Below are positions 1 to 64,000 of a stretch of DNA of 64,000 bases, piece after piece. Positions within the stretch are counted from its first letter, which is position 1, and every line of letters begins with the position of its first letter. This DNA is from Microbacterium testaceum (GTDB lineage Bacteria > Actinomycetota > Actinomycetes > Actinomycetales > Microbacteriaceae). The translations under genes and the position numbers were made by a program. The notes beneath the pieces were generated by a model. The model worked only from the letters and a program-made list of their open reading frames with translations. It did not search any database and had not been told where the DNA came from. The stretch lies in NCBI RefSeq assembly GCF_001476655.1, contig NZ_LDRT01000027.1, positions 1-64,000 of the forward strand, given 5' to 3'.

Positions 1-1030
1 GGGTGACGCCGCGCCTGCGTCGGGGCGTCAAGCGGACGGCGGGGAGGGGTGGAGCGGGGATGCGTTCGGGGCCGTGGTCCACGACCTGGCCGAAGCGGGG
101 CGCACGCGCTTCCCACGCCTCACGGGCCTCGACGATCTCGTCGTGCGCGCGGCCCACGAAGTTCCACCACATGACGATGTCGGCCTCGAACGGCTCTCCG
201 CCGAGAAGGAACACCCGCGCGCCCTCGAGGCTCAGGAGGTCGACGTGGTCGCGTCCCCTCCCGAGGTAGAGCAAGCGGCTGTCGTCCACCGAGGCCGAGC
301 CGTGCCCGGTGATCGAGAGGGGCTCCGCACGCCTCTCGGCGTCGGCGTCGACGGCATCCATTCCCGTTTCGACATCGGTGGTGCCGGTCATGCCGTAGAG
401 CGCATACTCCCACTCCGGACGGAGGGGAAGCCGGACCGGCACACCCGCGGGGAGCCGAAGCTCGGCCCCGACGATGGGGGTGTGCACCGTCGCGGGCGAA
501 CTCACGTCACCCAGCTCGCCCATCACGACGACGGCATCGGCGCCCTCGCCGAGGTCGAGGACGGGAAGGTCCTCGTGGCGTTCGAACGCGGGCGCGCCGT
601 GGCGGCGAGACTCGGGCAGCGCCACCCACAGCTGCAGGGCGTCGAGCGCGACGGGCCCCTCGCCGAGCGAGTACTCCGAGTGAGCGATGCCTGCGCCGCT
701 GGTCATGAGGTTCAGCGCGCCCGGACGGACCACGACGTCGCTTCCCACGGCATCCCGGTGGCGCACCTCGCCGATGATCGGCCAGGTCACCGTCTGCAGT
801 CCGATGTGCGGGTGCGGTTCGACGCGCATGGTGGTCTCCTGCGGGCCGAACCGGTCGAGGAAGCACCACGCCGCGACCATCGGCAGCCCGCGATGGGGAA
901 GGGTGCGATGTACCTCCATGCCGCGCACGCCGCCCAGCGGAACCTCGCGCGCCTCGACCACGAGAGCGCGCGGCCCGTCGCACGCGATCGGGCCCTCGGA
1001 AGCTTCGGGGGCGACGTCGAGGCGGGTCAT
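1..1030 (-). CDS. Pirin family protein (3' end beyond window)
   Basis: Bicupin of the pirin/YhhW type. The frame opens at ATG 1030 (MTRLDVAPEASEG) and stays open to the window edge, so the last residues are missing. The N-terminal cupin shows the pirin hallmarks: a D-R-F-G-P segment, then PHPHIGLQTVTW with metal-binding histidines, and later the GAGIAHSEYS stretch. The C-terminal cupin carries LLGGEPFEADIVMWWNFVG, typical of the family. Pirins are iron-containing cupins; some have quercetinase activity, others bind regulators, and nothing here tells which. The start overlaps the stop of the upstream GNAT gene by four bases (ATGA), so the two are probably translated from one message. Family call is firm, role is not. 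Confidence 0.9.
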   Translation of the reverse strand, partial: MTRLDVAPEASEGPIACDGPRALVVEAREVPLGGVRGMEVHRTLPHRGLPMVAAWCFLDRFGPQETTMRVEPHPHIGLQTVTWPIIGEVRHRDAVGSDVVVRPGALNLMTSGAGIAHSEYSLGEGPVALDALQLWVALPESRRHGAPAFERHEDLPVLDLGEGADAVVVMGELGDVSSPATVHTPIVGAELRLPAGVPVRLPLRPEWEYALYGMTGTTDVETGMDAVDADAERRAEPLSITGHGSASVDDSRLLYLGRGRDHVDLLSLEGARVFLLGGEPFEADIVMWWNFVGRAHDEIVEAREAWEARAPRFGQVVDHGPERIPAPPLPAVRLTPRRRRGVT

Positions 1031-1365
1031 GCCGGTTCGCTGGGGTCGGCCGAGTCGGCCGCGTCGCTGTCCTGCGGCCACTCGATCACGAGGCCGGGAA
1101 CGTCGTGCTCGCGCAGATAGTGGGCGACGAAGGGGCACGACGGGATGATGCTGTCGCCCCGACGGGCGAGATCGGCGAGCGCGTCGCTCGCGAGCGTCGA
1201 GCCGAGGCCGCGTCCCTTGAAGGAGGGGTCGATCTCGGTGTGCGGGAGCACGACCCGGCCCTCGCCGGCCGGGCGGAACTCGAGGAAGCCTCCGAGCTCA
1301 TCGCCCACGTGGATCTCGTAGCGGCGGGCTTCGTCATTGCGGGTCACGGTCGGTGCGTCGGTCAT
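1027..1365 (-). CDS. Small GNAT-type N-acetyltransferase
   Basis: A 112-residue protein of the short YjdJ/NATD1-like GNAT group. The core reads FLEFRPAGEGRVVLPHTEID followed by PSFKGRGLGSTLASDAL, where G-R-G-L-G-S is the acetyl-CoA pyrophosphate loop, and it ends with SCPFVAHYLREH, the conserved C-terminal strand of this subfamily. I place the start at ATG 1365 because AGGAG lies seven bases upstream; a longer reading up to 1434 has no ribosome site. Substrate is unknown for most of these small acetyltransferases. It is directly upstream of, and overlaps, the pirin gene, suggesting a two-gene operon. Confidence 0.85.
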   Translation of the reverse strand: MTDAPTVTRNDEARRYEIHVGDELGGFLEFRPAGEGRVVLPHTEIDPSFKGRGLGSTLASDALADLARRGDSIIPSCPFVAHYLREHDVPGLVIEWPQDSDAADSADPSEPA

Positions 1366-1444
1366 GGCGGCTCCTGTCGTCGGTCTCTGCAGCAACGTAC
1401 GGGGCGCGTGCGGTGTTCCGCACCCCCTCGACACCGCGGCATCC

Positions 1445-1488
1445 GGTCCCTTCGACGGGCTCAGGGACCTCCGTCGCGCGCGGGTGGC
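1445..1488 (+). repeat. Intergenic repeat, copy 1 (left half only)
   Basis: GGTCCCT and AGGGACC form a 7-bp inverted repeat around TCGACGGGCTC (1445-1469), followed by CTCCGTCGCG. The first 34 bases match copy 2 at 2714-2747 with one difference. The second half seen in copies 2 and 3 (GGTGGCTGAG..TCGAAGCCCC) is missing. It ends about a dozen bases before the ATG at 1501. Confidence 0.8.
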
Positions 1489-1500
1489 AGACTCCCTCTC

Positions 1501-2673
1501 ATGTCCTACGACCTGGTGGTCTTCTTGAAGGAGGACCCGGCCAGCCGCCTCTCCGACCTCATTGCCGCAGAGGCCGACCTCGCTGTCGAGACCGACGGCG
1601 CGGGCCTCGTGGTCAAGCGGGGGAGAGGCTTGTACTGCTGCTCGATCGGCGAGGCTGTGCCGGTTGACGAGGAGGATCTACCGGATGAGCTCTCGAGCCT
1701 CTCGCCGCCCGTGTGCTTTCAGATGGACATCAGCGTCGAGGGCAGCGCTCGCGCAGCGATCGAACGCACCCGCAAGCTCGTCCGTCATATCGCACGTTCC
1801 CTTGACGCCGTCAGCTGGGACCAGCAGACCGGAGCATGGTTCCCACGACCCGCGCACAGCCGGGCGGCCCGGGTACCCGCGCCGCCCGTCGATCTCGTGA
1901 AACTCGACTGGTACACCGCTCAATGCGATGGGGTTGCTGAGGCGTATCTGGACACGTCACGTCGGCATCTGCCGGTCGCGTTGCCTCGTCGGTTCGGCCC
2001 GCACGAGCCGTACACCTACCGCTTGGAGCGCGACGGGGATGACCGCTTCATCCGAGAGGCGGCCGACGATCACATGCTCTTCTTCGACAGCGCCGCTCCC
2101 GTGGACGCCGGCTCGATCAGTCGCCGCGACGAACGGGGCACGCGCGTATGCATAAGCATCCTCGCCGCAAGCCTTCATGACGAGATCACACGTCTCGCGG
2201 TCCGAGCCTTCTTCGTCGATCTCGCGAGACAGCTGGACTGCTTCTTCGCCTCGGCTCAGGTGATACGCAATGTCAGTGTGGGTGGGTGGCCCCTCCCAGA
2301 AGGACGTGCGACTGATATGGAGTACTCCACGTTCTGGAGAGACGGGTGGATGGGACTCCCACCGCATCCCGTTTGGTGGACGTATTTCGGCTCGCACTAC
2401 GCGCAATTGATCGACCCGCGCACGGTCGGCGTCACACATCACGGGTCATTCGCCTTCATGGAGCTCTCTACGCCGCCGGCGGACCGAGACGCGCTGGCGG
2501 CGAACCTGCCGCGCCGCGGGCTCTTGCGTCGCCGCGCGCGGTGGATTGATCCGGCGTTGCAGATGAAAGCCCTCGTGAGCGATCCGAACGTGTCGCCGCC
2601 GCGTGCCGAACGAGCCCGGGTCGTGCCCGACCAGCTGGGAGTGAAGGTCGCTGCACCGGGTTACAGAATCTAG
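1501..2673 (+). CDS. Hypothetical protein between direct repeats
   Basis: A 390-residue soluble protein I do not recognise. ATG 1501 (MSYDLVVFLKEDPASRLSDL) has no clear ribosome site; CAGACT seven bases upstream would fit a leaderless start. There is no signal peptide or membrane segment. The central part is acidic, and the C-terminal part contains WWTYFGSHYAQLIDP and GSFAFMELSTPPAD. That arrangement reminds me weakly of immunity-type proteins of contact-dependent toxin systems, but I would not assign it. By eye the gene is less GC-biased in third positions than its neighbours. It lies between two same-orientation copies of the intergenic repeat (1445 and 2714), consistent with insertion or exchange by recombination. 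Confidence 0.65.
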   Translation: MSYDLVVFLKEDPASRLSDLIAAEADLAVETDGAGLVVKRGRGLYCCSIGEAVPVDEEDLPDELSSLSPPVCFQMDISVEGSARAAIERTRKLVRHIARSLDAVSWDQQTGAWFPRPAHSRAARVPAPPVDLVKLDWYTAQCDGVAEAYLDTSRRHLPVALPRRFGPHEPYTYRLERDGDDRFIREAADDHMLFFDSAAPVDAGSISRRDERGTRVCISILAASLHDEITRLAVRAFFVDLARQLDCFFASAQVIRNVSVGGWPLPEGRATDMEYSTFWRDGWMGLPPHPVWWTYFGSHYAQLIDPRTVGVTHHGSFAFMELSTPPADRDALAANLPRRGLLRRRARWIDPALQMKALVSDPNVSPPRAERARVVPDQLGVKVAAPGYRI

Positions 2674-2713
2674 TCCTCATGTCTGCAGGGAGGTCTAGGG
2701 CCCGTCCGTGGTT

Positions 2714-2780
2714 GGTCCCTTCGACGGGCTCCGGGACCTCCGTCGCGGCGTAGGTGGCTGAGCTCGTCGAAGCCCCGGTC
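2714..2780 (+). repeat. Intergenic repeat, copy 2 (complete)
   Basis: About 67 bp: GGTCCCT-N11-GGGACC palindrome, then CTCCGTCGCGGCGTA, then GGTGGCTGAGCTCGTCGAAGC. Same orientation as copies at 1445 and 12158. A further degenerate GACGGGCTCACGGA follows at about 2786. Similar intergenic repeats are familiar from Microbacterium genomes. Confidence 0.8.
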
Positions 2781-2807
2781 CATCCGACGGGCTCACGGAC
2801 TCGTCGC

Positions 2808-2836
2808 ACCGTTCACCGCACCGTTCCCGCCGCTCA
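2808..2836 (+). promoter_or_regulatory. Candidate LytTR (BtsR-like) tandem site upstream of cstA
   Basis: ACCGTTCA (2808-2815) and GCCGCTCA (2829-2836) are separated by 13 bases, a 21-bp period or two helical turns. As I recall, E. coli BtsR sites are two copies of ACC(G/A)CT(C/T)A with a 13-bp spacer; each copy here differs by one base. A third related unit, ACCGTTCC, starts at 2820. The site ends 85 bases before the cstA start. Confidence 0.5.
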
Positions 2837-2921
2837 CCGCACGATGACCGGATGCCACGGCGTCGAGCCCGCGGCATCCGCTTCACTGTCGGAGTCCGCA
2901 ACGCCGCGAGCAGGAGACAGA

Positions 2922-5186
2922 ATGAGCGCTTCCGTCGACGACGACGTCGTCACCGACCCGAACCTTCCGCCGGTCGCCGTCCCTCCCGACCGACTCCGCA
3001 GGAAGTGGACGCCGGCGAAGATCGCCCTGTGGGTCGGGATCGCCCTTCTCGGCGGCCTGGCGTGGACGATGCTCGCGATCGTGCGCGGCGAGACCGTGAA
3101 CGCGATCTGGTTCGTGTTCGCGGCCGTCTGCACCTACCTGATCGGCTATCGCTTCTACTCGAAGGTCATCGAGCGCTACATCACGCGTCCCGACGACCGC
3201 CGCGCCACCCCCGCGGAGCGCAAGGCGGACGGCAAGGACTTCGTGCCCACCGATCGCCGGGTGCTCTACGGCCACCACTTCGCCGCCATCGCCGGCGCCG
3301 GTCCCCTCGTCGGACCCGTGCTCGCCGCCCAGATGGGCTATCTCCCCGGCACGATCTGGATCATCGTCGGCGTGATCCTCGCCGGCGCCGTGCAGGACTA
3401 TCTCGTGCTGTTCTTCTCGATGCGCCGCGGTGGCCGCACGATCGGGCAGATGGCCCGCGACGAGCTCGGAAAGATCGGCGGCACCGCGGCGATCCTCGCG
3501 AGCCTGCTGATCATGCTGATCATCGTCGCGATCCTGGCGCTCGTCGTCGTGAACGCCCTGGGTGAGAGCCCGTGGGGAGTCTTCAGCGTCTCGATGACGA
3601 TCCCCATCGCCCTCTTCATGGGCCTGTACCTGCGCTATATCCGCCCGGGCCGCATCACCGAGATCTCGATCATCGGCTTCGTCCTCTTGATCGGCGCGAT
3701 CATCGCGGGCGGCTGGGTCGCCTCGACCGAGTGGGGTTACGCGGCTTTCCACCTCGACCGCTCCGTCATCGCGTGGGGCATCATCATCTACGGCTTCGTG
3801 GCCGCGGTCCTGCCGGTCTGGCTGCTGCTGGCCCCGCGCGACTACCTCTCGACGTTCATGAAGGTGGGCGTCATCGTGATGCTCGCCGGCGCCATCGTGC
3901 TCGTGCGTCCCGAGATCTCGGTCCCCGCGTTCAGCGAGTTCGCCGGCGGTCAGACGGGTCCGGTGTTCAGCGGCCCGATCTTCCCGTTCCTCTTCGTCAC
4001 GATCGCGTGCGGTGCCCTGAGCGGTTTCCACGCGCTCATCGCCTCGGGCACCACGCCCAAGCTCGTCGAGAAAGAGCGCCAGACGCGCTTCATCGGGTAC
4101 GGCGGCATGCTCATGGAGTCGTTCGTGGCGATCATGGCACTCGTCGCCGCGCTGTCGATCGACCGCGGGATCTACTTCGCGATGAACGCCTCGCCCGCAG
4201 CCACGCTCGGCACCGTCGAGGGAGCGGTCGCGTTCGTGAACGGGTTGGGGCTCGCGGGCGTCACCCTCACGCCCGACATGCTCACCACCACGGCCGCGGC
4301 CGTCGGTGAGACCTCGATCGTCTCGCGCACCGGCGGCGCCCCGACCCTCGCGCTCGGCCTCGCGCACATCATGCAGCAGGCCCTCGGCGGTCAGGCGATG
4401 ATGGCGTTCTGGTACCACTTCGCGATCATGTTCGAGGCCCTGTTCATCTTGACGGCGGTGGATGCCGGCACCCGCGTCGCCCGCTTCATGCTCCAGGACT
4501 CGATCGGCACCGTCCTTCCGAAGTTCAGGGACCTGTCGTGGCGCCCCGGCGTCTGGATCTGCACGGCGGTCATGGTCGCCGGGTGGGGATCGATCCTCAT
4601 CCTCGGGGTGACCGACCCGCTCGGCGGCATCAACACGTTCTTCCCGCTGTTCGGCATCGCCAACCAGCTGCTCGCCGCGATCGCGCTCGCCGTGGTGCTC
4701 GCGATCGTCGCCAAGCGCGGACGCTCGTCCTTCCGCTGGCTGTGGATCGTGGCGCTGCCCCTGGCCTTCGCCGCGGTCGTGACGATCACGGCATCCATGT
4801 ACAAGATCTTCTCGCCGGTCCCGGCGGTCGGATACTGGGCGAACCACTTCGCGTTCCGCGACGCGCTCGCTGCCGGCAAGACGGGGTTCGGCACCGCGAA
4901 GACGGTCGCCGCGATGGAAGCCGTCGTCCGCAACACGTTCGTCCAGGGAGTGCTGTCGGTGATCTTCGTGACATTGGCGATCGTCGTCATCCTCATGGCG
5001 GTGATCGTGACGGTGAAGGCCCTGCGCAACGGCGGCGGCGACGACCTCGAGGATGCCCCCGTGGCATCCCGTCGCTTCGCGCCCGCCGGCTTCCTCGCCA
5101 CGAAGGCCGAGCGCGAGATCGAGAAGGAGTGGGAGGCTCTGCCGGCCGACCACCCCGCCCGCCCGACCGCGTCGTCGCACCACTGA
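2922..5186 (+). CDS. cstA: Carbon starvation protein CstA, pyruvate/peptide transporter
   Basis: A 754-residue polytopic membrane protein of the CstA/BtsT family, which in E. coli comprises proton-coupled pyruvate (and possibly peptide) transporters. ATG 2922 is preceded by AGGAGA at good spacing; a longer in-frame reading upstream adds no conserved sequence and crosses the regulatory region. The N-terminus is a short cytosolic tail, then roughly 16-18 membrane segments. Family signatures include GHHFAAIAGAGPLVGPVLAA, QDYLVLFFSMRRGGR, GALSGFHALIASGTTPK and FGIANQLLAAIAL. Four bases of GAGGT overlapping its stop serve the next gene (YbdD-like), and a LytS/LytTR pair follows, as for BtsT with BtsSR. 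Substrate is inferred as pyruvate. Confidence 0.93.
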   Translation: MSASVDDDVVTDPNLPPVAVPPDRLRRKWTPAKIALWVGIALLGGLAWTMLAIVRGETVNAIWFVFAAVCTYLIGYRFYSKVIERYITRPDDRRATPAERKADGKDFVPTDRRVLYGHHFAAIAGAGPLVGPVLAAQMGYLPGTIWIIVGVILAGAVQDYLVLFFSMRRGGRTIGQMARDELGKIGGTAAILASLLIMLIIVAILALVVVNALGESPWGVFSVSMTIPIALFMGLYLRYIRPGRITEISIIGFVLLIGAIIAGGWVASTEWGYAAFHLDRSVIAWGIIIYGFVAAVLPVWLLLAPRDYLSTFMKVGVIVMLAGAIVLVRPEISVPAFSEFAGGQTGPVFSGPIFPFLFVTIACGALSGFHALIASGTTPKLVEKERQTRFIGYGGMLMESFVAIMALVAALSIDRGIYFAMNASPAATLGTVEGAVAFVNGLGLAGVTLTPDMLTTTAAAVGETSIVSRTGGAPTLALGLAHIMQQALGGQAMMAFWYHFAIMFEALFILTAVDAGTRVARFMLQDSIGTVLPKFRDLSWRPGVWICTAVMVAGWGSILILGVTDPLGGINTFFPLFGIANQLLAAIALAVVLAIVAKRGRSSFRWLWIVALPLAFAAVVTITASMYKIFSPVPAVGYWANHFAFRDALAAGKTGFGTAKTVAAMEAVVRNTFVQGVLSVIFVTLAIVVILMAVIVTVKALRNGGGDDLEDAPVASRRFAPAGFLATKAEREIEKEWEALPADHPARPTASSHH

Positions 5187-5193
5187 GGTCGTC

Positions 5194-5430
5194 ATGGCTC
5201 TGGTACGCGCGGAATCCGGTTCGGCCCTCACCCGCCTCGGGGTGCGCCTCGCGCGGCTCGGGCGCGGCATCCGGTGGTACGTCACGACACTCATGGGCGA
5301 CCGCGCCTACGACGTGTACGTCGCGCACCACCGGGTGCACCACCCGGGGGAGGAGCCGCTGACCGAACGGCAGTTCTGGCGGCAGCGGGCGGCGGATCAG
5401 GATGCCGATCCCGGTGCGCGCTGCTGCTGA
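5194..5430 (+). CDS. YbdD/YjiX family small protein
   Basis: A 78-residue soluble protein of the YbdD/YjiX (DUF466) family, which nearly always follows cstA/btsT genes. Visible signature: YDVYVAHHRVHHPGEEPLTE then FWRQR, matching the Y-x-x-Y-x-x-H-x5-HP core. Start ATG 5194 lies seven bases after the cstA stop, with GAGGT overlapping that stop as ribosome site, so the two are coupled. The molecular role of the family is unsettled; genomic linkage implies it assists or modulates the CstA transporter. The last residues (CC) are unusual but not informative. Confidence 0.88.
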   Translation: MALVRAESGSALTRLGVRLARLGRGIRWYVTTLMGDRAYDVYVAHHRVHHPGEEPLTERQFWRQRAADQDADPGARCC

Positions 5431-5431
5431 C

Positions 5432-5446
5432 TAGGCTGCGAGCATG
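5432..5446 (+). promoter_or_regulatory. Leaderless promoter for the sensor kinase gene
   Basis: TAGGCT (5432-5437), six bases, then ATG 5444, with no ribosome site. In Actinobacteria a TANNNT hexamer six to seven bases before the start codon places transcription initiation on the A of ATG. This would give the two-component genes their own promoter separate from cstA. Confidence 0.6.
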
Positions 5447-6616
5447 ATCGACGCGCCGCTGCTCGCCGGGGCGGCGGGGGTCGTCGTCGGCGCGGCGCTG
5501 ACCCTCGCGCTGGTCTTCGCGCGTCGCTTCGCGCTCGCCCCGCGTGACCTCGGGAGCGACGCCGAGCGCGCGACGCATCGGACTCTGCACCTCGCCGCCG
5601 CGGCGGCATCCGCCCTCCGCGGAGGACGGGAGGAGCCGGATGCCGCCCGCGCGGCGAAGCATCTGCGGACGCTCCTCGCGGCCGACGCGGTGGCGATCGT
5701 CGATGCCGCCGCGGACCGGGTCGCGCTCGACGGCCCCGAGACGCTGGCCGCGTCGGCGCGCCGCATCGCCGCGCGCGTGCGCGAGACCGGACGCCGGCAG
5801 GTGTTCACCGAGAGCGACGGCGACGCGGTGGGCGCCCCGATCGTCGTCGACGGGCGCGTCTGGGGTGCGGTGATCGCCTTCGCGTCTCCCGTGCGCGGGC
5901 CGCTCGTGCGGGCGACCGGCGACGTCGCCACGTGGTGCGCGGCGCAGCTCGAACTCGCCGGCCTCGACGCCTCGCGCGCCGCTCTCGCCGAGGCCGAGCT
6001 GCGGGCCCTCCGGGCGCAGATCAGTCCGCATTTCATCTACAACGCGCTCACGGCGATCGCCTCGTTCATCTCGACCGACCCGCCCCGCGCCCGCGATCTC
6101 GTGCTCGAGTTCGCCGACTTCACCCGCTACTCGTTCCGCCGGCAGGGGGAGTTCACGACGCTCGCCGAGGAACTGCGCAGCATCCACTCGTACCTCGAGC
6201 TCGAACGTGCGCGGTTCGGCGACCGGCTGTCGGTGCGCCTGCGGATCGCCCCCGAGACCCTCGCGACGGTGATCCCGTTCCTTTCCGTGCAGCCGCTCGT
6301 CGAGAACGCGGTGCGGCACGGCCTCGAACCCGGAGAGCGCGGCGGGGTCATCACGGTGACCTCGATCGACGACGGCACGCACACCGAGGTGGTGGTCGAC
6401 GACGACGGGATCGGGATGGACCCCGACGAACTCGCGACCCTGCTCGACCTCGACGCCGCGTCGACCCACGTGGGGCTGCGCAACGTCGACGCGCGACTGC
6501 GCCAGCTGTATGGCCCCGCGGGGGGCCTCGTGGTCGAGACGAACGTCGGCTCGGGCACGGCCGTGCGCCTCCGGGTGCCGAAGTCGCAGCCACGGCACGA
6601 GACGGCGCTGCCGTGA
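5444..6616 (+). CDS. LytS-type sensor histidine kinase
   Basis: A 390-residue kinase. Residues 6-26 form one membrane segment, followed by a GAF-like region (about 60-165) and the LytS/YehU-type His_kinase domain. The phosphoacceptor is H196 in RAQISPHFIYNAL; a HATPase_c domain follows with PLVENAVRHGLEPG (N box) and DDDGIGM and STHVGLRNVDARL (G boxes). E. coli BtsS has a multi-span 5TM-LYT sensor; here there is a single span and a cytosolic sensor-like domain, so the stimulus may be intracellular or the domain may be redox/ligand-responsive. The stop overlaps the start of the LytTR regulator by four bases (GTGA). Its location between CstA-YbdD and the DUF485/symporter pair suggests it senses monocarboxylates or carbon limitation. 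Confidence 0.9.
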   Translation: MIDAPLLAGAAGVVVGAALTLALVFARRFALAPRDLGSDAERATHRTLHLAAAAASALRGGREEPDAARAAKHLRTLLAADAVAIVDAAADRVALDGPETLAASARRIAARVRETGRRQVFTESDGDAVGAPIVVDGRVWGAVIAFASPVRGPLVRATGDVATWCAAQLELAGLDASRAALAEAELRALRAQISPHFIYNALTAIASFISTDPPRARDLVLEFADFTRYSFRRQGEFTTLAEELRSIHSYLELERARFGDRLSVRLRIAPETLATVIPFLSVQPLVENAVRHGLEPGERGGVITVTSIDDGTHTEVVVDDDGIGMDPDELATLLDLDAASTHVGLRNVDARLRQLYGPAGGLVVETNVGSGTAVRLRVPKSQPRHETALP

Positions 6617-7323
6617 GCGTCGTGGTCCTGGTCGCCGAGGACGAGGCGCCGGCGCGCGCCGAACTGGTCGCGCTGCTCTCGGCCGATCCGCGCGTCGCCG
6701 AGGTGCACGCGGCCTCGAGCGGGGCAGAGGCGCTGCGCCTTCTCGAGAGGGTCGACGTCGCGGTCGCCTTCCTCGACATCCACATGCCGGGGCTGTCGGG
6801 ACTCGACCTCGCCCGCGGTGTGGCGCGCCTGCGTGAACGTCCCGCGATCGTGTTCGTCACCGCCGACGACGCGGGGGCCGTCGAAGCTTTCGATGTCGAG
6901 GCCGTCGACTTCGTGCTGAAGCCCGTCCGCGTCGAGCGGCTGCGCCGAGCTCTGGACCGCGTTCTCGACCGCACGATCGACGCCGGTCCCACGCCGGCCG
7001 CCGACGAGGCGATCCCCGTCACGGTCGGCGGGGTCACGCGGATGGTTCGCCGGGCCGATGTGCGGTGGGTGCAGGCCCAGGGCGATTACTCGCGCCTGTA
7101 CACGGCGGCATCCGCTCATCTCGTCCGCGTGCCACTGTCGGAGCTCGCCGACCGGTGGGCCGAGGTGGGCTTCGTGCGGGTGCACCGCTCGACCCTCGTG
7201 CATCGGGATGCCATCGTCGAGGTGCGCCTGTCGGGTGCGGCGCCCTCGGTCGTCCTGGCCGAGATCGAGCTGCCGATCAGCCGCCGGCTCGTGCCGTCGG
7301 TGCGCGACGCGCTGCTGCGCTGA
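6613..7323 (+). CDS. LytTR-family response regulator
   Basis: A 236-residue regulator: CheY-like receiver (1-120) with acidic pocket E9-D10, phosphoacceptor D55 in FLDIHMPG, T in FVTADD and K in VLKPVRVERL, then a LytTR DNA-binding domain (about 135-236) with VRWVQAQGDYSRLYT and FVRVHRSTLVH. GTG 6613 overlaps the kinase stop. LytTR proteins bind direct repeats with about 21-bp periodicity; a fitting pair lies upstream of cstA at 2808-2836. Homologous to BtsR/YpdB, regulators of pyruvate transport in E. coli. The target assignment is inference. Confidence 0.9.
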   Translation: MSVVVLVAEDEAPARAELVALLSADPRVAEVHAASSGAEALRLLERVDVAVAFLDIHMPGLSGLDLARGVARLRERPAIVFVTADDAGAVEAFDVEAVDFVLKPVRVERLRRALDRVLDRTIDAGPTPAADEAIPVTVGGVTRMVRRADVRWVQAQGDYSRLYTAASAHLVRVPLSELADRWAEVGFVRVHRSTLVHRDAIVEVRLSGAAPSVVLAEIELPISRRLVPSVRDALLR

Positions 7324-7417
7324 GGCGCCCCTCTTTTCGCGGAGTATGTCCCGAAATGTGCTGCGTGGGACGGTCTCAGGCGGCAAAGAGTGGGACATGC
7401 TCTCGGGTGCGCCGGCA

Positions 7418-7933
7418 TCACGCACGCGCGCGATGGCGGCGCACGGCCGCGCGGTTCGCGCAGCGCACCGAGCAGTACCGCTGGCGTCCGTTGCGCGTGA
7501 TGTCGACGACGACGTTGACGCACGGCTCCGCCGCGCATCGACCGAGGCGATCCTGACCGCGCGTGACGAGATGCAGCGCGGTGCCGACCGAGATGACCGC
7601 GGCGAGCACGCGCGGAAGGGCGTCGTTCTCGTCGCGGTAGTGCAGGTGCCACCCCTCGCCGTTGTGGTTCGTGAGCCGGGGGTAGGCCGTGACCTCGGCC
7701 ATCTGCGCGTTCAGCAAAGCGGCTCGGGCGTCGTGATCGGGCTCGTCCACGACCCGCAACCACGCGTCGATGACCTCGCGCGTGCGCTCGTGATCGTCGG
7801 CGCCGACGGGGAACTCCATCGACATGCCCAGCTCCCTCGCCCTCTCCTCGATCCCGTCGCGATCGGCGGGCCAGTCGTTCGCGAGCGACGCCGCGAGCAG
7901 GACCGCGTACTCGCCGTAAGGGTTGAGATGCAT
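7418..7933 (-). CDS. CGNR zinc-finger (ABATE-type) stress regulator-like protein
   Basis: A 171-residue protein. The N-terminal ABATE domain has HLNPYGEYAVLLAASLANDW; the C-terminal zinc-binding segment reads RCAAEPCVNVVVDITRNG, then RQRYCSVRCANRAAVRRHR. The diagnostic CGNR is CANR here, a common variant. These actinobacterial proteins are presumed transcription regulators, with few characterised. Start ATG 7933 has no ribosome site but is preceded by TGTAAT at the leaderless distance. The divergent gene starts only 25 bases away, so both start signals overlap. It interrupts the transport region and need not belong to it. Confidence 0.88.
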   Translation of the reverse strand: MHLNPYGEYAVLLAASLANDWPADRDGIEERARELGMSMEFPVGADDHERTREVIDAWLRVVDEPDHDARAALLNAQMAEVTAYPRLTNHNGEGWHLHYRDENDALPRVLAAVISVGTALHLVTRGQDRLGRCAAEPCVNVVVDITRNGRQRYCSVRCANRAAVRRHRARA

Positions 7934-7945
7934 AAGGGCATTACA
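7933..7945 (-). promoter_or_regulatory. Leaderless extended -10 promoter of the CGNR gene
   Basis: On the minus strand TGC immediately precedes TGTAAT (7945-7940), one mismatch from TATAAT, then six bases (GCCCTT) and ATG 7933. This is an extended -10 promoter firing at the start codon. The 25-bp divergent gap leaves no room for an untranslated leader on either side. Confidence 0.6.
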
Positions 7946-7958
7946 GCACGCTGGCTCC

Positions 7959-8150
7959 ATGAGCGCCCCCGACACCCTCTCGCTTCGTCTCTCGGCATCC
8001 GTTCACGAGCATGCGTGGATCACCGAATCGGTCCACGCGACGAGTGAGGGGCGCGTGCGCTACGTGCGGTGCACCGGATGCCGCGCCCGTCGCGTCGACC
8101 TCGATCCCGCCGCCGCGACGCCCCCGGTCCCGCTGTCGCGCGAGGTCTGA
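7959..8150 (+). CDS. Small conserved protein with CxxC motif
   Basis: A 63-residue protein: EHAWITESVHATSEGRVRYV followed by RCTGCRARRVDL. The single CxxC and aromatic spacing resemble half of a zinc ribbon. I have a general recollection of similar short proteins in Microbacteriaceae but know no function. ATG 7959 has no ribosome site and is divergent from, and only 25 bases away from, the CGNR gene start, so a leaderless start is likely here too. It is followed after 53 bases by the DUF485 gene. Confidence 0.65.
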   Translation: MSAPDTLSLRLSASVHEHAWITESVHATSEGRVRYVRCTGCRARRVDLDPAAATPPVPLSREV

Positions 8151-8203
8151 GCGCGCGAGACGCGCATCGACGCCGACGGGTCCGGATGCCACGATGGGAG
8201 GCC

Positions 8204-8596
8204 ATGACCGACGAGACGTCGCGCCTTCCGCGCGTCCGGGTCACGGCATCCGGGTCCGCTCGGGTGCCGCGCCCGGCGACGCGCGGCTTCGCCCTGCCGG
8301 GACAGGCTCCCGACGAAGCCGACGACGTGTTCTCGCGCGGGCTGGTCCGCGCGCAGCTCCGGCTCGCGATCGGCTGCGTCGCCGCGTTCCTCGTCGTGGC
8401 GGGGGCGTTCGCGGTCGTGATCGCGGCGCTTCCCGCGCTCGACGACCCGGTGCTGTTCGGCGTTCCGCTGTCGTGGCTCGCGCAGGCCTACGGCTTCTAT
8501 CCGCTGATCCTGGTCTTCGCGCTCATCTTCGTCCGCGCGGCGGCGCGCAACGAACGGCGTTACCGCCACCTCGCCGACCCCGGGCCCGACGGGTGA
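8204..8596 (+). CDS. DUF485 membrane protein, partner of the acetate-type symporter
   Basis: A 130-residue protein with a roughly 50-residue cytosolic N-terminus and two membrane segments (about 55-79 and 90-112), the second containing AYGFYPLILVFALIFVR. DUF485 proteins (YjcH-like) are almost always encoded just upstream of ActP/MctC-type solute:sodium symporters, as here. Start ATG 8204 is preceded by GGGAG. The stop overlaps the symporter GTG by four bases, so the two are translationally coupled. Length and topology agree with the family. Confidence 0.88.
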   Translation: MTDETSRLPRVRVTASGSARVPRPATRGFALPGQAPDEADDVFSRGLVRAQLRLAIGCVAAFLVVAGAFAVVIAALPALDDPVLFGVPLSWLAQAYGFYPLILVFALIFVRAAARNERRYRHLADPGPDG

Positions 8597-10047
8597 ACCC
8601 GGTGTTCGACCTCGCCGCGGTGGGGCTGCTGATCGCCGTCACCGCGGTGCTGGGCTTCTCTGGTGTGCGCCTGTCGCGCACGACCGGCGACTTCTTCGTC
8701 GCCTCGCGCAGCGTCCGCAGCGTCTGGAACGCCTCGGCGATCAGCGGCGAGTACCTCTCGGCCGGGACGTTCCTGGGGCTCGCGGGCCTCGTGCTGCTCT
8801 CGGGCTCCGAAGGGTTCTGGTTCCCGATCGGGTACGCGGCCGGGTATCTGCTCGTCCTCCTCTTCGTCGCCGCGCCGCTCCGGCGCAGCGGCGCGTACAC
8901 GATCCCCGACTTCGTCGAGGCGCGGCTCGAGTCGCGCGCGGCCCGACGGGTCACGAGTGTCGTCGTGCTGATGATCGGCTGGTTGTACATCGTGCCGCAG
9001 CTGCACGGGGCGAGCCTCGCCCTCGGAGTGGTGGCCGAGGTGCCCGGCTGGGCCGGTGCCGTGGTCGTGGCCACCCTCGTCGCGGGGATCGTCGCCGCGG
9101 GAGGCATGCGCGCGATCACCGCCGTGCAGGCCTTCCAGTACTGGCTGAAGCTCACCGCTCTGCTCGTGCCCGCGGTGTTCCTCCTCGTCGTGCTGTCGCA
9201 GGGCGGGCGCGACCTCGACCCCGTCTCGATCTTCCCCGCCTCCGCCGGTCCCGGCGCCGTCGACACCTATGCCACGGTGTCGCTGCTCCTCGCCCTCCTG
9301 CTCGGGACGATCGGGCTCCCGCACGTGCTCGTACGCTTCTACACGAGTCCGGACGGCGGGTCGGCGCGGCGCACGACCGTCGTCGTCATCGTGCTCATCG
9401 GCGCGTTCTACGCCGTGTCGTCGACGATGGGTCTCATCGCGCGGGCCGTGGCGCCCGACCTGGCGGTGCGCGGCCTCGCCGATACGGTCGTGCTCGCGCT
9501 GCCCTCGCGCCTTCTGCCCGGCGTGGTCGGCGAACTGCTCACGGCCCTCATCGTCGCGGGGGCCTTCGCCGCCTTCCTCGCGACCTCGTCCGGTCTCGTC
9601 GTCTCTCTCGCCGGAGTCGTCAGCCAGGATGTGTTCGGCGGCAGCGTCCGTTCGTTCCGCCTGTCGGCGGTGCTCTGCACGGTGGTGCCGCTCGCGGTCG
9701 CGCTGCTGACCGAACCCGCGGGTCTCGTCTCGAGCGTGGGCGCGGTCTTCGTGTTCGCGGCATCCACCCTCTCGCCCGTCCTGCTGCTCGGCGTCTGGTG
9801 GCCGCGCCTGACCGCGCGGGGCGCGATCGCGGGCATGGCGGTGGGTGCTTTCGCGTGCGGCGCGGCGTTCGTGGCCGGAGGGATGATTCCGGATGCCGGC
9901 GGGTGGAGTGCCGTCCTCGCTCAGCCCGCCGCCTGGACGATTCCCCTGACCACCGGGGTGATCGTCGGGGTGTCGCTGGGCGATCGCGCCGGGGCTCCCT
10001 TCCGCGTCGAGCGGTACTTGGCTCGTCTGCACACCCCTGATTCCTGA
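8593..10047 (+). CDS. Solute:sodium symporter, acetate/monocarboxylate type (ActP/MctC-like)
   Basis: A 484-residue SSS-family transporter with about 13 membrane segments. Diagnostic parts are TTGDFFVASRSV and SAISGEYLSAGTFLGLAGL near the N-terminus, then GTIGLPHVLVRFYT in the middle, a hallmark of the ActP subgroup, and AGAFAAFLATSSGLVVSLAG. Corynebacterium MctC takes up acetate, propionate and pyruvate; E. coli ActP takes up acetate and glycolate. I start at GTG 8593, which overlaps the DUF485 stop; a longer reading enters low-complexity sequence. Together with CstA upstream and the LytS/LytTR pair between them, this is a second monocarboxylate importer in the same region. Confidence 0.9.
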   Translation: MNPVFDLAAVGLLIAVTAVLGFSGVRLSRTTGDFFVASRSVRSVWNASAISGEYLSAGTFLGLAGLVLLSGSEGFWFPIGYAAGYLLVLLFVAAPLRRSGAYTIPDFVEARLESRAARRVTSVVVLMIGWLYIVPQLHGASLALGVVAEVPGWAGAVVVATLVAGIVAAGGMRAITAVQAFQYWLKLTALLVPAVFLLVVLSQGGRDLDPVSIFPASAGPGAVDTYATVSLLLALLLGTIGLPHVLVRFYTSPDGGSARRTTVVVIVLIGAFYAVSSTMGLIARAVAPDLAVRGLADTVVLALPSRLLPGVVGELLTALIVAGAFAAFLATSSGLVVSLAGVVSQDVFGGSVRSFRLSAVLCTVVPLAVALLTEPAGLVSSVGAVFVFAASTLSPVLLLGVWWPRLTARGAIAGMAVGAFACGAAFVAGGMIPDAGGWSAVLAQPAAWTIPLTTGVIVGVSLGDRAGAPFRVERYLARLHTPDS

Positions 10048-10099
10048 GTCCTCGTCCACAGATGCCCGGGTGACCCGCGCGGCTGTCGGGACCCCGGGT

Positions 10100-10114
10100 T
10101 ACCGTGGACGGGTG
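10100..10114 (+). promoter_or_regulatory. Leaderless promoter of recQ
   Basis: TACCGT (10100-10105), six bases (GGACGG), then GTG 10112, no ribosome site. Same architecture as at 5432 and 42063. It also decides the recQ start, since an earlier GTG at 10070 would include the promoter. Confidence 0.6.
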
Positions 10115-12145
10115 ACTTCCTCCGGCGCCGCCCCCGAGTCCTACGCCGACGCGCCGCCCGAGCCGTTCGGCGACTACGACGATCCCTACGCCGGTGCCGA
10201 CTGGGACCCCGACCAGTTCGCCCCGCCGGAGGATTTCGACGCACCGCCGCCCCCCGTCGACCCCTCATCTCCCTTCGCGCGCGCGGTCGCGGTGACCGGA
10301 ACCGCGCGTGAGTTGCCGGCCGTCCGCGACTTCACCGGACGAGACCCGCGCGAGGTGCTGCACGAGGTCTACGGGTACGACGCCTTCCGCGGCGACCAGG
10401 CCGACATCGTGCAGCACGTGGTCGATGGGGGCGATGCGGTCGTCCTCATGCCCACCGGCGGTGGCAAGAGCGTCACCTACCAGGTGCCCGCGCTCGTCCG
10501 TCCCGGGACGGGGCTCGTCGTCAGTCCCCTGATCGCGCTCATGCACGACCAGGTCGAGGCGCTCATCGCCAACGGTGTGCGCGCCGGGTATCTGAACTCC
10601 ACGCAGGCGCCGGCCGAGCGTCAGGCGGTCGAGCAGGCCTACCTGTCGGGTGAGCTCGATCTGCTCTACGTCGCTCCCGAGCGGCTGAACGGCGCGCAGA
10701 CCCTCGGCCTGCTCGCGCGGGGCCGCCTCAGCGTGATCGCGATCGACGAAGCGCATTGTGTGTCGCAGTGGGGCCATGACTTCCGCCCCGACTACCTCGC
10801 GCTCGGCGATCTGGCCGACCGCTTCCCCGGGGTGCCGCGCATGGCGCTCACGGCCACCGCGACCCCGGCCACCGCGCAAGAGATCGTCGAGCGGCTGCGG
10901 CTGCGTGACGCCCGCGGGTTCGTGGCGAGCTTCGACCGGCCCAACATCCAGTACCGCATCGACGCCAAGGTCGACCCCCGCCGCCAGCTCGTGCAGTTCA
11001 TCAAGAGCCAGCCCGAGGGCTCGGCGGGCATCGTCTACGCACTGAGTCGCAAGAGTGTCGAACAGATGGCGACCTATCTCTCGACGCAGGGGCTCGACGC
11101 CCTGCCCTATCACGCGGGTCTCGACGCTTCCGTGCGTGCCGCCAACCAGTCCCGGTTCCTGCGCGAAGACGGGGTGATCATGGTCGCCACGATCGCGTTC
11201 GGCATGGGCATCGACAAGCCCGACGTGCGATTCGTCGCCCACATCGACCTGCCCAAGTCGGTCGAGGGCTACTACCAGGAGACGGGCCGCGCCGGCCGCG
11301 ACGGCGACCCGTCGGTCGTGTGGATGGCGTACGGCCTCGGCGACGTCGTGCAGCAGCGCCGCATGATCGACCAATCGCCCGGCGACCGCTCCTACAAGAT
11401 GCGACTCGGCCAGCACCTCGACGCCATGCTCGCCCTGTGCGAGACGGTCGGATGCCGCCGCCAGAATCTCCTCGACTACTTCGGGCAGAAGTCCGAGCCG
11501 TGCGGCAACTGCGACACGTGCCTCACTCCGCCCGACACGTGGGACGGGCTGATCGCCGCGCAGAAGCTGCTGTCCACCATCGTCCGGCTGCAGCGCGAGC
11601 GCGGCCAGGCCTTCGGGGCGGGGCACCTGATCGACATCCTCCGAGGGGCGAAGACCGAGCGCATCTCGCAGCAGGGGCACGATCGCCTCAGCACCTACGG
11701 GCTCGGCGCCGACCTCTCCGATCAGGACTGGCGCAGCGTGATCCGCCAGCTCCTGGCCAGAGGGATCATCGTCGCCCAGGGCGACTACGGCACGCTCGCG
11801 CTCAGCGAGGCGTCGGCCGGAGTGCTCCGTGGCGAGACGCCGGTGCCGCTTCGTCGCGATGTCCTGGGCCGTACCGGCGGCGGCTCCTCGCGCCCGCGGA
11901 AGTCGAGCGCCGACGACGTGGCCCCCGACGACCGCGATCTCTTCGAGGCGCTGCGCGCGTGGCGTGCCGAGAAGGCGCGGGAGCAGGGTGTCCCGGCGTA
12001 CATCGTCTTCGGCGACGCCACGCTCCGGGCCATCGCCGCCGCGCGTCCTGCGTCGATCGGTGACCTCGACGGCATCACCGGCATCGGTGCCAAGAAGCGC
12101 GAGGCGTACGGCGACGGCATCCTGACGGTGGTCGCCGCGAACTGA
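10112..12145 (+). CDS. recQ: ATP-dependent DNA helicase RecQ
   Basis: A 677-residue superfamily 2 helicase. After an acidic, proline-rich N-terminal extension of about 75 residues come Walker A (MPTGGGKSVTYQVP), the DEAH box with aromatic-rich loop (DEAHCVSQWGHDFRPDY), and motif VI (QETGRAGRDGDPS). The RecQ-Ct zinc site reads CRRQNLLDYFGQKSEPCGNC then DTC; a winged-helix region follows and a C-terminal HRDC domain (about 610-677). RecQ unwinds 3'-tailed duplexes in recombination and replication repair. The N-terminal extension is the only departure from the usual bacterial form. Start chosen by the leaderless promoter. Confidence 0.95.
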   Translation: MTSSGAAPESYADAPPEPFGDYDDPYAGADWDPDQFAPPEDFDAPPPPVDPSSPFARAVAVTGTARELPAVRDFTGRDPREVLHEVYGYDAFRGDQADIVQHVVDGGDAVVLMPTGGGKSVTYQVPALVRPGTGLVVSPLIALMHDQVEALIANGVRAGYLNSTQAPAERQAVEQAYLSGELDLLYVAPERLNGAQTLGLLARGRLSVIAIDEAHCVSQWGHDFRPDYLALGDLADRFPGVPRMALTATATPATAQEIVERLRLRDARGFVASFDRPNIQYRIDAKVDPRRQLVQFIKSQPEGSAGIVYALSRKSVEQMATYLSTQGLDALPYHAGLDASVRAANQSRFLREDGVIMVATIAFGMGIDKPDVRFVAHIDLPKSVEGYYQETGRAGRDGDPSVVWMAYGLGDVVQQRRMIDQSPGDRSYKMRLGQHLDAMLALCETVGCRRQNLLDYFGQKSEPCGNCDTCLTPPDTWDGLIAAQKLLSTIVRLQRERGQAFGAGHLIDILRGAKTERISQQGHDRLSTYGLGADLSDQDWRSVIRQLLARGIIVAQGDYGTLALSEASAGVLRGETPVPLRRDVLGRTGGGSSRPRKSSADDVAPDDRDLFEALRAWRAEKAREQGVPAYIVFGDATLRAIAAARPASIGDLDGITGIGAKKREAYGDGILTVVAAN

Positions 12146-12157
12146 CGCGCGGGCTCC

Positions 12158-12224
12158 GGTCCCTTCGACGAGCTCAGGGACCTTGGTTCCGCGGGAGGTG
12201 GCTGAGCCTGTCGAAGCCCCCGGT
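12158..12224 (+). repeat. Intergenic repeat, copy 3 (complete)
   Basis: GGTCCCT-TCGACGAGCTC-AGGGACC (12158-12182), then TTGGTTCCGCGGGA and GGTGGCTGAGCCTGTCGAAGC. Same overall plan and orientation as the copy at 2714. It lies between recQ and the acyl-CoA oxidase gene, before that gene's promoter. Confidence 0.8.
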
Positions 12225-12330
12225 CTTTCGCGCGGCGCCCGGCCTCGCAGCCCCCGCACGGGAATGTTGACCACCCACAACGACCCCGGTACCCCGCGCG
12301 CGACCGCATTGTGGACACCGCACACATCGT

Positions 12331-12359
12331 TTGCCGCTGCGTTGTGGGACTTCTACCGT
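12331..12359 (+). promoter_or_regulatory. SigA-type promoter of the acyl-CoA oxidase-like gene
   Basis: TTGCCG (12331-12336), 17-base spacer, TACCGT (12354-12359). Initiation near 12366 gives a leader of about 29 bases containing AAAGG before ATG 12395. This is the clearest -35/-10 pair in the window. Confidence 0.65.
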
Positions 12360-12394
12360 GGTGGCATCCCTTTGCAACGTCGAAAGGTGCCGAA

Positions 12395-14497
12395 ATGACC
12401 GACGCCGCCGTCCGTCCCACCACGCCCGCCACGAGCACGCGCACGCCCGTGGGAGGTGCCCCTTCCGCTCCGCACTCCGCCGCCGAGGCCGCCGAGTCGC
12501 GCATCGATGTCGACCGCGTCACCGACCTGCTGCTCGGCACCTGGGGCGACACACGCCGCCAGGCGCGCGAGATGCTGAAAGATCCCGCCCTGTGGCGCGA
12601 CGACAGCCTGGGAATGGACGCTCACCGCGAGCGCACCCTGAGCCAGCTGCACCTGCTCGTGCAGAACAACGCCGTGCACCGCGCCTTCCCGAAGCGGTTC
12701 GGCGGTGAAGAGAACAACGGCGCCAACATCGCCGGTTTCGAGGAGCTCGTCGCCGCGGACCCGAGCCTGCAGATCAAGTCGGGCGTGCAGTGGGGCCTCT
12801 TCGGCTCCGCGGTGCTCCAGTTGGGCACGGCCGAGCATCATGACAGGTGGCTGCCCGGCATCATGAGCCTCGAGATCCCCGGCGCCTTCGCGATGACCGA
12901 GACCGGCCACGGCTCGGACGTCGCCGCGATCGGCACGACCGCGACCTACGACCCCGAGACGGAGGAGTTCGTCATCCACACGCCGTTCCGCGGCGCATGG
13001 AAGGACTACCTCGGCAATGCGGCGCTCCACGGCAAGGCCGCGACCGTGTTCGCCCAGCTCATCACCAACGGCGTCAACCACGGCGTGCACTGCTTCTATG
13101 TGCCCCTGCGCGACGACGACGGCAACTTCCTCCCGGGGATCGGGGGCGAAGACGACGGCCTCAAGGGCGGCCTGAACGGCATCGACAACGGTCGCCTGCA
13201 CTTCGACCACGTTCGTGTTCCGCGCACGAACCTGCTCAACCGGTACGGCGACGTCGCGCCCGACGGCACGTACACGAGCGACATCGCGAGCCCCGGTCGC
13301 CGGTTCTTCACGATGCTCGGGACCCTCGTCCAGGGGCGCGTGTCGCTCGACGGGGCGGCCGCCTGGGCGTCGGCCATCGGCCTCATCATCGCCATCACCT
13401 ACGGCAACCAGCGCCGCCAGTTCGACTCGGGCAGTGGCACGCCCGAGGTCACGCTGCTCGACTACGGCAAGCACCAGCGCCGCCTGTTGCCGCGCCTGGC
13501 GACCACCTACGCCGAGATCTTCGCGCACGACGAGTTCCTGCAGAAGTTCGACGGCGTCTTCAGCGGCGAGCTCGACACCGACGCCGACCGCGAAGACCTC
13601 GAGACCCTCGCCGCGGCCCTGAAGCCCCTGTCGACCTGGCACGCGCTCGACACCCTGCAGGAGGCGCGCGAGGCCTGCGGCGGTCAGGGCTTCCTGTTCG
13701 AGAACCGTCTCGTGGGGCTCCGTGCCGACCTCGACATCTACGTCACGTTCGAGGGCGACAACAACATCCTCCTGCAGCTCGTCGGCAAGCGCCTGCTCGC
13801 CGACTACGCCCGCCAGTTCAAGGGCAAGGATGCCAAGGCCCTCGCCGCGTTCGCCGTCGGGCAGACCGCGGGCAAGCTCTTCCACGGGGCGGGGCTGCGT
13901 CAGCTCGGTCAGGCCGTGACCGATCTCGGGTCCACGGCCCGGTCGGTCGAGCGCGGACTCCGCGCCGATCAGCAGCACGAGCTGCTGGCCGGCCGTGTGC
14001 AGCAGATGATCGCCGACATCGCGGGTCGTCTGCGTCCGGCATCCAAGCTCTCCCGGGAAGACGCGGCCGCGCTGTTCAACGCGAACCAGGCCGAGCTCAT
14101 CGAGGCGGCGCGCGCCCATGGCGAGCTTCTGCAGTGGGAGGCGTTCACCGACGCGATCAACCGCATCGAAGACCGCGGAACCCTGCAGGTGATGACGTGG
14201 CTGCGCGACCTGTTCGGTCTTCAGCTCATCGAGAAGCACCTCGCCTGGCATCTCATCAACGGCCGGCTGTCGACGCAGCGCGCGGCGGCGGTCTCGAGCT
14301 ACATCGACCGCCTGTGCGCGCGGCTCCGCCCGCACGCGCAGGACCTCGTGGATGCCTTCGGCTACGGCCCCGAGCACGTGCGCGCGTCGGTCGCGTCGGG
14401 CGTCGAGGACGATCGCCAGAACGAGGCCGCGGCGTACTACGCCGAACTGCGCGCCTCGGGCAATGCGCCCGTGCCGGAGAAGAAGCCGGCCAAGTAA
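12395..14497 (+). CDS. Acyl-CoA oxidase/dehydrogenase-like flavoprotein
   Basis: A 700-residue protein of the peroxisomal-type acyl-CoA oxidase group, longer than ordinary 380-residue acyl-CoA dehydrogenases. Visible landmarks: FAMTETGHGSDVAAIGTTAT (FAD/substrate segment), LGTLVQGRVSLDGAA, and ACGGQGFLFENR followed by TFEGDNNILLQLVGKRLL, where the glutamate of EGDN is the expected catalytic base. It should oxidise acyl-CoA to 2-enoyl-CoA; whether oxygen or ETF takes the electrons cannot be read from sequence. ATG 12395 has AAAGG upstream and a good promoter. It appears monocistronic, ending in a strong GC hairpin. Confidence 0.9.
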   Translation: MTDAAVRPTTPATSTRTPVGGAPSAPHSAAEAAESRIDVDRVTDLLLGTWGDTRRQAREMLKDPALWRDDSLGMDAHRERTLSQLHLLVQNNAVHRAFPKRFGGEENNGANIAGFEELVAADPSLQIKSGVQWGLFGSAVLQLGTAEHHDRWLPGIMSLEIPGAFAMTETGHGSDVAAIGTTATYDPETEEFVIHTPFRGAWKDYLGNAALHGKAATVFAQLITNGVNHGVHCFYVPLRDDDGNFLPGIGGEDDGLKGGLNGIDNGRLHFDHVRVPRTNLLNRYGDVAPDGTYTSDIASPGRRFFTMLGTLVQGRVSLDGAAAWASAIGLIIAITYGNQRRQFDSGSGTPEVTLLDYGKHQRRLLPRLATTYAEIFAHDEFLQKFDGVFSGELDTDADREDLETLAAALKPLSTWHALDTLQEAREACGGQGFLFENRLVGLRADLDIYVTFEGDNNILLQLVGKRLLADYARQFKGKDAKALAAFAVGQTAGKLFHGAGLRQLGQAVTDLGSTARSVERGLRADQQHELLAGRVQQMIADIAGRLRPASKLSREDAAALFNANQAELIEAARAHGELLQWEAFTDAINRIEDRGTLQVMTWLRDLFGLQLIEKHLAWHLINGRLSTQRAAAVSSYIDRLCARLRPHAQDLVDAFGYGPEHVRASVASGVEDDRQNEAAAYYAELRASGNAPVPEKKPAK

Positions 14498-14499
14498 GC

Positions 14500-14539
14500 G
14501 CGCGCGGGCGGCGGCCGTGGGGGACTGCCGCCCGCGCGC
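14500..14539 (+). terminator. Terminator-like hairpin after the acyl-CoA oxidase gene
   Basis: GCGCGCGGGCGGC pairs perfectly with GCCGCCCGCGCGC (13 bp), followed by TTTCG. It starts two bases after the stop codon. Confidence 0.65.
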
Positions 14540-14567
14540 TTTCGCGCCTCCGCGCGCGGCACCAGAA

Positions 14568-14603
14568 CAGGCCCGCCCCACCCCGAAGGGAGGGACGGGC
14601 CTG
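14568..14603 (-). terminator. Terminator-like hairpin after the secreted hydrolase gene
   Basis: Read on the minus strand, CAGGCCCG-TCCC-TCCC, a TTCG tetraloop, then pairing back to CGGGCCTG and TTCTGG. It lies ten bases past the stop of the minus-strand hydrolase. Confidence 0.6.
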
Positions 14604-14612
14604 CCGTGAACG

Positions 14613-17510
14613 TCAGCGCAGCGTGAACGTCACGGTCGTGCTGTTGCCCGCGGCGTCGAAGACGACGAGCGTGTTCTTGCCCGACACGGCCCCGAAGACT
14701 CCCGGCGCGACGAAGTTCACGTCGGACCAGGTGTTGTCGACGAGATCCTTCACGATGCCGTTGATGACCGCGCGGTCGACCTTGCCGGCGTCGTAGAGCT
14801 TGAAGCTCACCTCGTCGTAGGCGTCGGCATCGCCCTGGGTGAACTCCGCGCCCTGCTTCACTGTCACCGTCGGAGCGACCGTGTCGCCCGGCTCGGTCTC
14901 CGCTGCCACGACACGGACATCGTCGACGAAGCCGGTGTTGTCGCCCTCCGTGGTCGTCGCCACGAACGAGATCGTGTGCTCGCCCTCCGTCACGGTGAAC
15001 GGCGCGGTCTCGTAGTACTGATAGTCGCCGCCCACCGGGACGTAGTGTCCGAGCGTCTGGCCGTCGACCTGCACGTCGAACTCCTGCTGACCACCGAAGC
15101 CGACGCGGTTCGCCGCGGCGAACGTGATCGCGTAGGTGCCGGCCGGGAACACCACGGTCTGGTCGATGCGGCTGGCCAGCCCCGAGTCGCTCTTCAGGTA
15201 CGCCGTGCGCTCGCCCTGCGGGGCGGGCGCGGCGGGGACGAAGACGCTGGTGTTGTGCTGGATGCCGGCGCGGGCGCTGAAGGTCCAGCCGTTCACCATC
15301 GGCCCGTTCGCGGTGCCGCCGGTGGCGGGGCGTTCGAATCCGGCGTTGAGGATGCTGACCAGCGGCGGCTCCTGGGACACGTCCGGGTTGACGAAGCAGC
15401 GGTTGGCACCGCCCGGGTTCGGGTTCGAACCGAACGAGGAGACCGCGCAGTCCACGCCGTCGGTGAAGGTGCCGAAGACGAAGAGTCCGTCCGATCCGAA
15501 GGCGACGTTCGCCTCCCCGTCGAAGGCGCACTCGCCGCCGTCGGCGTACTGGCAGAACGTGTATCCGTCGGGCGCGTTCTGCACGTCCTTCACCTTGTAC
15601 AGACGGGACGTCACTCCCGACGCGGCCGCCCCGGGCGCCACCGCGACGGCCCGCAGGTACGTCGTTTTGAGCGGCTCGAGGAAGATCTGCCCGGTGTACG
15701 GGGTCGAGGATGCCGTGGGCTCGGTGCCGTCGGTGGTGTAGAAGATCTGCGCGTCGGGGGTGACGCTGGTGATGGTCACGGCCTCGATCGAGTCGTAGAC
15801 GCCGCGTTCGAGGCTGAACACCGGAGCGTCGGTGACACCGGTCGTGCGGGCGGGGGTGACCTCGACCTGCGCGACGCCGTACTCCCCGTCGGGGAGCGTG
15901 GCCCGCACCGCGACGGTGCGCTCGGTGGTCACCGAGGGGGCCGTGAACAGACCGTTCGCGTCGACGGTGCCGTTGTCGTCGCCGACCACCGACCAGGTGG
16001 GCGTTCCGGTGCCGTCGATGACGTTCGCGCCGAGCTGCACCTGCGCGCCGCCGACGACCGCGGTGCGCACGGGGGTCATCTCGACCTGCGTCGCCGCGGG
16101 GGCGGTGGTGTAGATCGCGTAGGTGTGCTCGTCGCCGATCTCGGTGTCGGTGAAGGCGTCGGCATCCGGGGTCAGCGTCCCACTGGATGCCGGCAGCAGG
16201 GCGTTCTCGCCGGGCTGTGCGATCGAATCCGTGTACGCGATGCGGGTGAAGTCCGCGGTCACGTCGCCGCCGTCGAACTGCACGCGGACGTCCTTCGGCG
16301 ATCCGGACTGCGTCTCGACGAGCACCGTGAGTTCGCCGTCCGGCGCCCGGAACGCGGTCGCGCGCACGTCGGCATCCGATACCTCCGTGCCGAGCACCGT
16401 GCTGTGCGTGGGGATGTAGCGCATGAGCGGGCCCGCCTCGGAGAAGGCGGCCGTGGGCTCGAGGCCCAGGATCAGCGAGTCCCACAGGTTGTAGGAACCG
16501 TTCGTGTCGCCGGCGGGGTCTCCGGTCATCACGCCGTTGAGCTGCCAGATGAGGTTGGAGTGCACGCCGTCGTTCGCGCTGCGGATGATGTAGTTCGCGT
16601 AGCCGGTCTCCCAGACGCTCGTGCCCGGGTTGGTCCAGCCCATCTCGGAGAGGTTGAGGGGAGCATCGCCGATCACCGCGCGGCGCTGGGCGATGGCATC
16701 CCCCATCGCGTCGTACGACTCGCCGTACAGGTGGAACGAGTACTGGTCGAAGACGTCGTCGGCGTTCTCGGCCATGTACTGGGTCCAGGCCACCGCGTTG
16801 ACCTCTTCGGGACCCCAGATCTGCACGTCGTCGCGCAGACCGTCGGCCGTCAGGCGGTCGCTGACCGCGCGCGCCATGTCGGCGTAGTACGCCTTCTCGT
16901 CGCCGGGCGCCCAGAAATCCCAGCTGCCGTTCGGCTCGTTGTAGAAGGTGAGGTGGTCGACGTTGTCGTAGCCGCGATCGAAGAGGTTCTGCAGCAGCGC
17001 GGAGGCCGAGGCGCCGTACGCGGGCAGGTCTGCGGGGGCGGAGATGTACGGGTCGGGCGCACCCGGGATGGTGAACCAGTCGTGGACGCGGGCACCGACC
17101 TTCCACCCGAAGTTCAACTCGACCTCGGTGCCGACGGCCTTGAAGGCATCCAGGTAGCGGGAGAACGCCTTCATCTCGGGGCTCTCGAAGTCGTACTGGC
17201 CCTTCTCGAGCTCCATCCAGTCGATCTGGAACCAGATGCGGGCGACCTTCGGCTGCAGCGTGTGGATGCGCTCGACGTCGACCTCCCAGTCGGCGTCGTC
17301 GTACCCGTACTTCGTGGTGCCTTCGAGGAGGCTCCACGGGATGACGTTGACGCCGACGCCGAGGTAGTCCTCCTGCACGGTCTGGTCGAGGTGGACGGTG
17401 ACCGTGCGCTGCTCATCGGCCGCGGATGCCGCGGTCGCGGGGACGAGCAGGGCAGCGACGACGACGCTCGTCGTCGCGGTCACGGCGAGGGCGGCATGCC
17501 GTGGTCTCAT
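14613..17510 (-). CDS. Secreted clan GH-A glycoside hydrolase with accessory domains
   Basis: A 965-residue exported enzyme. Residues 1-30 are a signal peptide (cleavage near ASA-AD). A TIM-barrel of GH39/GH5 character follows: LTFYNEPNGSWDFW gives the probable acid/base E192, NLSEMGWTNPG the probable nucleophile E289. Beyond about 370 comes a beta-domain. Residues 560-640 resemble the chitobiase C-terminal domain (IFYTTDGTEPTASSTPYTG). Residues 650-706 form a cysteine-bearing domain (YADGGECAFDG..ANRCF) seen in actinobacterial hydrolases. A galactose-binding-like jelly roll (720-870) and a C-terminal Ig-like module follow. Start ATG 17510 has AGGAGA upstream. Two GTAGT-N3-RCTAC operators lie upstream, tying it to the RpiR-type regulon. 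Substrate unknown. Confidence 0.85.
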   Translation of the reverse strand: MRPRHAALAVTATTSVVVAALLVPATAASAADEQRTVTVHLDQTVQEDYLGVGVNVIPWSLLEGTTKYGYDDADWEVDVERIHTLQPKVARIWFQIDWMELEKGQYDFESPEMKAFSRYLDAFKAVGTEVELNFGWKVGARVHDWFTIPGAPDPYISAPADLPAYGASASALLQNLFDRGYDNVDHLTFYNEPNGSWDFWAPGDEKAYYADMARAVSDRLTADGLRDDVQIWGPEEVNAVAWTQYMAENADDVFDQYSFHLYGESYDAMGDAIAQRRAVIGDAPLNLSEMGWTNPGTSVWETGYANYIIRSANDGVHSNLIWQLNGVMTGDPAGDTNGSYNLWDSLILGLEPTAAFSEAGPLMRYIPTHSTVLGTEVSDADVRATAFRAPDGELTVLVETQSGSPKDVRVQFDGGDVTADFTRIAYTDSIAQPGENALLPASSGTLTPDADAFTDTEIGDEHTYAIYTTAPAATQVEMTPVRTAVVGGAQVQLGANVIDGTGTPTWSVVGDDNGTVDANGLFTAPSVTTERTVAVRATLPDGEYGVAQVEVTPARTTGVTDAPVFSLERGVYDSIEAVTITSVTPDAQIFYTTDGTEPTASSTPYTGQIFLEPLKTTYLRAVAVAPGAAASGVTSRLYKVKDVQNAPDGYTFCQYADGGECAFDGEANVAFGSDGLFVFGTFTDGVDCAVSSFGSNPNPGGANRCFVNPDVSQEPPLVSILNAGFERPATGGTANGPMVNGWTFSARAGIQHNTSVFVPAAPAPQGERTAYLKSDSGLASRIDQTVVFPAGTYAITFAAANRVGFGGQQEFDVQVDGQTLGHYVPVGGDYQYYETAPFTVTEGEHTISFVATTTEGDNTGFVDDVRVVAAETEPGDTVAPTVTVKQGAEFTQGDADAYDEVSFKLYDAGKVDRAVINGIVKDLVDNTWSDVNFVAPGVFGAVSGKNTLVVFDAAGNSTTVTFTLR

Positions 17511-17564
17511 GGGTTCTCCTATCGCCGGTGATGGGAGGCGTTGCGGTGATTCCTCAGTGAATCT

Positions 17565-17577
17565 GTAGTAAAGCTAC
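17565..17577 (-). promoter_or_regulatory. Operator a (proximal) of the secreted hydrolase gene
   Basis: GTAGTAAAGCTAC. On the minus strand it contains TAGCTT, a possible -10, about 55 bases before ATG 17510. Confidence 0.65.
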
Positions 17578-17670
17578 GCCGGGGGGATGTATAAGCGAGG
17601 CTATGAGGCGCGAGCCGCGTATGCAAGCGCGTATTTCGGGCATCTTCCGCGTGGGCACCACTACATTTTC

Positions 17671-17683
17671 GTAGTCCAGCTAC
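17671..17683 (-). promoter_or_regulatory. Operator b (distal) of the secreted hydrolase gene
   Basis: GTAGTCCAGCTAC, 106 bp (about ten helical turns) from operator a. No TANNNT in the direction of the gene. ACTAC at 17660-17664 adds an extra inverted half-site to its left. The interval 17578-17670 shows nothing else I can name. Confidence 0.65.
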
Positions 17684-17709
17684 ACGGAGTGTGGTGTGGC
17701 GGAGACGGG

Positions 17710-18327
17710 TCAAACCGCCGCGGAGGCCTCGGCGGACAGGGACCGCACGGTCTCGGCATCCCGTGCCTGGAGCGCGGCGGACGGGACCATCCACGATCCG
17801 CTCACCGCGAAGACGTTGCCGAGGGCGAGGTATTCGCCGGCGTTCGCGGCCGAGACCCCGCCCGAGGGCAGGAACCGCACGTCGGGAAACGGACCGCCGA
17901 AGGCCTTCAGGGCGGCGGTGCCGCCCACGGCACCCGCGGGGAACAGCTTCAGACGGTCGAGTCCCGCGGCGATCGCGCGCTGGATCTCGGTCGCCGTCGC
18001 CACCCCGGGGAAGAACGGAATGCCGAGGGCCGCCGCCCGCTCCGCGACCGTGTCGTCGAACCCCGGCGAAACGAGGTACGTCGCGCCCGCGTCGACGGCG
18101 GCGTCGACCTGCGCGGCGGTGGTGACGGTGCCGGCACCGACGGCGAAGCCGGAGCGCCCGGCCACGGCGCGGATCGCGTCGAGGGCGGCGGGGGTGCGCA
18201 GCGTGATCTCGGCGGTCGGGATGCCGCCGGCCGTCAGCGCGTCAGCGAGGTCGGGCGCGAAAGAGGCATCGTCGAGCACGACGACGGGGACGATGCGGCT
18301 GCCGTGCAGCACGTCGACGCCGCTCAT
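17710..18327 (-). CDS. eda: KDPG/KHG-type aldolase
   Basis: A 205-residue class I aldolase of the Eda family. E40 and R44 (AEITLRT) and Schiff-base lysine K127 (DRLKLFPAG) match E45, R49 and K133 of the E. coli enzyme, and GAGTVTTAAQVDAAVDAGA and PGVATATEI are typical. It cleaves 2-keto-3-deoxy-6-phosphogluconate-like acids to pyruvate and an aldehyde phosphate; the exact substrate here is open. ATG 18327 overlaps the stop of the upstream SDR by four bases. It is the last gene of the six-gene run starting at 22810. Confidence 0.9.
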   Translation of the reverse strand: MSGVDVLHGSRIVPVVVLDDASFAPDLADALTAGGIPTAEITLRTPAALDAIRAVAGRSGFAVGAGTVTTAAQVDAAVDAGATYLVSPGFDDTVAERAAALGIPFFPGVATATEIQRAIAAGLDRLKLFPAGAVGGTAALKAFGGPFPDVRFLPSGGVSAANAGEYLALGNVFAVSGSWMVPSAALQARDAETVRSLSAEASAAV

Positions 18328-19049
18328 GCGTCTTGAGACGTCGGGGCGACCACGATCTCGCGGAAGCTCACGTGCTGCGGGAGCTGGTACGCGGTAAGGA
18401 TCGCGCGGGCGATGTCGTCGGGGACGAGCCCGCCGCCGATGCTCTGCTTGTAGTCGCGGTATCCGTCGAGCACGTCGCCCTCGCCGGTGTTGCTCAGCAG
18501 GGCGGTGTCGACCATGCCGGGGGCGATGAGGAGCACGCGGACGCCGTGGGCGGCGTTCTCGCGCCGGAGCCCCTCCGTCATCGCGTGCACGGCGTACTTC
18601 GTGCCGTTGTAGACGACGTGGTTCTCGTACAGCTGCTTTCCCGCGATCGATCCGATGTTGACGATCGTTCCGCGACGGCGATCCTGCATGCCGGGGAGCA
18701 CCAGCTGGCTGTTCTTCACCAGGGCGACGCAGTTGACGTCGAACTGCTCCTGCACGAGGGCCGGATCCTGCTCCGCTACCGTGGAGAGGGCCATCAGGCC
18801 GGCGTTGTTGACGAGGAGGTCGACGGGACCGAAGCGCTCCTCGGCGCGCGCGATCGCCGCGGCCACCGCGGCCGTGTCGGTGACGTCGGCCTCGGCGAGT
18901 TCGGCATCCGAAAGTCCGAGGGCCTGCATCGGGGCGAGACGCCGCGCGATCAGGAGCAGCGGGTGGCCGGCGGCCGAGAAGGCGCGCGCGGTCGCGGCGC
19001 CGATCCCGGAGCTGGCTCCGGTGATGACGACGAGGGGCAGGGCGGTCAT
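18324..19049 (-). CDS. Short-chain dehydrogenase/reductase
   Basis: A 241-residue classical SDR. NAD(P) site TGASSGIGAATARAF near the N-terminus, NNAG structural motif, catalytic S in IGSIAG and Y-x3-K in VVYNGTKYAVHAM. ARR after the second strand suggests NADP preference. It overlaps both neighbours by four bases (FGGY kinase upstream, aldolase downstream), so it belongs to the same transcript. It resembles YdfG-type broad-specificity hydroxyacid/sugar dehydrogenases. Which hydroxyl it oxidises in this pathway is not deducible. Confidence 0.88.
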   Translation of the reverse strand: MTALPLVVITGASSGIGAATARAFSAAGHPLLLIARRLAPMQALGLSDAELAEADVTDTAAVAAAIARAEERFGPVDLLVNNAGLMALSTVAEQDPALVQEQFDVNCVALVKNSQLVLPGMQDRRRGTIVNIGSIAGKQLYENHVVYNGTKYAVHAMTEGLRRENAAHGVRVLLIAPGMVDTALLSNTGEGDVLDGYRDYKQSIGGGLVPDDIARAILTAYQLPQHVSFREIVVAPTSQDA

Positions 19050-20557
19050 GCGTTCTCCTGGGAGGGGGTGGATCGGGCGAAGAGCACCGCGGCGTCGGCT
19101 GCGGCAGAGGAACGGTCACGAAGAGCGTCGTAGGCGCGCACCCCGTCGGGATCGGGGGCGAGACGCTCGACGACCTCGTGCGCGTCGTCGGCCGCGGCGA
19201 GCGAAGACCACACCCCCGAACCGGAGAAGACGAGCGCTGCGGCGCCGAGGGTGGCGGCCTGCTGGTCGACGGTGGTGCGCAGCAGAGCGGTGTCGAGCAC
19301 GTCGGCGTAGATGCGGTTCCACACGGGGGAGCGACTTCCCCCGCCCGAGATGAGCAGGTCAGTGTCAGCGGGAAGACCGCTGAGCGCGCGGATGTGACGC
19401 AGGCTCCGGTCGAGCGCGAACGCGATGCCTTCGAGACACGCCCGCACGAGGTCGTCGGCACCGGTGCCGAGTTCGAGGCCGGTGAGGGTGCCGCGCACCC
19501 CGCTCCCGCCCTCGAGCGGCGTGCCGCCGGCGAGCGTGGGAACGAACACGGCCCCGCGCGCTCCGCGGGGACTCGCCGCGGCGCCGTCGATGAAGGCCCC
19601 GATGTCCGCACCGGGGCGCATCACATCGCGCAGCCACGTCAGTGTCGTGCCGCTGCTGAAGGTGGACAGCGCGCTGATGTAGAGGCCCGGCACGGCGTGC
19701 CGGAAGACGTACGGTCGCGTCTCGACGTCGAGCACGGGCGCGCTCGACGTCACCGTCATCCAGCTCGACGAGCCGAGCGCGGCATAGATCCGGCCGTCGG
19801 TCGTGCCGCGCGAGCCGAGGGCCATGGCCGCGTTGTCCACGGCGCCCGCGTGCACGGGCACGTCCGCGGGGAGGCCGAGCGCTTCCGCCGGCGCGGGGAG
19901 CAGGGTCCCGACGACGTCGGCGGACTCGCGCGGCGTCGGCAAGAGGGAGCGGTCGAGCCCGGCCGCGTCGAGGATCGCGTCGTCGTAGTCGCCGAGGGTC
20001 AGGTCGTAGGCGCCGGACCCGGATGCCATGGAGTGGTCGGTCGCGATCTCGCCCGTGAGCCGCAGGGTGATCCAGTCCTTCGACCCCAGCAGCGCGCGCG
20101 TGCGCGCCCATCCCTCGGGGTCTTCGGCGCGCATCGTCTGCGTCTTGAAGAGCGGGTAGAGCGGGGCGCCGAAGCCGTTTCCCGTGCGCAGGTACCACTC
20201 GTCCTCGTCGATGCGGTCGAGGATCGGGCGCGTGCGACCGCGGGTGTCCGACCAGATCGGGGTGTCGCGCGCGACGAGCTCTCCGGCGGCGTCGACCTGC
20301 ACGACGCCGAGACTCTGCCCCGACAGGGCGATCCCGATGACGGCCTCGCGCGCGCCGGGGGTCTGGGCGACGACCTCGCGGGTCGCCGAGACGACGGCAT
20401 CCCACCACTCGTCCGGCCGTTGTTCGGCGCGGCCGGGACCGGGATGCCGCGTCGGATACGACACGACCGTCTCGGCGACCGCGTGCCCGTCGGCCGACCA
20501 GAGGGAGGCTTTGCAGCCGCCGGTGCCGAGGTCGAGGGCGAGAGCGAGGGGTTCCAT
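19046..20557 (-). CDS. FGGY-family carbohydrate kinase
   Basis: A 503-residue kinase of the xylulokinase/gluconokinase group. N-terminal phosphate-1 loop ALDLGTGGCKASL, then GIALSGQSLGVV, and the C-terminal ISGGGSRSPVWNRIYADVL adenosine-binding segment and ATLGAAALVF close the fold. It phosphorylates a sugar, polyol or sugar acid with ATP. The second lobe reads GAVDNAAMALGSRGTTDGR, where D is the likely general base. ATG 20557 lies three bases after the stop of the AroE-like gene; its own stop overlaps the SDR start. Substrate cannot be fixed from sequence. Confidence 0.9.
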   Translation of the reverse strand: MEPLALALDLGTGGCKASLWSADGHAVAETVVSYPTRHPGPGRAEQRPDEWWDAVVSATREVVAQTPGAREAVIGIALSGQSLGVVQVDAAGELVARDTPIWSDTRGRTRPILDRIDEDEWYLRTGNGFGAPLYPLFKTQTMRAEDPEGWARTRALLGSKDWITLRLTGEIATDHSMASGSGAYDLTLGDYDDAILDAAGLDRSLLPTPRESADVVGTLLPAPAEALGLPADVPVHAGAVDNAAMALGSRGTTDGRIYAALGSSSWMTVTSSAPVLDVETRPYVFRHAVPGLYISALSTFSSGTTLTWLRDVMRPGADIGAFIDGAAASPRGARGAVFVPTLAGGTPLEGGSGVRGTLTGLELGTGADDLVRACLEGIAFALDRSLRHIRALSGLPADTDLLISGGGSRSPVWNRIYADVLDTALLRTTVDQQAATLGAAALVFSGSGVWSSLAAADDAHEVVERLAPDPDGVRAYDALRDRSSAAADAAVLFARSTPSQENA

Positions 20558-20560
20558 CGG

Positions 20561-21529
20561 TCAGCGGGTGGCCAGAGCCAGCTCGCTCAACCGCTCGAAG
20601 GCGGGACCCGAGGTGGGGATCTCGATGTCGAACACCTCGGCGATGACCTGCGTCCACCCGTGCACGAAGTAGATCCACCCGTCCTCGACCTGCAGACGGC
20701 GGTCGGCGCTCTGCGCGCGCGCCTGATCCAGGAAGACGAGGTCCCCGCGGTAGTTGAGGTCCCACGCGACGCCGTCGAGGGGGAACACGGCGTCGTCGGG
20801 GAGCGGGGAACCGGGTGCGTCCTTGCCGAGACCGGTGGCGTTGACCACCACGGAGCGCGGTGCCAGGTCGCTCAGCACGCGGGCGTTGTCGGCGGGGGTG
20901 GGGGTGAGGTGGTACTCGAAGAGCGTGTCGGTCGGCAGCGACGCGTGGATCTCGCGGAGGTGCTCGAGGCGCGCGGCCGAGCGGTTGGTGACGATGACGC
21001 GCGCGGGCCGGTCGAGCCCCCGTTCGAGACGGGAGAGGTACCAGCTGATCGCGATCGACGATCCGCCCGCGCCGAGGCACAGGGCGTCGGCGGGACCGCC
21101 CGACCAGAATCCGGCGGGGAGGAACGCGTCGAGCGCGAGGCCGCTCGAGATCGGGTCCTTGGCGTGGCAGATGAGCCGGCCGTCGCGCTGAGAGATGCAG
21201 CTCGTCTCGCCCATGAGCGCGGCGAACTCGTCGATCTCGTCGAAGAGGTCTCGGCACGCGGCGAAGAGGTCGATCTTGTGGGTCGTGACCAGGGCGCCGA
21301 GGCTGAGCGGGTCCTGCGCGATGAACTTCACGACGGCGCGGTAGTCCTCGGCGGGCGCGTGCAGGGGGAGGTCGATGCCCTGCAGCACGGCATCCTCGAG
21401 TCCGAGGTGCGCCGCCCACCGGGGGAAGACGTGCTGGATCGAGGAACTTCCGGTCGTGACGCCGATGAAGTAGAGGGTGGGGGTCGTCGCGGGGCGCAGC
21501 GTCGCGGCGGTGAGGGTGGGGAAAGTCAT
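20561..21529 (-). CDS. Shikimate-dehydrogenase-like oxidoreductase
   Basis: A 322-residue protein with the AroE fold. The N-terminal lobe contains TGSSSIQHVFPRWAAHLGL and GALVTTHKIDLF; K85 matches the catalytic lysine. D125 in ICHAKDPISSG occupies the position of the catalytic aspartate (usually NTD). A Rossmann lobe follows with CLGAGGSSIAISWYL and VVNATGLGKD. The SxS and N/T substrate residues of true AroE are altered, and a sugar-catabolic operon is not where aromatic biosynthesis belongs, so I expect it to oxidise a cyclic or sugar-derived polyol. The start overlaps the DeoC-type aldolase stop (ATGA). Confidence 0.82.
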   Translation of the reverse strand: MTFPTLTAATLRPATTPTLYFIGVTTGSSSIQHVFPRWAAHLGLEDAVLQGIDLPLHAPAEDYRAVVKFIAQDPLSLGALVTTHKIDLFAACRDLFDEIDEFAALMGETSCISQRDGRLICHAKDPISSGLALDAFLPAGFWSGGPADALCLGAGGSSIAISWYLSRLERGLDRPARVIVTNRSAARLEHLREIHASLPTDTLFEYHLTPTPADNARVLSDLAPRSVVVNATGLGKDAPGSPLPDDAVFPLDGVAWDLNYRGDLVFLDQARAQSADRRLQVEDGWIYFVHGWTQVIAEVFDIEIPTSGPAFERLSELALATR

Positions 21530-22215
21530 CGTGGATCCTTCGTGGCGTCGACCGCGGCCAGCGCGGCGGGGGCGTTCATGCCGAATCGGGTGACGCCGAG
21601 CTCGGCCATCGCGCGGACGGTCTCGAGATCGCGGATGCCGCCCGCGGCCTTGAGCGCTGCGCGGCCGTCCGCTCGGTCGGCGATCAAGCGGATGTGCCCG
21701 ATCGAGGTGGGAACCCCCGACCAGCCCGTGCCGGTCTTGATCCAGGGCACGCCCGCCTCGATGGCGGCATCCACTCCGCGGCGGATGTCGTCGTCGTCGA
21801 GGCGTCCGACCTCGAGGATCGCGCGCAGCGGCACGCGCCCGTCGACGACCTCGACGATCGCGGCGAGCTCTCGAGTGACGTAGACGTCGTCACCGGAGCG
21901 CAGGCGCCCGATCGCGACGACCACGTCGAGTTCTTGAGCGCCGAGGGAGAGGAGTTCGGATGCCTCGGCCACCTTCGTCGCGGTCGTGGCGCCGCCGCTC
22001 GGGAACGACACCGGCGACCCCGCGAGGACGCCCGTGCCCTCGAGGCGTTCGCGCAGGTAGCCGAGCCATTCGGGGAGGACGTGCGCGCTGACGAATCCGC
22101 CCGCCACCGCCTGCCGGACGAGCTCGTCGATGTCCTCGCGCGCGTGCTGCGCTTGGACGCAGCTGATGTCGATGTGCTGCGCGAGGTCGGCGAGAACGGG
22201 CCCGGGATCAGGCAC
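21526..22215 (-). CDS. DeoC-type aldolase
   Basis: A 229-residue class I aldolase of the deoxyribose-phosphate aldolase family. K160 in VPWIKTGTGWSG is the Schiff-base lysine, with D97 (QELDVVV) and K189 (ALKAAGGIRD) completing the usual triad. It should make or break a C-C bond using a Schiff base with a carbonyl substrate. Start is GTG 22215 with GGAGG five bases upstream, overlapping the cupin gene by eight bases. The presence of a KDPG-type aldolase in the same operon suggests two separate cleavages or two substrates. Confidence 0.87.
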   Translation of the reverse strand: MPDPGPVLADLAQHIDISCVQAQHAREDIDELVRQAVAGGFVSAHVLPEWLGYLRERLEGTGVLAGSPVSFPSGGATTATKVAEASELLSLGAQELDVVVAIGRLRSGDDVYVTRELAAIVEVVDGRVPLRAILEVGRLDDDDIRRGVDAAIEAGVPWIKTGTGWSGVPTSIGHIRLIADRADGRAALKAAGGIRDLETVRAMAELGVTRFGMNAPAALAAVDATKDPR

Positions 22216-22810
22216 GGTAGCCTCCGTGGTCGGGGTTCGGGCGGGTCGTCCAGTCGGCGCCGTCGGCTACGACGAGCTGTCGCATCCCGCCGGCATCGGC
22301 GATGATCCCGTAGTCCTGACCGGCCTCGGTCGCGTAGGTGAAGAGGGTGACGAGCGTGTCGTCGCCGACGTTCACGCTGCGGTGGATCCAGCCGCCGGGC
22401 ACGTGCACGACGACGCCCGGGGTGATCGGGAGGGCTCGGGACTCTCCGTCAATCGACTCGAGCAGCATGACGCCCGAGCCCGCGATGCCGTAGTACAGCT
22501 CGGCGAACTCGGATTGCGCGTGCAGGTGCCCCCGGGTCATCGCGAACTCGTCGCCGATGCGGCCGGGTCGCAGCACGCTGAGGCCGATCGTGAGGGCGCC
22601 TCGGCCCGTCTCCGGGGTGCTGCTCTCGACCCAGTAGACCGGCTCACCGTCGTCTCGGGCGAGCGCTTCGGCGTAGGCCGCATCGTCGCGGTAGACACCG
22701 GCGAGGTCGGGCACGTGCTTCTCGTAACGCTCGGAGCCTCCGTCGAGGAGGCCGCGGGCGAAATCGACGGTCATCCGAGCCGGTTCGGCCAGTCGTGCAG
22801 CGGCGCACAT
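22208..22810 (-). CDS. Cupin-type glucose-6-phosphate isomerase-like protein
   Basis: A 200-residue cupin related to the archaeal phosphoglucose isomerases. The metal site is visible: MTRGHLHAQSEFAELYYGIA (two histidines, E), then VHVPGGWIHRSVN with the later histidine. These enzymes interconvert aldose and ketose phosphates using a bound metal. It is the first gene of the run ending with the KDPG-type aldolase. ATG 22810 has GGGA about eight bases upstream, and the promoter region carries operators c and d. Confidence 0.85.
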   Translation of the reverse strand: MCAAARLAEPARMTVDFARGLLDGGSERYEKHVPDLAGVYRDDAAYAEALARDDGEPVYWVESSTPETGRGALTIGLSVLRPGRIGDEFAMTRGHLHAQSEFAELYYGIAGSGVMLLESIDGESRALPITPGVVVHVPGGWIHRSVNVGDDTLVTLFTYATEAGQDYGIIADAGGMRQLVVADGADWTTRPNPDHGGYRA

Positions 22811-22852
22811 GAAGTCGTTCCCTTCGCCGACGACCGGGAAGCGTCGTCGTGC

Positions 22853-22865
22853 GTAGTAAGACTAC
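22853..22865 (-). promoter_or_regulatory. Operator c (proximal) of the cupin-aldolase operon
   Basis: GTAGTAAGACTAC. The minus strand contains TAGTCT, a TANNNT -10, giving a leader of roughly 37 bases before ATG 22810. Confidence 0.7.
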
Positions 22866-22925
22866 AAGAAGTGGGGGAGTTTGGGCAATCTCGGTGGCTT
22901 CTGGGGCTCCTCGGCCCGCTGATCG

Positions 22926-22938
22926 GTAGTCGAGCTAC
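22926..22938 (-). promoter_or_regulatory. Operator d (distal) of the cupin-aldolase operon
   Basis: GTAGTCGAGCTAC, exactly 73 bp from operator c, just after the stop of the phosphotriesterase-family gene. No TANNNT in the direction of the operon. Confidence 0.7.
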
Positions 22939-22949
22939 CCGTGCCGACG

Positions 22950-23879
22950 TCAGCGCCAGGTCAACCAGGCGGCGGGGTTGCGGCGAAGGACGGCATCGGC
23001 GAGGTCGTCGCCGCCCTCGGCTCTCAGGCGCGGCACGAACCGGTCGCCGAGGTATCGCAGCCCCGGCATGCCGCCGTAGGCGATGTAGCGCGTGCGGCGG
23101 GCGACATCGCCGCCCAGCAGGATGCGGTGCGCTCCTCCCGCCGCGGCGGTGGCGATCAGGCAGGACAGGATGACGGAGTCGGGGTGCTCGCGCGCCCGAG
23201 CCGGTCCGTCGTAGCCGAGGAACGCGCCCGTGGCCGCGAGCTCGGCGTGCAGACCCGGGTCGGGATTGCGGTCGACGTGTGCGAGGGCCACCCGGTCGGC
23301 GGGCACGCCGACGGAGGCCAGGGTATCGAGCGTCTCGAACGCCGCCGTGCCGTGTTCGAGATGCACCATCACCGGAGCTCCGGTCGTCGCGTGCGCGCGA
23401 CCGATCGCCTCGAGGGAGCGTCGAGCGACGGCATCCAGTCGCCAGTACCCCATGCCCGCCTTGAGGACACCGGCCCGGATCGCCGGATCGCGAGACGCGC
23501 CGGGTTCCGCGGCACCGTGCAACAGATCGTCGATGAAGGCGTCGGCGAGAGTGTCGACGTCGGCGGATAGCAGAGGATGGTCCGGGGCGTAGTGCTCGCG
23601 GCGATGCAGTCCCGTCGTCAGCACGACGGTGACCCCCGTCGCCTCGGCGATGCGGTGGGCCGCCACCGGGCGCCGGCCGAGACCGAGGGGGGTGGCATCC
23701 ACGAGGGTTCGGAACCCGGATGCCGCGAACTGGCGGGTCTCCTCGGTGCTGGCCTCCTCGTCGTCGAGGTCGTCGTCGGGCAGCAACGGCGAGACCTGGA
23801 AGAGGTGCTCGTGGTAGTCGACGTTCCCGAGGGTTCCGGGGTCGAGGTCGCCCGTCGTACTGCGGACGAAGCCCGTCAT
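22950..23879 (-). CDS. Phosphotriesterase-family hydrolase, probable lactonase
   Basis: A 309-residue amidohydrolase with the complete binuclear metal set of the family: H23 and H25 (VDYHEHLF), carboxylated lysine K140 (GVLKAGMG), H173 (VMVHLEHG), H201 (LAHVDRN) and D258 (LGGDVARR). Many bacterial members are lactonases, including phosphorylated sugar lactonases, which fits a neighbourhood of sugar dehydrogenases. ATG 23879 overlaps the stop of the 2-hydroxyacid dehydrogenase by four bases. It is the third gene of the regulator operon. Substrate not determinable. Confidence 0.88.
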   Translation of the reverse strand: MTGFVRSTTGDLDPGTLGNVDYHEHLFQVSPLLPDDDLDDEEASTEETRQFAASGFRTLVDATPLGLGRRPVAAHRIAEATGVTVVLTTGLHRREHYAPDHPLLSADVDTLADAFIDDLLHGAAEPGASRDPAIRAGVLKAGMGYWRLDAVARRSLEAIGRAHATTGAPVMVHLEHGTAAFETLDTLASVGVPADRVALAHVDRNPDPGLHAELAATGAFLGYDGPARAREHPDSVILSCLIATAAAGGAHRILLGGDVARRTRYIAYGGMPGLRYLGDRFVPRLRAEGGDDLADAVLRRNPAAWLTWR

Positions 23880-24832
23880 GCGGGCACGGGGTGCGCCGGG
23901 GTGCCGCCGCGCAGCAGCGCCACCATGTCCGTGGTGGCCATGCGCCCCATGCCGTCGACGCCCTCGCGCGTCTGTGCGCCGAGGTGGGCGGTGACGACCA
24001 CGCGGTCGGCGAGGTCCTCGGCCAGCAACGGGGAAGACGCGTCGCCGACGGTCTCGATGGAAAGGGTGTCCGCGGCGTACGCCGCCACGCGCCCACGCCG
24101 AGCGGCGCGAGCGACGGCCTCCTCGTCGACGAGGTCGGCGCGGGCCGTGTTCACGAGCAGGACAGGGCGATCGGCCGCCGAGAGCCACCGCTCATCGATC
24201 ACCTTCTGGCCGCCCGGCGCATGTAGTGTCACGACATCACAGCGGGTCGAGAGGGTCTCGGTGTCGGCGCGCTCCACGGTGTCGAAGAGCGGATCGCCGG
24301 CATCGACCCACGGATCGGCCCCCAGAACGGTGGCGCCGAAGGCGCGCAGGCGCTCGGTCACGAGCCGGCCGATCCGGCCCAGTCCCACCACCCCGACCGT
24401 CAGGGCGGACAGCTCGCGGGCGGGCTTTCCCGACCAATCGCCGGCGCGCACGCGGCGGTCGGCGGCGGGGATGCCGCGCAGCGCGGTCAGCAGCAGAGCG
24501 AGGGTGTGCTCGGCCACCGCGGCCGAGTTCGCCCCGGGGGTGTTCGTGACCGGGATGCCGCGCGCGGTGGCCGCGGCCAGATCGACGTTGTCGACGCCGA
24601 CGCCGTAGCGGGCGATCCCGCGCAGGTTCGGGGCGAGGTCGAGGTGCGCGGCGGTCACCGGTCCGGTGCCGGCGATCCACCCGTCCGCGTCGGCGAGCAG
24701 CGGCGCGAGCTCGTCGATCTCGTGCGACGATCCGGCGCGCACGATGCGGTAGCCCGCCTCCGCGAGGACCGCCTCGGGGTCGTACTCGCCCGACCCGAAC
24801 GAGCGGGAGGTGACCAGCACGACCCCGGTCAC
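23876..24832 (-). CDS. D-2-hydroxyacid dehydrogenase
   Basis: A 318-residue enzyme of the phosphoglycerate/2-hydroxyacid dehydrogenase family. NAD site VGVVGLGRIGRLVTERL (about 146-162), catalytic R231 (NTARADLVDEEAV), H283 (TAHLGAQT) and probable E260. It interconverts 2-keto and D-2-hydroxy acids; in this setting it may reduce or oxidise a C2-oxidised sugar acid. Start is GTG 24832, overlapping the regulator stop (GTGA). No ACT or other C-terminal regulatory domain is present, so it is probably not serine-biosynthetic SerA. Confidence 0.87.
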   Translation of the reverse strand: MTGVVLVTSRSFGSGEYDPEAVLAEAGYRIVRAGSSHEIDELAPLLADADGWIAGTGPVTAAHLDLAPNLRGIARYGVGVDNVDLAAATARGIPVTNTPGANSAAVAEHTLALLLTALRGIPAADRRVRAGDWSGKPARELSALTVGVVGLGRIGRLVTERLRAFGATVLGADPWVDAGDPLFDTVERADTETLSTRCDVVTLHAPGGQKVIDERWLSAADRPVLLVNTARADLVDEEAVARAARRGRVAAYAADTLSIETVGDASSPLLAEDLADRVVVTAHLGAQTREGVDGMGRMATTDMVALLRGGTPAHPVPA

Positions 24833-25764
24833 GAGTCGGCCTCGGCGGCGGCGCCTTCGGCAGCGGCGCCCTCGGCAGCGGCGCCCTCGGCCTGGCGCAT
24901 GGCGGCGAGCTCGCTCTTCATGCGGCGGATCGCTTCGCTGTGGGCCGGCGAGCGGCGCAGGGCGACACCGGTGGCGAGGATGTCGATGACCACGAGTCCG
25001 GCGAGGCGGCTCGTGGAGGGCGTGTAGACGTCGGTGTCTTCGAATGTGCGCACGACCAGGGGAATATCCGCGAGCTCCGAGAGGGGGCTCACGCGCCCGG
25101 TGAGAGAGATGACCGTACCGCCGGCTTTGTGCGCGGCGCGGGCGACCGTGAGTGTCTGCTCGGTGTGCCCGGTGTTGGAGATCGCGACGGTGACGCTGCG
25201 CGGTCCCGACATCGTCGCCGCGATGAACTGCTGGTGGAAGTCTTCGGGCGCCTGGCACGGGACTCCGAACAGGGGGAACTTCTGCTGAGCGTCCTGCGCG
25301 ATGATGCCGCTGGCGCCGAAGCCGACGAAGAGGATGTCGCTGGCACCCAGGATCGCCTCGATCGCGCGCTCGACGGCGGCGGGGGCGAGGGTGCGGCGCG
25401 CGCGGTCGAGGCTCGAGATGGTGTGGTCGAAGATCTTCTCGGCCACGTCGCCCGGGGAGTCGGACGAGGTGATGGTCGAGTGGGTCACGGGCAGGCCGAG
25501 TGCGAGGGTCTGCGCGAGCTGGATCTTGAAGTCCTGGAAGCCCTCGCACCCGACCGAGCTGCAGAAGCGCATCACGGTGGGTTCGCTGACCTCGGCGGCT
25601 TCGGCGAGGCCCGCCATCGTGTACTGCGCGGCGCCCACGGGGTTGTCGAGGACGATCGCCGCGACGCGCTGCTCGGAGCGGCGCAGGTGCGGCAGTTGGC
25701 GGGTGACGCGCTCGAGAAGCGTGTCGGTGGACTCTTCGCTGGCCTGCTCCACGTCGAGGGTCAT
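24829..25764 (-). CDS. RpiR/MurR-family regulator with SIS domain
   Basis: A 311-residue transcription factor: HTH_6 domain (about 12-90; TMAGLAEAAEVSEPTVMRFC is the recognition region) and a sugar-phosphate-binding SIS domain (about 130-265; DILFVGFGASGIIAQDAQQK and VAISNTGHTEQTL). The C-terminus ends in a low-complexity tail made by a threefold 15-bp repeat (EGAAA). ATG 25764 has AAGGAG at seven bases. Operator e begins 17 bases upstream, suggesting autoregulation. I infer it controls all nine GTAGT-N3-RCTAC sites at 17.5-34.5 kb. It leads the operon with the dehydrogenase and lactonase; a sugar phosphate is the likely effector. Confidence 0.92.
   Translation of the reverse strand: MTLDVEQASEESTDTLLERVTRQLPHLRRSEQRVAAIVLDNPVGAAQYTMAGLAEAAEVSEPTVMRFCSSVGCEGFQDFKIQLAQTLALGLPVTHSTITSSDSPGDVAEKIFDHTISSLDRARRTLAPAAVERAIEAILGASDILFVGFGASGIIAQDAQQKFPLFGVPCQAPEDFHQQFIAATMSGPRSVTVAISNTGHTEQTLTVARAAHKAGGTVISLTGRVSPLSELADIPLVVRTFEDTDVYTPSTSRLAGLVVIDILATGVALRRSPAHSEAIRRMKSELAAMRQAEGAAAEGAAAEGAAAEADS
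24843..24887 (-). repeat. 15-bp tandem repeat in the regulator tail
   Basis: Three in-frame copies of CGGCAGCGGCGCCCT (first copy with two differences), encoding repeated EGAAA at the C-terminus of the RpiR-type regulator. Copy number could vary by slippage without shifting the frame. Confidence 0.85.
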
Positions 25765-25780
25765 CGCGAGCTCCTTCCAT

Positions 25781-25793
25781 GTAGTATGGCTAC
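25781..25793. promoter_or_regulatory. Operator e between regulator and divergent SDR
   Basis: GTAGTATGGCTAC within CATGTAGTATGGCTACAT. Single copy, with no partner 73 bp away. The plus strand contains TAGTAT (toward the SDR) and the minus strand CATACT (toward the regulator), so one site could cover both -10 elements. Confidence 0.7.
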
Positions 25794-25846
25794 ATCTTAG
25801 CCGACGCGGGCTCTCCCGCACAGCGCGACAGCACGGGAGGACGACG

Positions 25847-26605
25847 ATGTACCGACAAAGGCTGGAACTCACCGATCGGGTGGCGGTCGTGACGGGAGGA
25901 TCCCGCGGGATCGGGCTCGCGGTGGTGACCGCCCTCGAGGAGTTCGGGGCGATCGTCGTCATCGCGGACGTGCTCGACGACGCCGGCAACGCCGCCGCGG
26001 CGTCGTTCGAGAGCGGGCGGGTGTCGTACGTGCACCTCGACGTCACGGACGCCGCCGAGGTCGAGCGGGTCTTCGCCGAGGTGGCCACGCGCCTCGGATC
26101 CGTGGACGTCCTCGTCACCTCGGCCGGCATCGCCAACCACCAACCGTCGCTCGACCTCGAGCGCGAGACGTGGGACCGCGTCCTCGCGGTCAACGCGACA
26201 GGCACGTTCTGGTGCGCACGTGAGGCCGCGCGCCACATGCAGGAGCGCGGCGGCTCGATCGTGGCCATCGGCTCCATGTCGGGGGAGCTCGCGAACGCGC
26301 CCCAGCGCCAGGCCGCTTACAACGCCTCGAAGGGGGCGGTGCACCTCGCCGTGAAGTCGCTCGCGATCGAGTTCGCGGAGCAGGGGATCCGCGTCAACGC
26401 GGTCGCCCCCGGCTATGTCGGCACGGAACTGACCAAGGAAGGCGTCCCCGGCGACTGGTGGGACGACTGGGTGCGCCGCACGCCGATGGGCCGCCTCGGC
26501 GCCCCCGAGGAGATCGGCTCCCTCGTGGCGTTCCTGGCGTCGGATGCCGCGTCGTACATGACGGGTTCGGTCGTGCTGATCGACGGCGGCTACTCGGCCT
26601 GGTGA
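25847..26605 (+). CDS. Short-chain dehydrogenase, polyol/sugar type
   Basis: A 252-residue classical SDR: TGGSRGIGLAVVTAL coenzyme site, D after IVVIAD favouring NAD, catalytic S in AIGSMSG and Y-x3-K in AAYNASKGAVHLA, and a C-terminal VVLIDGGYSAW typical of sugar and polyol dehydrogenases. ATG 25847 follows GGGAGG by seven bases. It is divergent from the RpiR-type regulator and shares operator e, so it is probably the only plus-strand member of the catabolic set. Confidence 0.88.
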   Translation: MYRQRLELTDRVAVVTGGSRGIGLAVVTALEEFGAIVVIADVLDDAGNAAAASFESGRVSYVHLDVTDAAEVERVFAEVATRLGSVDVLVTSAGIANHQPSLDLERETWDRVLAVNATGTFWCAREAARHMQERGGSIVAIGSMSGELANAPQRQAAYNASKGAVHLAVKSLAIEFAEQGIRVNAVAPGYVGTELTKEGVPGDWWDDWVRRTPMGRLGAPEEIGSLVAFLASDAASYMTGSVVLIDGGYSAW

Positions 26606-26639
26606 GACGCAGGCTCCGCGCCGCCCCCGCCTCCGCAGC

Positions 26640-26706
26640 CGATAAACGCTCCCCGTGCTCAGAAACGCGGTGAGAGACCGTTTTTGAGCACAGGGAGCGT
26701 TTATCG
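26640..26706. repeat. Long imperfect palindrome between convergent genes
   Basis: Arms of 22 bases (26640-26661 and 26685-26706) pair with one mismatch; CGATAAACGCTCC pairs with GGAGCGTTTATCG. An inner AAACG/CGTTT stem extends the hairpin to about 28 pairs around an 11-base loop. It lies between the convergent SDR and the membrane-anchored protein gene, and may act as a bidirectional terminator or be a mobile palindromic repeat. Confidence 0.75.
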
Positions 26707-26726
26707 GTGTGGTTGAGGGCTCCGCC

Positions 26727-27572
26727 TCACTCCAGAAACGCCACCGGAAGCGCGGCGACGGGCAGGCCCGAGTCGGCGATCAGCCGTTCGATCGCGGCGC
26801 GCTGCGAGTCGGGGGCGGTCACCTGCACCTTCTCGACCCCGTCGATCGGTGTTCCGCCGCCCCCGAACGAGAAGAACGTGACGTCGTGCTCGTCGATGAG
26901 CGTCGAGACAAGCGCGTGATACCCGGCTCCCTCGCCGGGGCCGATCTCGACGCCGAGCCGCACCCCCGATACCTCGACCGGCATCGCCGGATCGACTCCC
27001 GCGGCCTCGCGCAGCGCGTCGGCGTGCGCGACCAGGGGCAGAAGCTGCGCCGCGACCTCCGAGGCCCGACCGTCGAGTGACGACAGCGCGAAGCGCTCGG
27101 CATCCCAGATCGCCGCCTGGATCACGCTCCCCGGAGCGACGCGGGAGATCTCGGATGCCACGGCCTCCAGGTCGAATCCGAGCTCGGGGCAGCCCCGCCC
27201 GGCGTCGGCGTAGGCCGAGACCCGGGTGCCACCGGCGCCCTCGAGGTCGAAGCCCCACTCGACGGCATCCGGATAGGTGGTGTCGCAGGCGATCTCGCGG
27301 ACCTCGGGGTACGCGGATGCCGAGGCGGTGACCTGCACCCAGGACGAGGTGGCGAGGAACGCGGGGGCCTCGACCCAGCGCTGCTTCTGGACGTCGGACA
27401 CTCCGGGAACCGCAGAGATCTCGGAGGCGAGCGCGTCGAACGCGGGGTCGGGCCTGTCGAAGCGCGTCTCGTCGATCATCCAGCCGAACATCACGACGGC
27501 GGCGCCGCCGACGGCGATGGCCCCCACGACGGCAGCGGCGATCCCGATGCGGGCACGTGCGGTCATCGGCAT
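26727..27572 (-). CDS. Membrane-anchored hypothetical protein
   Basis: A 281-residue protein with one N-terminal membrane segment (about 7-32, IGIAAAVVGAIAVGGAAVVM) and an extracytoplasmic rest. I do not recognise the family. ATG 27572 (MPMTARAR) follows AGGGAGG by eight bases; ATG 27566 is an alternative, and a frame open further to 27650 lacks a ribosome site. Cysteines in REIACDTTYPD and DAGRGCPELG could form a disulfide. It is bracketed by two long palindromes (26640 and 27653) and has no operator, so it looks like an insertion into the carbohydrate locus rather than a member. Confidence 0.7.
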   Translation of the reverse strand: MPMTARARIGIAAAVVGAIAVGGAAVVMFGWMIDETRFDRPDPAFDALASEISAVPGVSDVQKQRWVEAPAFLATSSWVQVTASASAYPEVREIACDTTYPDAVEWGFDLEGAGGTRVSAYADAGRGCPELGFDLEAVASEISRVAPGSVIQAAIWDAERFALSSLDGRASEVAAQLLPLVAHADALREAAGVDPAMPVEVSGVRLGVEIGPGEGAGYHALVSTLIDEHDVTFFSFGGGGTPIDGVEKVQVTAPDSQRAAIERLIADSGLPVAALPVAFLE

Positions 27573-27652
27573 CCGTCCGACCTCCCTGTCGTTGATCCGC
27601 CGACCGTAGCGCGGGAGGGTGAACGCGGGGCGAACGGGCATCCCGGGCATGC

Positions 27653-27715
27653 ATGAACGCGATCCGCGCCGATGAACACGAGCAGAGCGTGTTTCTGTGT
27701 GCGGCTCGCGTTTAT
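27653..27715. repeat. Second long palindrome, upstream of the membrane protein gene
   Basis: ATGAACGCGATCCGC (27653-27667) pairs with GCGGCTCGCGTTTAT (27701-27715) apart from one mismatch and one G-T pair, with an inner AACACG/CGTGTT stem (27675/27688). It shares the AACGC..GCGTTTAT ends with the palindrome at 26640; the two flank a single gene. Confidence 0.65.
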
Positions 27716-27747
27716 GGCCGAACGGGACCTCTGCCCCAGCCCCGCCC

Positions 27748-30255
27748 TCAGTCCAGCGCCACCCGCACCTCGTGCGCCCCGGCCTCGACCCGGCGGCGGA
27801 ACCCCGGTAGCTCGATCTCGGCGCGCACGCCGATCGGCACCTCGCACGACAGGATCACCTCGCCGCCCGCGACGCGCCACTGTACCGACAGCTCGCCGTA
27901 CGGGGTCCGCACCGCGGCCGAAGCCGATGAGAGCGCGGTCCCGAGCACCGTCGGGGCTATCCTGGCGTCGCGCCACCCCGGCGAGACCGCCTGCAGCCCT
28001 GCGACGTCGGCGTAGAACCAGTCCTCGATCGTGCCGAGGAAGTAGTGCCCGCGTGAGCGCGACTCCTCTTTCCAGTGCTCCCAGAGCGACGTCGCCCCCC
28101 GCTCGACCCAGAAGCCCCAGCTCGGGAACGTCGTCTGCAGCGCCACGGCCACAGCGACGTCGGCGTGACCGAAACGCGTGAGCTGGGGGAGCAGGTGCTT
28201 CGTCGCAAGAGCCCCCGTCGACAGGTGGTGTCCGCGGTCGACCACGTCGGCGGCCAGGCGGTCGGCCGCGCGCTGCCGGTCGAGCGGAGGAAGGATGTCG
28301 AAGGCCAGGGCCAGAGCGGCGTGCGCCTGGCGATACCCGGCGTCGCCCCGTCCGCGCACCTCGGCGGTGTCGGCATCCCAGAATTCCGCGACGAACGCGG
28401 CACGAGAGGCCGCGGCGGCCCGCTCCCACTCGCCCGGATCGTGGCCGAGCACCCGCGCGATCGCGGCCGCCGTGTCGCACATGGCGATGACGAACGCCGT
28501 CGCCGCGACCCGGGTGTCCTCGGGTGCGTTGCCGCCACCCGGATCCGTCTCGGGACTCACCCAGTCGCCGAGGGTCGTGTCGAAGAGACCGTCGGCCCCG
28601 CGCGCGAGCTCGAAACGCAGGTAGTCGCGCGCGTCGGGCCACACGTCGGCGAGCACCCGCTCGTCTCCGCGCAGCTGGTAGATGTCCCACGGCACGAGCA
28701 GAAGGGCCGAGTGCCACGTCGGTGCGGGAGTCCAGTCCATCCGCCAGCCGCCGTGCGGGGCGATCACCTCGGGAGCTCCCTCGCCATGACGGGATGCCGC
28801 GATGTCGGCGACCCACTTCGCCAGCAGCTCGTGCGTATCGAGGTTGAGCAGCATCATCCGGGCGCCGACCATGCCGTCGCCCGTCCACCCGTTCTTCTCG
28901 TACTTCGGCGTATCGGTGGGGATGCCGTGCAGGTTGTTGAGGATCGTCCGCACCGTGAGCTCGTGCAGGGTGTTCAGCATCGGCGACGACGTCTCGAAGC
29001 GGCCGGTGCGCGCGGCGCGCGTGTGCACCACCCGCGCACGCAGGGTCGGCAGTCGGCGGGCGCGCACCTCGACGTGCTGGAAACCGTGCCAGGTGAATCG
29101 CGGATGCCATCGCAGCGGCCGATCCGCCAGCGTCACGCGATCGGTCTGGAAGCGGCCGTCGAAGTACCCTTTCTCGTCGTCGGAGTTGGGCGTTCCGTCG
29201 GCGCGAAGGCTCTCGCCGAGACGGAGCTCGATCCCCGCGCCCGGATCGGCGTCGGCGTCGACCTCGACCCAGCCCGCGATCACGCGGGGGAACGAGACGA
29301 CCCAGCGGCCCTCGTCGAGCTGCGTCACGCGCGTCGGTTCGAGTGTCTCGCCCTCGACGATCGGGGGCTGTCGTTGGGGGACGGGGGCTCCCCGCGGCCC
29401 CTCGACCTCGCGGGCAACGGCCCAGGCGCTGTCGTCGAATCCGGCGGTGCTCCACCCCGGCTGCTCGAGACGCGCGTCGTAGTCCTCCCCGGCGTAGAGG
29501 TCGTCGAAGCGTGTCGGGCCGGCGGCGGTCCTCCACGCGGAGTCGCTCACGATGACGCGCTCGCCGCGGGCGTCGCGCAGCACGAGCAGCAGGCGTACGG
29601 AGGGATCGGCGTGCCAGGGTGCGGTCTCCCAGTTCCACGTGTTGCGCCCACGCATGCCGGAGAAGCCGCGACCGAGCTCGACGCCGATCGCGTGCCGGCC
29701 GGGGGTCATCCGCGCGGTCACATCGACGACCGTGTATTGCGCGCTCACCTCGTAGTCGGTGAAGCCGGGACCGAGGACGCTCGCATCGGGCACCGCGCCG
29801 TCGATCTCGACGTGGGCGAGGCCCCCGGCCCCGACCACGAGATACGCCTCATCGGGGGTGGCATCCACCTCGAACTCGGTGCGCAGCAGGGGAGCGGCCG
29901 CACCGTCGTCCGCCGCCCCGATGAAGGTCGCCCCCCGCCAGTCGTCGTCGAGGACGGCGGCGACGAACGTCCCCGCCGCGGCGGCGTCTCCGGCGGTGGT
30001 GGTGACGACCACCGTCCACTCGTAGCGGCCGAGTGAGGCCAGCGGGGGGCCGTCGTAGGCGACATCCACGCTGCGGTCGGAGGCGACGGGGCCACTCGAC
30101 CAGATCGTCTCGGTGCCCCGGCGCACGTTCAGACGGTAGGAGAGCTGCCGAACGCCGTCGGTGTCGGAGCGCAGGGCCCACCCGAATCGGGGAGACCCCG
30201 AGATCCCGACCGGGTCGACGGTGTGCTCGACGGTGAGGTCGGCGATGGCGATCAT
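27748..30255 (-). CDS. GH78 alpha-L-rhamnosidase-like glycosidase
   Basis: An 835-residue cytosolic protein of the GH78 architecture: N-terminal beta-domains (1-410), an (alpha/alpha)6 barrel and a C-terminal beta-domain. The catalytic acid region is TDTPKYEKNGWTGD with E453; the canonical motif is D-x-P-x-R-D-E-R-x-G-W, so the arginine and aspartate before the glutamate are K451 and Y452 here. The base region is GATSLWEHW with E726. The changed -1 subsite suggests a substrate other than plain rhamnose. ATG 30255 overlaps the stop of the DUF3863-like gene; no signal peptide, so it acts on imported glycosides. Confidence 0.85.
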   Translation of the reverse strand: MIAIADLTVEHTVDPVGISGSPRFGWALRSDTDGVRQLSYRLNVRRGTETIWSSGPVASDRSVDVAYDGPPLASLGRYEWTVVVTTTAGDAAAAGTFVAAVLDDDWRGATFIGAADDGAAAPLLRTEFEVDATPDEAYLVVGAGGLAHVEIDGAVPDASVLGPGFTDYEVSAQYTVVDVTARMTPGRHAIGVELGRGFSGMRGRNTWNWETAPWHADPSVRLLLVLRDARGERVIVSDSAWRTAAGPTRFDDLYAGEDYDARLEQPGWSTAGFDDSAWAVAREVEGPRGAPVPQRQPPIVEGETLEPTRVTQLDEGRWVVSFPRVIAGWVEVDADADPGAGIELRLGESLRADGTPNSDDEKGYFDGRFQTDRVTLADRPLRWHPRFTWHGFQHVEVRARRLPTLRARVVHTRAARTGRFETSSPMLNTLHELTVRTILNNLHGIPTDTPKYEKNGWTGDGMVGARMMLLNLDTHELLAKWVADIAASRHGEGAPEVIAPHGGWRMDWTPAPTWHSALLLVPWDIYQLRGDERVLADVWPDARDYLRFELARGADGLFDTTLGDWVSPETDPGGGNAPEDTRVAATAFVIAMCDTAAAIARVLGHDPGEWERAAAASRAAFVAEFWDADTAEVRGRGDAGYRQAHAALALAFDILPPLDRQRAADRLAADVVDRGHHLSTGALATKHLLPQLTRFGHADVAVAVALQTTFPSWGFWVERGATSLWEHWKEESRSRGHYFLGTIEDWFYADVAGLQAVSPGWRDARIAPTVLGTALSSASAAVRTPYGELSVQWRVAGGEVILSCEVPIGVRAEIELPGFRRRVEAGAHEVRVALD

Positions 30256-31559
30256 CGGGCACTCCGCAGCGCGCGGAGCTCGGGGGTCTCGCCCCACCGC
30301 TCATCCAGGCCGGCGTCGACGTCGGGGTGCTGCGCGAGGAAGGCGTCCAGGGCGACGGGGCGGTCCTGCGGCCGCGTCTGCTTCTGATTGATCTCGCCGA
30401 GAAGGCTCCACCGGCGATTCCCGCGCTCCGCGGGCTCGGCGAAAGCGCCGGTGTAGGACGTGTAGTCGAAGACCTCGACCGTGTCGCCGACCTGGACGAT
30501 CCCGAGCCGGTAGTCGGCGCACATGAACCAGGTCACCGTCTCTCCCGCGCGCGATGCCTGGACGCCGCTGCCGCTCTGCTGCAGGAGGTAGGCGAGGTCC
30601 TCGTTGTCGGCATGCCGGGCGCGCCACTCGTCGCCGAACCGGCTGATCGTGGTCACCTCGAGGTCGCTCCACCGCTCGCGGAGGCCCCCGAGCCAGCCCG
30701 CCCAGGCGTCGAGCGTGGTGGGGTCGTGCGCGAGCCCGCGCGCGACCTCGCTGATCTCGTAGTTGACCGTCAGCCAGCCGAGGCCGTTGCGCGCGACGTT
30801 GCGGTCGTTCAGGTGCGCCTCGCTCGTGGCATCCAGTTCTCTCAGCGCGTCCGCGCGCGGCAGGCGGTGCAGCGTCTCGATCGGACCGAGCCCGAGCCGC
30901 GAGTTGTACTCGGACGACATGCCCGCGGTGCGGGCGGCGACGAGGTCGACCGTCCAGCCGTCGAGCTGCACCGCGTCGAGGCGGTCGTCGCCGCGGCCGG
31001 GCACGAGGAAGTGTCCGCGCGAGGGGTAGTAGGGGTATGCGAGCGAGCCGTCGCCGTCCTGCAGGTCGATGTCGAACTGGCTCCAGATGTTGCCCTGGAC
31101 GGTGCGGATGCCGAGATCGCGCGCTCCCGCGATGTTCGCGGCCGACAGGAACCCGGCGACGAGCGCGGTCGTCGGGCGGTCGAAATGGGTGTGCAGCAGG
31201 TCGACGGCGTCGGAGATGTCACGGGCGACCTCGTCGCGCGTGCCGTAGAGATTGGCGAAGAATCCGCCGGGCACGAACGTGATGTCGTCGCCGTGCTCGG
31301 TGGCCAGGCGCGCGAGCGTGCGGCGGATGTCGCGGTAGCGCGGGGACTCGTCGGTCAGGGCGCCCCAGGAGAGGGCCCAGGTGAGAGAGGCATCCGGGAT
31401 CGCGCCGCGCACGGCGTCGGAGAACTGCTCGACGAGAGCCGCGGAGTGCAGCGCGGTCTCGTCTTCCCAGAGGGAGGTGTCCCTCGTCGCCTCGATCTGG
31501 TGGCGGCGGACGATGGTGTTGACGGTCAGTCGTCGGCCGAGGGGCGGGCGTGTCTGCAT
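30252..31559 (-). CDS. DUF3863-like putative glycosidase
   Basis: A 435-residue cytosolic protein. It opens with LTVNTIVRRHQIEATRDTSL and contains DASLTWALSWGALTDESPRY, FVPGGFFANLYGTRDEV and PSRGHFLVPGRGDDRLDAVQ, which I associate with DUF3863-type proteins with a polysaccharide-deacetylase-like barrel. That link is from memory and could be wrong. Repeated acidic residues in a barrel-like pattern fit an enzyme acting on carbohydrate. ATG 31559 has GTGAGG upstream, and the gene is first of a two-gene minus-strand operon with the GH78-like enzyme, divergent from the binding-protein genes and sharing operators f and g. Confidence 0.6.
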   Translation of the reverse strand: MQTRPPLGRRLTVNTIVRRHQIEATRDTSLWEDETALHSAALVEQFSDAVRGAIPDASLTWALSWGALTDESPRYRDIRRTLARLATEHGDDITFVPGGFFANLYGTRDEVARDISDAVDLLHTHFDRPTTALVAGFLSAANIAGARDLGIRTVQGNIWSQFDIDLQDGDGSLAYPYYPSRGHFLVPGRGDDRLDAVQLDGWTVDLVAARTAGMSSEYNSRLGLGPIETLHRLPRADALRELDATSEAHLNDRNVARNGLGWLTVNYEISEVARGLAHDPTTLDAWAGWLGGLRERWSDLEVTTISRFGDEWRARHADNEDLAYLLQQSGSGVQASRAGETVTWFMCADYRLGIVQVGDTVEVFDYTSYTGAFAEPAERGNRRWSLLGEINQKQTRPQDRPVALDAFLAQHPDVDAGLDERWGETPELRALRSAR

Positions 31560-31594
31560 GGGGCCTCACCCTAGCCGCCGGTTTCGCCAATCGC

Positions 31595-31607
31595 GTAGTT
31601 CCACTAG
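31595..31607. promoter_or_regulatory. Operator f between glycosidase and binding-protein genes
   Basis: GTAGTTCCACTAG, one mismatch from the consensus in the right half, exactly 73 bp from operator g. Distal for the plus-strand genes, but proximal (36 bases from the start) for the minus-strand DUF3863-like gene. Confidence 0.6.
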
Positions 31608-31667
31608 CAATAGTCACGCTCTTTTGGCCTTTTATGTATTAGATATGGGCTTATGAACCGATTTTGT

Positions 31668-31680
31668 GTAGTCTTGCTAC
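31668..31680. promoter_or_regulatory. Operator g, proximal to the binding-protein genes
   Basis: GTAGTCTTGCTAC; contains TAGTCT as a possible -10 on the plus strand, about 64 bases before ATG 31738. The region 31560-31737 is the most AT-rich stretch of the locus, fitting a divergent promoter region. Confidence 0.7.
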
Positions 31681-31737
31681 CGACACCACGTCCCGCGGAA
31701 TGGACCGCGCGACGATCGACGGAGATAGGGAGTGGCC

Positions 31738-33000
31738 ATGACGAAGTGGCTGAGGCACACGGCGGTAGCGGCGGTCGCTTTGACCACCGCAGGCGCGCTG
31801 AGCGGCTGCGCGGGAGGTGCCGGCGGCGGTCCCACCGAGCTCAGCTTTCTGATGTGGGGCGACGGCGGCGACACCCAGACGGCGTACGAAGACGTCATCA
31901 CGAAGTTCGAAGCGGCCAACCCCGACATCACGGTCAACGCGGAGTTCTTCAACACCAACGACTACGACAACATCCTGAAGACCCGCCTCTCCGGCGGTGC
32001 CGGCCCGGACGTCTACGGCTTCGACCTCGGCAACATCGACACCTTCGTCGCCGACGGGTTCGCAGCCGACCTCTCCGACGGCGGCGAGAGCTACCTGTCC
32101 AAGCTGACTCCCGAGGCGGCGAAAGACAGCCAGCGTGCCGGCGGCACCTACAACCTGCCGATCTCGCTCTCGGGCAACGGCATCATCTACAACAAGGCGC
32201 TGTTCGAGAAGGCGGGCATCGCTGCCCCGCCCACGACGTACACCGAGCTGCTCGCGGACTCCCAGAAGCTGTCGGACGCCGGCATCATCCCCTTCGCGAT
32301 GAGCGCGCAGGACAACTGGTGGCCGCAGTTCATCGTCTACTACGCCCTCGCCGAGCACGGCGCGAACGAAGAGCTGGGCGCCGAGATGGCCGCGGGCAAG
32401 ACGACCTTCTCCGACAGCAAGGCCTGGGCCGAGTCGCTCGACGTCGTCAAGGACCTCACCCCGTACTACATGCCCAACCCGGTCGGCACGAGCCAGACGG
32501 CGGCGCAGTCCGCCTTCCTCGGCGGTCAGGCGGCGATGTTCCCGGCGACGTGGATCCTCTCCGATGCGCGTGAGGCGGGCCTGGACCTCGGGTACATGAA
32601 CTTCCCGACCGTCGACAAGCCGTCGAACGACCTGTGGGGCACCTACCAGGTGCGCTTCGGTGTGAACCCCAACAACGGGGATGCCAAGCTCGCCGCCTCG
32701 CAGAAGTTCCTCGACTTCTTCCTCCAGGACGACACGTACACGGCGTTCCTGGACAAGGTGAAGCTGTTCCCCACCACCAAGGGCGTCGAGATCGGCGCCG
32801 ACGTCGATCCGCTCTTCCCCGAGATGCAGGCGGCCTGGGAGGGCAAGACCTTCGTTGCCGCGTTCTCGCCCACCGACCCGAGCATCCAGGACGCTCTCCT
32901 GGTCGGGCTGCAGAACATCATCAGCGGGCAGAAGACCACCGACCAGGTGCTGGGCGACCTCGACGCCGCCCTCGCGCAGTACCGCGCCAACAACGGTTGA
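31738..33000 (+). CDS. Carbohydrate ABC transporter solute-binding lipoprotein 1
   Basis: A 420-residue extracellular lipoprotein of the CUT1 type. Signal peptide with lipobox L-S-G-C at about residues 21-24, then ELSFLMWGDGGDTQTAYEDV, TRLSGGAGPDVYGFDLGNID and QAAMFPATWILSDAREAG, standard for type 1 extracellular sugar-binding proteins. ATG 31738 follows AGGGAG by five bases; a GTG two codons earlier is less likely. A strong hairpin follows, then a close paralogue. The pair is divergent from the glycosidase operon and controlled by operators f and g. The matching permeases are 3.5 kb downstream. Confidence 0.92.
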   Translation: MTKWLRHTAVAAVALTTAGALSGCAGGAGGGPTELSFLMWGDGGDTQTAYEDVITKFEAANPDITVNAEFFNTNDYDNILKTRLSGGAGPDVYGFDLGNIDTFVADGFAADLSDGGESYLSKLTPEAAKDSQRAGGTYNLPISLSGNGIIYNKALFEKAGIAAPPTTYTELLADSQKLSDAGIIPFAMSAQDNWWPQFIVYYALAEHGANEELGAEMAAGKTTFSDSKAWAESLDVVKDLTPYYMPNPVGTSQTAAQSAFLGGQAAMFPATWILSDAREAGLDLGYMNFPTVDKPSNDLWGTYQVRFGVNPNNGDAKLAASQKFLDFFLQDDTYTAFLDKVKLFPTTKGVEIGADVDPLFPEMQAAWEGKTFVAAFSPTDPSIQDALLVGLQNIISGQKTTDQVLGDLDAALAQYRANNG

Positions 33001-33008
33001 CCCATTCG

Positions 33009-33044
33009 AACCGCCTCGCTCGGGAGTACCCGGGCGAGGCGGTT
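33009..33044 (+). terminator. Intercistronic hairpin between the two binding-protein genes
   Basis: AACCGCCTCGC pairs with GCGAGGCGGTT, extended through a T-G pair and CGGG/CCCG to 16 pairs with an AGTA tetraloop, followed by CCCTTTTCG. It may partly terminate or may protect the upstream message, as in the malE-malF interval. Confidence 0.7.
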
Positions 33045-33068
33045 CCCTTTTCGAAAGTCGGATCCCCC

Positions 33069-34334
33069 ATGCCCCGTTCCCGCGCCCGGACAGCCTCGAC
33101 CGTGACGGCGCTGACCGCCCTGGCCCTGGCATCCCTCACCGGATGCCAAACCGCCTCGAGCGACACGACCACCCTCAGCTTCCTCATGTGGGGCGATGGC
33201 GGCGATACGCAGAAGGCCTACGAGAAGGTCATCGACGCGTTCGAAGCCGAGAACCCCGGCGTCACCGTCAACGCCGAATTCGTCAACACGAACGACTACG
33301 ACAACGTGCTGAAGACCCGCCTCTCCGGAGGAGCCGGCCCTGACGTCTACGGCTTCGACCCGAAGAACCTCACCGACTTCGTCCGCGACGGGTTCGCCGC
33401 GGACCTGTCGGGCGCCGACTTCTTCTCGCGCCTCGACGACGCGGCGGCGCAGGAAGCGCGGCGGGGTGCGGACGGGGACACCGCGTACTCGGTGCCCATC
33501 TCGCAGTCGGGCAACGGGATCATCTACAACACCGCGCTGTTCGAGAAGGCGGGCATCGCCGAGGTTCCCCAGACCTACACCGAGCTGAAGGCGGCGGCCG
33601 AGAAGCTGTCGGCGGCGGGCATCACGCCGCTCGCGATGAGCGCGCAGGACAGCTGGTGGCCGCAGTTCGTCGCCTACTACGCGATGGCGCAGCACGTCTT
33701 CCCCGATGACCCGGGCGCGATCGAGGAACTCCTCTCCGGCGAGAAGACCTTCGCGGACATCCCCGGCTACGCCGAGTCGCTCGAGGTCGTGAAGGATCTC
33801 GTCCCGGCCTACATGCCCGACCCGCTCGGCACGAATCAGTCGGCCGCGAAGTCCGCCTTCCTCACCGGCCAGGCGGCGATGTTCCCGGCGACCTGGATCC
33901 TCTCCGACGCGCGCGCGGCGGGGGTGGAGCCCGGCTACATGAACTTCCCCACCGTCGACGCCGACGTCGCCGACATGTGGGGGAGCTACCTCGTCGCATG
34001 GGGCATCAACCCCGGCAACGATCGAGTCGAAGCCGCCGAGAGCTTCATCGACTTCTTCTTCCAGGACGAGGTGTACACCGACTTCCTGACCTCGGTGAAG
34101 GCGTTCCCCACGACCGAGGGCATCGACGTCTCGGCGGACGATCCGCTCTTCCCCGCCATGACGGCGGCGTGGGAGGGGAAGACCTTCCGCCCCGTCGTGA
34201 TCCCCGCGCACCCGCAGCTGCAGGAGACGCTCCTCGTGGGGATGCAGAACCTCATCGCGGGGCGCAGCGACGTCGACACGGTGATCGCCGACCTCGACGC
34301 GGCCCTCGTCGAGGTGCGAGCGAACGCCGACTGA
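33069..34334 (+). CDS. Carbohydrate ABC transporter solute-binding lipoprotein 2
   Basis: A 421-residue paralogue of the preceding protein, roughly two thirds identical by eye across its length. Lipobox L-T-G-C, then LSFLMWGDGGDTQKAYEKV, TRLSGGAGPDVYGFDPKNL and AAMFPATWILSDARAAGVEP. Differences concentrate after the lipobox and around QHVFPDDPGAIEELLSGEKT, where the first copy has a shorter, different stretch. ATG 33069 has only weak ribosome complementarity (GAAAG). It lies 68 bases after its twin, separated by the hairpin. A tandem duplication with divergence suggests related but distinct ligands or affinities. A strong terminator follows. Confidence 0.9.
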   Translation: MPRSRARTASTVTALTALALASLTGCQTASSDTTTLSFLMWGDGGDTQKAYEKVIDAFEAENPGVTVNAEFVNTNDYDNVLKTRLSGGAGPDVYGFDPKNLTDFVRDGFAADLSGADFFSRLDDAAAQEARRGADGDTAYSVPISQSGNGIIYNTALFEKAGIAEVPQTYTELKAAAEKLSAAGITPLAMSAQDSWWPQFVAYYAMAQHVFPDDPGAIEELLSGEKTFADIPGYAESLEVVKDLVPAYMPDPLGTNQSAAKSAFLTGQAAMFPATWILSDARAAGVEPGYMNFPTVDADVADMWGSYLVAWGINPGNDRVEAAESFIDFFFQDEVYTDFLTSVKAFPTTEGIDVSADDPLFPAMTAAWEGKTFRPVVIPAHPQLQETLLVGMQNLIAGRSDVDTVIADLDAALVEVRANAD

Positions 34335-34345
34335 CCCGCCGTTCT

Positions 34346-34380
34346 CCGAGGCCCCCGCCGCTCGTCGACGGGGGCCTCGG
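34346..34380 (+). terminator. Terminator after the binding-protein genes
   Basis: CCGAGGCCCCCG pairs with CGGGGGCCTCGG (12 bp, 11-base loop), followed by TTGTGG. It separates the binding-protein transcript from the permease operon. Confidence 0.7.
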
Positions 34381-34403
34381 TTGTGGCGATGCCCCGCCCG
34401 TGG

Positions 34404-34416
34404 GTAGCGCAGCTAC
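34404..34416 (+). promoter_or_regulatory. Operator h (distal) of the permease operon
   Basis: GTAGCGCAGCTAC, a perfect palindrome with 5-bp arms, exactly 73 bp from operator i. The only site with C at position 5. No TANNNT. Confidence 0.65.
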
Positions 34417-34476
34417 GCGATAGGTGCTGTTTCGGGGCGGAGAGCCGGCCTGTATGGGCAAGATTCGGGATGCCAT

Positions 34477-34489
34477 GTAGTATGGCTAC
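34477..34489 (+). promoter_or_regulatory. Operator i (proximal) of the permease operon
   Basis: GTAGTATGGCTAC, identical to operator e; contains TAGTAT as possible -10. Initiation near 34491 would leave a leader of about 22 bases with GAGGA before GTG 34513. Confidence 0.7.
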
Positions 34490-34512
34490 ACAACGAGAAC
34501 GAGGATGTGCTT

Positions 34513-36576
34513 GTGACTGCGCTACTGACGATCGCCGACGATCGTGCCGCCGTGTCGTTCGACCCCGAGACCGGCGGGATCGCCGTTCTCGACGCGCCCG
34601 GACTGACACGGGATGCCGCCAGGGCGGCCTCGCTGTTCGTTCTCGAGGTCCCGCGGGGCGGTGACCGCACCGTGGTCATCGAGACCGCCGCCCAGGCGCT
34701 CTCGCACGTCGACCGCGACGGGGACCGCGCGGTGCGTCTGGTCTGGTCGAACCCCCTGACCTCCGCGGGAGAGCGTCTCTCCGGCGAGATCGCGGTGACC
34801 GCACGGATCGTCGACGGCGTGGTGCGCCTCGCCCTGACGTTCCACCTCGACGAGGGCGGCGTCGAAGCGGTGCGCTTCCCCGCGCTGCGCGGCATCCGTC
34901 CCACGAGCGGCGCTCTCGAACTCCGCGGCGTCGACTACTCCACCGGCACGCGCGTCTCGCTCCTGCCGGTGTTCGACTCGAACGCGCCGTACTGGGGCAC
35001 GACGTTCCCCGATTACGCGAGCGGCAACCTCCGCCCCGAACTCGTCGGCACCCCGACGTCGCCCTTCGTGATTCTGGCGGCCGGGAGCGGCGGCCTCACC
35101 GTTCAGCCCGCGGAGCGCACGCTCGACTTCATCGGATGGCGCGCGAGCCTCGAGCCCGGATTCGCCGACAGCCTCCTGCGGCGCGCGGGGTCGGACGGCA
35201 CCGTGACGCTGGACGCGATCCACTTCCCCGAGGGTGACGGTTCCCGGGCCTCGCTTCCGGAGATGATCCTCGCGCCCTTCGCCGGTGCGTGGAGCAACGG
35301 CTTGGCCGCCTACCTGCCCACGCAGGAGCCGACGCGGAAGAGCGCGGCATCCTGGCTCCGAGAGCCGCGCTCATGGCTGCAGGTACAGCTCATGTCGACC
35401 GAGGGGGAGCCCCGGTACGACTTCGACGCCCTCGTCGAGATCATCGAGGAGTGCGCGCGCGAGGGCATCGGGGCGATCCAGATCGTCGGCTGGAACGAGG
35501 GCGGTCAGGACGGTCTCGTTCCCCAGCACCGGCCTGCCGCCAAGCTCGGCGGGGAGGAGGGCCTGCGCCGCGCGCTCGACCGCGCGCGCGAGCTCGACGT
35601 CGCCACCGTGCTGTACGTGAAGTACGTGTGGGTCGAGAAGCCGGGACCGCTCTGGGACGAGCTCGAGCCCTTCGTCTCGCGCGACGTCAACGGGCAGCCC
35701 TACGCGCAGCCCGGTCCGGTCTACCACTCGTCGCGCAAGCGCTACGGCATCGCGACCCCCTGGTACGTGCCGCTGTGCTTCGGCGTCGAGGCGCTGCGCC
35801 GCCGCTTCGCCGACGAGGTCGCCGAGATGGCCGCGTGGGGGGCCGACGGCATCCTGGCCGATGAGTCGCTCTACCACGGGCGGGCTCTGCTGTGCTTCGC
35901 AGACGACCACGCTCACCCCGTCGGGGCGAGCGCCTTCACCTGGGATGCCGCCTTCGTCGAGGACATCCGCGCGGCCCTGGGTGCCCGCGCCGACACCTTC
36001 GTCATCGCCGCCGAGGGCGCGTACGACGACCAGTTCGCGCACTACGACGTGTCGTACTTCCGCAGCGCGTCGCCCGCGCACCGCCCGCTCGGCCGGCAGC
36101 TGCGGCCGGACGCGCGCATCGTCACGGCGCTGACCGGGTTCGACGACCGCTCGATGGTCGCACAGTGCCTTCTGTACGGGTACGCGATGAGCCTCGAGCC
36201 CTACAACTTCAAGGGACGACCGGGCGACATGCCCGCAACCGTGGCCCTCGCCCGCGCGGCCGACGCCCTGCGCGAGCGCCACCGCGACCTGCTCTGGAAC
36301 GGGCGCCTCGTCGTCGACCACGACGTCGTCGCCCACCGTGCAGACGGCACGGTCCACGACCTCCTCACCGTGTGGGAGGGGGCCGACGGCACCCGCGCCG
36401 TCGTCGTGGCCACCTACGACGATGAACCCCTGTCGCTCCATCTGACGGGTCTCGGCGACGCCGAGACCGACGACCTCGACGGGCTCCGCGCCCCGGTCTC
36501 CAAGGGGCGCATCGTCGTGCCCGCCCGGAGCGCGACCGTCGTCCTCCCCTCTTCCGACTCGATTGGATCGCTATGA
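34513..36576 (+). CDS. DUF6259-type putative glycoside hydrolase
   Basis: A 687-residue cytosolic protein. The N-terminal half is beta-rich, like the super-sandwich domains that precede GH barrels; the second half is a TIM-barrel with AIQIVGWNEGGQDGLVPQH, DVATVLYVKYVWVEKPGP, EMAAWGADGILADESLYHG and FVIAAEGAYDDQF. I associate this layout with DUF6259. The D-E of ILADES and the E of AAEGAYD are candidate catalytic acids. I use GTG 34513 because GAGGA lies seven bases upstream; GTG 34507 is an alternative. It is first of five coupled genes (stop overlaps the permease ATG), controlled by operators h and i. Confidence 0.75.
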   Translation: MTALLTIADDRAAVSFDPETGGIAVLDAPGLTRDAARAASLFVLEVPRGGDRTVVIETAAQALSHVDRDGDRAVRLVWSNPLTSAGERLSGEIAVTARIVDGVVRLALTFHLDEGGVEAVRFPALRGIRPTSGALELRGVDYSTGTRVSLLPVFDSNAPYWGTTFPDYASGNLRPELVGTPTSPFVILAAGSGGLTVQPAERTLDFIGWRASLEPGFADSLLRRAGSDGTVTLDAIHFPEGDGSRASLPEMILAPFAGAWSNGLAAYLPTQEPTRKSAASWLREPRSWLQVQLMSTEGEPRYDFDALVEIIEECAREGIGAIQIVGWNEGGQDGLVPQHRPAAKLGGEEGLRRALDRARELDVATVLYVKYVWVEKPGPLWDELEPFVSRDVNGQPYAQPGPVYHSSRKRYGIATPWYVPLCFGVEALRRRFADEVAEMAAWGADGILADESLYHGRALLCFADDHAHPVGASAFTWDAAFVEDIRAALGARADTFVIAAEGAYDDQFAHYDVSYFRSASPAHRPLGRQLRPDARIVTALTGFDDRSMVAQCLLYGYAMSLEPYNFKGRPGDMPATVALARAADALRERHRDLLWNGRLVVDHDVVAHRADGTVHDLLTVWEGADGTRAVVVATYDDEPLSLHLTGLGDAETDDLDGLRAPVSKGRIVVPARSATVVLPSSDSIGSL

Positions 36577-37562
36577 GCAGCACACGCGTCGAGGACCCGC
36601 GGGTCCTCGCCCTGGACGACCCCACCGCGACGCAGGCTGTCACGACGCGCTCGCTGAAGGTGCGCCTGTGGACAGGGCGATCCACCGCGGGCAGGTTCTG
36701 GATCGCCGTCGCCCCCGCGCTGATCCTCTACACCGTCTTCACGGTGTACCCGATGGGACAGGTCATCGTCGCGAGCTTCACCGACGCCCGCGGGTTCAAC
36801 CGCGCGTGGGAGTTCGTCGGGGCCGACAACTTCGTGCGCATCTTCTCCGGCGACCCCGTGCTCATGGAGGCGATCGGGAACACGGCGATCTACGGGTTCT
36901 TCAAGATCATCGTGCAGACGATCCTGGCGTTCCTCATCGCCGTGCTCCTGCACCGCCAGCTCCGGCTCGGCAACATCTACCGCGCGATCTTCTTCGCGCC
37001 GATGGTCATCTCGCCGGTGGCGATCGTGTTCACGTGGAGCTTCATGTACGACCCCACCACGGGCACGTTCAACACGCTGCTGCGCAGCATCGGGCTCGGG
37101 GGCCTTGCGCAGGACTGGCTCGGCAACTACGACCTCGCGCTGTACAGCGTCATCCTGGTCGACCTCTGGAGCGGACTCGGCTTCAACGTCGTCATCTTCC
37201 TCGCGGGGCTCTCGACCATCCCCGGCGAGATCCTCGAAGCGGCGAAGGTCGACGGTGCCCGCGGGTGGAAGGCGATGCGCTACATCACCATCCCGCTCAT
37301 GGTCCCCTCGATCGGTCTCGTGCTCGTGCTGTCGATCAACGGCGCGCTGCGAGCCTTCGACACCGTCTACCTGATGACGAGAGGGGGGCCGGGCAACTCG
37401 ACGCAGCTGTTCATGACCCAGGTGTTCCAGGAGGGCCTGGTGAATAACAACTTCGGCTACGCCTCGGCCATGGCCGTCCTGGTGCTGATTGTGCTCATCG
37501 CGATCGCCGCCGTGCAGAACAGACTCAACAACCGCGTCGCCGCCGAGGAGGGCAACCGATGA
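36573..37562 (+). CDS. Carbohydrate ABC transporter permease 1 (MalF-like)
   Basis: A 329-residue membrane protein with six membrane segments preceded by a roughly 45-residue cytosolic tail. The EAA loop, EAAKVDGARGWKAMRYITIP, is the contact for the ATPase. FAPMVISPVAIVFTWSFMYD and DTVYLMTRGGPGNST are typical of CUT1 permeases. Overlaps both neighbours by four bases. It should pair with the next permease and with one or both binding lipoproteins. No ATP-binding subunit is encoded in the window, so a shared MsmK-type ATPase elsewhere is likely. Confidence 0.93.
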   Translation: MSSTRVEDPRVLALDDPTATQAVTTRSLKVRLWTGRSTAGRFWIAVAPALILYTVFTVYPMGQVIVASFTDARGFNRAWEFVGADNFVRIFSGDPVLMEAIGNTAIYGFFKIIVQTILAFLIAVLLHRQLRLGNIYRAIFFAPMVISPVAIVFTWSFMYDPTTGTFNTLLRSIGLGGLAQDWLGNYDLALYSVILVDLWSGLGFNVVIFLAGLSTIPGEILEAAKVDGARGWKAMRYITIPLMVPSIGLVLVLSINGALRAFDTVYLMTRGGPGNSTQLFMTQVFQEGLVNNNFGYASAMAVLVLIVLIAIAAVQNRLNNRVAAEEGNR

Positions 37563-38419
37563 GCACGCAAGCGAACCCCCGCGTGAACACGCGGTCCCTG
37601 CTCCGCCTGGCCCGCCGCATCCCGATCAATCTGCTCCTGATCGTGCTCAGCATCGCGATGATCTACCCGATCGTCATCATCGTCATCACCGCGTTCAAGC
37701 CGAACCTCGAGGTGCTGACGAACCCGACCGGCCTGCCGCAGGCGCCGACCTTCGACAACTTCGTCACCTCCTGGCAGGATGCCGGCTTCACCAACCTCTT
37801 CTTCAACTCGGTGCTCCTGACGGTCACGAGTATGACCATCGCCACCTTCGTGGCCGCCCTCGCCTCGTACGCGATCGTGCGGCAGGCCACGCGTATCGGC
37901 TCGGGCGTGTACCTGCTGCTCGCGGCGGGCATCTTCCTGCCGATGCAGCTCGCGCTCGTGCCGCAGTTCCGCGTCGTGCGCGACCTGGGTCTCATCAACA
38001 ACTACGTCGGCGTGATCCTCATCTACATCGCCGGCGCGCTGCCCTTCGGCGTCTTCCTCATGGCGGCCTTCATGCGCCAAGTACCCAAGGAGATCGTCGA
38101 GGCCGCGGTCATCGACGGCGCGGGGTACTTCACCCTCTTCCGCCGGATCTTCCTCCCCCTCGCGCGGCCCGCGATCGCGACGTTCTGGGTGCTGCAAGGG
38201 GTGGGCGTGTGGAACGACTACCTCGTGCCACAGCTCCTGCTCACCGATCCGTCCAAGCGAACCCTGACCACGGGCGTGCTCTATTTCAAGGCGCAGTACC
38301 TCGCCGACTGGGGCAACATCATGGCGGCCGTTCTCATCATGAGTCTGCCGATCCTGCTGCTGTTCGTGTTCGCCCAGCGCTTCTTCGTCAGCGGCCTGTA
38401 CGCCGGGGCGGTGAAGTGA
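37559..38419 (+). CDS. Carbohydrate ABC transporter permease 2 (MalG-like)
   Basis: A 286-residue, six-span membrane protein. EAA loop: EAAVIDGAGYFTLFRRIFLP; the FLPMQLALVPQFRVVRDLGL segment and the C-terminal FVFAQRFFVSGLYAGAVK are standard for the second CUT1 permease. Start overlaps permease 1 (ATGA) and the stop is four bases before the GH2 gene. Forms the heterodimeric channel with permease 1. Confidence 0.93.
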   Translation: MSTQANPRVNTRSLLRLARRIPINLLLIVLSIAMIYPIVIIVITAFKPNLEVLTNPTGLPQAPTFDNFVTSWQDAGFTNLFFNSVLLTVTSMTIATFVAALASYAIVRQATRIGSGVYLLLAAGIFLPMQLALVPQFRVVRDLGLINNYVGVILIYIAGALPFGVFLMAAFMRQVPKEIVEAAVIDGAGYFTLFRRIFLPLARPAIATFWVLQGVGVWNDYLVPQLLLTDPSKRTLTTGVLYFKAQYLADWGNIMAAVLIMSLPILLLFVFAQRFFVSGLYAGAVK

Positions 38420-38423
38420 GGGC

Positions 38424-41192
38424 ATGACCTCGCTCGACGACCGCGAGCGGGCGCGTGCGCTCGCGTCGCCGCTGTACGGCGACCGCTGGGTGCAGGAGCA
38501 CGCGACTCTGCCCGTCTCCTCGCCGGTCGTCTCGACCGGCGGCGGGCCCGCCGCGAGCAGGTCGGATGCCGGGAATCCGACGCCGAGAGAGGACTCCCCG
38601 CCCCCGCGCGAGACGATCTCGCTCGACGGGGAGTGGCTGCTGGCCGGAGCTCCCGCCGGCCGCGAGTTCGCGATCGAACGGTGGTTCGCCGGACACGCCC
38701 CGCCCGCGCCCGTGGGCTGGCACCGCCCCGACACGGATCGATCGTCGTGGATCCCCGCCGCGGTGCCCGGAACCGTCCAGGCCGCCCTCGTCGCGGCGGG
38801 CGAGATCCCCGACCCGCTGCTGCACGACCACACGCACGCCGAGCTCACCGCGCACGGCGTCCCGAGCGAGTGGCCCTGGTTCTTCCGCCGCACGCGCGTC
38901 GAGGAGCAGCAGTGGTGGTACGCCCGCCGATTCGATGTGCCGGCTGCGTGGCATGGGGAGCGGGTGCGCCTCGCATTCGACGGCGTCGATGAGACGGCAT
39001 CCTTCTGGCTCAACGGTGAACCGATCGCCCGGCACTCCGGCATGTACGGCGGTCCCGACATCGACGTGACGACCCTGCTGCGCGGCGACGGCACCGATGA
39101 GATCGTCGTGCGTATCGACGCACCCCCGCGGGACTGGCACGGTGTCCTCAAACCTTCCCCGGGCTGGGGGTGGCACTACGGGCACCTCATCTCGATGGGG
39201 ATCTGGCGCGGGGTCCGCCTCGAGCGCGTCCCCGACCTCGAGCTCGACGACCTGTTCGTCTCGACCGTCCGGGCCGCGGAGGGCTCCGCGCTCCTGCGCG
39301 TGCAGTGGGATCTCGTGCGGCACACCCCGGACGAGGGAGTCGCCCCGACGCGCGTGCGCGTCCTCGATCCCGAGGGCACGGTCGTCGCCGACGTCACGGC
39401 CGAGGCCGCGGCATCCCGGGGCACGTCCCGGCACGCGGTCGAGATCGACGTGCCGGACGCGCGCCTGTGGTGGCCGTTCGGGTACGGAGCGCAGCCGCTG
39501 TACCGGGTCGAGGCGCGCGTCGACGGTTCCTCGCGCGCGACGACCGTCGGCATCCGTACCGTCGAAATGCGGGCGCTCCCCGAGATGTCGGGTGACGACG
39601 TCTACGACTGGCAGTTCGTCGTCAACGGCCGCGCCCTCTTCCTCAAGGGGGCCAACTGGTGCTTCACCGATCCGATGGCGCGTCGCGGATTCGAGATCGA
39701 TCGGCACATCCTCGACCTCTGCGTGCGGGCGAACCTGCAGATGCTCCGCGCCTGGGGCGGCGGCACCGTAGAGAGCGACGCCTTCTTCGACGAGTGCGAC
39801 CGCCGCGGCATCCTGGTCCTGCAGGAGTTCCCGTTGACCTTCGGGCTGGATGCCACGGGTGCCACGCTCGCCACCGTCGACGAGCAGGCGTCGCGCATCG
39901 TCCGGCGGCTGCGTTCGCACCCCTCTCTCGTCATGTGGGGCGGGGGGAACGAGAACCCCGACACGATCTCGGGCGACGATCTGCTCACCGTCATCGGCAC
40001 ACGCGTGCGGCAGTACGACCCGACCCGTCCTTTCCACCGCACCGACCCCTGGGGCGGTAGCGAGCACTACTACGGCGTCTATCACGAGGGCGAGCCCGTG
40101 GAGGCGTACGCGACGCACGTCCCCCCGGTGTTCGGGGAGTACGGGCTATCCAGCCAATGCGATCTCGACAGCATGGAGCGCTTCCTCGATCCGGCCCTGC
40201 TCGAGCAGTGGCCGCCTCCCGCGCACGGCGCGATCCTGCAGCACCAGGCGCAGTTCTCGCTCTTCGACCTGTTCAAGCAGGCGCGCTACGCCCACTACGG
40301 TCCCCTCACCGACTGGGCGACGTTCGTCGAGTACTCGCAGCTCGCCCAGGGCGACGCGCTCCGGTTCGCCTCGGAGCGGCTGCGCGCGCACGCCGGCGAG
40401 AGCACCGCGGCCTACTGGTTCTACAAGGTCGGCGAGGTGTTCCCCGGCGCCTCGTGGGCGATCGTGGACTACTACGGTCGCGCGAAGCTGTCGTACTACC
40501 GCGCGCGCCAGTTCGGCGCCGCGCGCTCCGCGTTCGCGGTGTACGACCGGACAGCGTTCGCCGCGGGCGAGACGTTCTCGGCCGAGGTGCACGCGGCGAA
40601 TGACACGCCGCACCCCCTGGCCGGCTCGGTGACCTCTCGTCTCTACGACGCGCGATTCCGCGTGCTGGCCGAGCGCACGGCATCCGTGGATCTGGATGCC
40701 GACTCCCACGCCCTCGCGTTCACCCTCGAGGCCGTGGTCCCCTCCGACGAGGTGCTCGTGCTGGCTGCGTACCTTCGCGACGAGCGAGGCGAGCGTGTCT
40801 CGTCGGCCTGGTACGCGCTCAACGCACAACCGAAGAGCGGCGAGGTCGCGGCCCTCGAGGCCGCGCTGCTCGACAGCCTGACCGACCGGCCGATCGAGGA
40901 ACTGCTCGCCCCCTACGCGACGGGACCGGCTCCGTTGAAGGAGCAGCCCCGCACGCGTCTGGAGGCCCGTCTCGACGGGGATGTGCTGCGCGTGCGCAAC
41001 GCGGGCGAGGTGCCGGCGCCAATAGTGCTCATCGAGGAGTTCCCCACCGCCCCGGGGGCCTGGCTTGACGACAATGCCTTCGGGCTCGAGCCCGGTGAGG
41101 AGCGCGTCATCGCGTTCGACCTGGCCGGTGCTTCGTGGAACGCCCCGCGCGTGCGGGCCTGGAACGCGGATGCCGTGGCGGTCACGTCATGA
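38424..41192 (+). CDS. GH2 beta-mannosidase-like glycosidase
   Basis: A 922-residue cytosolic enzyme with the five-domain GH2 plan: jelly roll (about 70-240), Ig-like domains, TIM-barrel (about 390-700) and C-terminal beta-domains. Acid/base glutamate in VMWGGGNENPD, nucleophile glutamate in VFGEYGLSSQCD. The arrangement resembles beta-mannosidases more than beta-galactosidases or glucuronidases. It has an unusual roughly 65-residue, proline- and serine-rich N-terminal extension. It is cotranscribed with the sugar permeases, so it likely cleaves the imported oligosaccharide; a second GH2 beta-mannosidase (49737-52202) lies in another locus. Confidence 0.85.
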   Translation: MTSLDDRERARALASPLYGDRWVQEHATLPVSSPVVSTGGGPAASRSDAGNPTPREDSPPPRETISLDGEWLLAGAPAGREFAIERWFAGHAPPAPVGWHRPDTDRSSWIPAAVPGTVQAALVAAGEIPDPLLHDHTHAELTAHGVPSEWPWFFRRTRVEEQQWWYARRFDVPAAWHGERVRLAFDGVDETASFWLNGEPIARHSGMYGGPDIDVTTLLRGDGTDEIVVRIDAPPRDWHGVLKPSPGWGWHYGHLISMGIWRGVRLERVPDLELDDLFVSTVRAAEGSALLRVQWDLVRHTPDEGVAPTRVRVLDPEGTVVADVTAEAAASRGTSRHAVEIDVPDARLWWPFGYGAQPLYRVEARVDGSSRATTVGIRTVEMRALPEMSGDDVYDWQFVVNGRALFLKGANWCFTDPMARRGFEIDRHILDLCVRANLQMLRAWGGGTVESDAFFDECDRRGILVLQEFPLTFGLDATGATLATVDEQASRIVRRLRSHPSLVMWGGGNENPDTISGDDLLTVIGTRVRQYDPTRPFHRTDPWGGSEHYYGVYHEGEPVEAYATHVPPVFGEYGLSSQCDLDSMERFLDPALLEQWPPPAHGAILQHQAQFSLFDLFKQARYAHYGPLTDWATFVEYSQLAQGDALRFASERLRAHAGESTAAYWFYKVGEVFPGASWAIVDYYGRAKLSYYRARQFGAARSAFAVYDRTAFAAGETFSAEVHAANDTPHPLAGSVTSRLYDARFRVLAERTASVDLDADSHALAFTLEAVVPSDEVLVLAAYLRDERGERVSSAWYALNAQPKSGEVAALEAALLDSLTDRPIEELLAPYATGPAPLKEQPRTRLEARLDGDVLRVRNAGEVPAPIVLIEEFPTAPGAWLDDNAFGLEPGEERVIAFDLAGASWNAPRVRAWNADAVAVTS

Positions 41193-41899
41193 CCGTGCCG
41201 CGCATCCTCGCGACCTGCGGCGGGTGGGCCGACGCCTCGTGGGGCGATGTGAGCTTCGGCCCCCTCCTACGCTTCGCCCTCGACCTGACCGGTGTCGAGG
41301 GACGGCCCCGCATCGTCTTCGTCAACACGGCCGGCGGTGACCAGCGCGGGGACGAGGGTCGAGAGCTCGGCGCCGCGATGGCGGCGGGAGTGGATGCCGT
41401 GCACCTGCGCCTCTTCGGACGCACCGCCCTCGACCTGGACGAGGTCCTCGGCGCGGCCGATCTCGTGTGGGCGGGCGGAGGGAGCGTCGCGAACCTCCTG
41501 TCGGTGTGGCGGACGCACGGTCTCGACATCGCGCTGCACCGGGCGTGGAAGCGCGGAACGCTTCTGGCCGGGACCTCGGCCGGTGCCCTGTGCTGGCACG
41601 AGGGCGGCCCGACGTCGGGATTCGGCGAGGTGCGCACGATCACGAACGGCCTGGGCTTCGTCCCCGGCTCCCTCGGGGTGCACTTCGACTCGCAAGCCTC
41701 GCGGCGCCCGGCGCTGCGGGCGGCAGTGGCGTCGGGGGCGCTCCCGGGTGGGTTCGGTCTCGACGAGGGGACCGGCGTGCTGTACGAGGGTTCCCGCGCC
41801 GTCGACGTCGTCACCGAGCGGCCCGGGGGCGTGGTGCATCGGATCGATCGCGACGGCGACGGTGTGGTCGAGGAGGCGCTGCCGACGCGGGCGTTGTGA
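41189..41899 (+). CDS. Peptidase E-like (S51) protein
   Basis: A 236-residue protein of the S51/class I glutamine-amidotransferase-like fold. The nucleophile elbow is visible as AGTSAGALCWHEGG (serine nucleophile), preceded by LVWAGGGSVANLLSVW. True peptidase E cleaves Asp-X dipeptides; many homologues have unknown roles. The ATG overlaps the GH2 stop by four bases, making it the last gene of the permease operon. Why a dipeptidase-like protein belongs with glycosidases is unclear; an amide or ester bond in the substrate is one possibility. Confidence 0.83.
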   Translation: MTVPRILATCGGWADASWGDVSFGPLLRFALDLTGVEGRPRIVFVNTAGGDQRGDEGRELGAAMAAGVDAVHLRLFGRTALDLDEVLGAADLVWAGGGSVANLLSVWRTHGLDIALHRAWKRGTLLAGTSAGALCWHEGGPTSGFGEVRTITNGLGFVPGSLGVHFDSQASRRPALRAAVASGALPGGFGLDEGTGVLYEGSRAVDVVTERPGGVVHRIDRDGDGVVEEALPTRAL

Positions 41900-41935
41900 C
41901 GCCGGCGCTGCCGCCTGGTCGAGGGGTGCGACGAC

Positions 41936-42002
41936 AACAGGGGATGCGACGAGAACAGGCCGGTCGTGGGGGAAACGGCCTGTTCCCGTGGCATCCCCTG
42001 TT
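41936..42002. repeat. Long palindrome after the permease operon
   Basis: AACAGGGGATGC (41936-41947) pairs with GCATCCCCTGTT (41991-42002); inner AACAGGCC (41954) pairs with GGCCTGTT (41977); 24 of 26 positions pair. Arms also contain the GGATGC/GCATCC motif common in this genome. It could terminate the permease operon. Confidence 0.75.
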
Positions 42003-42062
42003 CTGGTGACGGCCGGGCGGCTCTCGGGCCCGGGTGTCGCCACCCATGTCGGAGGGCCCCCA

Positions 42063-42077
42063 TAGTCTGTGCGCATG
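42063..42077 (+). promoter_or_regulatory. Leaderless promoter of tag
   Basis: TAGTCT (42063-42068), six bases (GTGCGC), ATG 42075; no ribosome site. Confidence 0.6.
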
Positions 42078-42647
42078 AGTGATCTCGTGACCGGTTCCGA
42101 CGGCATCGTCCGCTGCGCCTGGGCCGGCTCCGACGCCGAATATCAGCGCTATCACGACGAAGAGTGGGGAACGACGCTGCGCGGCGACCGCCCGCTGTTC
42201 GAGAAGATGAGCCTCGAGGGGTTCCAGGCGGGTCTCGCGTGGATCACGATCCTGCGTAAGCGCCCGCGCTTTCGCGAGGTCTTCGACGGCTTCGAGCCGC
42301 GCGCCGTCGCCGCGTTCGGGGCCGCCGACGTCGAGCGGCTGCTTCAGGATGCCGGGATCATCCGCCATCGGGGCAAGATCGAGGCCGTGATCGGCAACGC
42401 GACGATCGTGGCCGGCATGGTCGAGGGAGAACTCGACGCGCTGTTGTGGTCGTTCGCCCCGGTGGCGCACGAACCACCGGGCACCTTCGCCGACGTGCCC
42501 GCGGTGACCCCGGAATCCACCGCGATGAGCAAGGAGCTCCGACGGCGGGGCTTCCGCTTCGTCGGTCCCACCACGATGTATGCGCTCATGCAGTCCTCAG
42601 GCATGGTCGACGACCACGTCGCGGGGTGCTGGCGCGCGGCCGCCTGA
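42075..42647 (+). CDS. tag: DNA-3-methyladenine glycosylase I
   Basis: A 190-residue base-excision repair glycosylase. Tag signatures: RCAWAGSDAEYQRYHDEEWG (zinc-site cysteine and histidine), EKMSLEGFQAGLAWITILRK with the catalytic-pocket glutamate, and FRFVGPTTMYALMQSSGMVDDH near the C-terminus with the remaining zinc ligands. Removes 3-methyladenine from alkylated DNA. Start ATG 42075 fits the leaderless promoter. Monocistronic. Confidence 0.94.
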   Translation: MSDLVTGSDGIVRCAWAGSDAEYQRYHDEEWGTTLRGDRPLFEKMSLEGFQAGLAWITILRKRPRFREVFDGFEPRAVAAFGAADVERLLQDAGIIRHRGKIEAVIGNATIVAGMVEGELDALLWSFAPVAHEPPGTFADVPAVTPESTAMSKELRRRGFRFVGPTTMYALMQSSGMVDDHVAGCWRAAA

Positions 42648-42658
42648 CGCCCGACCGG

Positions 42659-42796
42659 CTACCGTTCGGTCTCCCCGCCCTCTGCGGCGTTCCTCGCGTC
42701 GATCTCGCGGAGGCGGCGCATCTGCGCCCACGGATAGAAGGCGATCCAGGCGATCGACGCGATCGATGCGCCCATGATCATCGATGACACGTCCAT
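42659..42796 (-). CDS. Small membrane protein
   Basis: A 45-residue protein with one membrane helix (MIMGASIASIAWIAFYPWA) and a charged C-terminus rich in R and E. ATG 42796 is preceded by TAACGT and seven bases, another leaderless arrangement. Upstream residues possible up to 42859 read as arginine-rich low complexity and are not included. No function known. Confidence 0.5.
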   Translation of the reverse strand: MDVSSMIMGASIASIAWIAFYPWAQMRRLREIDARNAAEGGETER

Positions 42797-42809
42797 GCCC
42801 TCGACGTTA
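42794..42809 (-). promoter_or_regulatory. Leaderless promoter of the small membrane protein
   Basis: Minus strand TAACGT (42809-42804), seven bases, ATG 42796. Confidence 0.5.
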
Positions 42810-42863
42810 CGGACGCCGGGGCGGCGGCGGATCCCCCACGCGGCGGAGAGGCTGCTCACCCGC

Positions 42864-43035
42864 TAGACTGATCGGCGGAGCTTTCGCTCCTCGCGTCGTC
42901 GAACGCACCGGCCCCTTTCTCGGGCCTTTGACCTTCACGGCGAACGGATGCGCCACCCGGCGCCTTCGCCCACTTGGCCGCAGCATCGCGGCATCCCGAA
43001 TCGCCGTGCGCGCGTGCGCCGCGGCAGGAGTATTC
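42864..43035 (+). promoter_or_regulatory. Promoter and long structured leader of the DEAD-box helicase gene
   Basis: TAGACT at 42864-42869 is a good -10; initiation near 42876 leaves about 160 untranslated bases. The leader begins with a GGAGC-TTTC-GCTCC hairpin (about 42877-42890), then GGCCC/GGGCC followed by TTT (42910-42929), resembling an attenuator. Long structured leaders are typical of cold-induced RNA helicase genes, where the protein can act on its own message. AGGAG sits five bases before the ATG. Confidence 0.55.
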
Positions 43036-44583
43036 ATGACGTCCCAGACTTTCGCCGACCTCGGCGTGCCCGCCCCCCTCATCGACGTTCTCGCCGCCCA
43101 GGGCAAGAACGAGCCGTTCCCGATCCAGGCCGACACCCTGCCCGACACCCTCGCCGGCCGCGACGTGCTCGGCCGCGGCAAGACCGGTTCGGGCAAGACC
43201 CTCGCCTTCTCGCTGCCGCTGGTCGCCCGGCTCGCAGCCAAGGCCGACCGCCGCCGCGGCCGCAAGCCCCGCGCGCTCGTGCTGGCTCCGACCCGCGAGC
43301 TGGCCAACCAGATCGACGAGGTCATCAAGCCCCTCGCCGCGGCCTACGACCTCGTGACCACGACGGTCTACGGCGGCGTGAACCAGAAGCGCCAGGTCGA
43401 CGCGCTGAACGCCGGCGTCGACATCCTCGTCGCGTGCCCCGGTCGCCTCGAAGACCTCATCGGCCAGGGGTTCGCGAACCTCGGCGACATCGAGATCACC
43501 GTTCTCGACGAGGCCGACCACATGGCCGACCTCGGCTTCCTCCCCGGCGTCACCCGCCTGCTCGCCCGCACGCCGGGCGACGGCCAGCGTCTGCTGTTCT
43601 CGGCGACGCTCGACAACGGCGTGGACAAGCTCGTGAAGCGCTTCCTCCGCAACGAGGTGCTGCACTCGGTCGACGAGGCGCACTCGCACGTCGCCGCGAT
43701 GACCCACCACGTCTTCGCCCCGGTCGACGCGGATGCCAAGAAGGACCTCGTCCAGACCCTCGCCTCCGGTACCGCCCGCCGCATCCTCTTCATGCGCACC
43801 AAGCACCAGGCGAAGAAGCTCGCGAAGCAGCTGACGGCCTCGGGCATCCCCGCCGTCGACCTGCACGGCAACCTCTCGCAGCCCGCCCGTGACCGCAACC
43901 TCGCCGCCTTCGGCGACGGTCGCGCGAAGGTCCTCGTCGCGACCGACGTCGCCGCCCGCGGCGTGCACGTCGACGGCGTCGAGCTGGTCGTGCACGTCGA
44001 CCCGCCCGTCGAGCACAAGGCGTACCTGCACCGCTCGGGTCGCACCGCCCGCGCGGGCTCGGCCGGTGACGTGGTGACGATCATGCTCCCCGAGCAGCGT
44101 CGCGACACCCTCGACATCCTGCGCAAGGCCAAGATCTCGGCCACGCCGCAGCAGGTCACCTCCACCTCGCCCGAGGTCGTCGCCCTGGTCGGCGAGGTGG
44201 CCCCGTACGTCAAACCCGAGCCGGTCGTCGCGCAGCCCCAGGGCGGCGGACGTTCGCAGGGGGCCAACGCCCAGCGCAAGCGCGCGGCCCGCGGTGAGGG
44301 CCAGCAGCCCGCCGGCCGCGGCGGCGCACAGGGTGGCGGCAGTCGTCGTCGCGGCGCGGGCGCTCCGGCATCCGACGCTCCGGCCGCCGGTCGCGCTCCG
44401 CAGGGTGGCCGCGGCGGCCAGCGCTCCGGCGCGGGCCGCGGCCAGGGCGGAGCGGGTGCGCAGCGCACCGGCGCTCCCGCCGCCCGTCCGCAGGGCGCCG
44501 GGCGTTCGGCATCCGGAACTCCCACCACCGGCATGGTCGTCGGCGCCCGCAACCCGCGGACCAACCGTCGCGCCCAGGGCTGA
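43036..44583 (+). CDS. DEAD-box RNA helicase
   Basis: A 515-residue helicase. Q motif and Walker A (GRGKTGSGKTLAFSLP; the usual A-x-T-G is G-K-T-G), motif Ia APTRELANQI, DEAD box VLDEADHMADLGF, SAT, and motif VI HRSGRTARAGSAG. Residues after about 395 form a glycine-, arginine- and alanine-rich tail with RGG-like patches, typical of RNA-binding tails in actinobacterial RhlE-type helicases. Likely role in RNA unwinding at low temperature or ribosome assembly. ATG 43036 follows AGGAG; the long leader suggests post-transcriptional control. Ends with a perfect hairpin terminator. Confidence 0.92.
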   Translation: MTSQTFADLGVPAPLIDVLAAQGKNEPFPIQADTLPDTLAGRDVLGRGKTGSGKTLAFSLPLVARLAAKADRRRGRKPRALVLAPTRELANQIDEVIKPLAAAYDLVTTTVYGGVNQKRQVDALNAGVDILVACPGRLEDLIGQGFANLGDIEITVLDEADHMADLGFLPGVTRLLARTPGDGQRLLFSATLDNGVDKLVKRFLRNEVLHSVDEAHSHVAAMTHHVFAPVDADAKKDLVQTLASGTARRILFMRTKHQAKKLAKQLTASGIPAVDLHGNLSQPARDRNLAAFGDGRAKVLVATDVAARGVHVDGVELVVHVDPPVEHKAYLHRSGRTARAGSAGDVVTIMLPEQRRDTLDILRKAKISATPQQVTSTSPEVVALVGEVAPYVKPEPVVAQPQGGGRSQGANAQRKRAARGEGQQPAGRGGAQGGGSRRRGAGAPASDAPAAGRAPQGGRGGQRSGAGRGQGGAGAQRTGAPAARPQGAGRSASGTPTTGMVVGARNPRTNRRAQG

Positions 44584-44595
44584 GTCGCTTCTCCC

Positions 44596-44627
44596 GGTGC
44601 CCCCGCAGATGCGTCTGCGGGGGCACC
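44596..44627 (+). terminator. Terminator of the DEAD-box helicase gene
   Basis: GGTGCCCCCGCAGA pairs perfectly with TCTGCGGGGGCACC (14 bp, TGCG loop), followed by GTCGTCTTCC. Confidence 0.75.
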
Positions 44628-44645
44628 GTCGTCTTCCCCTCCGGT

Positions 44646-44750
44646 GACGACACCGCGCGCGACGGCCCTGCGCGCGACGGCCCCGCGCCCGACGGCCTCG
44701 CGCCCGACGGCCCCGTGCGTGACGGCCTCGCGCCCGACGGCACCGTGCGC
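44646..44750 (+). repeat. 15-bp tandem repeat array
   Basis: Seven units of 15 bases of the form GACGGCCTCGCGCCC, first unit diverged. In the frame of the downstream UvrA remnant it reads as D-G-x-A-R/P pentapeptides. It replaces what should be coding sequence for the middle of a UvrA-like protein. Confidence 0.85.
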
Positions 44751-45146
44751 GCCTGCCCCGCGTGCGGGGGAACCCGCCTCGATGAGGGCGCGCGATCGTC
44801 GCGCATCGGCGACGTGAACATCGGGGAACGGCAGCGCCTCAAGCTCGCGATCTCCATGGCCACGTCCGGGGCGATCTACGTCCTCGAGGAGCCGACGACG
44901 GGCCTGCATCTCGCCGACGTCGACAACCTCCTCGGCCTCCTCGACCGACTCGTGGATGCCGGCGACACCGTCGTCGTGATCGAGCACCACCAGGCGGTCA
45001 TGGCGTACGCCGACGGGATCATCGATCTCGGACCCGGGGCCGGACACGACGGGGGACGTATCGTGTTCGAGGGCACGCCCGCCGATCTCGTCGCGGCATG
45101 ATCGACCCTGACCGGGGAGCATCTCGCGCGATACGTGGGACAGTGA
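44715..45146 (+). pseudogene. UvrA-like (DrrC-type) ABC ATPase remnant
   Basis: C-terminal fragment of a short UvrA paralogue. In order: zinc-finger piece CPACGGTRLDE, SSRIGDVNI fused directly to GERQRLKLAI (the SGGERQR signature with the intervening segment, probably about 100 residues, deleted), YVLEEPTTGLHLADVD (Walker B aspartate changed to glutamate), VVVIEHHQAVM, and IIDLGPGAGHDGGRIVFEGT. TGA at 45099-45101 interrupts the frame; beyond it the same frame continues S-T-L-T-G-E-H-L-A-R-Y-V-G-Q and stops at 45146, the expected UvrA C-terminus, so TGA probably arose from CGA. The N-terminal two thirds are absent. Not expected to function. Confidence 0.85.
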
Positions 45147-45201
45147 ACGCACCGTTCGCAAGGAGTCGTCCCGGTCTGGGTCGACGGAGGGAGACACCGG
45201 T

Positions 45202-45597
45202 ATGACACCCACGACGCTCGTCGAGCGCTACCTCGCCGCTCTCGAGCGGGCAGATCTCGACGCGGTCCTGGCTCTGTTCGCTCCTACCGCGCGCGTCCAC
45301 TCGCCGCTGTACGGCGAGCGACCCGCCGCCGAGTTCTATCCGCTCCTCTTCGCCGACACAGCGTCGTCGCGACTGACGCTGCGCAGCGTCATGCACGACA
45401 CCTCGGGCGCTCGCGTCATCAGTTTCTGGTTCCGGTTCGACTGGACTCTCGCCGACGGGACGCCCGCGCCGTTCACGGTCGTCGATATCGCCGAGCTCGC
45501 CCCCGACGGGCTCATCGAGTCCTTGCACATCGTGTACGACACGGTGGCCGTGCGAGACGCGTTCGACGCGCAGAAGCGCCGGGACGAACTCGCGTAA
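45202..45597 (+). CDS. SnoaL/NTF2-like protein
   Basis: A 131-residue alpha+beta cone protein: LVERYLAALERADLDAVLAL then FAPTARVHSPLYG is the typical SnoaL-like N-terminus, and the C-terminal strand is FTVVDIAELAPDGLIESLHI. Such proteins range from polyketide cyclases to steroid-isomerase-like proteins of unknown role. ATG 45202 has a GGAGGGAG ribosome site. It follows the UvrA remnant but is complete and independent. Confidence 0.82.
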   Translation: MTPTTLVERYLAALERADLDAVLALFAPTARVHSPLYGERPAAEFYPLLFADTASSRLTLRSVMHDTSGARVISFWFRFDWTLADGTPAPFTVVDIAELAPDGLIESLHIVYDTVAVRDAFDAQKRRDELA

Positions 45598-45610
45598 GCA
45601 CCGCCCGGCG

Positions 45611-46087
45611 TCAGCCGTGCGTGCTGAGCGTCGCGTCGTGCAGGTGGCGTTCGCCGTGCGAGAGCACCTTCACGATCACCCCGCGCCGGCGCAGGTCGGC
45701 GATCGCGCGCGTCTCGTCGTCGCGCGTGAGTCCGAGCGAGTGAGCGCTCGTCACGACGAGCACGTCACCGCGGGTGAGCGTGCCGAAGAAGCGGTCGAGA
45801 CGAGCGGCCCACCCTTCGAGGGTCTCCGGGGCCGGGTGACGGAACCCCTCGATGGGAACGCCGAATCTCGTGAGGTCGTCGCGCTGCTGAACGACGCTCG
45901 GCATCCCGGGCCGGGACACGACCAGACCCACGAGACGGGAGCCGGCCGGGCGAGCCCGCCACCAATCGCGGTCGCTCTGCAACTCCGTGAAGCACTTCGG
46001 GCACTCGGCCGCTGCGTGCGCGACGGGCACGGCACCGGTCCCGGCGGCATCCGCGGGTGACGTCGTCGTCGTGCTCGGATCGCTCAT
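45611..46087 (-). CDS. Serine-recombinase-like domain protein lacking catalytic arginines
   Basis: A 158-residue protein. After a disordered N-terminus (1-25) and a CPKC pair (29-32) comes a resolvase-like fold: LVGLVVSRPGMPSVVQQRDD (compare the recombinase Y-x-R-V-S-T..Q..Q motif; S58 sits at the nucleophile position) and RGDVLVVTSAHSLGLTRDDE (compare the L-D-R-L-G-R-S motif), then DLRRRGVIVKVL. The active-site arginines of that second motif are absent, and no DNA-binding domain follows. I infer a non-recombining relative, perhaps a binding or regulatory protein. No inverted repeats or mobile genes surround it. Confidence 0.6.
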   Translation of the reverse strand: MSDPSTTTTSPADAAGTGAVPVAHAAAECPKCFTELQSDRDWWRARPAGSRLVGLVVSRPGMPSVVQQRDDLTRFGVPIEGFRHPAPETLEGWAARLDRFFGTLTRGDVLVVTSAHSLGLTRDDETRAIADLRRRGVIVKVLSHGERHLHDATLSTHG

Positions 46088-46194
46088 GGAAACCTCCGCT
46101 CCCATTGTGCCGCACGGCGGCCGCGGTTTGTCCGCCTTCGCGACGCCCCGGATCACCCGTTGCGCTTTCCGGCGGACGAACCGCGGCGACGCGG

Positions 46195-46947
46195 TCAGTG
46201 CGCCGAGTACCCTCCGTCGACGAGGTGGTAGCTGCCCGAGATGAACGACGCGGCATCGCTCAGCAGGAACAGGGTCAGTGCCGCGACCTCCGCGTCGGTT
46301 CCGAGACGCCCGGCGGCGTGCTCCTGCTCGAGGTGGCCGAGGGCGTCCGGGCTGAGGCTCGAACGCACCAGCGGGGTGTCGATGAAGCCGGGACCGACGG
46401 CGTTGGTGCGGACGCCCTGCGCCGTGTATTCGAGCGCGGCGACCTTCGTCAGCCCGATCAGCGCGTGCTTGCTCGCGACGTAGGCCGCGTTCTGGGCGAT
46501 GCCGACCGACCCGAGAACGGAAGACATGTTGACCACGGCTCCGCCGCCGGAAGCGACGATCGCCGGAAGTTGAAACCGCAGACCGTAGAACACGCCGTCG
46601 AGGTCGACGGACCGCACGCGGTCCCAGGCTTCGATGTCGTAGTCGCCGATGTTCTGCGCAGCGGCGCCGATGCCGGCGTTGTTCACGGCGAGGTGCAGGG
46701 CGCCGTAGGTCTTCTTCGCGAACTCCACGGCGGCCTCGGAGTCCTGCCATTTCGCGGTGTTCTGGGTGAACGCCTCGGCGGTGCCGCCCGCCTCGCGGAT
46801 CTGCGCGACGACGGCGCCCGCGGCGCCCTCGTTGATATCGGTGACGACCACCGACGCGCCCTCGGCGGCCAGCTCGCGAGCGATCTCGGCGCCGATACCG
46901 CTTCCCGCACCCGTGACGAGTGCGACCTTCTGGGTGAACCTGCTCAT
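46195..46947 (-). CDS. Short-chain dehydrogenase/reductase
   Basis: A 250-residue classical SDR: VTGAGSGIGAEIARELA coenzyme site, VTD after the second strand (NAD preference), NNAGIG, catalytic S in NMSSVLG and Y-x3-K in AAYVASKHALIGL. The C-terminal SGSYHLVDGGYSAH is usual. I start at ATG 46947, which has AAGGGA upstream; ATG 46968 has no ribosome site. Apparently monocistronic, substrate unknown. It is about half identical at best to the two SDRs of the carbohydrate locus and is unconnected to it. Confidence 0.88.
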   Translation of the reverse strand: MSRFTQKVALVTGAGSGIGAEIARELAAEGASVVVTDINEGAAGAVVAQIREAGGTAEAFTQNTAKWQDSEAAVEFAKKTYGALHLAVNNAGIGAAAQNIGDYDIEAWDRVRSVDLDGVFYGLRFQLPAIVASGGGAVVNMSSVLGSVGIAQNAAYVASKHALIGLTKVAALEYTAQGVRTNAVGPGFIDTPLVRSSLSPDALGHLEQEHAAGRLGTDAEVAALTLFLLSDAASFISGSYHLVDGGYSAH

Positions 46948-47039
46948 GATCGGATTTCCCTTCCGCATTCGGGCCGCGCGGATCTCGCGCGGATTTCATG
47001 CACATGAATGCAAGCGCGGGATTCCCCGCGAGTATTCCT

Positions 47040-48791
47040 TCACTCCTCGTCGCCGTCGTCCAGCCGCAGTTCGAGGCTGAGCTGATCGGCGTCGAGCTCG
47101 GCCAAGGCATGTCTCAGCGCGGCGGTGCTGTAGCGGCCGTCGCGCCCGACACGAGCGAGTCGTCGACGCATGGCCTCGATCGAGGCCAGGCGCAGCTCGA
47201 GCAGGTCGCGCACGCGGCCCGAGGCTTCCTCGTCGGGCGGCTCCGTGATGCGCGCGCCGACGCGTTCGATGATCTCGTCGGGAAAGGCCTCGCCGTCCCG
47301 CCGTCGAAGCTTCCCCGCCTGCAGAGCCGCGGTCGAGGCCTCGCGCAGTTCGGCATCCAATGCGCGCTGCTCCTCCCTGGTCGGCCCCTCGCCGCCGTCG
47401 CCGGTCAGCCCCACGGCGCGGACGACGGCCGGCAGGGTCATCCCCTGGATGACGAGGCTGAAGAGCGCGACCAGGAAGGCGACGAAGATCAGCAGCGGGC
47501 GGTCCTCGACTCCCTCCCGAGGCAGGGTCTGGGCGGCGGCGAGCGTGACGACCCCGCGCATGCCCGCCCACACGACGATGGTGCCGTGTCGCCAGCCGAG
47601 GGGGCTGTCGCGGTAGTAGTCGAGATCGGCCATGGTGCGCGAGATGCGGCGTCGCATCCAACTGATGCGACGGTCGGCTCGCTCCGGATCGTCGACACGT
47701 CTGCTCAGACTGTCGGGATCGTTGCGGAATGCTTCCTCGAACCGGTCCAGGCGGTCGCGCGCCTCGTCGATGCGGCCCTGGTGTCGCGGCAGGTTGCGGC
47801 CCCGTCGGCCCTGGATCCAAATGAGCCCCGAGACGTACAGAGCCCGCACGAGCAGGGCGATTCCCAGCGCCGACAGGGCGAGCCAGGTCCCGTGCCAGAG
47901 ACCCTCGTGCTCGCTCAAGTTGCTCTGCACGATGTCCTTCAGTTCGAGACCGAACACGAGGAAGACCCCGCCCTCGAGGATCAGCTCGATCGTGCGCCAG
48001 TTGAGGCGGTCGCTCATCCGTTGCTCGGGCGTGAAACGGCGGGTCGCGCCCTGTCCGGTCACGATCCCCGCCACCACTGCCGCCACCAGGCCCGAGCCGC
48101 CGAGGTGCTCGGTGGGCAGGTAGGCGATGAAGGGAACCGTGAAGCTGAGGGCGGTGTTCGCCGCCGAGTTGGTGACGCGCTCGCGCACGCGCAGGTTGAT
48201 CCACCCGATCGCGGCACCGATGATGAGGGCGAGGACCACACCCCATGCGAAGTTGGCGACCGCGTCGCCGAAGGCGAAGCCGGATGCCACGGCCGCCACG
48301 GCCGTGCGCAGCAGCACCAGCGCGGTGGCGTCGTTGAGCAGGCTCTCGCCCTCGAGCATCGTCACGACGCGTGGCGCGATGCCCAGCCGTTTCGCGATCG
48401 AGGTGGCCACGGCATCCGTGGGGCTCAGGATCGCACCCAGCGCGATGCCGAGCGCGAGCCCGAGCCCGGGGATGACGGCCCAGAAGAACAGGCCGAGCAC
48501 CACGGAGCTGAGGACGACCAGGAGCACGGACAGCCCGGCGATCGGGACGAAGTCGCGACGGAACTCGATGGCGGGAAGCTGCACCGCCGCGGAGTACAGC
48601 AGGGGTGGGAGGACCCCGACGAGGATGACCTCGGGATCGAGCGAGAACGGCGGGAAGAACGGCAGCAGGCTCACGCCGAGGCCCAGCGTCATGAGGACGA
48701 GGGGGCCCGCCACGTTGAACTTCGGGGCGATCACCGTCGCAAGGGCCACGACCACGACCCCTGCCACGACGAGGATGAGGGGATCGATCAC
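47040..48791 (-). CDS. NhaP/CPA1-type sodium:proton antiporter
   Basis: A 583-residue membrane protein with about 12 spans and a cytosolic C-terminal region of about 150 residues. Ion-binding motif LGAILSPTDAVATSIAKRLG and LEGESLLNDATALVLLR are the CPA1 signatures; VVWAGMRGVVTLAAAQTLP follows. Exchanges Na+ or K+ for protons. GTG 48791 overlaps the stop of the LacI-like gene (GTGA), so it is translated from the GH2 operon, an unexpected partner; sodium-coupled sugar traffic is one speculative link. Confidence 0.9.
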   Translation of the reverse strand: MIDPLILVVAGVVVVALATVIAPKFNVAGPLVLMTLGLGVSLLPFFPPFSLDPEVILVGVLPPLLYSAAVQLPAIEFRRDFVPIAGLSVLLVVLSSVVLGLFFWAVIPGLGLALGIALGAILSPTDAVATSIAKRLGIAPRVVTMLEGESLLNDATALVLLRTAVAAVASGFAFGDAVANFAWGVVLALIIGAAIGWINLRVRERVTNSAANTALSFTVPFIAYLPTEHLGGSGLVAAVVAGIVTGQGATRRFTPEQRMSDRLNWRTIELILEGGVFLVFGLELKDIVQSNLSEHEGLWHGTWLALSALGIALLVRALYVSGLIWIQGRRGRNLPRHQGRIDEARDRLDRFEEAFRNDPDSLSRRVDDPERADRRISWMRRRISRTMADLDYYRDSPLGWRHGTIVVWAGMRGVVTLAAAQTLPREGVEDRPLLIFVAFLVALFSLVIQGMTLPAVVRAVGLTGDGGEGPTREEQRALDAELREASTAALQAGKLRRRDGEAFPDEIIERVGARITEPPDEEASGRVRDLLELRLASIEAMRRRLARVGRDGRYSTAALRHALAELDADQLSLELRLDDGDEE

Positions 48792-49720
48792 GGTTCGAGG
48801 CTAGTCCCGGGTGTCGAGGGAGCGGATTCCGCACGGCCTGCGGCGGACGCGCCTCCGTGCGCGGGGCCCGTCGACGCCCGCACGATGAGCTCCGGTGTGG
48901 GGGCGATCGTCACCGGTCGGGCGCCGTGCCCCAGCGCTTTCATGATCGCCGTCCCCGCGCTCTCGCCCCAGACAGCGATGTCGCGGGCCATCGCGCTGAG
49001 CGACGGCACCGTCGACCGGCACAGCACCGAGTCGTCCCAGGCCAGCAGCGAGAGGTCGCCCGGCACGTCGATCCCGCGCGCGGTGAGAGCGGATGCCGCG
49101 GCCGCGGCCATCACGTCGTTGTCGAACACGATGGCGGTCGGGGCATTCGTGCCCGCGAGCAGACGCTCGACGGCGGCGACGCCACCGGGGCCGGTGAAGT
49201 CGGCGACCTCGATGCGCACGTCGAGCCCCCCGCGCTCCGCCACCGCCTCGAAGGCGTGCGTACGGCGGACGGTGTGCGCAAGGTCGTCCGGGCCCGAGAC
49301 CCGTCCGATGCGGGCGTGGCCGAGTCCGTGCAGGTACTCCACCGCCGTCCGCATGGGTGCTTCGTCGTCGCCCCAGACGACCGCGTGGCCGGGGGCGTCG
49401 TCGGGGTGCGCCAGCGCGACGCTCGCGAAGCCGAGCCGGTCGACGAGGTCGAGGCGGGGGTCCCGCTGCCGCGTGATGTCGACCAGCACGACCCCCGCGA
49501 CCCGACCGGACTGCGCCCACCGCTGGTACGCGTCGAGCTCCTCGTCGAGGTCGGGCACCACCTGGAGCACGAAGGGTCGACCGTGTTCGGTGAGCACCTC
49601 TTCGAGACCCGCCATGAAGTCGCTGTAGAACGCTTCGACGCCGAGCTGGCGCACCGGGCGGCGGAGGACCAGGCCGACGGAGCGCCGCAGGGTCGAGTGA
49701 GGTGCGGGCTCGTCCTTCAT
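48788..49720 (-). CDS. LacI-type sugar-sensor protein without DNA-binding domain
   Basis: A 310-residue protein matching the periplasmic-binding-like effector domain of LacI/GalR regulators: SVGLVLRRPVRQLGVEAFYS then DFMAGLEEVLTEHGRPFVLQ, VAGVVLVDI, HARIGRVSGPDD, AIVFDNDVMAAAAASALTAR and VPGDLSLLAWDDS. The approximately 55-residue HTH normally at the N-terminus is missing: MKDEPAPHSTLRR leads straight into the first strand, and the sequence further upstream is the end of the mannosidase gene. It is therefore either a truncated regulator or a co-sensor. It lies 16 bases after the GH2 gene and overlaps the antiporter. Confidence 0.8.
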   Translation of the reverse strand: MKDEPAPHSTLRRSVGLVLRRPVRQLGVEAFYSDFMAGLEEVLTEHGRPFVLQVVPDLDEELDAYQRWAQSGRVAGVVLVDITRQRDPRLDLVDRLGFASVALAHPDDAPGHAVVWGDDEAPMRTAVEYLHGLGHARIGRVSGPDDLAHTVRRTHAFEAVAERGGLDVRIEVADFTGPGGVAAVERLLAGTNAPTAIVFDNDVMAAAAASALTARGIDVPGDLSLLAWDDSVLCRSTVPSLSAMARDIAVWGESAGTAIMKALGHGARPVTIAPTPELIVRASTGPAHGGASAAGRAESAPSTPGTSLEP

Positions 49721-49736
49721 CGTCGGCAAGTATCGC

Positions 49737-52202
49737 CTATCTCTCGCGTGCGCGGGCGAGAAGGTCGTTGGTCGTGCGCAGCACCCGGGCATCCGCGAAG
49801 GCGGCCGGGTCGAGGCCCGCGGGCGCGGTGATCCGGAAGACGTGCTCCTCGCCCGCTGTGAGCGTGATCATCCCCGAGTCCGCGCGCGCGGTGGGCTCGA
49901 CGAGGTCCGCAAGCAGCGTGGCATCCTTCACCAGGGTGCGCGCGGTCACCGTGACCTCGTACCCGCCGTCGACCGCACGCGCGTGCGTCGAGATGTCGTC
50001 CTCGAGGGCGAGCTCCGTATCGTCGACGAAGTAGTGCAGGCCACGCTCGCCCGTGGTCGCGTGCGCGACGAGGACCTCGCGTTCGGGCTCGATCGCGGTG
50101 GCGAGGGCGGGGTCGACCGTTGCCGTCCAGCTCGAACGCGGTTCCACCTCGAGATCGAGGGTCGCGGATGCCAGGACGCCCCCCTCCAGGCCCTCGCGGC
50201 GCAGCTCCACGCGGCCCGAGATCGCTTCGTCGCTGTCGTTGTGGAGGGTCACGCGCAGGCCGTCGCCCTCGAGCTCGGGCTGGATCGTCAGCAGCCGTGG
50301 TGCCGAGACGCGGCGCAGTTCGTACCAGAGCGGCTTGCGGTGCCGGTGGCTGTCGACCGCGGCCCACGACACGACGGGCCAGCAGTCGTTGAGCTGCCAG
50401 ACGATCCATCCGCGGTTCAGCGGGAAGAGCGAGCGGAACCACTCGATCCCGAACGACACCGCGCGCGCCTGATTCAGCTGCATCGTCCAGTGCCAGTCGG
50501 TGTATCCGCCAGGTTCGGGCAGATGCGTGCCCAGGCCGCGCGCGAGTTTGTCGTTGCCCTCGTTGGCCTTCTGGTGCGCGAGCATCTCGCGCCCGAACGG
50601 ACTGCGGGGCTCGTCGCGCACGACGCTCTCGAGCGTCGAGAACGCGGGCGGGCCTTGAAAACCGAACTCCGACACGAAGCGCGGGCGATAGGCGCGGTAC
50701 CCGTCGTAGTCCCGCGTATTCCATACGTCCCAGATGTGCATGGTGCCGTGCGCGTCGTCGTTCGGGTGGACGTACGAGCTGAACGAGAACGGGCTCCCGT
50801 CCGAGTAGAAGGTCGTGGGGGCGAGCTCGGCGACGATGCGCGGGAAGAGGTCGCGGTAGTAGCCCTCGCCCCAGCTGCGCCCGTTCAGGCGCGAGCGCCA
50901 CGTCCAGTCGACGTAGCCCCAGATGTTCTCGTTGCCGCCGTTGAAGATCACGAGGCTCGGGTGGCGTGAGAGACGCGTGACGGCCTCGCGCGCCTCGGCC
51001 TCGAACTCGTCCCACAGCTCGGCATCCTCGGAGTACGCGGCGCAGGCGAGCAGGAAATCCTGCCAGACGAGGACACCCTCGCGGTCGCAGATGTCGTAGA
51101 AGTCGTCGCTCTCGTACAGACCGCCGCCCCACACGCGCAGCAGGTTGAGTCCCGCGTCCGTGGCATCCGCGATCGAAGCGGCGAGGCTCTCGGGCGTGAT
51201 GCGGGTGACGAAGACGTCGTCGGGGATCCAGTTGGCGCCGTGCACATAGACGTCGCGTCCATTGATGCGCACCGTGAACGGGCTACCGTGCTCGTCGGGC
51301 GCGATGTCGACCTCGACGTGACGGAAGCCGATCGCCCGCGACCACCGCGTCGCCTCGTCGGCACCGTCGCCCACGCGCACGGTGAGGTCGTAGAGCCGTG
51401 CTTCGCCGTAGCCGCGCGGCCACCAGGGCTCGGCATCCGGAACGGCGAGGTCGATCACGACGGGCTGACCGGGCCGCGCCTCGACGCGGGCCGACGCACC
51501 GGCGACCTCGATCTGGACCGTGGTTGGTTCCCCCTCTTCATGCTGCCACTCGAGCTCGACGTGCGCGGTGAGATGCGGGATGCCGTCCACGATGTCGACG
51601 ACGGGGCGCACCGCCGCGATGCGAGCGCGTGTCCATTCCTGAAGGCCGATCGGACGCCAGATCCCGGCGGTCGCGAAGTCGGGGCCCCAGTCCCAGCCGA
51701 AGTTGCAGGCGCTCTTGCGGATGGCGTTGAACGGGTGCGCGTAGGAGTGGGGACGCTCGCCGAGCACCGCTTCTCGCTCGCGGGCGTACCGCACGGGCGA
51801 GCGGAAGTCGACCTCGACGGTGTTCTCGCCCTCGCGCAGGACGGGGGTGAGATCGGTGCGGTAGCCGCGGTGCTGGTTCGCGGTCTCGAGCACGGTGGCG
51901 CCGTTGACGCGCACCGTCGCGACCGTGTCCAAGCCCTCGGCGACCAGGTCGACGCGGGCGCTGTCGAGGGGACGGCTCCACGAGAAGGTCGTGCGGTACC
52001 GCCAGTCCGATTCACCGATCCATGCGAGCTTCTCCTCCTGTGCGCCGGGGAACGGATCGTCCATGAGGCCGGCGGCGAGCAGATCGGTGTGAACGACGCC
52101 CGGAACGGCGGCGGGGATCCCGTCATCGAGCGCCCCGTCCTCGTCCGGACGCTCTCCGCGGAGAAGGGTCAGGGTCCAACCTGCGTCGAGAGGGTGATAC
52201 AT
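49737..52202 (-). CDS. GH2 beta-mannosidase
   Basis: An 821-residue cytosolic enzyme with close resemblance to bacterial and eukaryotic beta-mannosidases: N-terminal HPLDAGWTLTLLRG and KLAWIGESDWRYRTTF, SYAHPFNAIRKSACNFGWDW, NLLRVWGGGLYESDDFYDIC, acid/base in FNGGNENIWG, nucleophile in RFVSEFGFQGPP, and GWIVWQLNDCWPVVSWA. It hydrolyses beta-mannosides, typically mannobiose or N-glycan cores. ATG 52202 has a somewhat distant AAGGAA. A minus-strand promoter TTGAAT-N18-GATATT overlaps a palindrome shared with the divergent ROK regulator. Confidence 0.92.
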   Translation of the reverse strand: MYHPLDAGWTLTLLRGERPDEDGALDDGIPAAVPGVVHTDLLAAGLMDDPFPGAQEEKLAWIGESDWRYRTTFSWSRPLDSARVDLVAEGLDTVATVRVNGATVLETANQHRGYRTDLTPVLREGENTVEVDFRSPVRYAREREAVLGERPHSYAHPFNAIRKSACNFGWDWGPDFATAGIWRPIGLQEWTRARIAAVRPVVDIVDGIPHLTAHVELEWQHEEGEPTTVQIEVAGASARVEARPGQPVVIDLAVPDAEPWWPRGYGEARLYDLTVRVGDGADEATRWSRAIGFRHVEVDIAPDEHGSPFTVRINGRDVYVHGANWIPDDVFVTRITPESLAASIADATDAGLNLLRVWGGGLYESDDFYDICDREGVLVWQDFLLACAAYSEDAELWDEFEAEAREAVTRLSRHPSLVIFNGGNENIWGYVDWTWRSRLNGRSWGEGYYRDLFPRIVAELAPTTFYSDGSPFSFSSYVHPNDDAHGTMHIWDVWNTRDYDGYRAYRPRFVSEFGFQGPPAFSTLESVVRDEPRSPFGREMLAHQKANEGNDKLARGLGTHLPEPGGYTDWHWTMQLNQARAVSFGIEWFRSLFPLNRGWIVWQLNDCWPVVSWAAVDSHRHRKPLWYELRRVSAPRLLTIQPELEGDGLRVTLHNDSDEAISGRVELRREGLEGGVLASATLDLEVEPRSSWTATVDPALATAIEPEREVLVAHATTGERGLHYFVDDTELALEDDISTHARAVDGGYEVTVTARTLVKDATLLADLVEPTARADSGMITLTAGEEHVFRITAPAGLDPAAFADARVLRTTNDLLARARER

Positions 52203-52286
52203 CAGCGTCGGTGTTCCTTCCGGAGAGGCCCCGCCGTCGCCCCGCTCTCGAGTGAGGGGGACGGTAATATCGGCACAGATGCGGGC

Positions 52287-52309
52287 CTTATTCAAGCTAC
52301 TGAATTAAG
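52287..52309. promoter_or_regulatory. Candidate ROK operator between mannosidase and regulator genes
   Basis: CTTATTCA-AGCTAC-TGAATTAAG, an inverted repeat with one inserted base in the right arm. It overlaps the possible -35 (TTGAAT, minus strand) of the mannosidase operon and lies 16 bases before the ROK start. AT-rich palindromes are usual ROK repressor sites. Confidence 0.55.
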
Positions 52310-52324
52310 CGGGCAGGGGAAAGC

Positions 52325-53461
52325 GTGGCGGGAGAGATGACCGGTGTCTCCACGCCGTCTCTGGTGCTGGACGTCATCCGCACGCGAGGGCCGATCAGCC
52401 GCATCGAGCTCGCCACCGCGACCGGCCTCACCCCGGCGACGATGACGACCGCGGTGCGTCACCTCATCGAGCAGCGGCTCGTCATGTCGGTCGGACACAG
52501 GGAGTCCACCGGTGGGAAGCGCCGCGAGCTTCTCGACGTCAATCCCGCGACGCGCTACGGCTTGGGGGTGCAACTCGGCCCCGCGTCGGTGCAGGTCGTC
52601 GTGGCCAACCTCTGGGGTGCCGTCGTCGGTCGCATCGGTGTCGCGGGCGCGGCGGGGGCGGTGCCCGAGGACGTCGTGAGCGCGGTGACCTCCGCCGTCG
52701 CGGAGCTGCTCGCCGCGACGTCCGTGGGTGACGGACTCATCGAGGGGCTGTGCGTCGCGGTGCCCGGGCCCCATGACGACGCGGGAGCGATCGTCGACAC
52801 GCCCAGCCTCGCGAACCTGGAGGGGTTCCCCCTCGGTCCCGCTCTGGAGGCGGCGACGGGCCTGAACGTCCGCATAGAGAGTGCCGCTCTCCTCTCCGCC
52901 GCCGGCGAGGTGTGGACCGGCGCCGCAGCCGACTCCCGCGCCCTGGCGGTGATTCATCTCGACGGGGAACTCGCCGCGGGCGTGGTCGTCGACGGGCGGC
53001 TCGTCCGGGGTTCACGTGGCCGCGCGGGCGACATCCGGCACCTCCCTCTCGACCCCGCCGGCCCGGCGTGCCGCTGCGGTCAGCGCGGGTGCCTGGCCGT
53101 CCTCGCCCCGCCGGACGCGATCGTGGAACGGTTTCACGCAGAGACCGGCAGCAGCCAGACCATCGGTCGGATCGTCGCGCGCACCGGCAGCGACCCCCGG
53201 GCCGCCCACGTGGTCGACGATGCGGTGGTCGCCTTCAGCCGCGGGGTGGTCGCGCTCGCCGACGTGCTCGATCTCGACCGCCTCGTGCTTTCGGGGCGTG
53301 GCTACGGCCGTCTCCTCGACCGGTATCTCGACGGCGTGCGTGAGCACGCACGGGCGCGGGGTCGCACCGATCTGACCGTCGCGGTCTCGGCGAACCCGCG
53401 CGATGGCGGGGCTGTCGCCGCTGCCGGTGCCGTCCTGCGTGAGCACGTCGACGCTCGCTGA
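52325..53461 (+). CDS. ROK-family transcriptional regulator
   Basis: A 378-residue protein: N-terminal winged helix (about 8-70; RTRGPISRIELATATGLTPA is the HTH) and a ROK sugar-kinase-like domain with the zinc signature CRCGQRGCLAV. Usual ROK has G-C-L-E; here alanine follows, common in regulators that no longer phosphorylate. Start is GTG 52325 with AGGGGA upstream. It is divergent from the beta-mannosidase operon with a palindrome between them, so it probably represses or activates that operon in response to a mannoside-derived sugar. Confidence 0.88.
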   Translation: MAGEMTGVSTPSLVLDVIRTRGPISRIELATATGLTPATMTTAVRHLIEQRLVMSVGHRESTGGKRRELLDVNPATRYGLGVQLGPASVQVVVANLWGAVVGRIGVAGAAGAVPEDVVSAVTSAVAELLAATSVGDGLIEGLCVAVPGPHDDAGAIVDTPSLANLEGFPLGPALEAATGLNVRIESAALLSAAGEVWTGAAADSRALAVIHLDGELAAGVVVDGRLVRGSRGRAGDIRHLPLDPAGPACRCGQRGCLAVLAPPDAIVERFHAETGSSQTIGRIVARTGSDPRAAHVVDDAVVAFSRGVVALADVLDLDRLVLSGRGYGRLLDRYLDGVREHARARGRTDLTVAVSANPRDGGAVAAAGAVLREHVDAR

Positions 53462-53481
53462 CCGGTGTCGGCGCGACGACC

Positions 53482-54729
53482 TCAGGCGTCGGCGCGGAGC
53501 GCCTCGGCCACCGCAGCGAGACCCGTCACGACCTCGTCGAAGCTCGTCGACAGGGGTGAGAGACCGATGCGCAGGCCGCCGGGATCGCGGTAGTCGGGCA
53601 GCACGTCCTGCGTCCACAGGCGCGCGGTGACGGCGCGCATCGCGGGGTGCGAGAGCGTCACGTGGCCGCCGCGCTCCGCCGGGTCCCGGGGAGACGCGAC
53701 ACGCACGCCGAGCGGAGACAGGATGCCGTCGCTCACCCGCAGGGCGAACTCCGTCAGCGCGACGGACTTGCGGCGCACGGCGGCGATTCCGGCGGCCTCG
53801 AGGAGATCGAGGGTGTCCTGCATCGCGATCATCCCGAGGATCGGCGGCGTCCCCGAGAGGAAGCGGCGCATGCCGGCCGCCGGCCGGTACTCCGGCCCCA
53901 TCGAGAAGACGTCGGCCGCGCCCATCCATCCCTGCACGGGTTGGGCGAGGGTGACGTGGTGACGTGACGCGACGTAAGCGAACGCCGGGGACCCTGGACC
54001 GCCGTTGAGGTACTTGTAGGTGCACCCGACGGCGAGATCGGCCCCCCACCCGTCCAGCTCCACGGGCACAGAACCCGCTGAGTGGCAAAGATCCCACAGC
54101 ACGAGCGCTCCCGCGTCCTGCGCGATCCGCGTCAGCTCAGCGCCGTCGGCGAGGAATCCCGAGCGGTAAGACACGTGGCTGAGGAGGACGACCGCGGTGC
54201 GCGGACCGACCGCAGCGCGCAGCAGTGCCGCGTCGACCCCGCGCGCCGTGTCGACCTCGACCCACACCACGCGGGCACCGCGCTCAGCTGCGATGCCCTC
54301 GACCAGGTAGCGGTCCGTCGGGAAGTCGTCTCGTCCGACGACGATCTCGACGCGCTCCGGATCCTTCGTCATCCGGTCGTCGAGCGCCGCGCGCAGGAGC
54401 TTGTAGAGCAGGACCGTGGTCGAATCGCCGATCACGGTCTGCCCGGGCCCCGCCCCCAGAGCCAGCGCGCCGATGCGGTCGCCGATCTCGAAGGGCAGCT
54501 GCATCCAGGACTCGTCCCAGCCGCGGATCAGCCGGCCACCCCACTCCTCGGTGACGAAGCGCGCGAGACGGTCCGCGGTCGCCCGCGGGGGACGCCCGAG
54601 GGAGTTGCCGTCGAAGTAGATCAGCGGCGTCTCGGTGCCGACGAACGCATCGCGATGGTGCGCGAGCGGGTCGGCGGCGTCGAGCTCCGCCGCCTCGGCG
54701 GCGAACGCGGCCGTCAGGTCGGTCGACAA
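53482..54729 (-). CDS. kynU: Kynureninase
   Basis: A 415-residue PLP enzyme of the fold I kynureninase family: IYFDGNSLGRPPRATADRL near the N-terminus, LLSHVSYRSGFLAD, LWDLCHSAGSVPVELDGWG with the PLP aspartate, and Schiff-base lysine in GCTYKYLNGGPGSPAF. Cleaves kynurenine to anthranilate and alanine. The only start in frame is TTG 54729, five bases from the stop of the glutaredoxin-like gene; no other start precedes the conserved region. No tryptophan dioxygenase or formamidase gene is nearby. Convergent with the ROK gene, 20 bases apart. Confidence 0.93.
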   Translation of the reverse strand: MSTDLTAAFAAEAAELDAADPLAHHRDAFVGTETPLIYFDGNSLGRPPRATADRLARFVTEEWGGRLIRGWDESWMQLPFEIGDRIGALALGAGPGQTVIGDSTTVLLYKLLRAALDDRMTKDPERVEIVVGRDDFPTDRYLVEGIAAERGARVVWVEVDTARGVDAALLRAAVGPRTAVVLLSHVSYRSGFLADGAELTRIAQDAGALVLWDLCHSAGSVPVELDGWGADLAVGCTYKYLNGGPGSPAFAYVASRHHVTLAQPVQGWMGAADVFSMGPEYRPAAGMRRFLSGTPPILGMIAMQDTLDLLEAAGIAAVRRKSVALTEFALRVSDGILSPLGVRVASPRDPAERGGHVTLSHPAMRAVTARLWTQDVLPDYRDPGGLRIGLSPLSTSFDEVVTGLAAVAEALRADA

Positions 54730-54733
54730 CGCG

Positions 54734-54991
54734 TCAGATCAGCGACAGTTCGCGCAGCTTCGCCTCGACGTCGGCGTTGCTCGGCTCGACGTGGTGGCTC
54801 GAGTCGGGGTACACGACGACGGGGATGCTGGTGCGGCCCGAGATCTCCTTCGCCACGTCGGCGGCGGCGGGGTCGGCCACGAGGTCGACGTACTCGTAGG
54901 CGATGCCGAGTTCGTCGAGCTGCTTCTTCGTGCGGATGCAGTCGCGGCACCAGTCGGCGCCGAACATGCGGATGGGAGCGTCAGAGGACAT
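54734..54991 (-). CDS. Glutaredoxin-like protein (mycoredoxin type)
   Basis: An 85-residue thioredoxin-fold protein. Active site WCRDC with C15 and C18 after IRMFGADW, cis-proline in GRTSIPVVVYPD. Actinobacterial relatives include mycoredoxins that reduce mycothiol mixed disulfides. Start ATG 54991 has GGAG only two bases before it, too close, while TACCCT six bases upstream fits a leaderless start. Cotranscribed with kynureninase. Confidence 0.88.
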   Translation of the reverse strand: MSSDAPIRMFGADWCRDCIRTKKQLDELGIAYEYVDLVADPAAADVAKEISGRTSIPVVVYPDSSHHVEPSNADVEAKLRELSLI

Positions 54992-55003
54992 GACTCCAGG
55001 GTA
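54989..55003 (-). promoter_or_regulatory. Leaderless promoter of the glutaredoxin-kynureninase pair
   Basis: Minus strand TACCCT (55003-54998), six bases (GGAGTC), ATG 54991. Confidence 0.55.
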
Positions 55004-55036
55004 CGCCGCCCCGCGGTGACCCCGGCTCTCGAGACC

Positions 55037-56164
55037 TCAGGCGGCGAGCTCGTCCTCGAGCGGCTCGCGCACGGCGGCCACGGCCGCGGCGGGGGCCTTC
55101 TTGGGCGCGTACACGACGAGCGCGTGGAACACGAAGCGGATCACGAATGCCGCGATCAGGGTGAGCGCCGCCGCGAGCACGCTCTGGATGTGCGCCTCGT
55201 TGACGAGCAACCAGATGACCGGAATGCGGACGATGGCCTCGATGCCGTTGAACGTGAACGACTTGATGAAGCGGTGCCGCATGAGGCCCGACTCCTGGCG
55301 CATGTCGGCGAAGACGAGGTACTCGAGCGCGATGAAGTTGGCGATGATGGTCAGCACACTCGCGATGACCGCGGCGACGAGGTACTGGACCCCGAACATC
55401 TGCAGTCCCCACATGATCGCCAGGTTGGCGAGCGCTCCGAGGCCGCCGACGACGGCGAACGCCGACATGCGTCCGAACCGGAGCATGGTCAGCTGCGTGA
55501 GGAAACGCATGCCCTGGCTGAACGAGGCCTTGCTCTCTCCGGCGAAGCGGGGGGCGAAGTCGAACGGCACCTCGGCGACGCGCATCTGCTTGCGGGCCAG
55601 GATCTCGAGGAGGATCTTGAAACCCCGCGGACGCAGCTCCTCGATGTCGAGGGAACGGCGGTCGATGAGGAAGAAGCCCGTCATCGGGTCGGAGCAGTTG
55701 TGCAGCTTCTTCGGGAACATCGCCTTGGTGAGCATGGTCGATGCGCGCGAGACCAGCGTGCGCACGGCGTTGGCGAGTCCGTCGGATGTGCCGCCGTCGA
55801 CGTAGCGCGAGGCCACGACCACGTCGGCATCGCCGACCTCGGCGCGCGCGAGCAGATCGGCGATGACCTCCGGCGGGTGCTGCAGGTCGCCGTCCATGAC
55901 GACGCAGAAATCGGATGCCGCGGCCTTGATGCCCTCGACCACCGCACCGCCGAGGCCCCCGAGGGGTTCGTCGCGGTGGATCAGGCGGACGGGGACCGGG
56001 GCGTTCCCGGCGACCCCGCGGATGATCTCGGGGGTGTCGTCGGTGGAGTCGTCGACGAAGATGATCTCGATGTCGCGACCGGGTACCGCTGCCGCCGTGC
56101 GTCGAACGAGTTCGGCGACGTTCGGACCTTCGTTGAAGGTCGGAACGATGACGGAAAGGATCAT
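55037..56164 (-). CDS. GT2 polyprenyl-phosphate glycosyltransferase with GtrA domain
   Basis: A 375-residue fusion. Residues 1-225 are a DPM1-type GT2 domain: LSVIVPTFNEGPNVAELV, IIFVDDSTDDTPEII, VVMDGDLQHPPEVI with the metal-binding D-x-D, and GFKILLEILAR. Residues 230-365 are a GtrA-like four-helix membrane domain (FAVVGGLGALANLAIMWGL). It should transfer a sugar from a nucleotide donor to polyprenyl phosphate and perhaps help flip it, for cell-surface glycosylation. ATG 56164 has weak ribosome complementarity; a TGTAAT -10 lies at 56200-56195 on the minus strand. Confidence 0.9.
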   Translation of the reverse strand: MILSVIVPTFNEGPNVAELVRRTAAAVPGRDIEIIFVDDSTDDTPEIIRGVAGNAPVPVRLIHRDEPLGGLGGAVVEGIKAAASDFCVVMDGDLQHPPEVIADLLARAEVGDADVVVASRYVDGGTSDGLANAVRTLVSRASTMLTKAMFPKKLHNCSDPMTGFFLIDRRSLDIEELRPRGFKILLEILARKQMRVAEVPFDFAPRFAGESKASFSQGMRFLTQLTMLRFGRMSAFAVVGGLGALANLAIMWGLQMFGVQYLVAAVIASVLTIIANFIALEYLVFADMRQESGLMRHRFIKSFTFNGIEAIVRIPVIWLLVNEAHIQSVLAAALTLIAAFVIRFVFHALVVYAPKKAPAAAVAAVREPLEDELAA

Positions 56165-56311
56165 GGGCGCTCGCGTTTCGAAAGTGAATCCAGGATTACA
56201 CAGCGTAGACCGGCCGACGCGTGCTCAACTCGGTATTGTGGATCAGTTACCTGGGAGGTAGCAGGTGTTCATTCCGATTACTGCCTGGTAGGACCCGCTA
56301 TCCCGGGCGGA

Positions 56312-57460
56312 TCAGCCGATGGCGTCCTTCAGATCGTCCACGGTCATCCCGTAGTTCATTCGGATCACGGGCAGGGCCAGCTTGTCGGTCCCGATGCGCA
56401 CGTAGCCGTGCTCGATGGTGCGCCCCAGCGCGAACCCTGCTTCGCGCACCCCCTCTTTGGTGGTGTCGTTGTAGTGCCCGAAGGGGTAGGCGACGACTTC
56501 CTTCGCGCCGAGGATCTGGGCGGACTGCTCGAGGTCGGCGGCGATCGTCGCCGCGTCCTCGTTGACCATGCGCCCCTTTCCGTTGTCGCCGGCGCGGTGC
56601 ATGTCGTGCGTGTGCGAGCGCTGCAGGACGAAACGGTTCGGCGTCGGTTCGGTGCGGGCGGAGGTGATGACGAACGACGTCGTGAGCAGGTGGCGCTTGT
56701 CGACGATGGGAGCGGCGAGCTCGAGCCAGGTGCTGTCGGCGTCGTCATCCGTGATGATCACCGAGTGCTTCGGCAGGAACACCTTCCCGTCGATGAACGC
56801 GCTCAGTTCGTCCCACGTGGGCAGGTAGAAACCCGACTCCTGGATGTGCGCCATCTGCGCGTCGAAATCGCCGATGTAGGCGTAGTTCAGTCGGAGCCAG
56901 TTGTCTTCGCCCTCGGGCTTCGTCGTGAACTGGTGGTACATGAGGATCGGGATGCTGGCCTCTTCCGCCGCATTCGCCTCGGGGGTCGTCCACCCCGCGT
57001 ACAGCGTTTTCTCCTGTGCCGTGCACGCCACCAGGTCGGCGCCGTTCACGCGCGCGGGGAGCGTCATCGCGGCCGCGTCGGCTGCCGTCTCGTACCACCC
57101 GGCGAAGACGCGACCGTCCGCCTGGGGCAGGGGGAGCGCCGCATACAGCGTGTCCTGCGTCTCCAGCTGGGGGGCGAGTGCGACGCCCTCGCCCGAGAAC
57201 GACACGGCGCACGCTTTCGGGTCGGTCGTGGACGCCAGGAGCTGCTCGGACGCGGTCTTCGGGGTCGGCGTCGGTGTCGGTGTCTCCTCCATGACAGGGG
57301 TGGAGGTGGCGTCCGCCGTCGGGACCGGGGTGCCGCGCGTGACGGCGAACACCGTCACCCCGCCGGCGATCGCCACGATGGCCGCGGCCGCGACGATGGT
57401 TCGGCGAAGACGCACGCGCCGGGTGGCGCGGCGACGGTGCTGGGCACGTGTCGTTGTCAT
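56312..57460 (-). CDS. Membrane-anchored polysaccharide deacetylase
   Basis: A 382-residue exported protein. Arginine-rich N-terminus and a signal-anchor helix (about 20-42), a TPTPTP linker, an internalin-repeat-like segment (about 110-155; GRVFAGWYET..LYAGW), then a NodB-type CE4 domain. The usual T-F-D-D-G motif is VIITDDDADS, the histidine pair is in RSHTHDMH, and AYPFGHYN is the P-x-G motif. The altered first motif may change or reduce activity. Likely acts on cell-wall or exopolysaccharide. ATG 57460 has GAGGGA upstream. Followed by a 147-bp gap with TACCT-GGG-AGGTA (56249-56261) and no other feature I can name. Confidence 0.87.
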   Translation of the reverse strand: MTTTRAQHRRRATRRVRLRRTIVAAAAIVAIAGGVTVFAVTRGTPVPTADATSTPVMEETPTPTPTPKTASEQLLASTTDPKACAVSFSGEGVALAPQLETQDTLYAALPLPQADGRVFAGWYETAADAAAMTLPARVNGADLVACTAQEKTLYAGWTTPEANAAEEASIPILMYHQFTTKPEGEDNWLRLNYAYIGDFDAQMAHIQESGFYLPTWDELSAFIDGKVFLPKHSVIITDDDADSTWLELAAPIVDKRHLLTTSFVITSARTEPTPNRFVLQRSHTHDMHRAGDNGKGRMVNEDAATIAADLEQSAQILGAKEVVAYPFGHYNDTTKEGVREAGFALGRTIEHGYVRIGTDKLALPVIRMNYGMTVDDLKDAIG

Positions 57461-57574
57461 GATCCCTCGGGTCGGATGCGATCGGCAGCGATCATCGCGA
57501 TCCTAGCCGGACGATTCGCGCACTCCCTGGCCACGCCACGGGACGGCGAGCGGGTGAGCCACGATGATGGGGGA

Positions 57575-58531
57575 ATGATCCGCATCGGAATCGTCGGCAC
57601 CAGCAGCATCTCCGAACGCTTCGCCGAGGCGGTCGGCCACGTGGACGGGGTGGAGGTGAGCCGCGTCGCCTCGCGCGACGCGCAGCGGGCGCGGGCGTTC
57701 GCCGAGAAGATCGGGGCGCCCGGCACCGCCGTGGGACTCGACGAGCTCCTCGCCGCCGATGACGTCGACGCGGTGTATCTCGCGAGCCCCCACTCCGCGC
57801 ACGTCGCTCAGGCGCGGACGGCTCTGGATGCCGGCATCCCGGTCCTCGTCGAGAAGCCGGCGACGCTGACCGCTCCGCAGTGGGAGGAACTCGTCGAACG
57901 GGCCACTGCTCGGGGGGTCGTGCTGCTGGAAGCGATGCGCAGCGCCTACGACCCGGGGCTGACCGCCGTGGCCGACCTGCTGCCGCGCCTCGGGACCGTG
58001 CGCCGCGTCTCGCTTCGGTACGAGAAGCGCTCGGCGCGGTACGACCACGTGCTCGCCGGCGAGCAAACGAACATCTTCGACCCCGCCCTGGGCGGGAGCG
58101 CGCTGCGCGATCTCGGCGTGTACCCGCTCCACGCGCTGGTGCAGCTCTTCGGCGCGCCCCGGGCGGTTCGGGGCGTGCGTGTCGGGATCGCCTCGGGAAC
58201 CGACGGGCTGGGCAGCGCCCTCGCGGTCTACGACGGATTCGTCGCCGACATCGCCTGGTCGAAGATCACCGACACCGCTCTGTCGAGCGAGATCCAGGGC
58301 GAGGAGGCCTTCCTGCGGATCGACGCGATCGACGCGCCGCGGTTCCTCGAACTCACCCTCCACGGCGGCGATGCCGAGGCGATCCACGTCGAGGCACCCG
58401 AGAACGTGATGGTCGGCGAGGTCGAGCGGCTGCGCGACGCGATCGCCGGCGTCGACATCAGCGCCGACCAGGAACGCACGACCGCCACGCTGCGTCTCGT
58501 CGACGCGCTGCTCGCCGAACCCCTGCGTTGA
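57575..58531 (+). CDS. Gfo/Idh/MocA-family oxidoreductase
   Basis: A 318-residue NAD(P)-dependent enzyme. Rossmann G-x-x-G motif in IRIGIVGTSSISERFAEAV, the family EKP motif in IPVLVEKPATLT, and the catalytic region GGSALRDLGVYPLHALVQLF, with D and H in place. Oxidises or reduces a sugar or cyclitol hydroxyl. ATG 57575 has no ribosome site; GATGAT six bases upstream may be a leaderless promoter. It stands alone, divergent from the deacetylase. Confidence 0.9.
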   Translation: MIRIGIVGTSSISERFAEAVGHVDGVEVSRVASRDAQRARAFAEKIGAPGTAVGLDELLAADDVDAVYLASPHSAHVAQARTALDAGIPVLVEKPATLTAPQWEELVERATARGVVLLEAMRSAYDPGLTAVADLLPRLGTVRRVSLRYEKRSARYDHVLAGEQTNIFDPALGGSALRDLGVYPLHALVQLFGAPRAVRGVRVGIASGTDGLGSALAVYDGFVADIAWSKITDTALSSEIQGEEAFLRIDAIDAPRFLELTLHGGDAEAIHVEAPENVMVGEVERLRDAIAGVDISADQERTTATLRLVDALLAEPLR

Positions 58532-58571
58532 CGTTCACCTGACGTTCTTCCGGGGTTGTTAGGACGGACGG

Positions 58572-59768
58572 ATGCGCAGAACAGGGAGCCCGTGGGAGGT
58601 CTTCCGGGCGTTCCTCCGCCTCGGCGTGACCTCGTTCGGTGGTCCTGTCGCCCACCTCGGATACTTCCGCGACGACCTCGTCGTCCGGCGGAAGTGGATG
58701 GACGATCGCGCCTACGCCGATCTGGTCGCCCTGTGCCAGTTCCTCCCGGGACCGGCGTCGAGCCAGGTCGGCTTCGCGATGGGGCTGCAGCGCGCCGGTT
58801 TCCTCGGCGCGATCGCGGCGTTCCTCGCGTTCACCCTGCCCTCGGCGGTGCTGCTGGTCGCGTTCGCCGGCGGTGCCGCGATCTTCGGCGGGCCGATCGG
58901 TGCCGGCGTGCTCGAGGGGCTCACGATCATCGCCGTCGCGATCGTCGCGCAGGCCGTGTGGGGGATGGCGCGGACGCTGACCCCCGACGCGCCGAGGGCG
59001 GGAATCGCGTTCGTCGCGGCAGCCCTGGCGCTGCTCGCTCCGGGCGCGGTCGGGCAGCTCGGCGCCCTCGCCGTCGGCGTGGCGGCGGGCCTCGTTCTGC
59101 TGCGCGGGGTGACCGAGGCCGCGTCGGCGCCGCTGCCCTCGTTCCGGGTGCCGCGGGGGATCGCGATCGGATGCCTCGTGCTCGCGGGAGGGGGACTGAT
59201 CGGTCTCCCGGCGCTCGCCGCGGTCAGCGGTTCGGGTGCGCTGACGCTCGCCGACGCCTTCTTCCGCTCGGGCGCCCTCGTCTTCGGCGGCGGACACGTC
59301 GTGCTCCCGCTCCTGCAGGCCGAGATCGTGCAGACGGGCTGGGTCTCGCCCGAGACGTTCCTCGCCGGCTACGGCGCCGCCCAAGCGGTCCCCGGCCCGC
59401 TCTTCACCTTCGCCGCGTTCCTCGGTGCGGTCAGCACTGTCGGGCCGGGCGGGGTCGCGGGAGCGGCGATCGCCCTGGCGGCGATCTTCCTCCCCGGATT
59501 CCTCGTTCTGGTCGGAGTCCTGCCGTTCTGGGATGCCGTGCGCGAGAGGCCGCTCGTGCGCGCGGCGATGCGCGGGGCGAATGCGGCGGTCGTCGGCATC
59601 CTGGGCGCGGCCCTGTACACGCCGGTGTTCACGACGGCCGTGACGGGTCCCGCGCCGTTCCTTCTGGCACTCCTCGGGTTCGTGCTGCTGACGAGGTTCC
59701 GTGTGCCCGCGTGGGCGGTGGTCGTGGTCGGTGCCGTCGGCGGGGTGGCGATCCAGCTGGTCGCCTAG
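58572..59768 (+). CDS. chrA: Chromate transporter ChrA family protein
   Basis: A 398-residue membrane protein formed by two homologous ChrA halves, each with about six spans. Half 1: LGVTSFGGPVAHLGYFRDDL and CQFLPGPASSQVGFAMG; half 2: FFRSGALVFGGGHVVLPLLQ and AAQAVPGPLFTFAAFLGA. FGG and P-G-P motifs in each half are the family marks. Exports chromate in proteobacteria; natural substrates in other bacteria are uncertain. ATG 58572 follows TAGGAC by six bases, a weak leaderless signal. No chromate reductase or regulator nearby. Confidence 0.9.
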   Translation: MRRTGSPWEVFRAFLRLGVTSFGGPVAHLGYFRDDLVVRRKWMDDRAYADLVALCQFLPGPASSQVGFAMGLQRAGFLGAIAAFLAFTLPSAVLLVAFAGGAAIFGGPIGAGVLEGLTIIAVAIVAQAVWGMARTLTPDAPRAGIAFVAAALALLAPGAVGQLGALAVGVAAGLVLLRGVTEAASAPLPSFRVPRGIAIGCLVLAGGGLIGLPALAAVSGSGALTLADAFFRSGALVFGGGHVVLPLLQAEIVQTGWVSPETFLAGYGAAQAVPGPLFTFAAFLGAVSTVGPGGVAGAAIALAAIFLPGFLVLVGVLPFWDAVRERPLVRAAMRGANAAVVGILGAALYTPVFTTAVTGPAPFLLALLGFVLLTRFRVPAWAVVVVGAVGGVAIQLVA

Positions 59769-59856
59769 ACCGCGATTCCCGGTCTCATGATCCGTGACAC
59801 CGCGTCTCGAGGGTGCCAGGATGGGCGCACGCCGCCCGGTTTCGAAGGAGAAGTCC

Positions 59857-61443
59857 GTGTTCCAGAGCCCGTACCCGCGTATCGACATTCCCGACGCGAG
59901 CATCTACGACGATCTGTTCGGTTCGCTCGACGAGGCCGACCTCGACCGCGTCGCCCTGATCGACCCGACCAGCGGAGCCGAGACGACCTACGGCGCGCTG
60001 CGCGCGCAGGTCGACGCCTTCGCGGGGGCGCTCGCCGCTCGTGGCGTCGACACCGAGACCGTGGTGGCCGTGCTCTGCCCCAACGTGCCCGCTTTCGCGA
60101 CGGTGTTCCACGGCATCCTGCGTCTGGGCGGGGTCGTCACGACGATCAACTCCCTCTATACGGCGCACGAGATCGAGAACCAGATCCGGGATGCCGAGGC
60201 CACCTGGCTCGTGACCGTGTCGCCGCTGCTGGGGCCGGCGGCCGAGGCGGCGCGCGCGGCGGGCATCCCCGATGAGCGGGCGATCGTGCTCGACGGGGTC
60301 GAGGGGCACCCTGACTTGCGGAGCCTGCTCGCGGAGGGCCGCACTCCGCCCGAGGTCAGCTTCGACCCGTCGACGCACGTGGCCGTGCTGCCCTACTCGT
60401 CGGGGACGACAGGCAACCCCAAAGGCGTCATGCTGACCCACCGCAACCTCGTCGCAAACGTCCACCAGTGCCGGGTCGTCATCGATCTACAGCGAGAGGA
60501 CCGCGTCCTCGCCGTGCTGCCGTTCTTCCACATCTACGGCATGACGGTGCTGCTCAATCTGGCGCTGCGTCAGCGCGCGAGCCTCGTGACGATGCCGCGG
60601 TTCGATCTCGTCGATTTCCTCCGCAACATCCAGGACTACCGCTGCACCTTCCTCTTCATCGCCCCGCCGATCGCGGTCGCCCTGGCGAAGCACCCCGTGG
60701 TCGACGACTTCGACACCACGTCGGTGCGCACGATTTTCTCGGGTGCGGCGCCCCTCGACGGGGAGACCGCCGAAGCAGCCGCCCGTCGGATGGGTGCCCG
60801 GATTCTCCAGGGCTACGGCATGAGCGAGCTCAGCCCCGTCTCGCACGCCGTCCCGGACGACCGCGTCGACATGCCCGCGAGCTCGGTCGGGGTGCTGGTG
60901 CCGAACGTCGACGCGAAGCTCATCGATCCCGAGACGGGAGCCGAGATCGAGGAGCACGGCGACGACGGCCTCACGCTGCCGGGGGAGATCTGGGTGCGCG
61001 GCCCGAACGTGATGCTCGGCTACCTGAACCGGCCCGACGCGACGGAGGAGACCCTGGATGCCGACGGCTTCCTCCACACGGGCGACATCGGCGTGCACCA
61101 CGTCAGCGGGTACTTCTCGATCGTCGACCGGCTCAAGGAGCTGATCAAGTACAAGGGCTACCAGATCGCCCCGGCCGAGCTCGAGGCGCTGCTGCTCTCG
61201 CATCCGAGAATCATGGATGCCGCCGTGATCGGCGTGGACGACGACGACAAGCAGGAGATCCCCAAGGCCTTCGTGGTCGCCGCGCCCGACTCGGGGCTGA
61301 CGGCGGAAGAGGTGATGGCGTTCGTGGCCGCCGAGGTGGCCCCGCACAAGAAGGTGCGTCGCGTCGAGTTCATCGACGCGATCCCGAAGTCGACCTCGGG
61401 CAAGATCCTTCGGAAAGACCTCCGGGCGCGCGAGCGCGGGTAG
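59857..61443 (+). CDS. AMP-dependent acyl/aryl-CoA ligase (4-coumarate-CoA ligase type)
   Basis: A 528-residue ANL-superfamily enzyme. AMP-binding P-loop YSSGTTGNPKGVMLTH, motif GYGMSELSPVSH, TGDIGVHHVSGYFSIVDRLK and the C-terminal catalytic lysine in PKSTSGKILRKDL are all intact. It activates a carboxylate with ATP and CoA; the subgroup includes 4-coumarate and fatty-acid ligases. Start GTG 59857 has AAGGAG at six bases; earlier ATGs lack one. Monocistronic, ending at a shared bidirectional terminator. Confidence 0.92.
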   Translation: MFQSPYPRIDIPDASIYDDLFGSLDEADLDRVALIDPTSGAETTYGALRAQVDAFAGALAARGVDTETVVAVLCPNVPAFATVFHGILRLGGVVTTINSLYTAHEIENQIRDAEATWLVTVSPLLGPAAEAARAAGIPDERAIVLDGVEGHPDLRSLLAEGRTPPEVSFDPSTHVAVLPYSSGTTGNPKGVMLTHRNLVANVHQCRVVIDLQREDRVLAVLPFFHIYGMTVLLNLALRQRASLVTMPRFDLVDFLRNIQDYRCTFLFIAPPIAVALAKHPVVDDFDTTSVRTIFSGAAPLDGETAEAAARRMGARILQGYGMSELSPVSHAVPDDRVDMPASSVGVLVPNVDAKLIDPETGAEIEEHGDDGLTLPGEIWVRGPNVMLGYLNRPDATEETLDADGFLHTGDIGVHHVSGYFSIVDRLKELIKYKGYQIAPAELEALLLSHPRIMDAAVIGVDDDDKQEIPKAFVVAAPDSGLTAEEVMAFVAAEVAPHKKVRRVEFIDAIPKSTSGKILRKDLRARERG

Positions 61444-61522
61444 GAGCGGGGCTCGAGACCGCGCAGGCAGGCCAGGGCGAGCGAAAGCGCGGGGAGAGCG
61501 GGGCGCCAGAGGGCGACCGAGA

Positions 61523-61567
61523 ATGCCCAAGGGCGGGGCGTCTGTCGACGGCCCCGCCCTTGGGCAT
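61523..61567. terminator. Bidirectional terminator between ligase and exporter genes
   Basis: ATGCCCAAGGGCGGGGC and GCCCCGCCCTTGGGCAT form a perfect 17-bp stem with an 11-base loop, between two convergent genes. Confidence 0.8.
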
Positions 61568-61579
61568 GTGCGGTGCGTT

Positions 61580-63643
61580 CTACGGCGCGATCAGAGCACC
61601 CGTCTGTGCGGCGGATTCCTCGGCCCGCTTCTCCTCGTCGTCGCGACCGCGGCGCTCGTCGGCGGCCTCCTGCAGGGCCGACTTCGCCCGGAGCGGCGGG
61701 GTGCGGAAGAACAGCGACAGGACGAAGGCGAGGAGCACCACCGACATCGCCACCCAGTAGACGGTGATCGTCGACGAGTTGAACCCGACGAGGATGGGCT
61801 TGCTCAGGCGCGGGTCGGCGCCCACCAGGAACGAGGTGTCGTCGAGGGTGGAGCTGCCGAACGCGGCGTTCTCATTGCCGTCGGCGAACCGCTGCTCGAG
61901 CGTCGTGGCAGTGCTGTCGACGAAGGCCGCGCGCTGGTCGGCGTCCGAGAAGTCGAGCGTCACGGTGCCGTCCGACGCGATGCGGGCGAAGGGAGCCTGC
62001 TGGGTCACCCCGGCGAGTGCCTGCGCGACGGCATTCTGCGTCGCGGCCGCTTGCGCCGAGGCGGGGAGCTCTCCCGCGGCGACCTTCGCTGCCACGGCCT
62101 GGGTCGCGGCATCCGTCGCCTGCTGCACGACCTGCTGCAGTTGCGTCGTCGCGCCGTCGGTGATGCCCGAAATGATCGGTGCGTAGACCGTTGACATGAT
62201 CTTCTGGTTCGCGGGCGCCGACGACACCGCGGGGTCCAGCGCGGCATCCAACGCGTCGGTCAGTGTGGTGCGGTCAGTGAACGAGCCCAGGATGTTCGTC
62301 GGCACGAGCGTGAACAGAAGTGAGAGCAGTACCGCGGTGCCGAGCGTTCCACCGATCTGACGGAAGAATGTCGAGCCGCTGGTGGCCACTCCCATATCGC
62401 GTACGCCGACCGAGTTCTGGCTGGCGATGGTGAGGGTCTGCATGAGCTGGCCGAGTCCGAGTCCGATCACGAGCATGGCGATCGCGACGTGCCAGTAGGG
62501 GCTGTCGTACTTGAGGAACGTCAGCAGGAAGAAGCCGACCGACATCAGCAGCGTCCCGAGAATGGGGAACATGCGGTAGCGGCCGGTGCGGGCGATGAGC
62601 TGACCGCTCGCGATGGACGCGATCATGAGGCCGAGGATCATCGGGAGCATCTCGAGGCCGCTTTGCGTGGGGGTCGACCCGAGCACGAGTTGCAGGTACA
62701 GCGGGAGCGTCAGCATCGCACCGAACATGCCGAAACCGACGAGCACACCGATGACCGTGGCCATCGAGAACGTCGGCGAGCGGAAGAGCTTGAGCGGGAT
62801 GAGCGCGTCGTCCTTCATCTTCGTTTCGGCGATGACGAACGCCAGGATGCCGAGAGCGCCCACGGCGTAGCAGGCGAGGGCGATCGGCGAGCCCCAGCCC
62901 CACTCGCGGCCCTGTTCGGCGACGAGCAGCAGCGGGACGAGGGCGACGATCACGAACGTGGCGCCCCACCAGTCGATGCGTACGGAGTGCCGCGGCTGCT
63001 TGGGGATGTGCAGGAAGCGCCAGACGATCGCGAGCGCGACGATGCCGATGGGCACGTTGATGAGGAAGACCCAGCGCCAGCCGGTGATGAAGAGGATCTG
63101 GCTGGCGCCGGCGAACAGACCGCCCACGAGCGGGCCGATGACGCTGGAGATGCCGAAGACGGCCAGGAAGTAGCCCTGGTACTTCGCGCGCTCGCGTGGC
63201 GCGAGGATGTCGCCCATGATCGCGAGCGGCATCGACATGAGGCCACCGGCGCCGAGGCCCTGGATCGCGCGGAACGCGGCGAGCTCGATCATCGAGGTCG
63301 AGAAGCTCGCGAGGACCGACCCGATGATGAAGATGAGGATCGCGATGAGGAAGAGCGGGCGGCGTCCGAAGATGTCGGAGAGCTTGCCGTAGATGGGCGT
63401 CGAGATGGTCGACACGATCAGGTAGGCGGTGGTGACCCACGCCTGCAGGCTGAGTCCCTGCAGATCGTCGCCGATCGTGCGGATCGAGGTTCCGACGACC
63501 GTCTGGTCGAGGGCGGACAGGAACATGCCGGCCATGAGGCCGAAGATCACGAACATGATCATGCGGTGGGTCATGACCGTGCTCGTTGCGCCCGTGGTGG
63601 TCGGTGCCGTGCGCGCGCGCCGGGTTCGGGTGATGTCTGACAT
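61580..63643 (-). CDS. DHA2-family MFS drug exporter with large external insert
   Basis: A 687-residue, 14-span transporter of the EmrB/QacA group. Motif A GKLSDIFGRRP (86-96), motif C GISSVIGPLVGG, and the N-terminal LSALDQTVVGTSI are diagnostic. Between spans 13 and 14, residues about 455-624 form an unusually long extracytoplasmic segment rich in alanine and glutamine (QLQQVVQQATDAATQAVAAK), partly coiled-coil-like; most DHA2 exporters have a short loop there. Likely proton-driven export of lipophilic drugs. ATG 63643. The upstream region contains a minus-strand TACACT followed by TTAG-N7-TTAG, possibly promoter and operator, but no regulator gene is adjacent in the window. Confidence 0.92.
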   Translation of the reverse strand: MSDITRTRRARTAPTTTGATSTVMTHRMIMFVIFGLMAGMFLSALDQTVVGTSIRTIGDDLQGLSLQAWVTTAYLIVSTISTPIYGKLSDIFGRRPLFLIAILIFIIGSVLASFSTSMIELAAFRAIQGLGAGGLMSMPLAIMGDILAPRERAKYQGYFLAVFGISSVIGPLVGGLFAGASQILFITGWRWVFLINVPIGIVALAIVWRFLHIPKQPRHSVRIDWWGATFVIVALVPLLLVAEQGREWGWGSPIALACYAVGALGILAFVIAETKMKDDALIPLKLFRSPTFSMATVIGVLVGFGMFGAMLTLPLYLQLVLGSTPTQSGLEMLPMILGLMIASIASGQLIARTGRYRMFPILGTLLMSVGFFLLTFLKYDSPYWHVAIAMLVIGLGLGQLMQTLTIASQNSVGVRDMGVATSGSTFFRQIGGTLGTAVLLSLLFTLVPTNILGSFTDRTTLTDALDAALDPAVSSAPANQKIMSTVYAPIISGITDGATTQLQQVVQQATDAATQAVAAKVAAGELPASAQAAATQNAVAQALAGVTQQAPFARIASDGTVTLDFSDADQRAAFVDSTATTLEQRFADGNENAAFGSSTLDDTSFLVGADPRLSKPILVGFNSSTITVYWVAMSVVLLAFVLSLFFRTPPLRAKSALQEAADERRGRDDEEKRAEESAAQTGALIAP

Positions 63644-63723
63644 CGGGGCCTCTTCGAGAGAAGGCCTGGCGGACGGCTCGGGATGGCTCAGTCGAGCGCC
63701 AGGTGTTTGCTAAAAGTCAACTA

Positions 63724-63729
63724 AGTGTA
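63724..63729 (-). promoter_or_regulatory. Possible -10 of the DHA2 exporter gene
   Basis: Minus strand TACACT, followed by TTAGTTGACTTTTAG, a TTAG direct repeat over the initiation region that could bind a regulator. No good -35. The rest of 63644-63792 shows nothing I can name. Confidence 0.3.
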
Positions 63730-63792
63730 GCGCGTCTCGAGGCGGCTGGTGGTCGCGACGGGGGAACGCATACGTCAGCGCGGCGACATGGC

Positions 63793-64000
63793 CTATCGAC
63801 CGCTCGCGGGTGTTCGTTGCGTGGGCCGCGGTTGTCGCCTCAGGTGCGCGCTTTGAGCAACGAGAACAGCCGGCTTTCGCGCGCGACGCGTGATGATGAA
63901 GGTGGCCGTGGCGGCCGCGCTCGCCCAGAGGAACGCCTCTATCGCCGCGACCCGCACGAGATCGCGACGTCGGGCGCCCGCGTGGAGGTTGCTCGCCAGC
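63793..64000 (-). CDS. C-terminus of a membrane protein, possibly an FtsX-type permease
   Basis: The last 68 codons of a gene that starts beyond the right edge; stop TAG at 63795-63793. The visible part reads HAGARRRDLVRVAAIEAFLW, a membrane segment (WASAAATATFIIT), then a basic tail of about 35 residues. The G-A-x-R-x-D-L-x-R-x-x-x-x-E-A pattern before the last span resembles the end of FtsX/MacB-type ABC permeases. Too little is present for certainty. Confidence 0.45.
   Translation of the reverse strand, partial: LASNLHAGARRRDLVRVAAIEAFLWASAAATATFIITRRARKPAVLVAQSAHLRRQPRPTQRTPASGR

Follow-up and report, generated by a model that had tools for sequence, protein, structure and literature searches.

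The genes for a DUF6259 protein (34507..36576) and a DUF3863 protein (30252..31559) in the 64-kb window, i.e., the whole stretch of Microbacterium testaceum DNA analyzed here, are likely parts of one oligosaccharide-use system in which an RpiR-type regulator is probably in control. Retaining alpha-glycosidase activity is very probable for the DUF6259 protein, which is predicted from its structure model and profile comparisons to be a distant, uncharacterized cousin of the amylases. The activity of the DUF3863 protein is proposed less firmly.

In the initial annotation both were described as uncharacterized proteins, and they are indeed real genes whose products fall into named Pfam families without function. 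The coordinates of the DUF3863 gene are retained. The start given for the DUF6259 gene, 34513, is an in-frame GTG, and the GTG at 34507 is used here instead. This gene (plus strand, 689 aa) lies among genes for two ABC sugar-binding proteins of the SBP_bac_1 family (31732..33000 and its tandem paralog at 33069..34334, with a start picked by eye), two ABC permeases (36573..37562 and 37559..38419) and a GH2 family enzyme with a mannosidase-type Ig domain (38424..41192), all on the plus strand. By coordinates, it overlaps the start of the first permease gene at 36573 by 4 bases, and the two permease genes overlap likewise at 37559. The DUF3863 gene (minus strand, 435 aa) adjoins a gene for a GH78-type alpha-L-rhamnosidase (27748..30255, minus strand; Bac_rhamnosid6H, E 5e-86), in which five rhamnosidase domain families exceed the Pfam cut-off; the ATG of the latter (30253–30255) and the DUF3863 stop overlap. 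The RpiR-type regulator (HTH_6 and SIS by domain match; 24829..25764, minus strand) is divergent from an SDR dehydrogenase gene (25859..26605, plus strand, approximate start). The minus strand further encodes a phosphotriesterase-family lactonase-like protein and a D-2-hydroxyacid dehydrogenase (22950..24856); an SDR, an FGGY sugar kinase, a shikimate-dehydrogenase-like protein, a DeoC-like aldolase and a cupin phosphoglucose-isomerase-like protein (five genes, 18324..22810); a KDPG/KHG aldolase (17710..18327, E 8.4e-62); and a 965-aa protein with a signal-peptide-like start (14613..17510). The N-terminal half of this last protein is glycosidase-like, with NEP and SEMG motifs seen by eye, and its C-terminal part is Ig-like/choice-of-anchor. 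The locus is kept across Microbacterium, and in Thermocatellispora it is kept but divided in two.

The DUF3863 protein matches PF12979 at 178.9 bits (cut-off 27, E 1.6e-52) and also exceeds the Pfam cut-off for DUF3864 (E 2.4e-6). It is homologous to PDB 3LM3, BDI_3119 from Parabacteroides distasonis (E 6.3e-67 over residues 9–411; Z 30.2 against the DUF3863 model). The title of this 2010 structure reads 'putative glycoside hydrolase/deacetylase', and the protein appears as a row in a table of PMC3227456. The next PDB profile matches are 3C proteases, rejected as chance-like (E 0.04). No hydrophobic N-terminus was found in the 30252..31559 protein; the actinobacterial DUF3863 proteins lack one, whereas seven related Bacteroidales proteins have it. 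Among selected neighbors, Bacteroidales DUF3863 genes have GH3, GH53, GH2, GH38 or GH106 genes nearby, but also genes for peptidases (M16, M60), URO-D and an MTTB methyltransferase, and are too varied to give a substrate.

The DUF3863 model (pLDDT 63.8, below 50 for residues 157–227) has a barrel of the CE4/GH57 type, and its fold relatives include deacetylases, an allantoinase and glycosidases. Residues were compared in 15 sequences, for which seven of the eight matches over the cut-off were used and the partial L099 was left out; a further alignment (A6) takes 12 of these 15 rows. It is a serious possibility that DUF3863 belongs to the GH57/GH38 superfamily as a glycosidase or glycosyl-transferring enzyme that works without metal and has catalytic acids of its own, for which E23, D200, D205, E228 and E268, invariant in 15 of 15 rows, are candidates. 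GH57 fold matches reach a Z of 17.6, and the gene stands beside GH78 here and near the glycosidase genes named above in Bacteroidales. The GH57 nucleophile is a Glu after strand 4, but at this site DUF3863 position 141 varies (A, D, H, R, N, E or K). In sequence, the only GH57 link is one PF12979 match to a GH57 protein, in one of 295 genomes, which stays beneath the cut-off (18.9 bits against 27, E 6.2e-4). The hhalign probability is 4.7% for GH57, and GH38 was rejected as a relative at 0.5%. A more doubtful reading is that DUF3863 is a carbohydrate esterase/deacetylase-like hydrolase taking an acyl group off an imported sugar. Polysaccharide deacetylases are its best fold matches outside the family (3rxz, E 7.6e-6; 3qbu, Z 22.1), in line with the title of 3LM3. 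However, of the two CE4 metal motifs, TFDDG and H(S/T)xxH, an exact-pattern scan finds the first in none of the 15 DUF3863 sequences and the second in one, and only two His, H38 and H249, are among the 86 invariant residues of the alignment.

The DUF6259 protein matches PF19773 (DUF6259) at 31.1 bits (cut-off 28.7, E 1.7e-7) and stays under the cut-off for PF18952 (DUF5696; 22.2 bits against 25.6); the family library entry gives no function. By eye, no signal-peptide-like start is seen. By Pfam the protein is neither GH13 nor GH129, with no match to PF00128 or PF11308 at E ≤ 1. For either family, DUF6259 or DUF3863, a CAZy number may exist. At E 0.01 NCBIfam has no family for either this or the DUF3863 protein, and a PDB search with the single DUF6259 sequence gave one chance match (E 0.54). 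The model (pLDDT 93.0, pTM 0.91) consists of a (beta/alpha)8 barrel flanked by two beta-sandwich domains. Its best solved fold match is FpGalactosaminidase (E 3.5e-26), followed by GH129, GH101 and GH36. The whole-length resemblance is best to FpGalactosaminidase, GH101 and GH129 (NagBb and ZgGH129), the last sharing the order of beta-sandwich, barrel and beta-sandwich along the entire protein (5opq, VIA Z 27.5, rmsd 4.6, 569 aligned; 5wzp, VIA Z 27.2, rmsd 3.6, 540 aligned). Identity to these enzymes is 12–14%. A profile built from two GH129 sequences gave 6%, and the match ends before the catalytic part. GH129 enzymes act with Ca assistance on GalNAc, or on anhydrogalactose. The GH13 structure 3dhu matches the barrel and C-terminal part (VIA Z 24.4, 340 aligned).

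The relation to GH13 is carried by an alignment of 66 DUF6259 rows (A2), with 65 loci taken from the best 80 of 132 places. Omitted were loci with a stop within the match (L017, L033, L035, L049, L075, L076, L081 and L082), short ones (L056, L071, L074 and L083) and, by choice, L007, L025 and L042. All 66 members match DUF6259 at E ≤ 1 and 54 also match DUF5696. Compared by hhalign with four GH13 proteins that this genome also encodes, the alignment gives a probability of 90.4 (P 1.4e-6, score 59.1). In a rerun, the real score was 59.7, against 29.1 for the best of 60 column shuffles and 13.2 for the reversed alignment. Controls stay low, with 0.06% for four GH2 proteins, 1.4% for one GH2 protein and 0.3% for DUF3863. 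A single GH13 sequence matches over strands 2–3 only, with the catalytic residues outside. The DUF6259 profile finds GH13 chains at a whole-sequence E of 8.5e-4, the best single stretch being at 0.13. Taken singly, five of the 66 members match Alpha-amylase (PF00128) and eight DUF3459, the amylase C-terminal family, all weakly (best E for PF00128, 0.017).

In GH13, the Asp of region II is the nucleophile and the Glu of region III the acid/base, while region I holds an Asp and a His. The profile alignment places D452 and E503 of the DUF6259 protein on D195 and E256 of the GH13 protein L117, positions invariant in all four GH13 rows. D452 ends barrel strand 4 of the model and E503 ends strand 5. 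Both are kept in all 66 rows, and in 44 of 44 when only those rows are counted whose sole match is to the search pattern lacking D452. Invariant residues occupy 16 of 64 positions after barrel strands versus 15 of 241 elsewhere in the barrel (P 6e-5). D452 is the predicted nucleophile and E503 the predicted acid/base; D547 is a possible third acid, assigned by position because the hhalign match ends before strand 7. The motifs GADGILADES and FVIAAEGAY, singled out earlier for mutation, both lie within the DUF6259 protein. Apart from its N-terminal beta-sandwich domain, the protein differs from GH13 in region I, where D86 and H91 of L117 face Y370 and W375, the latter invariant (66/66). Since Y370 and W375 replace the Asp and His, the main pocket probably does not bind its sugar in the way that amylases bind glucose. 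It is improbable that the DUF6259 protein is instead an alpha-galactosidase-like enzyme of the GH36/GH31 type with Asp/Asp catalysis, rather than the Asp/Glu pair of GH13, GH101 and GH129. GH36 is among the best fold matches, near whole length (4fnp, VIA Z 24.2, rmsd 6.2, 573 aligned; E 1.2e-19). Yet GH36 has its second catalytic Asp after strand 6, whereas here, by the strands assigned in the model, R519 and S520 directly follow that strand and no acid is present. The acid kept throughout is E503, which ends strand 5 and aligns with the GH13 Glu, and the profile comparison, which covered the GH31-like side with one protein named by eye, gives 1%. Taken together, the model and the profile match show the DUF6259 protein as a (beta/alpha)8 barrel related to GH13, with a beta-sandwich domain on either side.

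Judged by record titles in a single scan, the relatives of this protein span at least eight phyla, among them Actinomycetota, Chloroflexota, Spirochaetota, Bacillota and Acidobacteriota (best 80 of 132). Among 64 non-Microbacterium loci with at least 3 kb of flank on one side, 16 have a same-strand ABC permease gene no more than 400 bp away; at the other 48 none was recognized within 400 bp. A PDB sequence search and a literature search found no characterized enzyme in the group, and the names DUF6259, DUF5696 and DUF3863 were not found in the literature searched.

A putative palindromic operator is common to the genes of both enzymes, the importer, GH78, RpiR and the sugar-metabolism genes. 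GTAG-N5-CTAC occurs eight times in the 64 kb (0.07 expected; none of 100 shuffles attains eight), in five intergenic regions adjoining RpiR, import, glycosidase and sugar-metabolism genes. Two sites lie in the DUF6259 promoter region (GTAGCGCAGCTAC, 34404..34416; GTAGTATGGCTAC, 34477..34489), one between the DUF3863 and first binding-protein genes (GTAGTCTTGCTAC, 31668..31680), one between RpiR and SDR (GTAGTATGGCTAC, 25781..25793), two upstream of the isomerase, aldolase and kinase genes (GTAGTAAGACTAC, 22853..22865; GTAGTCGAGCTAC, 22926..22938) and two further sites 106 bp apart, the first upstream of the secreted protein gene (GTAGTAAAGCTAC, 17565..17577; GTAGTCCAGCTAC, 17671..17683). Three pairs are spaced by exactly 73 bp, from 34404, from 22853 and from 31595, the last a one-mismatch site (GTAGTTCCACTAG, 31595..31607) paired with 31668. 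A consensus promoter/terminator scan of 30200–36700 gave no match exceeding chance. RpiR is the likely candidate switch. That the palindrome serves another regulator and stems from a wider, unrelated regulon is very improbable, as one site separates the RpiR gene from the SDR gene, all four occurrences of the strict form TGTAG-N4-GCTAC in the 4.02-Mb genome fall inside the window (the reversed pattern, a control, occurs 30 times), and sites recur at matching places in eight Microbacterium-type loci, within the loci's reach, and beside the corresponding genes in Thermocatellispora.

These results bear out the earlier proposal of a link to sugar import, through the operators at 31668, 34404 and 34477 and the overlap with the permease gene, and of a single regulon, which on sequence grounds appears wider than claimed. 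Both proteins are barrel-type as described, but of two kinds, (beta/alpha)8 in DUF6259 and CE4/GH57-type in DUF3863. The designation as putative glycosidases stands for DUF6259, given its fold, GH13-like profile homology and invariant D452 and E503, and is one possibility among others for DUF3863, which has mixed fold relatives and fits no checked catalytic signature. As candidate new hydrolase families, both are uncharacterized, but not new to Pfam, and DUF3863 has had a structure since 2010.

In the system proposed as likely, the secreted 14613..17510 protein would release oligosaccharides, and the DUF6259 protein would act in the cytoplasm, making a retaining cut of an alpha-linkage in the imported oligosaccharide; D452 would serve as the nucleophile, E503 as the acid/base and D547 as the third acid. 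DUF3863 might take off or open another group on the same oligosaccharide, directly before or after the GH78 step, using an active site in its CE4/GH57-type barrel that lacks the CE4 metal motif. GH2 and GH78 would complete the breakdown, the FGGY kinase and KDPG aldolase would lead the sugars into metabolism, and RpiR would sense a sugar phosphate and release the paired operators. Going further, and only tentatively, DUF6259 may be an uncharacterized glycosidase family that combines GH13 catalytic motifs with a GH129/GH36-type domain layout and a main pocket altered to suit an unusual sugar in alpha linkage. DUF3863 may be a branch of the deacetylase/GH57 barrels that cleaves sugars without the usual metal motif, and both would act on one imported rhamnose-containing oligosaccharide.

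For DUF3863, whose function was not found in the literature, the regulon supplies a biological setting, with a weak hint of a rhamnose-containing substrate. For DUF6259, with relatives in at least eight phyla, a single assay would give a function to a widespread unnamed group of enzymes and would also show how GH13-type catalysis is placed within a GH129/GH36-like body.

Both open reading frames singled out in the initial annotation are present as described and match families in Pfam. The gene at 30252-31559(-) encodes a protein with matches to DUF3863 (E 1.6e-52) and DUF3864 (E 2.4e-6), and the gene at 34507-36576(+) encodes a DUF6259 protein (31.1 bits against a cut-off of 28.7, E 1.7e-7). 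In this 4.02-Mb genome, the two genes are flanked by genes for a GH78 rhamnosidase, two tandem sugar-binding proteins, two ABC permeases and a GH2 enzyme. The two binding proteins (31732-34334) are paralogs that serve a single permease pair.

The DUF6259 protein was modeled from an alignment of 66 rows (pLDDT 93.0, pTM 0.91). A Foldseek search with this model placed a Flavonifractor A-type blood galactosaminidase, ZgGH129 and GH101 at the top, followed by GH36 and NagBb (GH129). VIA-align gave Z-scores of 27.5 (5opq), 27.2 (5wzp) and 27.0 (9ayu), with GH36 and GH13 at approximately 24. Identity to the GH129-type chains is 12-14% in these alignments, and a profile comparison with two GH129 proteins by hhalign reached 6%. 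The protein does not belong to GH13 or GH129 as these are delimited in Pfam.

Among the relations found, the one to GH13 is the clearest at the sequence level. An hmmsearch with the DUF6259 profile matched GH13 amylases with a whole-sequence E of 8.5e-4 (best single stretch E 0.13), and hhalign aligned the profile to four GH13 proteins of the same genome over strands 2 to 5 of the barrel (90.4%, P 1.4e-6). The real alignment scored 59.7 versus 29.1 for the best of 60 column shuffles and 13.2 after reversal. Controls stayed low, with 0.06% for four GH2 proteins, 1.4% for one GH2 protein, 0.3% for DUF3863 and 1% for one GH31-like protein, named as such by eye. Against a single GH13 sequence the match stays (88%), but it spans strands 2-3 only. 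In the alignment, D452 and E503 of the DUF6259 protein pair with D195 and E256 of L117, one of the four GH13 proteins, in all of which both residues are invariant. In GH13, these two positions are the nucleophile and the acid/base, respectively. D452 and E503 are themselves invariant in 66 of 66 rows. As D452 is part of one of the two search patterns used to collect the rows, the residues were recounted in the rows matching only the other pattern, where both are present in 44/44. The residue at position 547 is an aspartate in 60 of the 66 rows and a glutamate in the other 6; as it follows strand 7, it is a possible third acid. The loops that come after barrel strands are richer in invariant residues than the rest of the barrel (16/64 versus 15/241, Fisher P 6e-5). 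A difference from GH13 is that its region-I Asp and His pair with Y370 and W375 in DUF6259. The fold, the profile alignment and the invariant D452 and E503 argue strongly for the glycosidase reading of this protein. Both families are already named in Pfam, and the proposal of new hydrolase families is only partly right, but placing DUF6259 as a glycosidase group related to GH13, with its catalytic residues predicted, does go beyond what the libraries state.

The suggestion of a second glycosidase has to be softened for DUF3863, for which a sugar-related role is likely. The protein matches PDB 3LM3 (E 6.3e-67), titled 'putative glycoside hydrolase/deacetylase'. A mediocre model (pLDDT 63.8), built from seven rows of close relatives, superposes on 3LM3 with Z 30.2 and rmsd 3.6 over 372 aligned residues, followed at lower scores by deacetylases (Z 19.4-22.1 for the four best), PuuE allantoinase (20.4) and GH57 (17.6 at most). 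The 15 DUF3863 sequences compared share 86 invariant residues, among them E23, D33, E34, H38, D200, D205, E228, H249 and E268; the CE4 motif TFDDG occurs in none of the 15 and H(S/T)xxH in one. The N-termini of seven Bacteroidales proteins are strongly hydrophobic (15-residue maximum 1.6-2.7) and those of eight actinobacterial proteins are not (-0.12 to 0.05), five of the latter (L008 to L013) beginning at the match instead of the gene start. Neighbors scanned in Bacteroidales include GH3, GH53, sulfatase, GH2, GH95-like, GH38, GH123-like, DUF5703, GH106 and sugar transporter genes, and also M16 and M60 peptidases, URO-D, MTTB and a heparinase-like protein.

Within the order, DUF6259 was matched in 2 of 396 genomes (its own and one at 38%) and DUF3863 in its own genome only. 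A scan of 84,980 species genomes yielded 132 places encoding a DUF6259 relative. Among the best 80 of these, eight are close (67-85%, in Microbacterium or Microbacteriaceae records), Thermocatellispora follows at 60%, and the others (27-38%) come, judging by record titles, mainly from Chloroflexota, Bacillota, Spirochaetota, Planctomycetota, Acidobacteriota and other Actinomycetota. Two MAG records with relatives (L016 and L018) are titled Bifidobacterium breve; at 3.3 Mb, the genome of L016 seems too big for this title. The nearest locus found is that of M. testaceum NS283 (DUF6259 protein 85%, neighbors 89-98% identical). DUF3863 occurs in 6 of 25 DUF6259-bearing genomes examined, namely five Microbacterium and Thermocatellispora. 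In the order to which a Proteiniphilum (Bacteroidota) belongs, 6 of 295 genomes contain it above cut-off. The gene order GH78, DUF3863, both binding proteins, DUF6259, both permeases, GH2 and S51-like is kept in all six sufficiently long Microbacterium loci (L005, L008, L009, L010, L012 and L013; L006 and L007 are short contigs), and the locus travels as a unit. In Thermocatellispora, a 20-kb stretch (L107) holds two GH2, permease, DUF3863, GH78, SDR, RpiR, kinase and aldolase genes; the DUF6259 gene lies approximately 34 kb away, adjoining its own binding-protein gene. A second GH2-like gene of M. testaceum (49737-52295), approximately 8.5 kb from the cluster and with no full operator match nearby, is 58% identical to one that adjoins the GH2 gene in Thermocatellispora. 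Of the 64 loci outside Microbacterium that have 3 kb or more of flanking sequence on at least one side, 16 (14 of them Chloroflexota by title) have an ABC permease gene no more than 400 bp from the DUF6259 gene and on its strand (15 upstream, 1 downstream), a lower bound since permeases were recognized by similarity to those of the window (E 1e-10).

The cluster further encodes a KDPG aldolase (E 8.4e-62), an FGGY kinase, a DeoC-type aldolase, a cupin phosphoglucose-isomerase-like protein, a phosphotriesterase-family lactonase-like protein, a D-2-hydroxyacid dehydrogenase and two SDRs. A long near-perfect inverted repeat (CGATAAACGCTCCC...GGGAGCGTTTATCG, ~26640-26707), perhaps a two-way terminator, lies 3′ of an SDR gene. 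The 965-aa protein at 14613-17510 has a signal-peptide-like start and Ig/choice-of-anchor domains. It matched no catalytic family in Pfam, giving a weak GH30 C-terminal match only (E 0.0024), and no PDB entry. NEP and SEMG motifs, read by eye, are typical of clan-A glycosidases, and the N-terminal half may be clan-A-glycosidase-like. The presence of GH78 points to rhamnose.

The shared operators and the link to sugar import are borne out by the palindrome GTAG-N5-CTAC, found before DUF6259 and in the gap separating DUF3863 from the first binding-protein gene, and by the conserved locus order. The palindrome occurs eight times in 64 kb versus 0.07 expected, always between genes: before the gene of the secreted 965-aa protein (17565, 17671), before the isomerase/aldolase/kinase genes (22853, 22926), between RpiR and SDR (25781), in the DUF3863/first binding-protein gap (31668) and before DUF6259 (34404, 34477). 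All four genomic copies of the strict form TGTAG-N4-GCTAC lie within the window. Sites recur in eight Microbacterium-type loci at whichever promoters each holds, and in Thermocatellispora two lie between permease and DUF3863, with others adjoining the SDR gene and ahead of the binding-protein/DUF6259 genes. At three promoters the sites are paired exactly 73 bp apart (34404/34477, 31595/31668 and 22853/22926), one pair having a one-mismatch member; the fourth pair (17565/17671) is 106 bp apart. The 73-bp pair is kept before DUF6259 in 8/8 Microbacterium-type loci and before the first binding-protein gene in all six loci holding that region. One Microbacterium (L009) carries an extra 73-bp pair (20599 and 20672) outside the core locus. 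As 73 and 106 bp correspond to approximately 7 and 10 helical turns, the spacing suggests helical phasing, in which two units of RpiR (gene at 24829-25764(-)) would sit on one DNA face, or a small loop. This 73-bp paired-operator regulon goes beyond what the libraries state.
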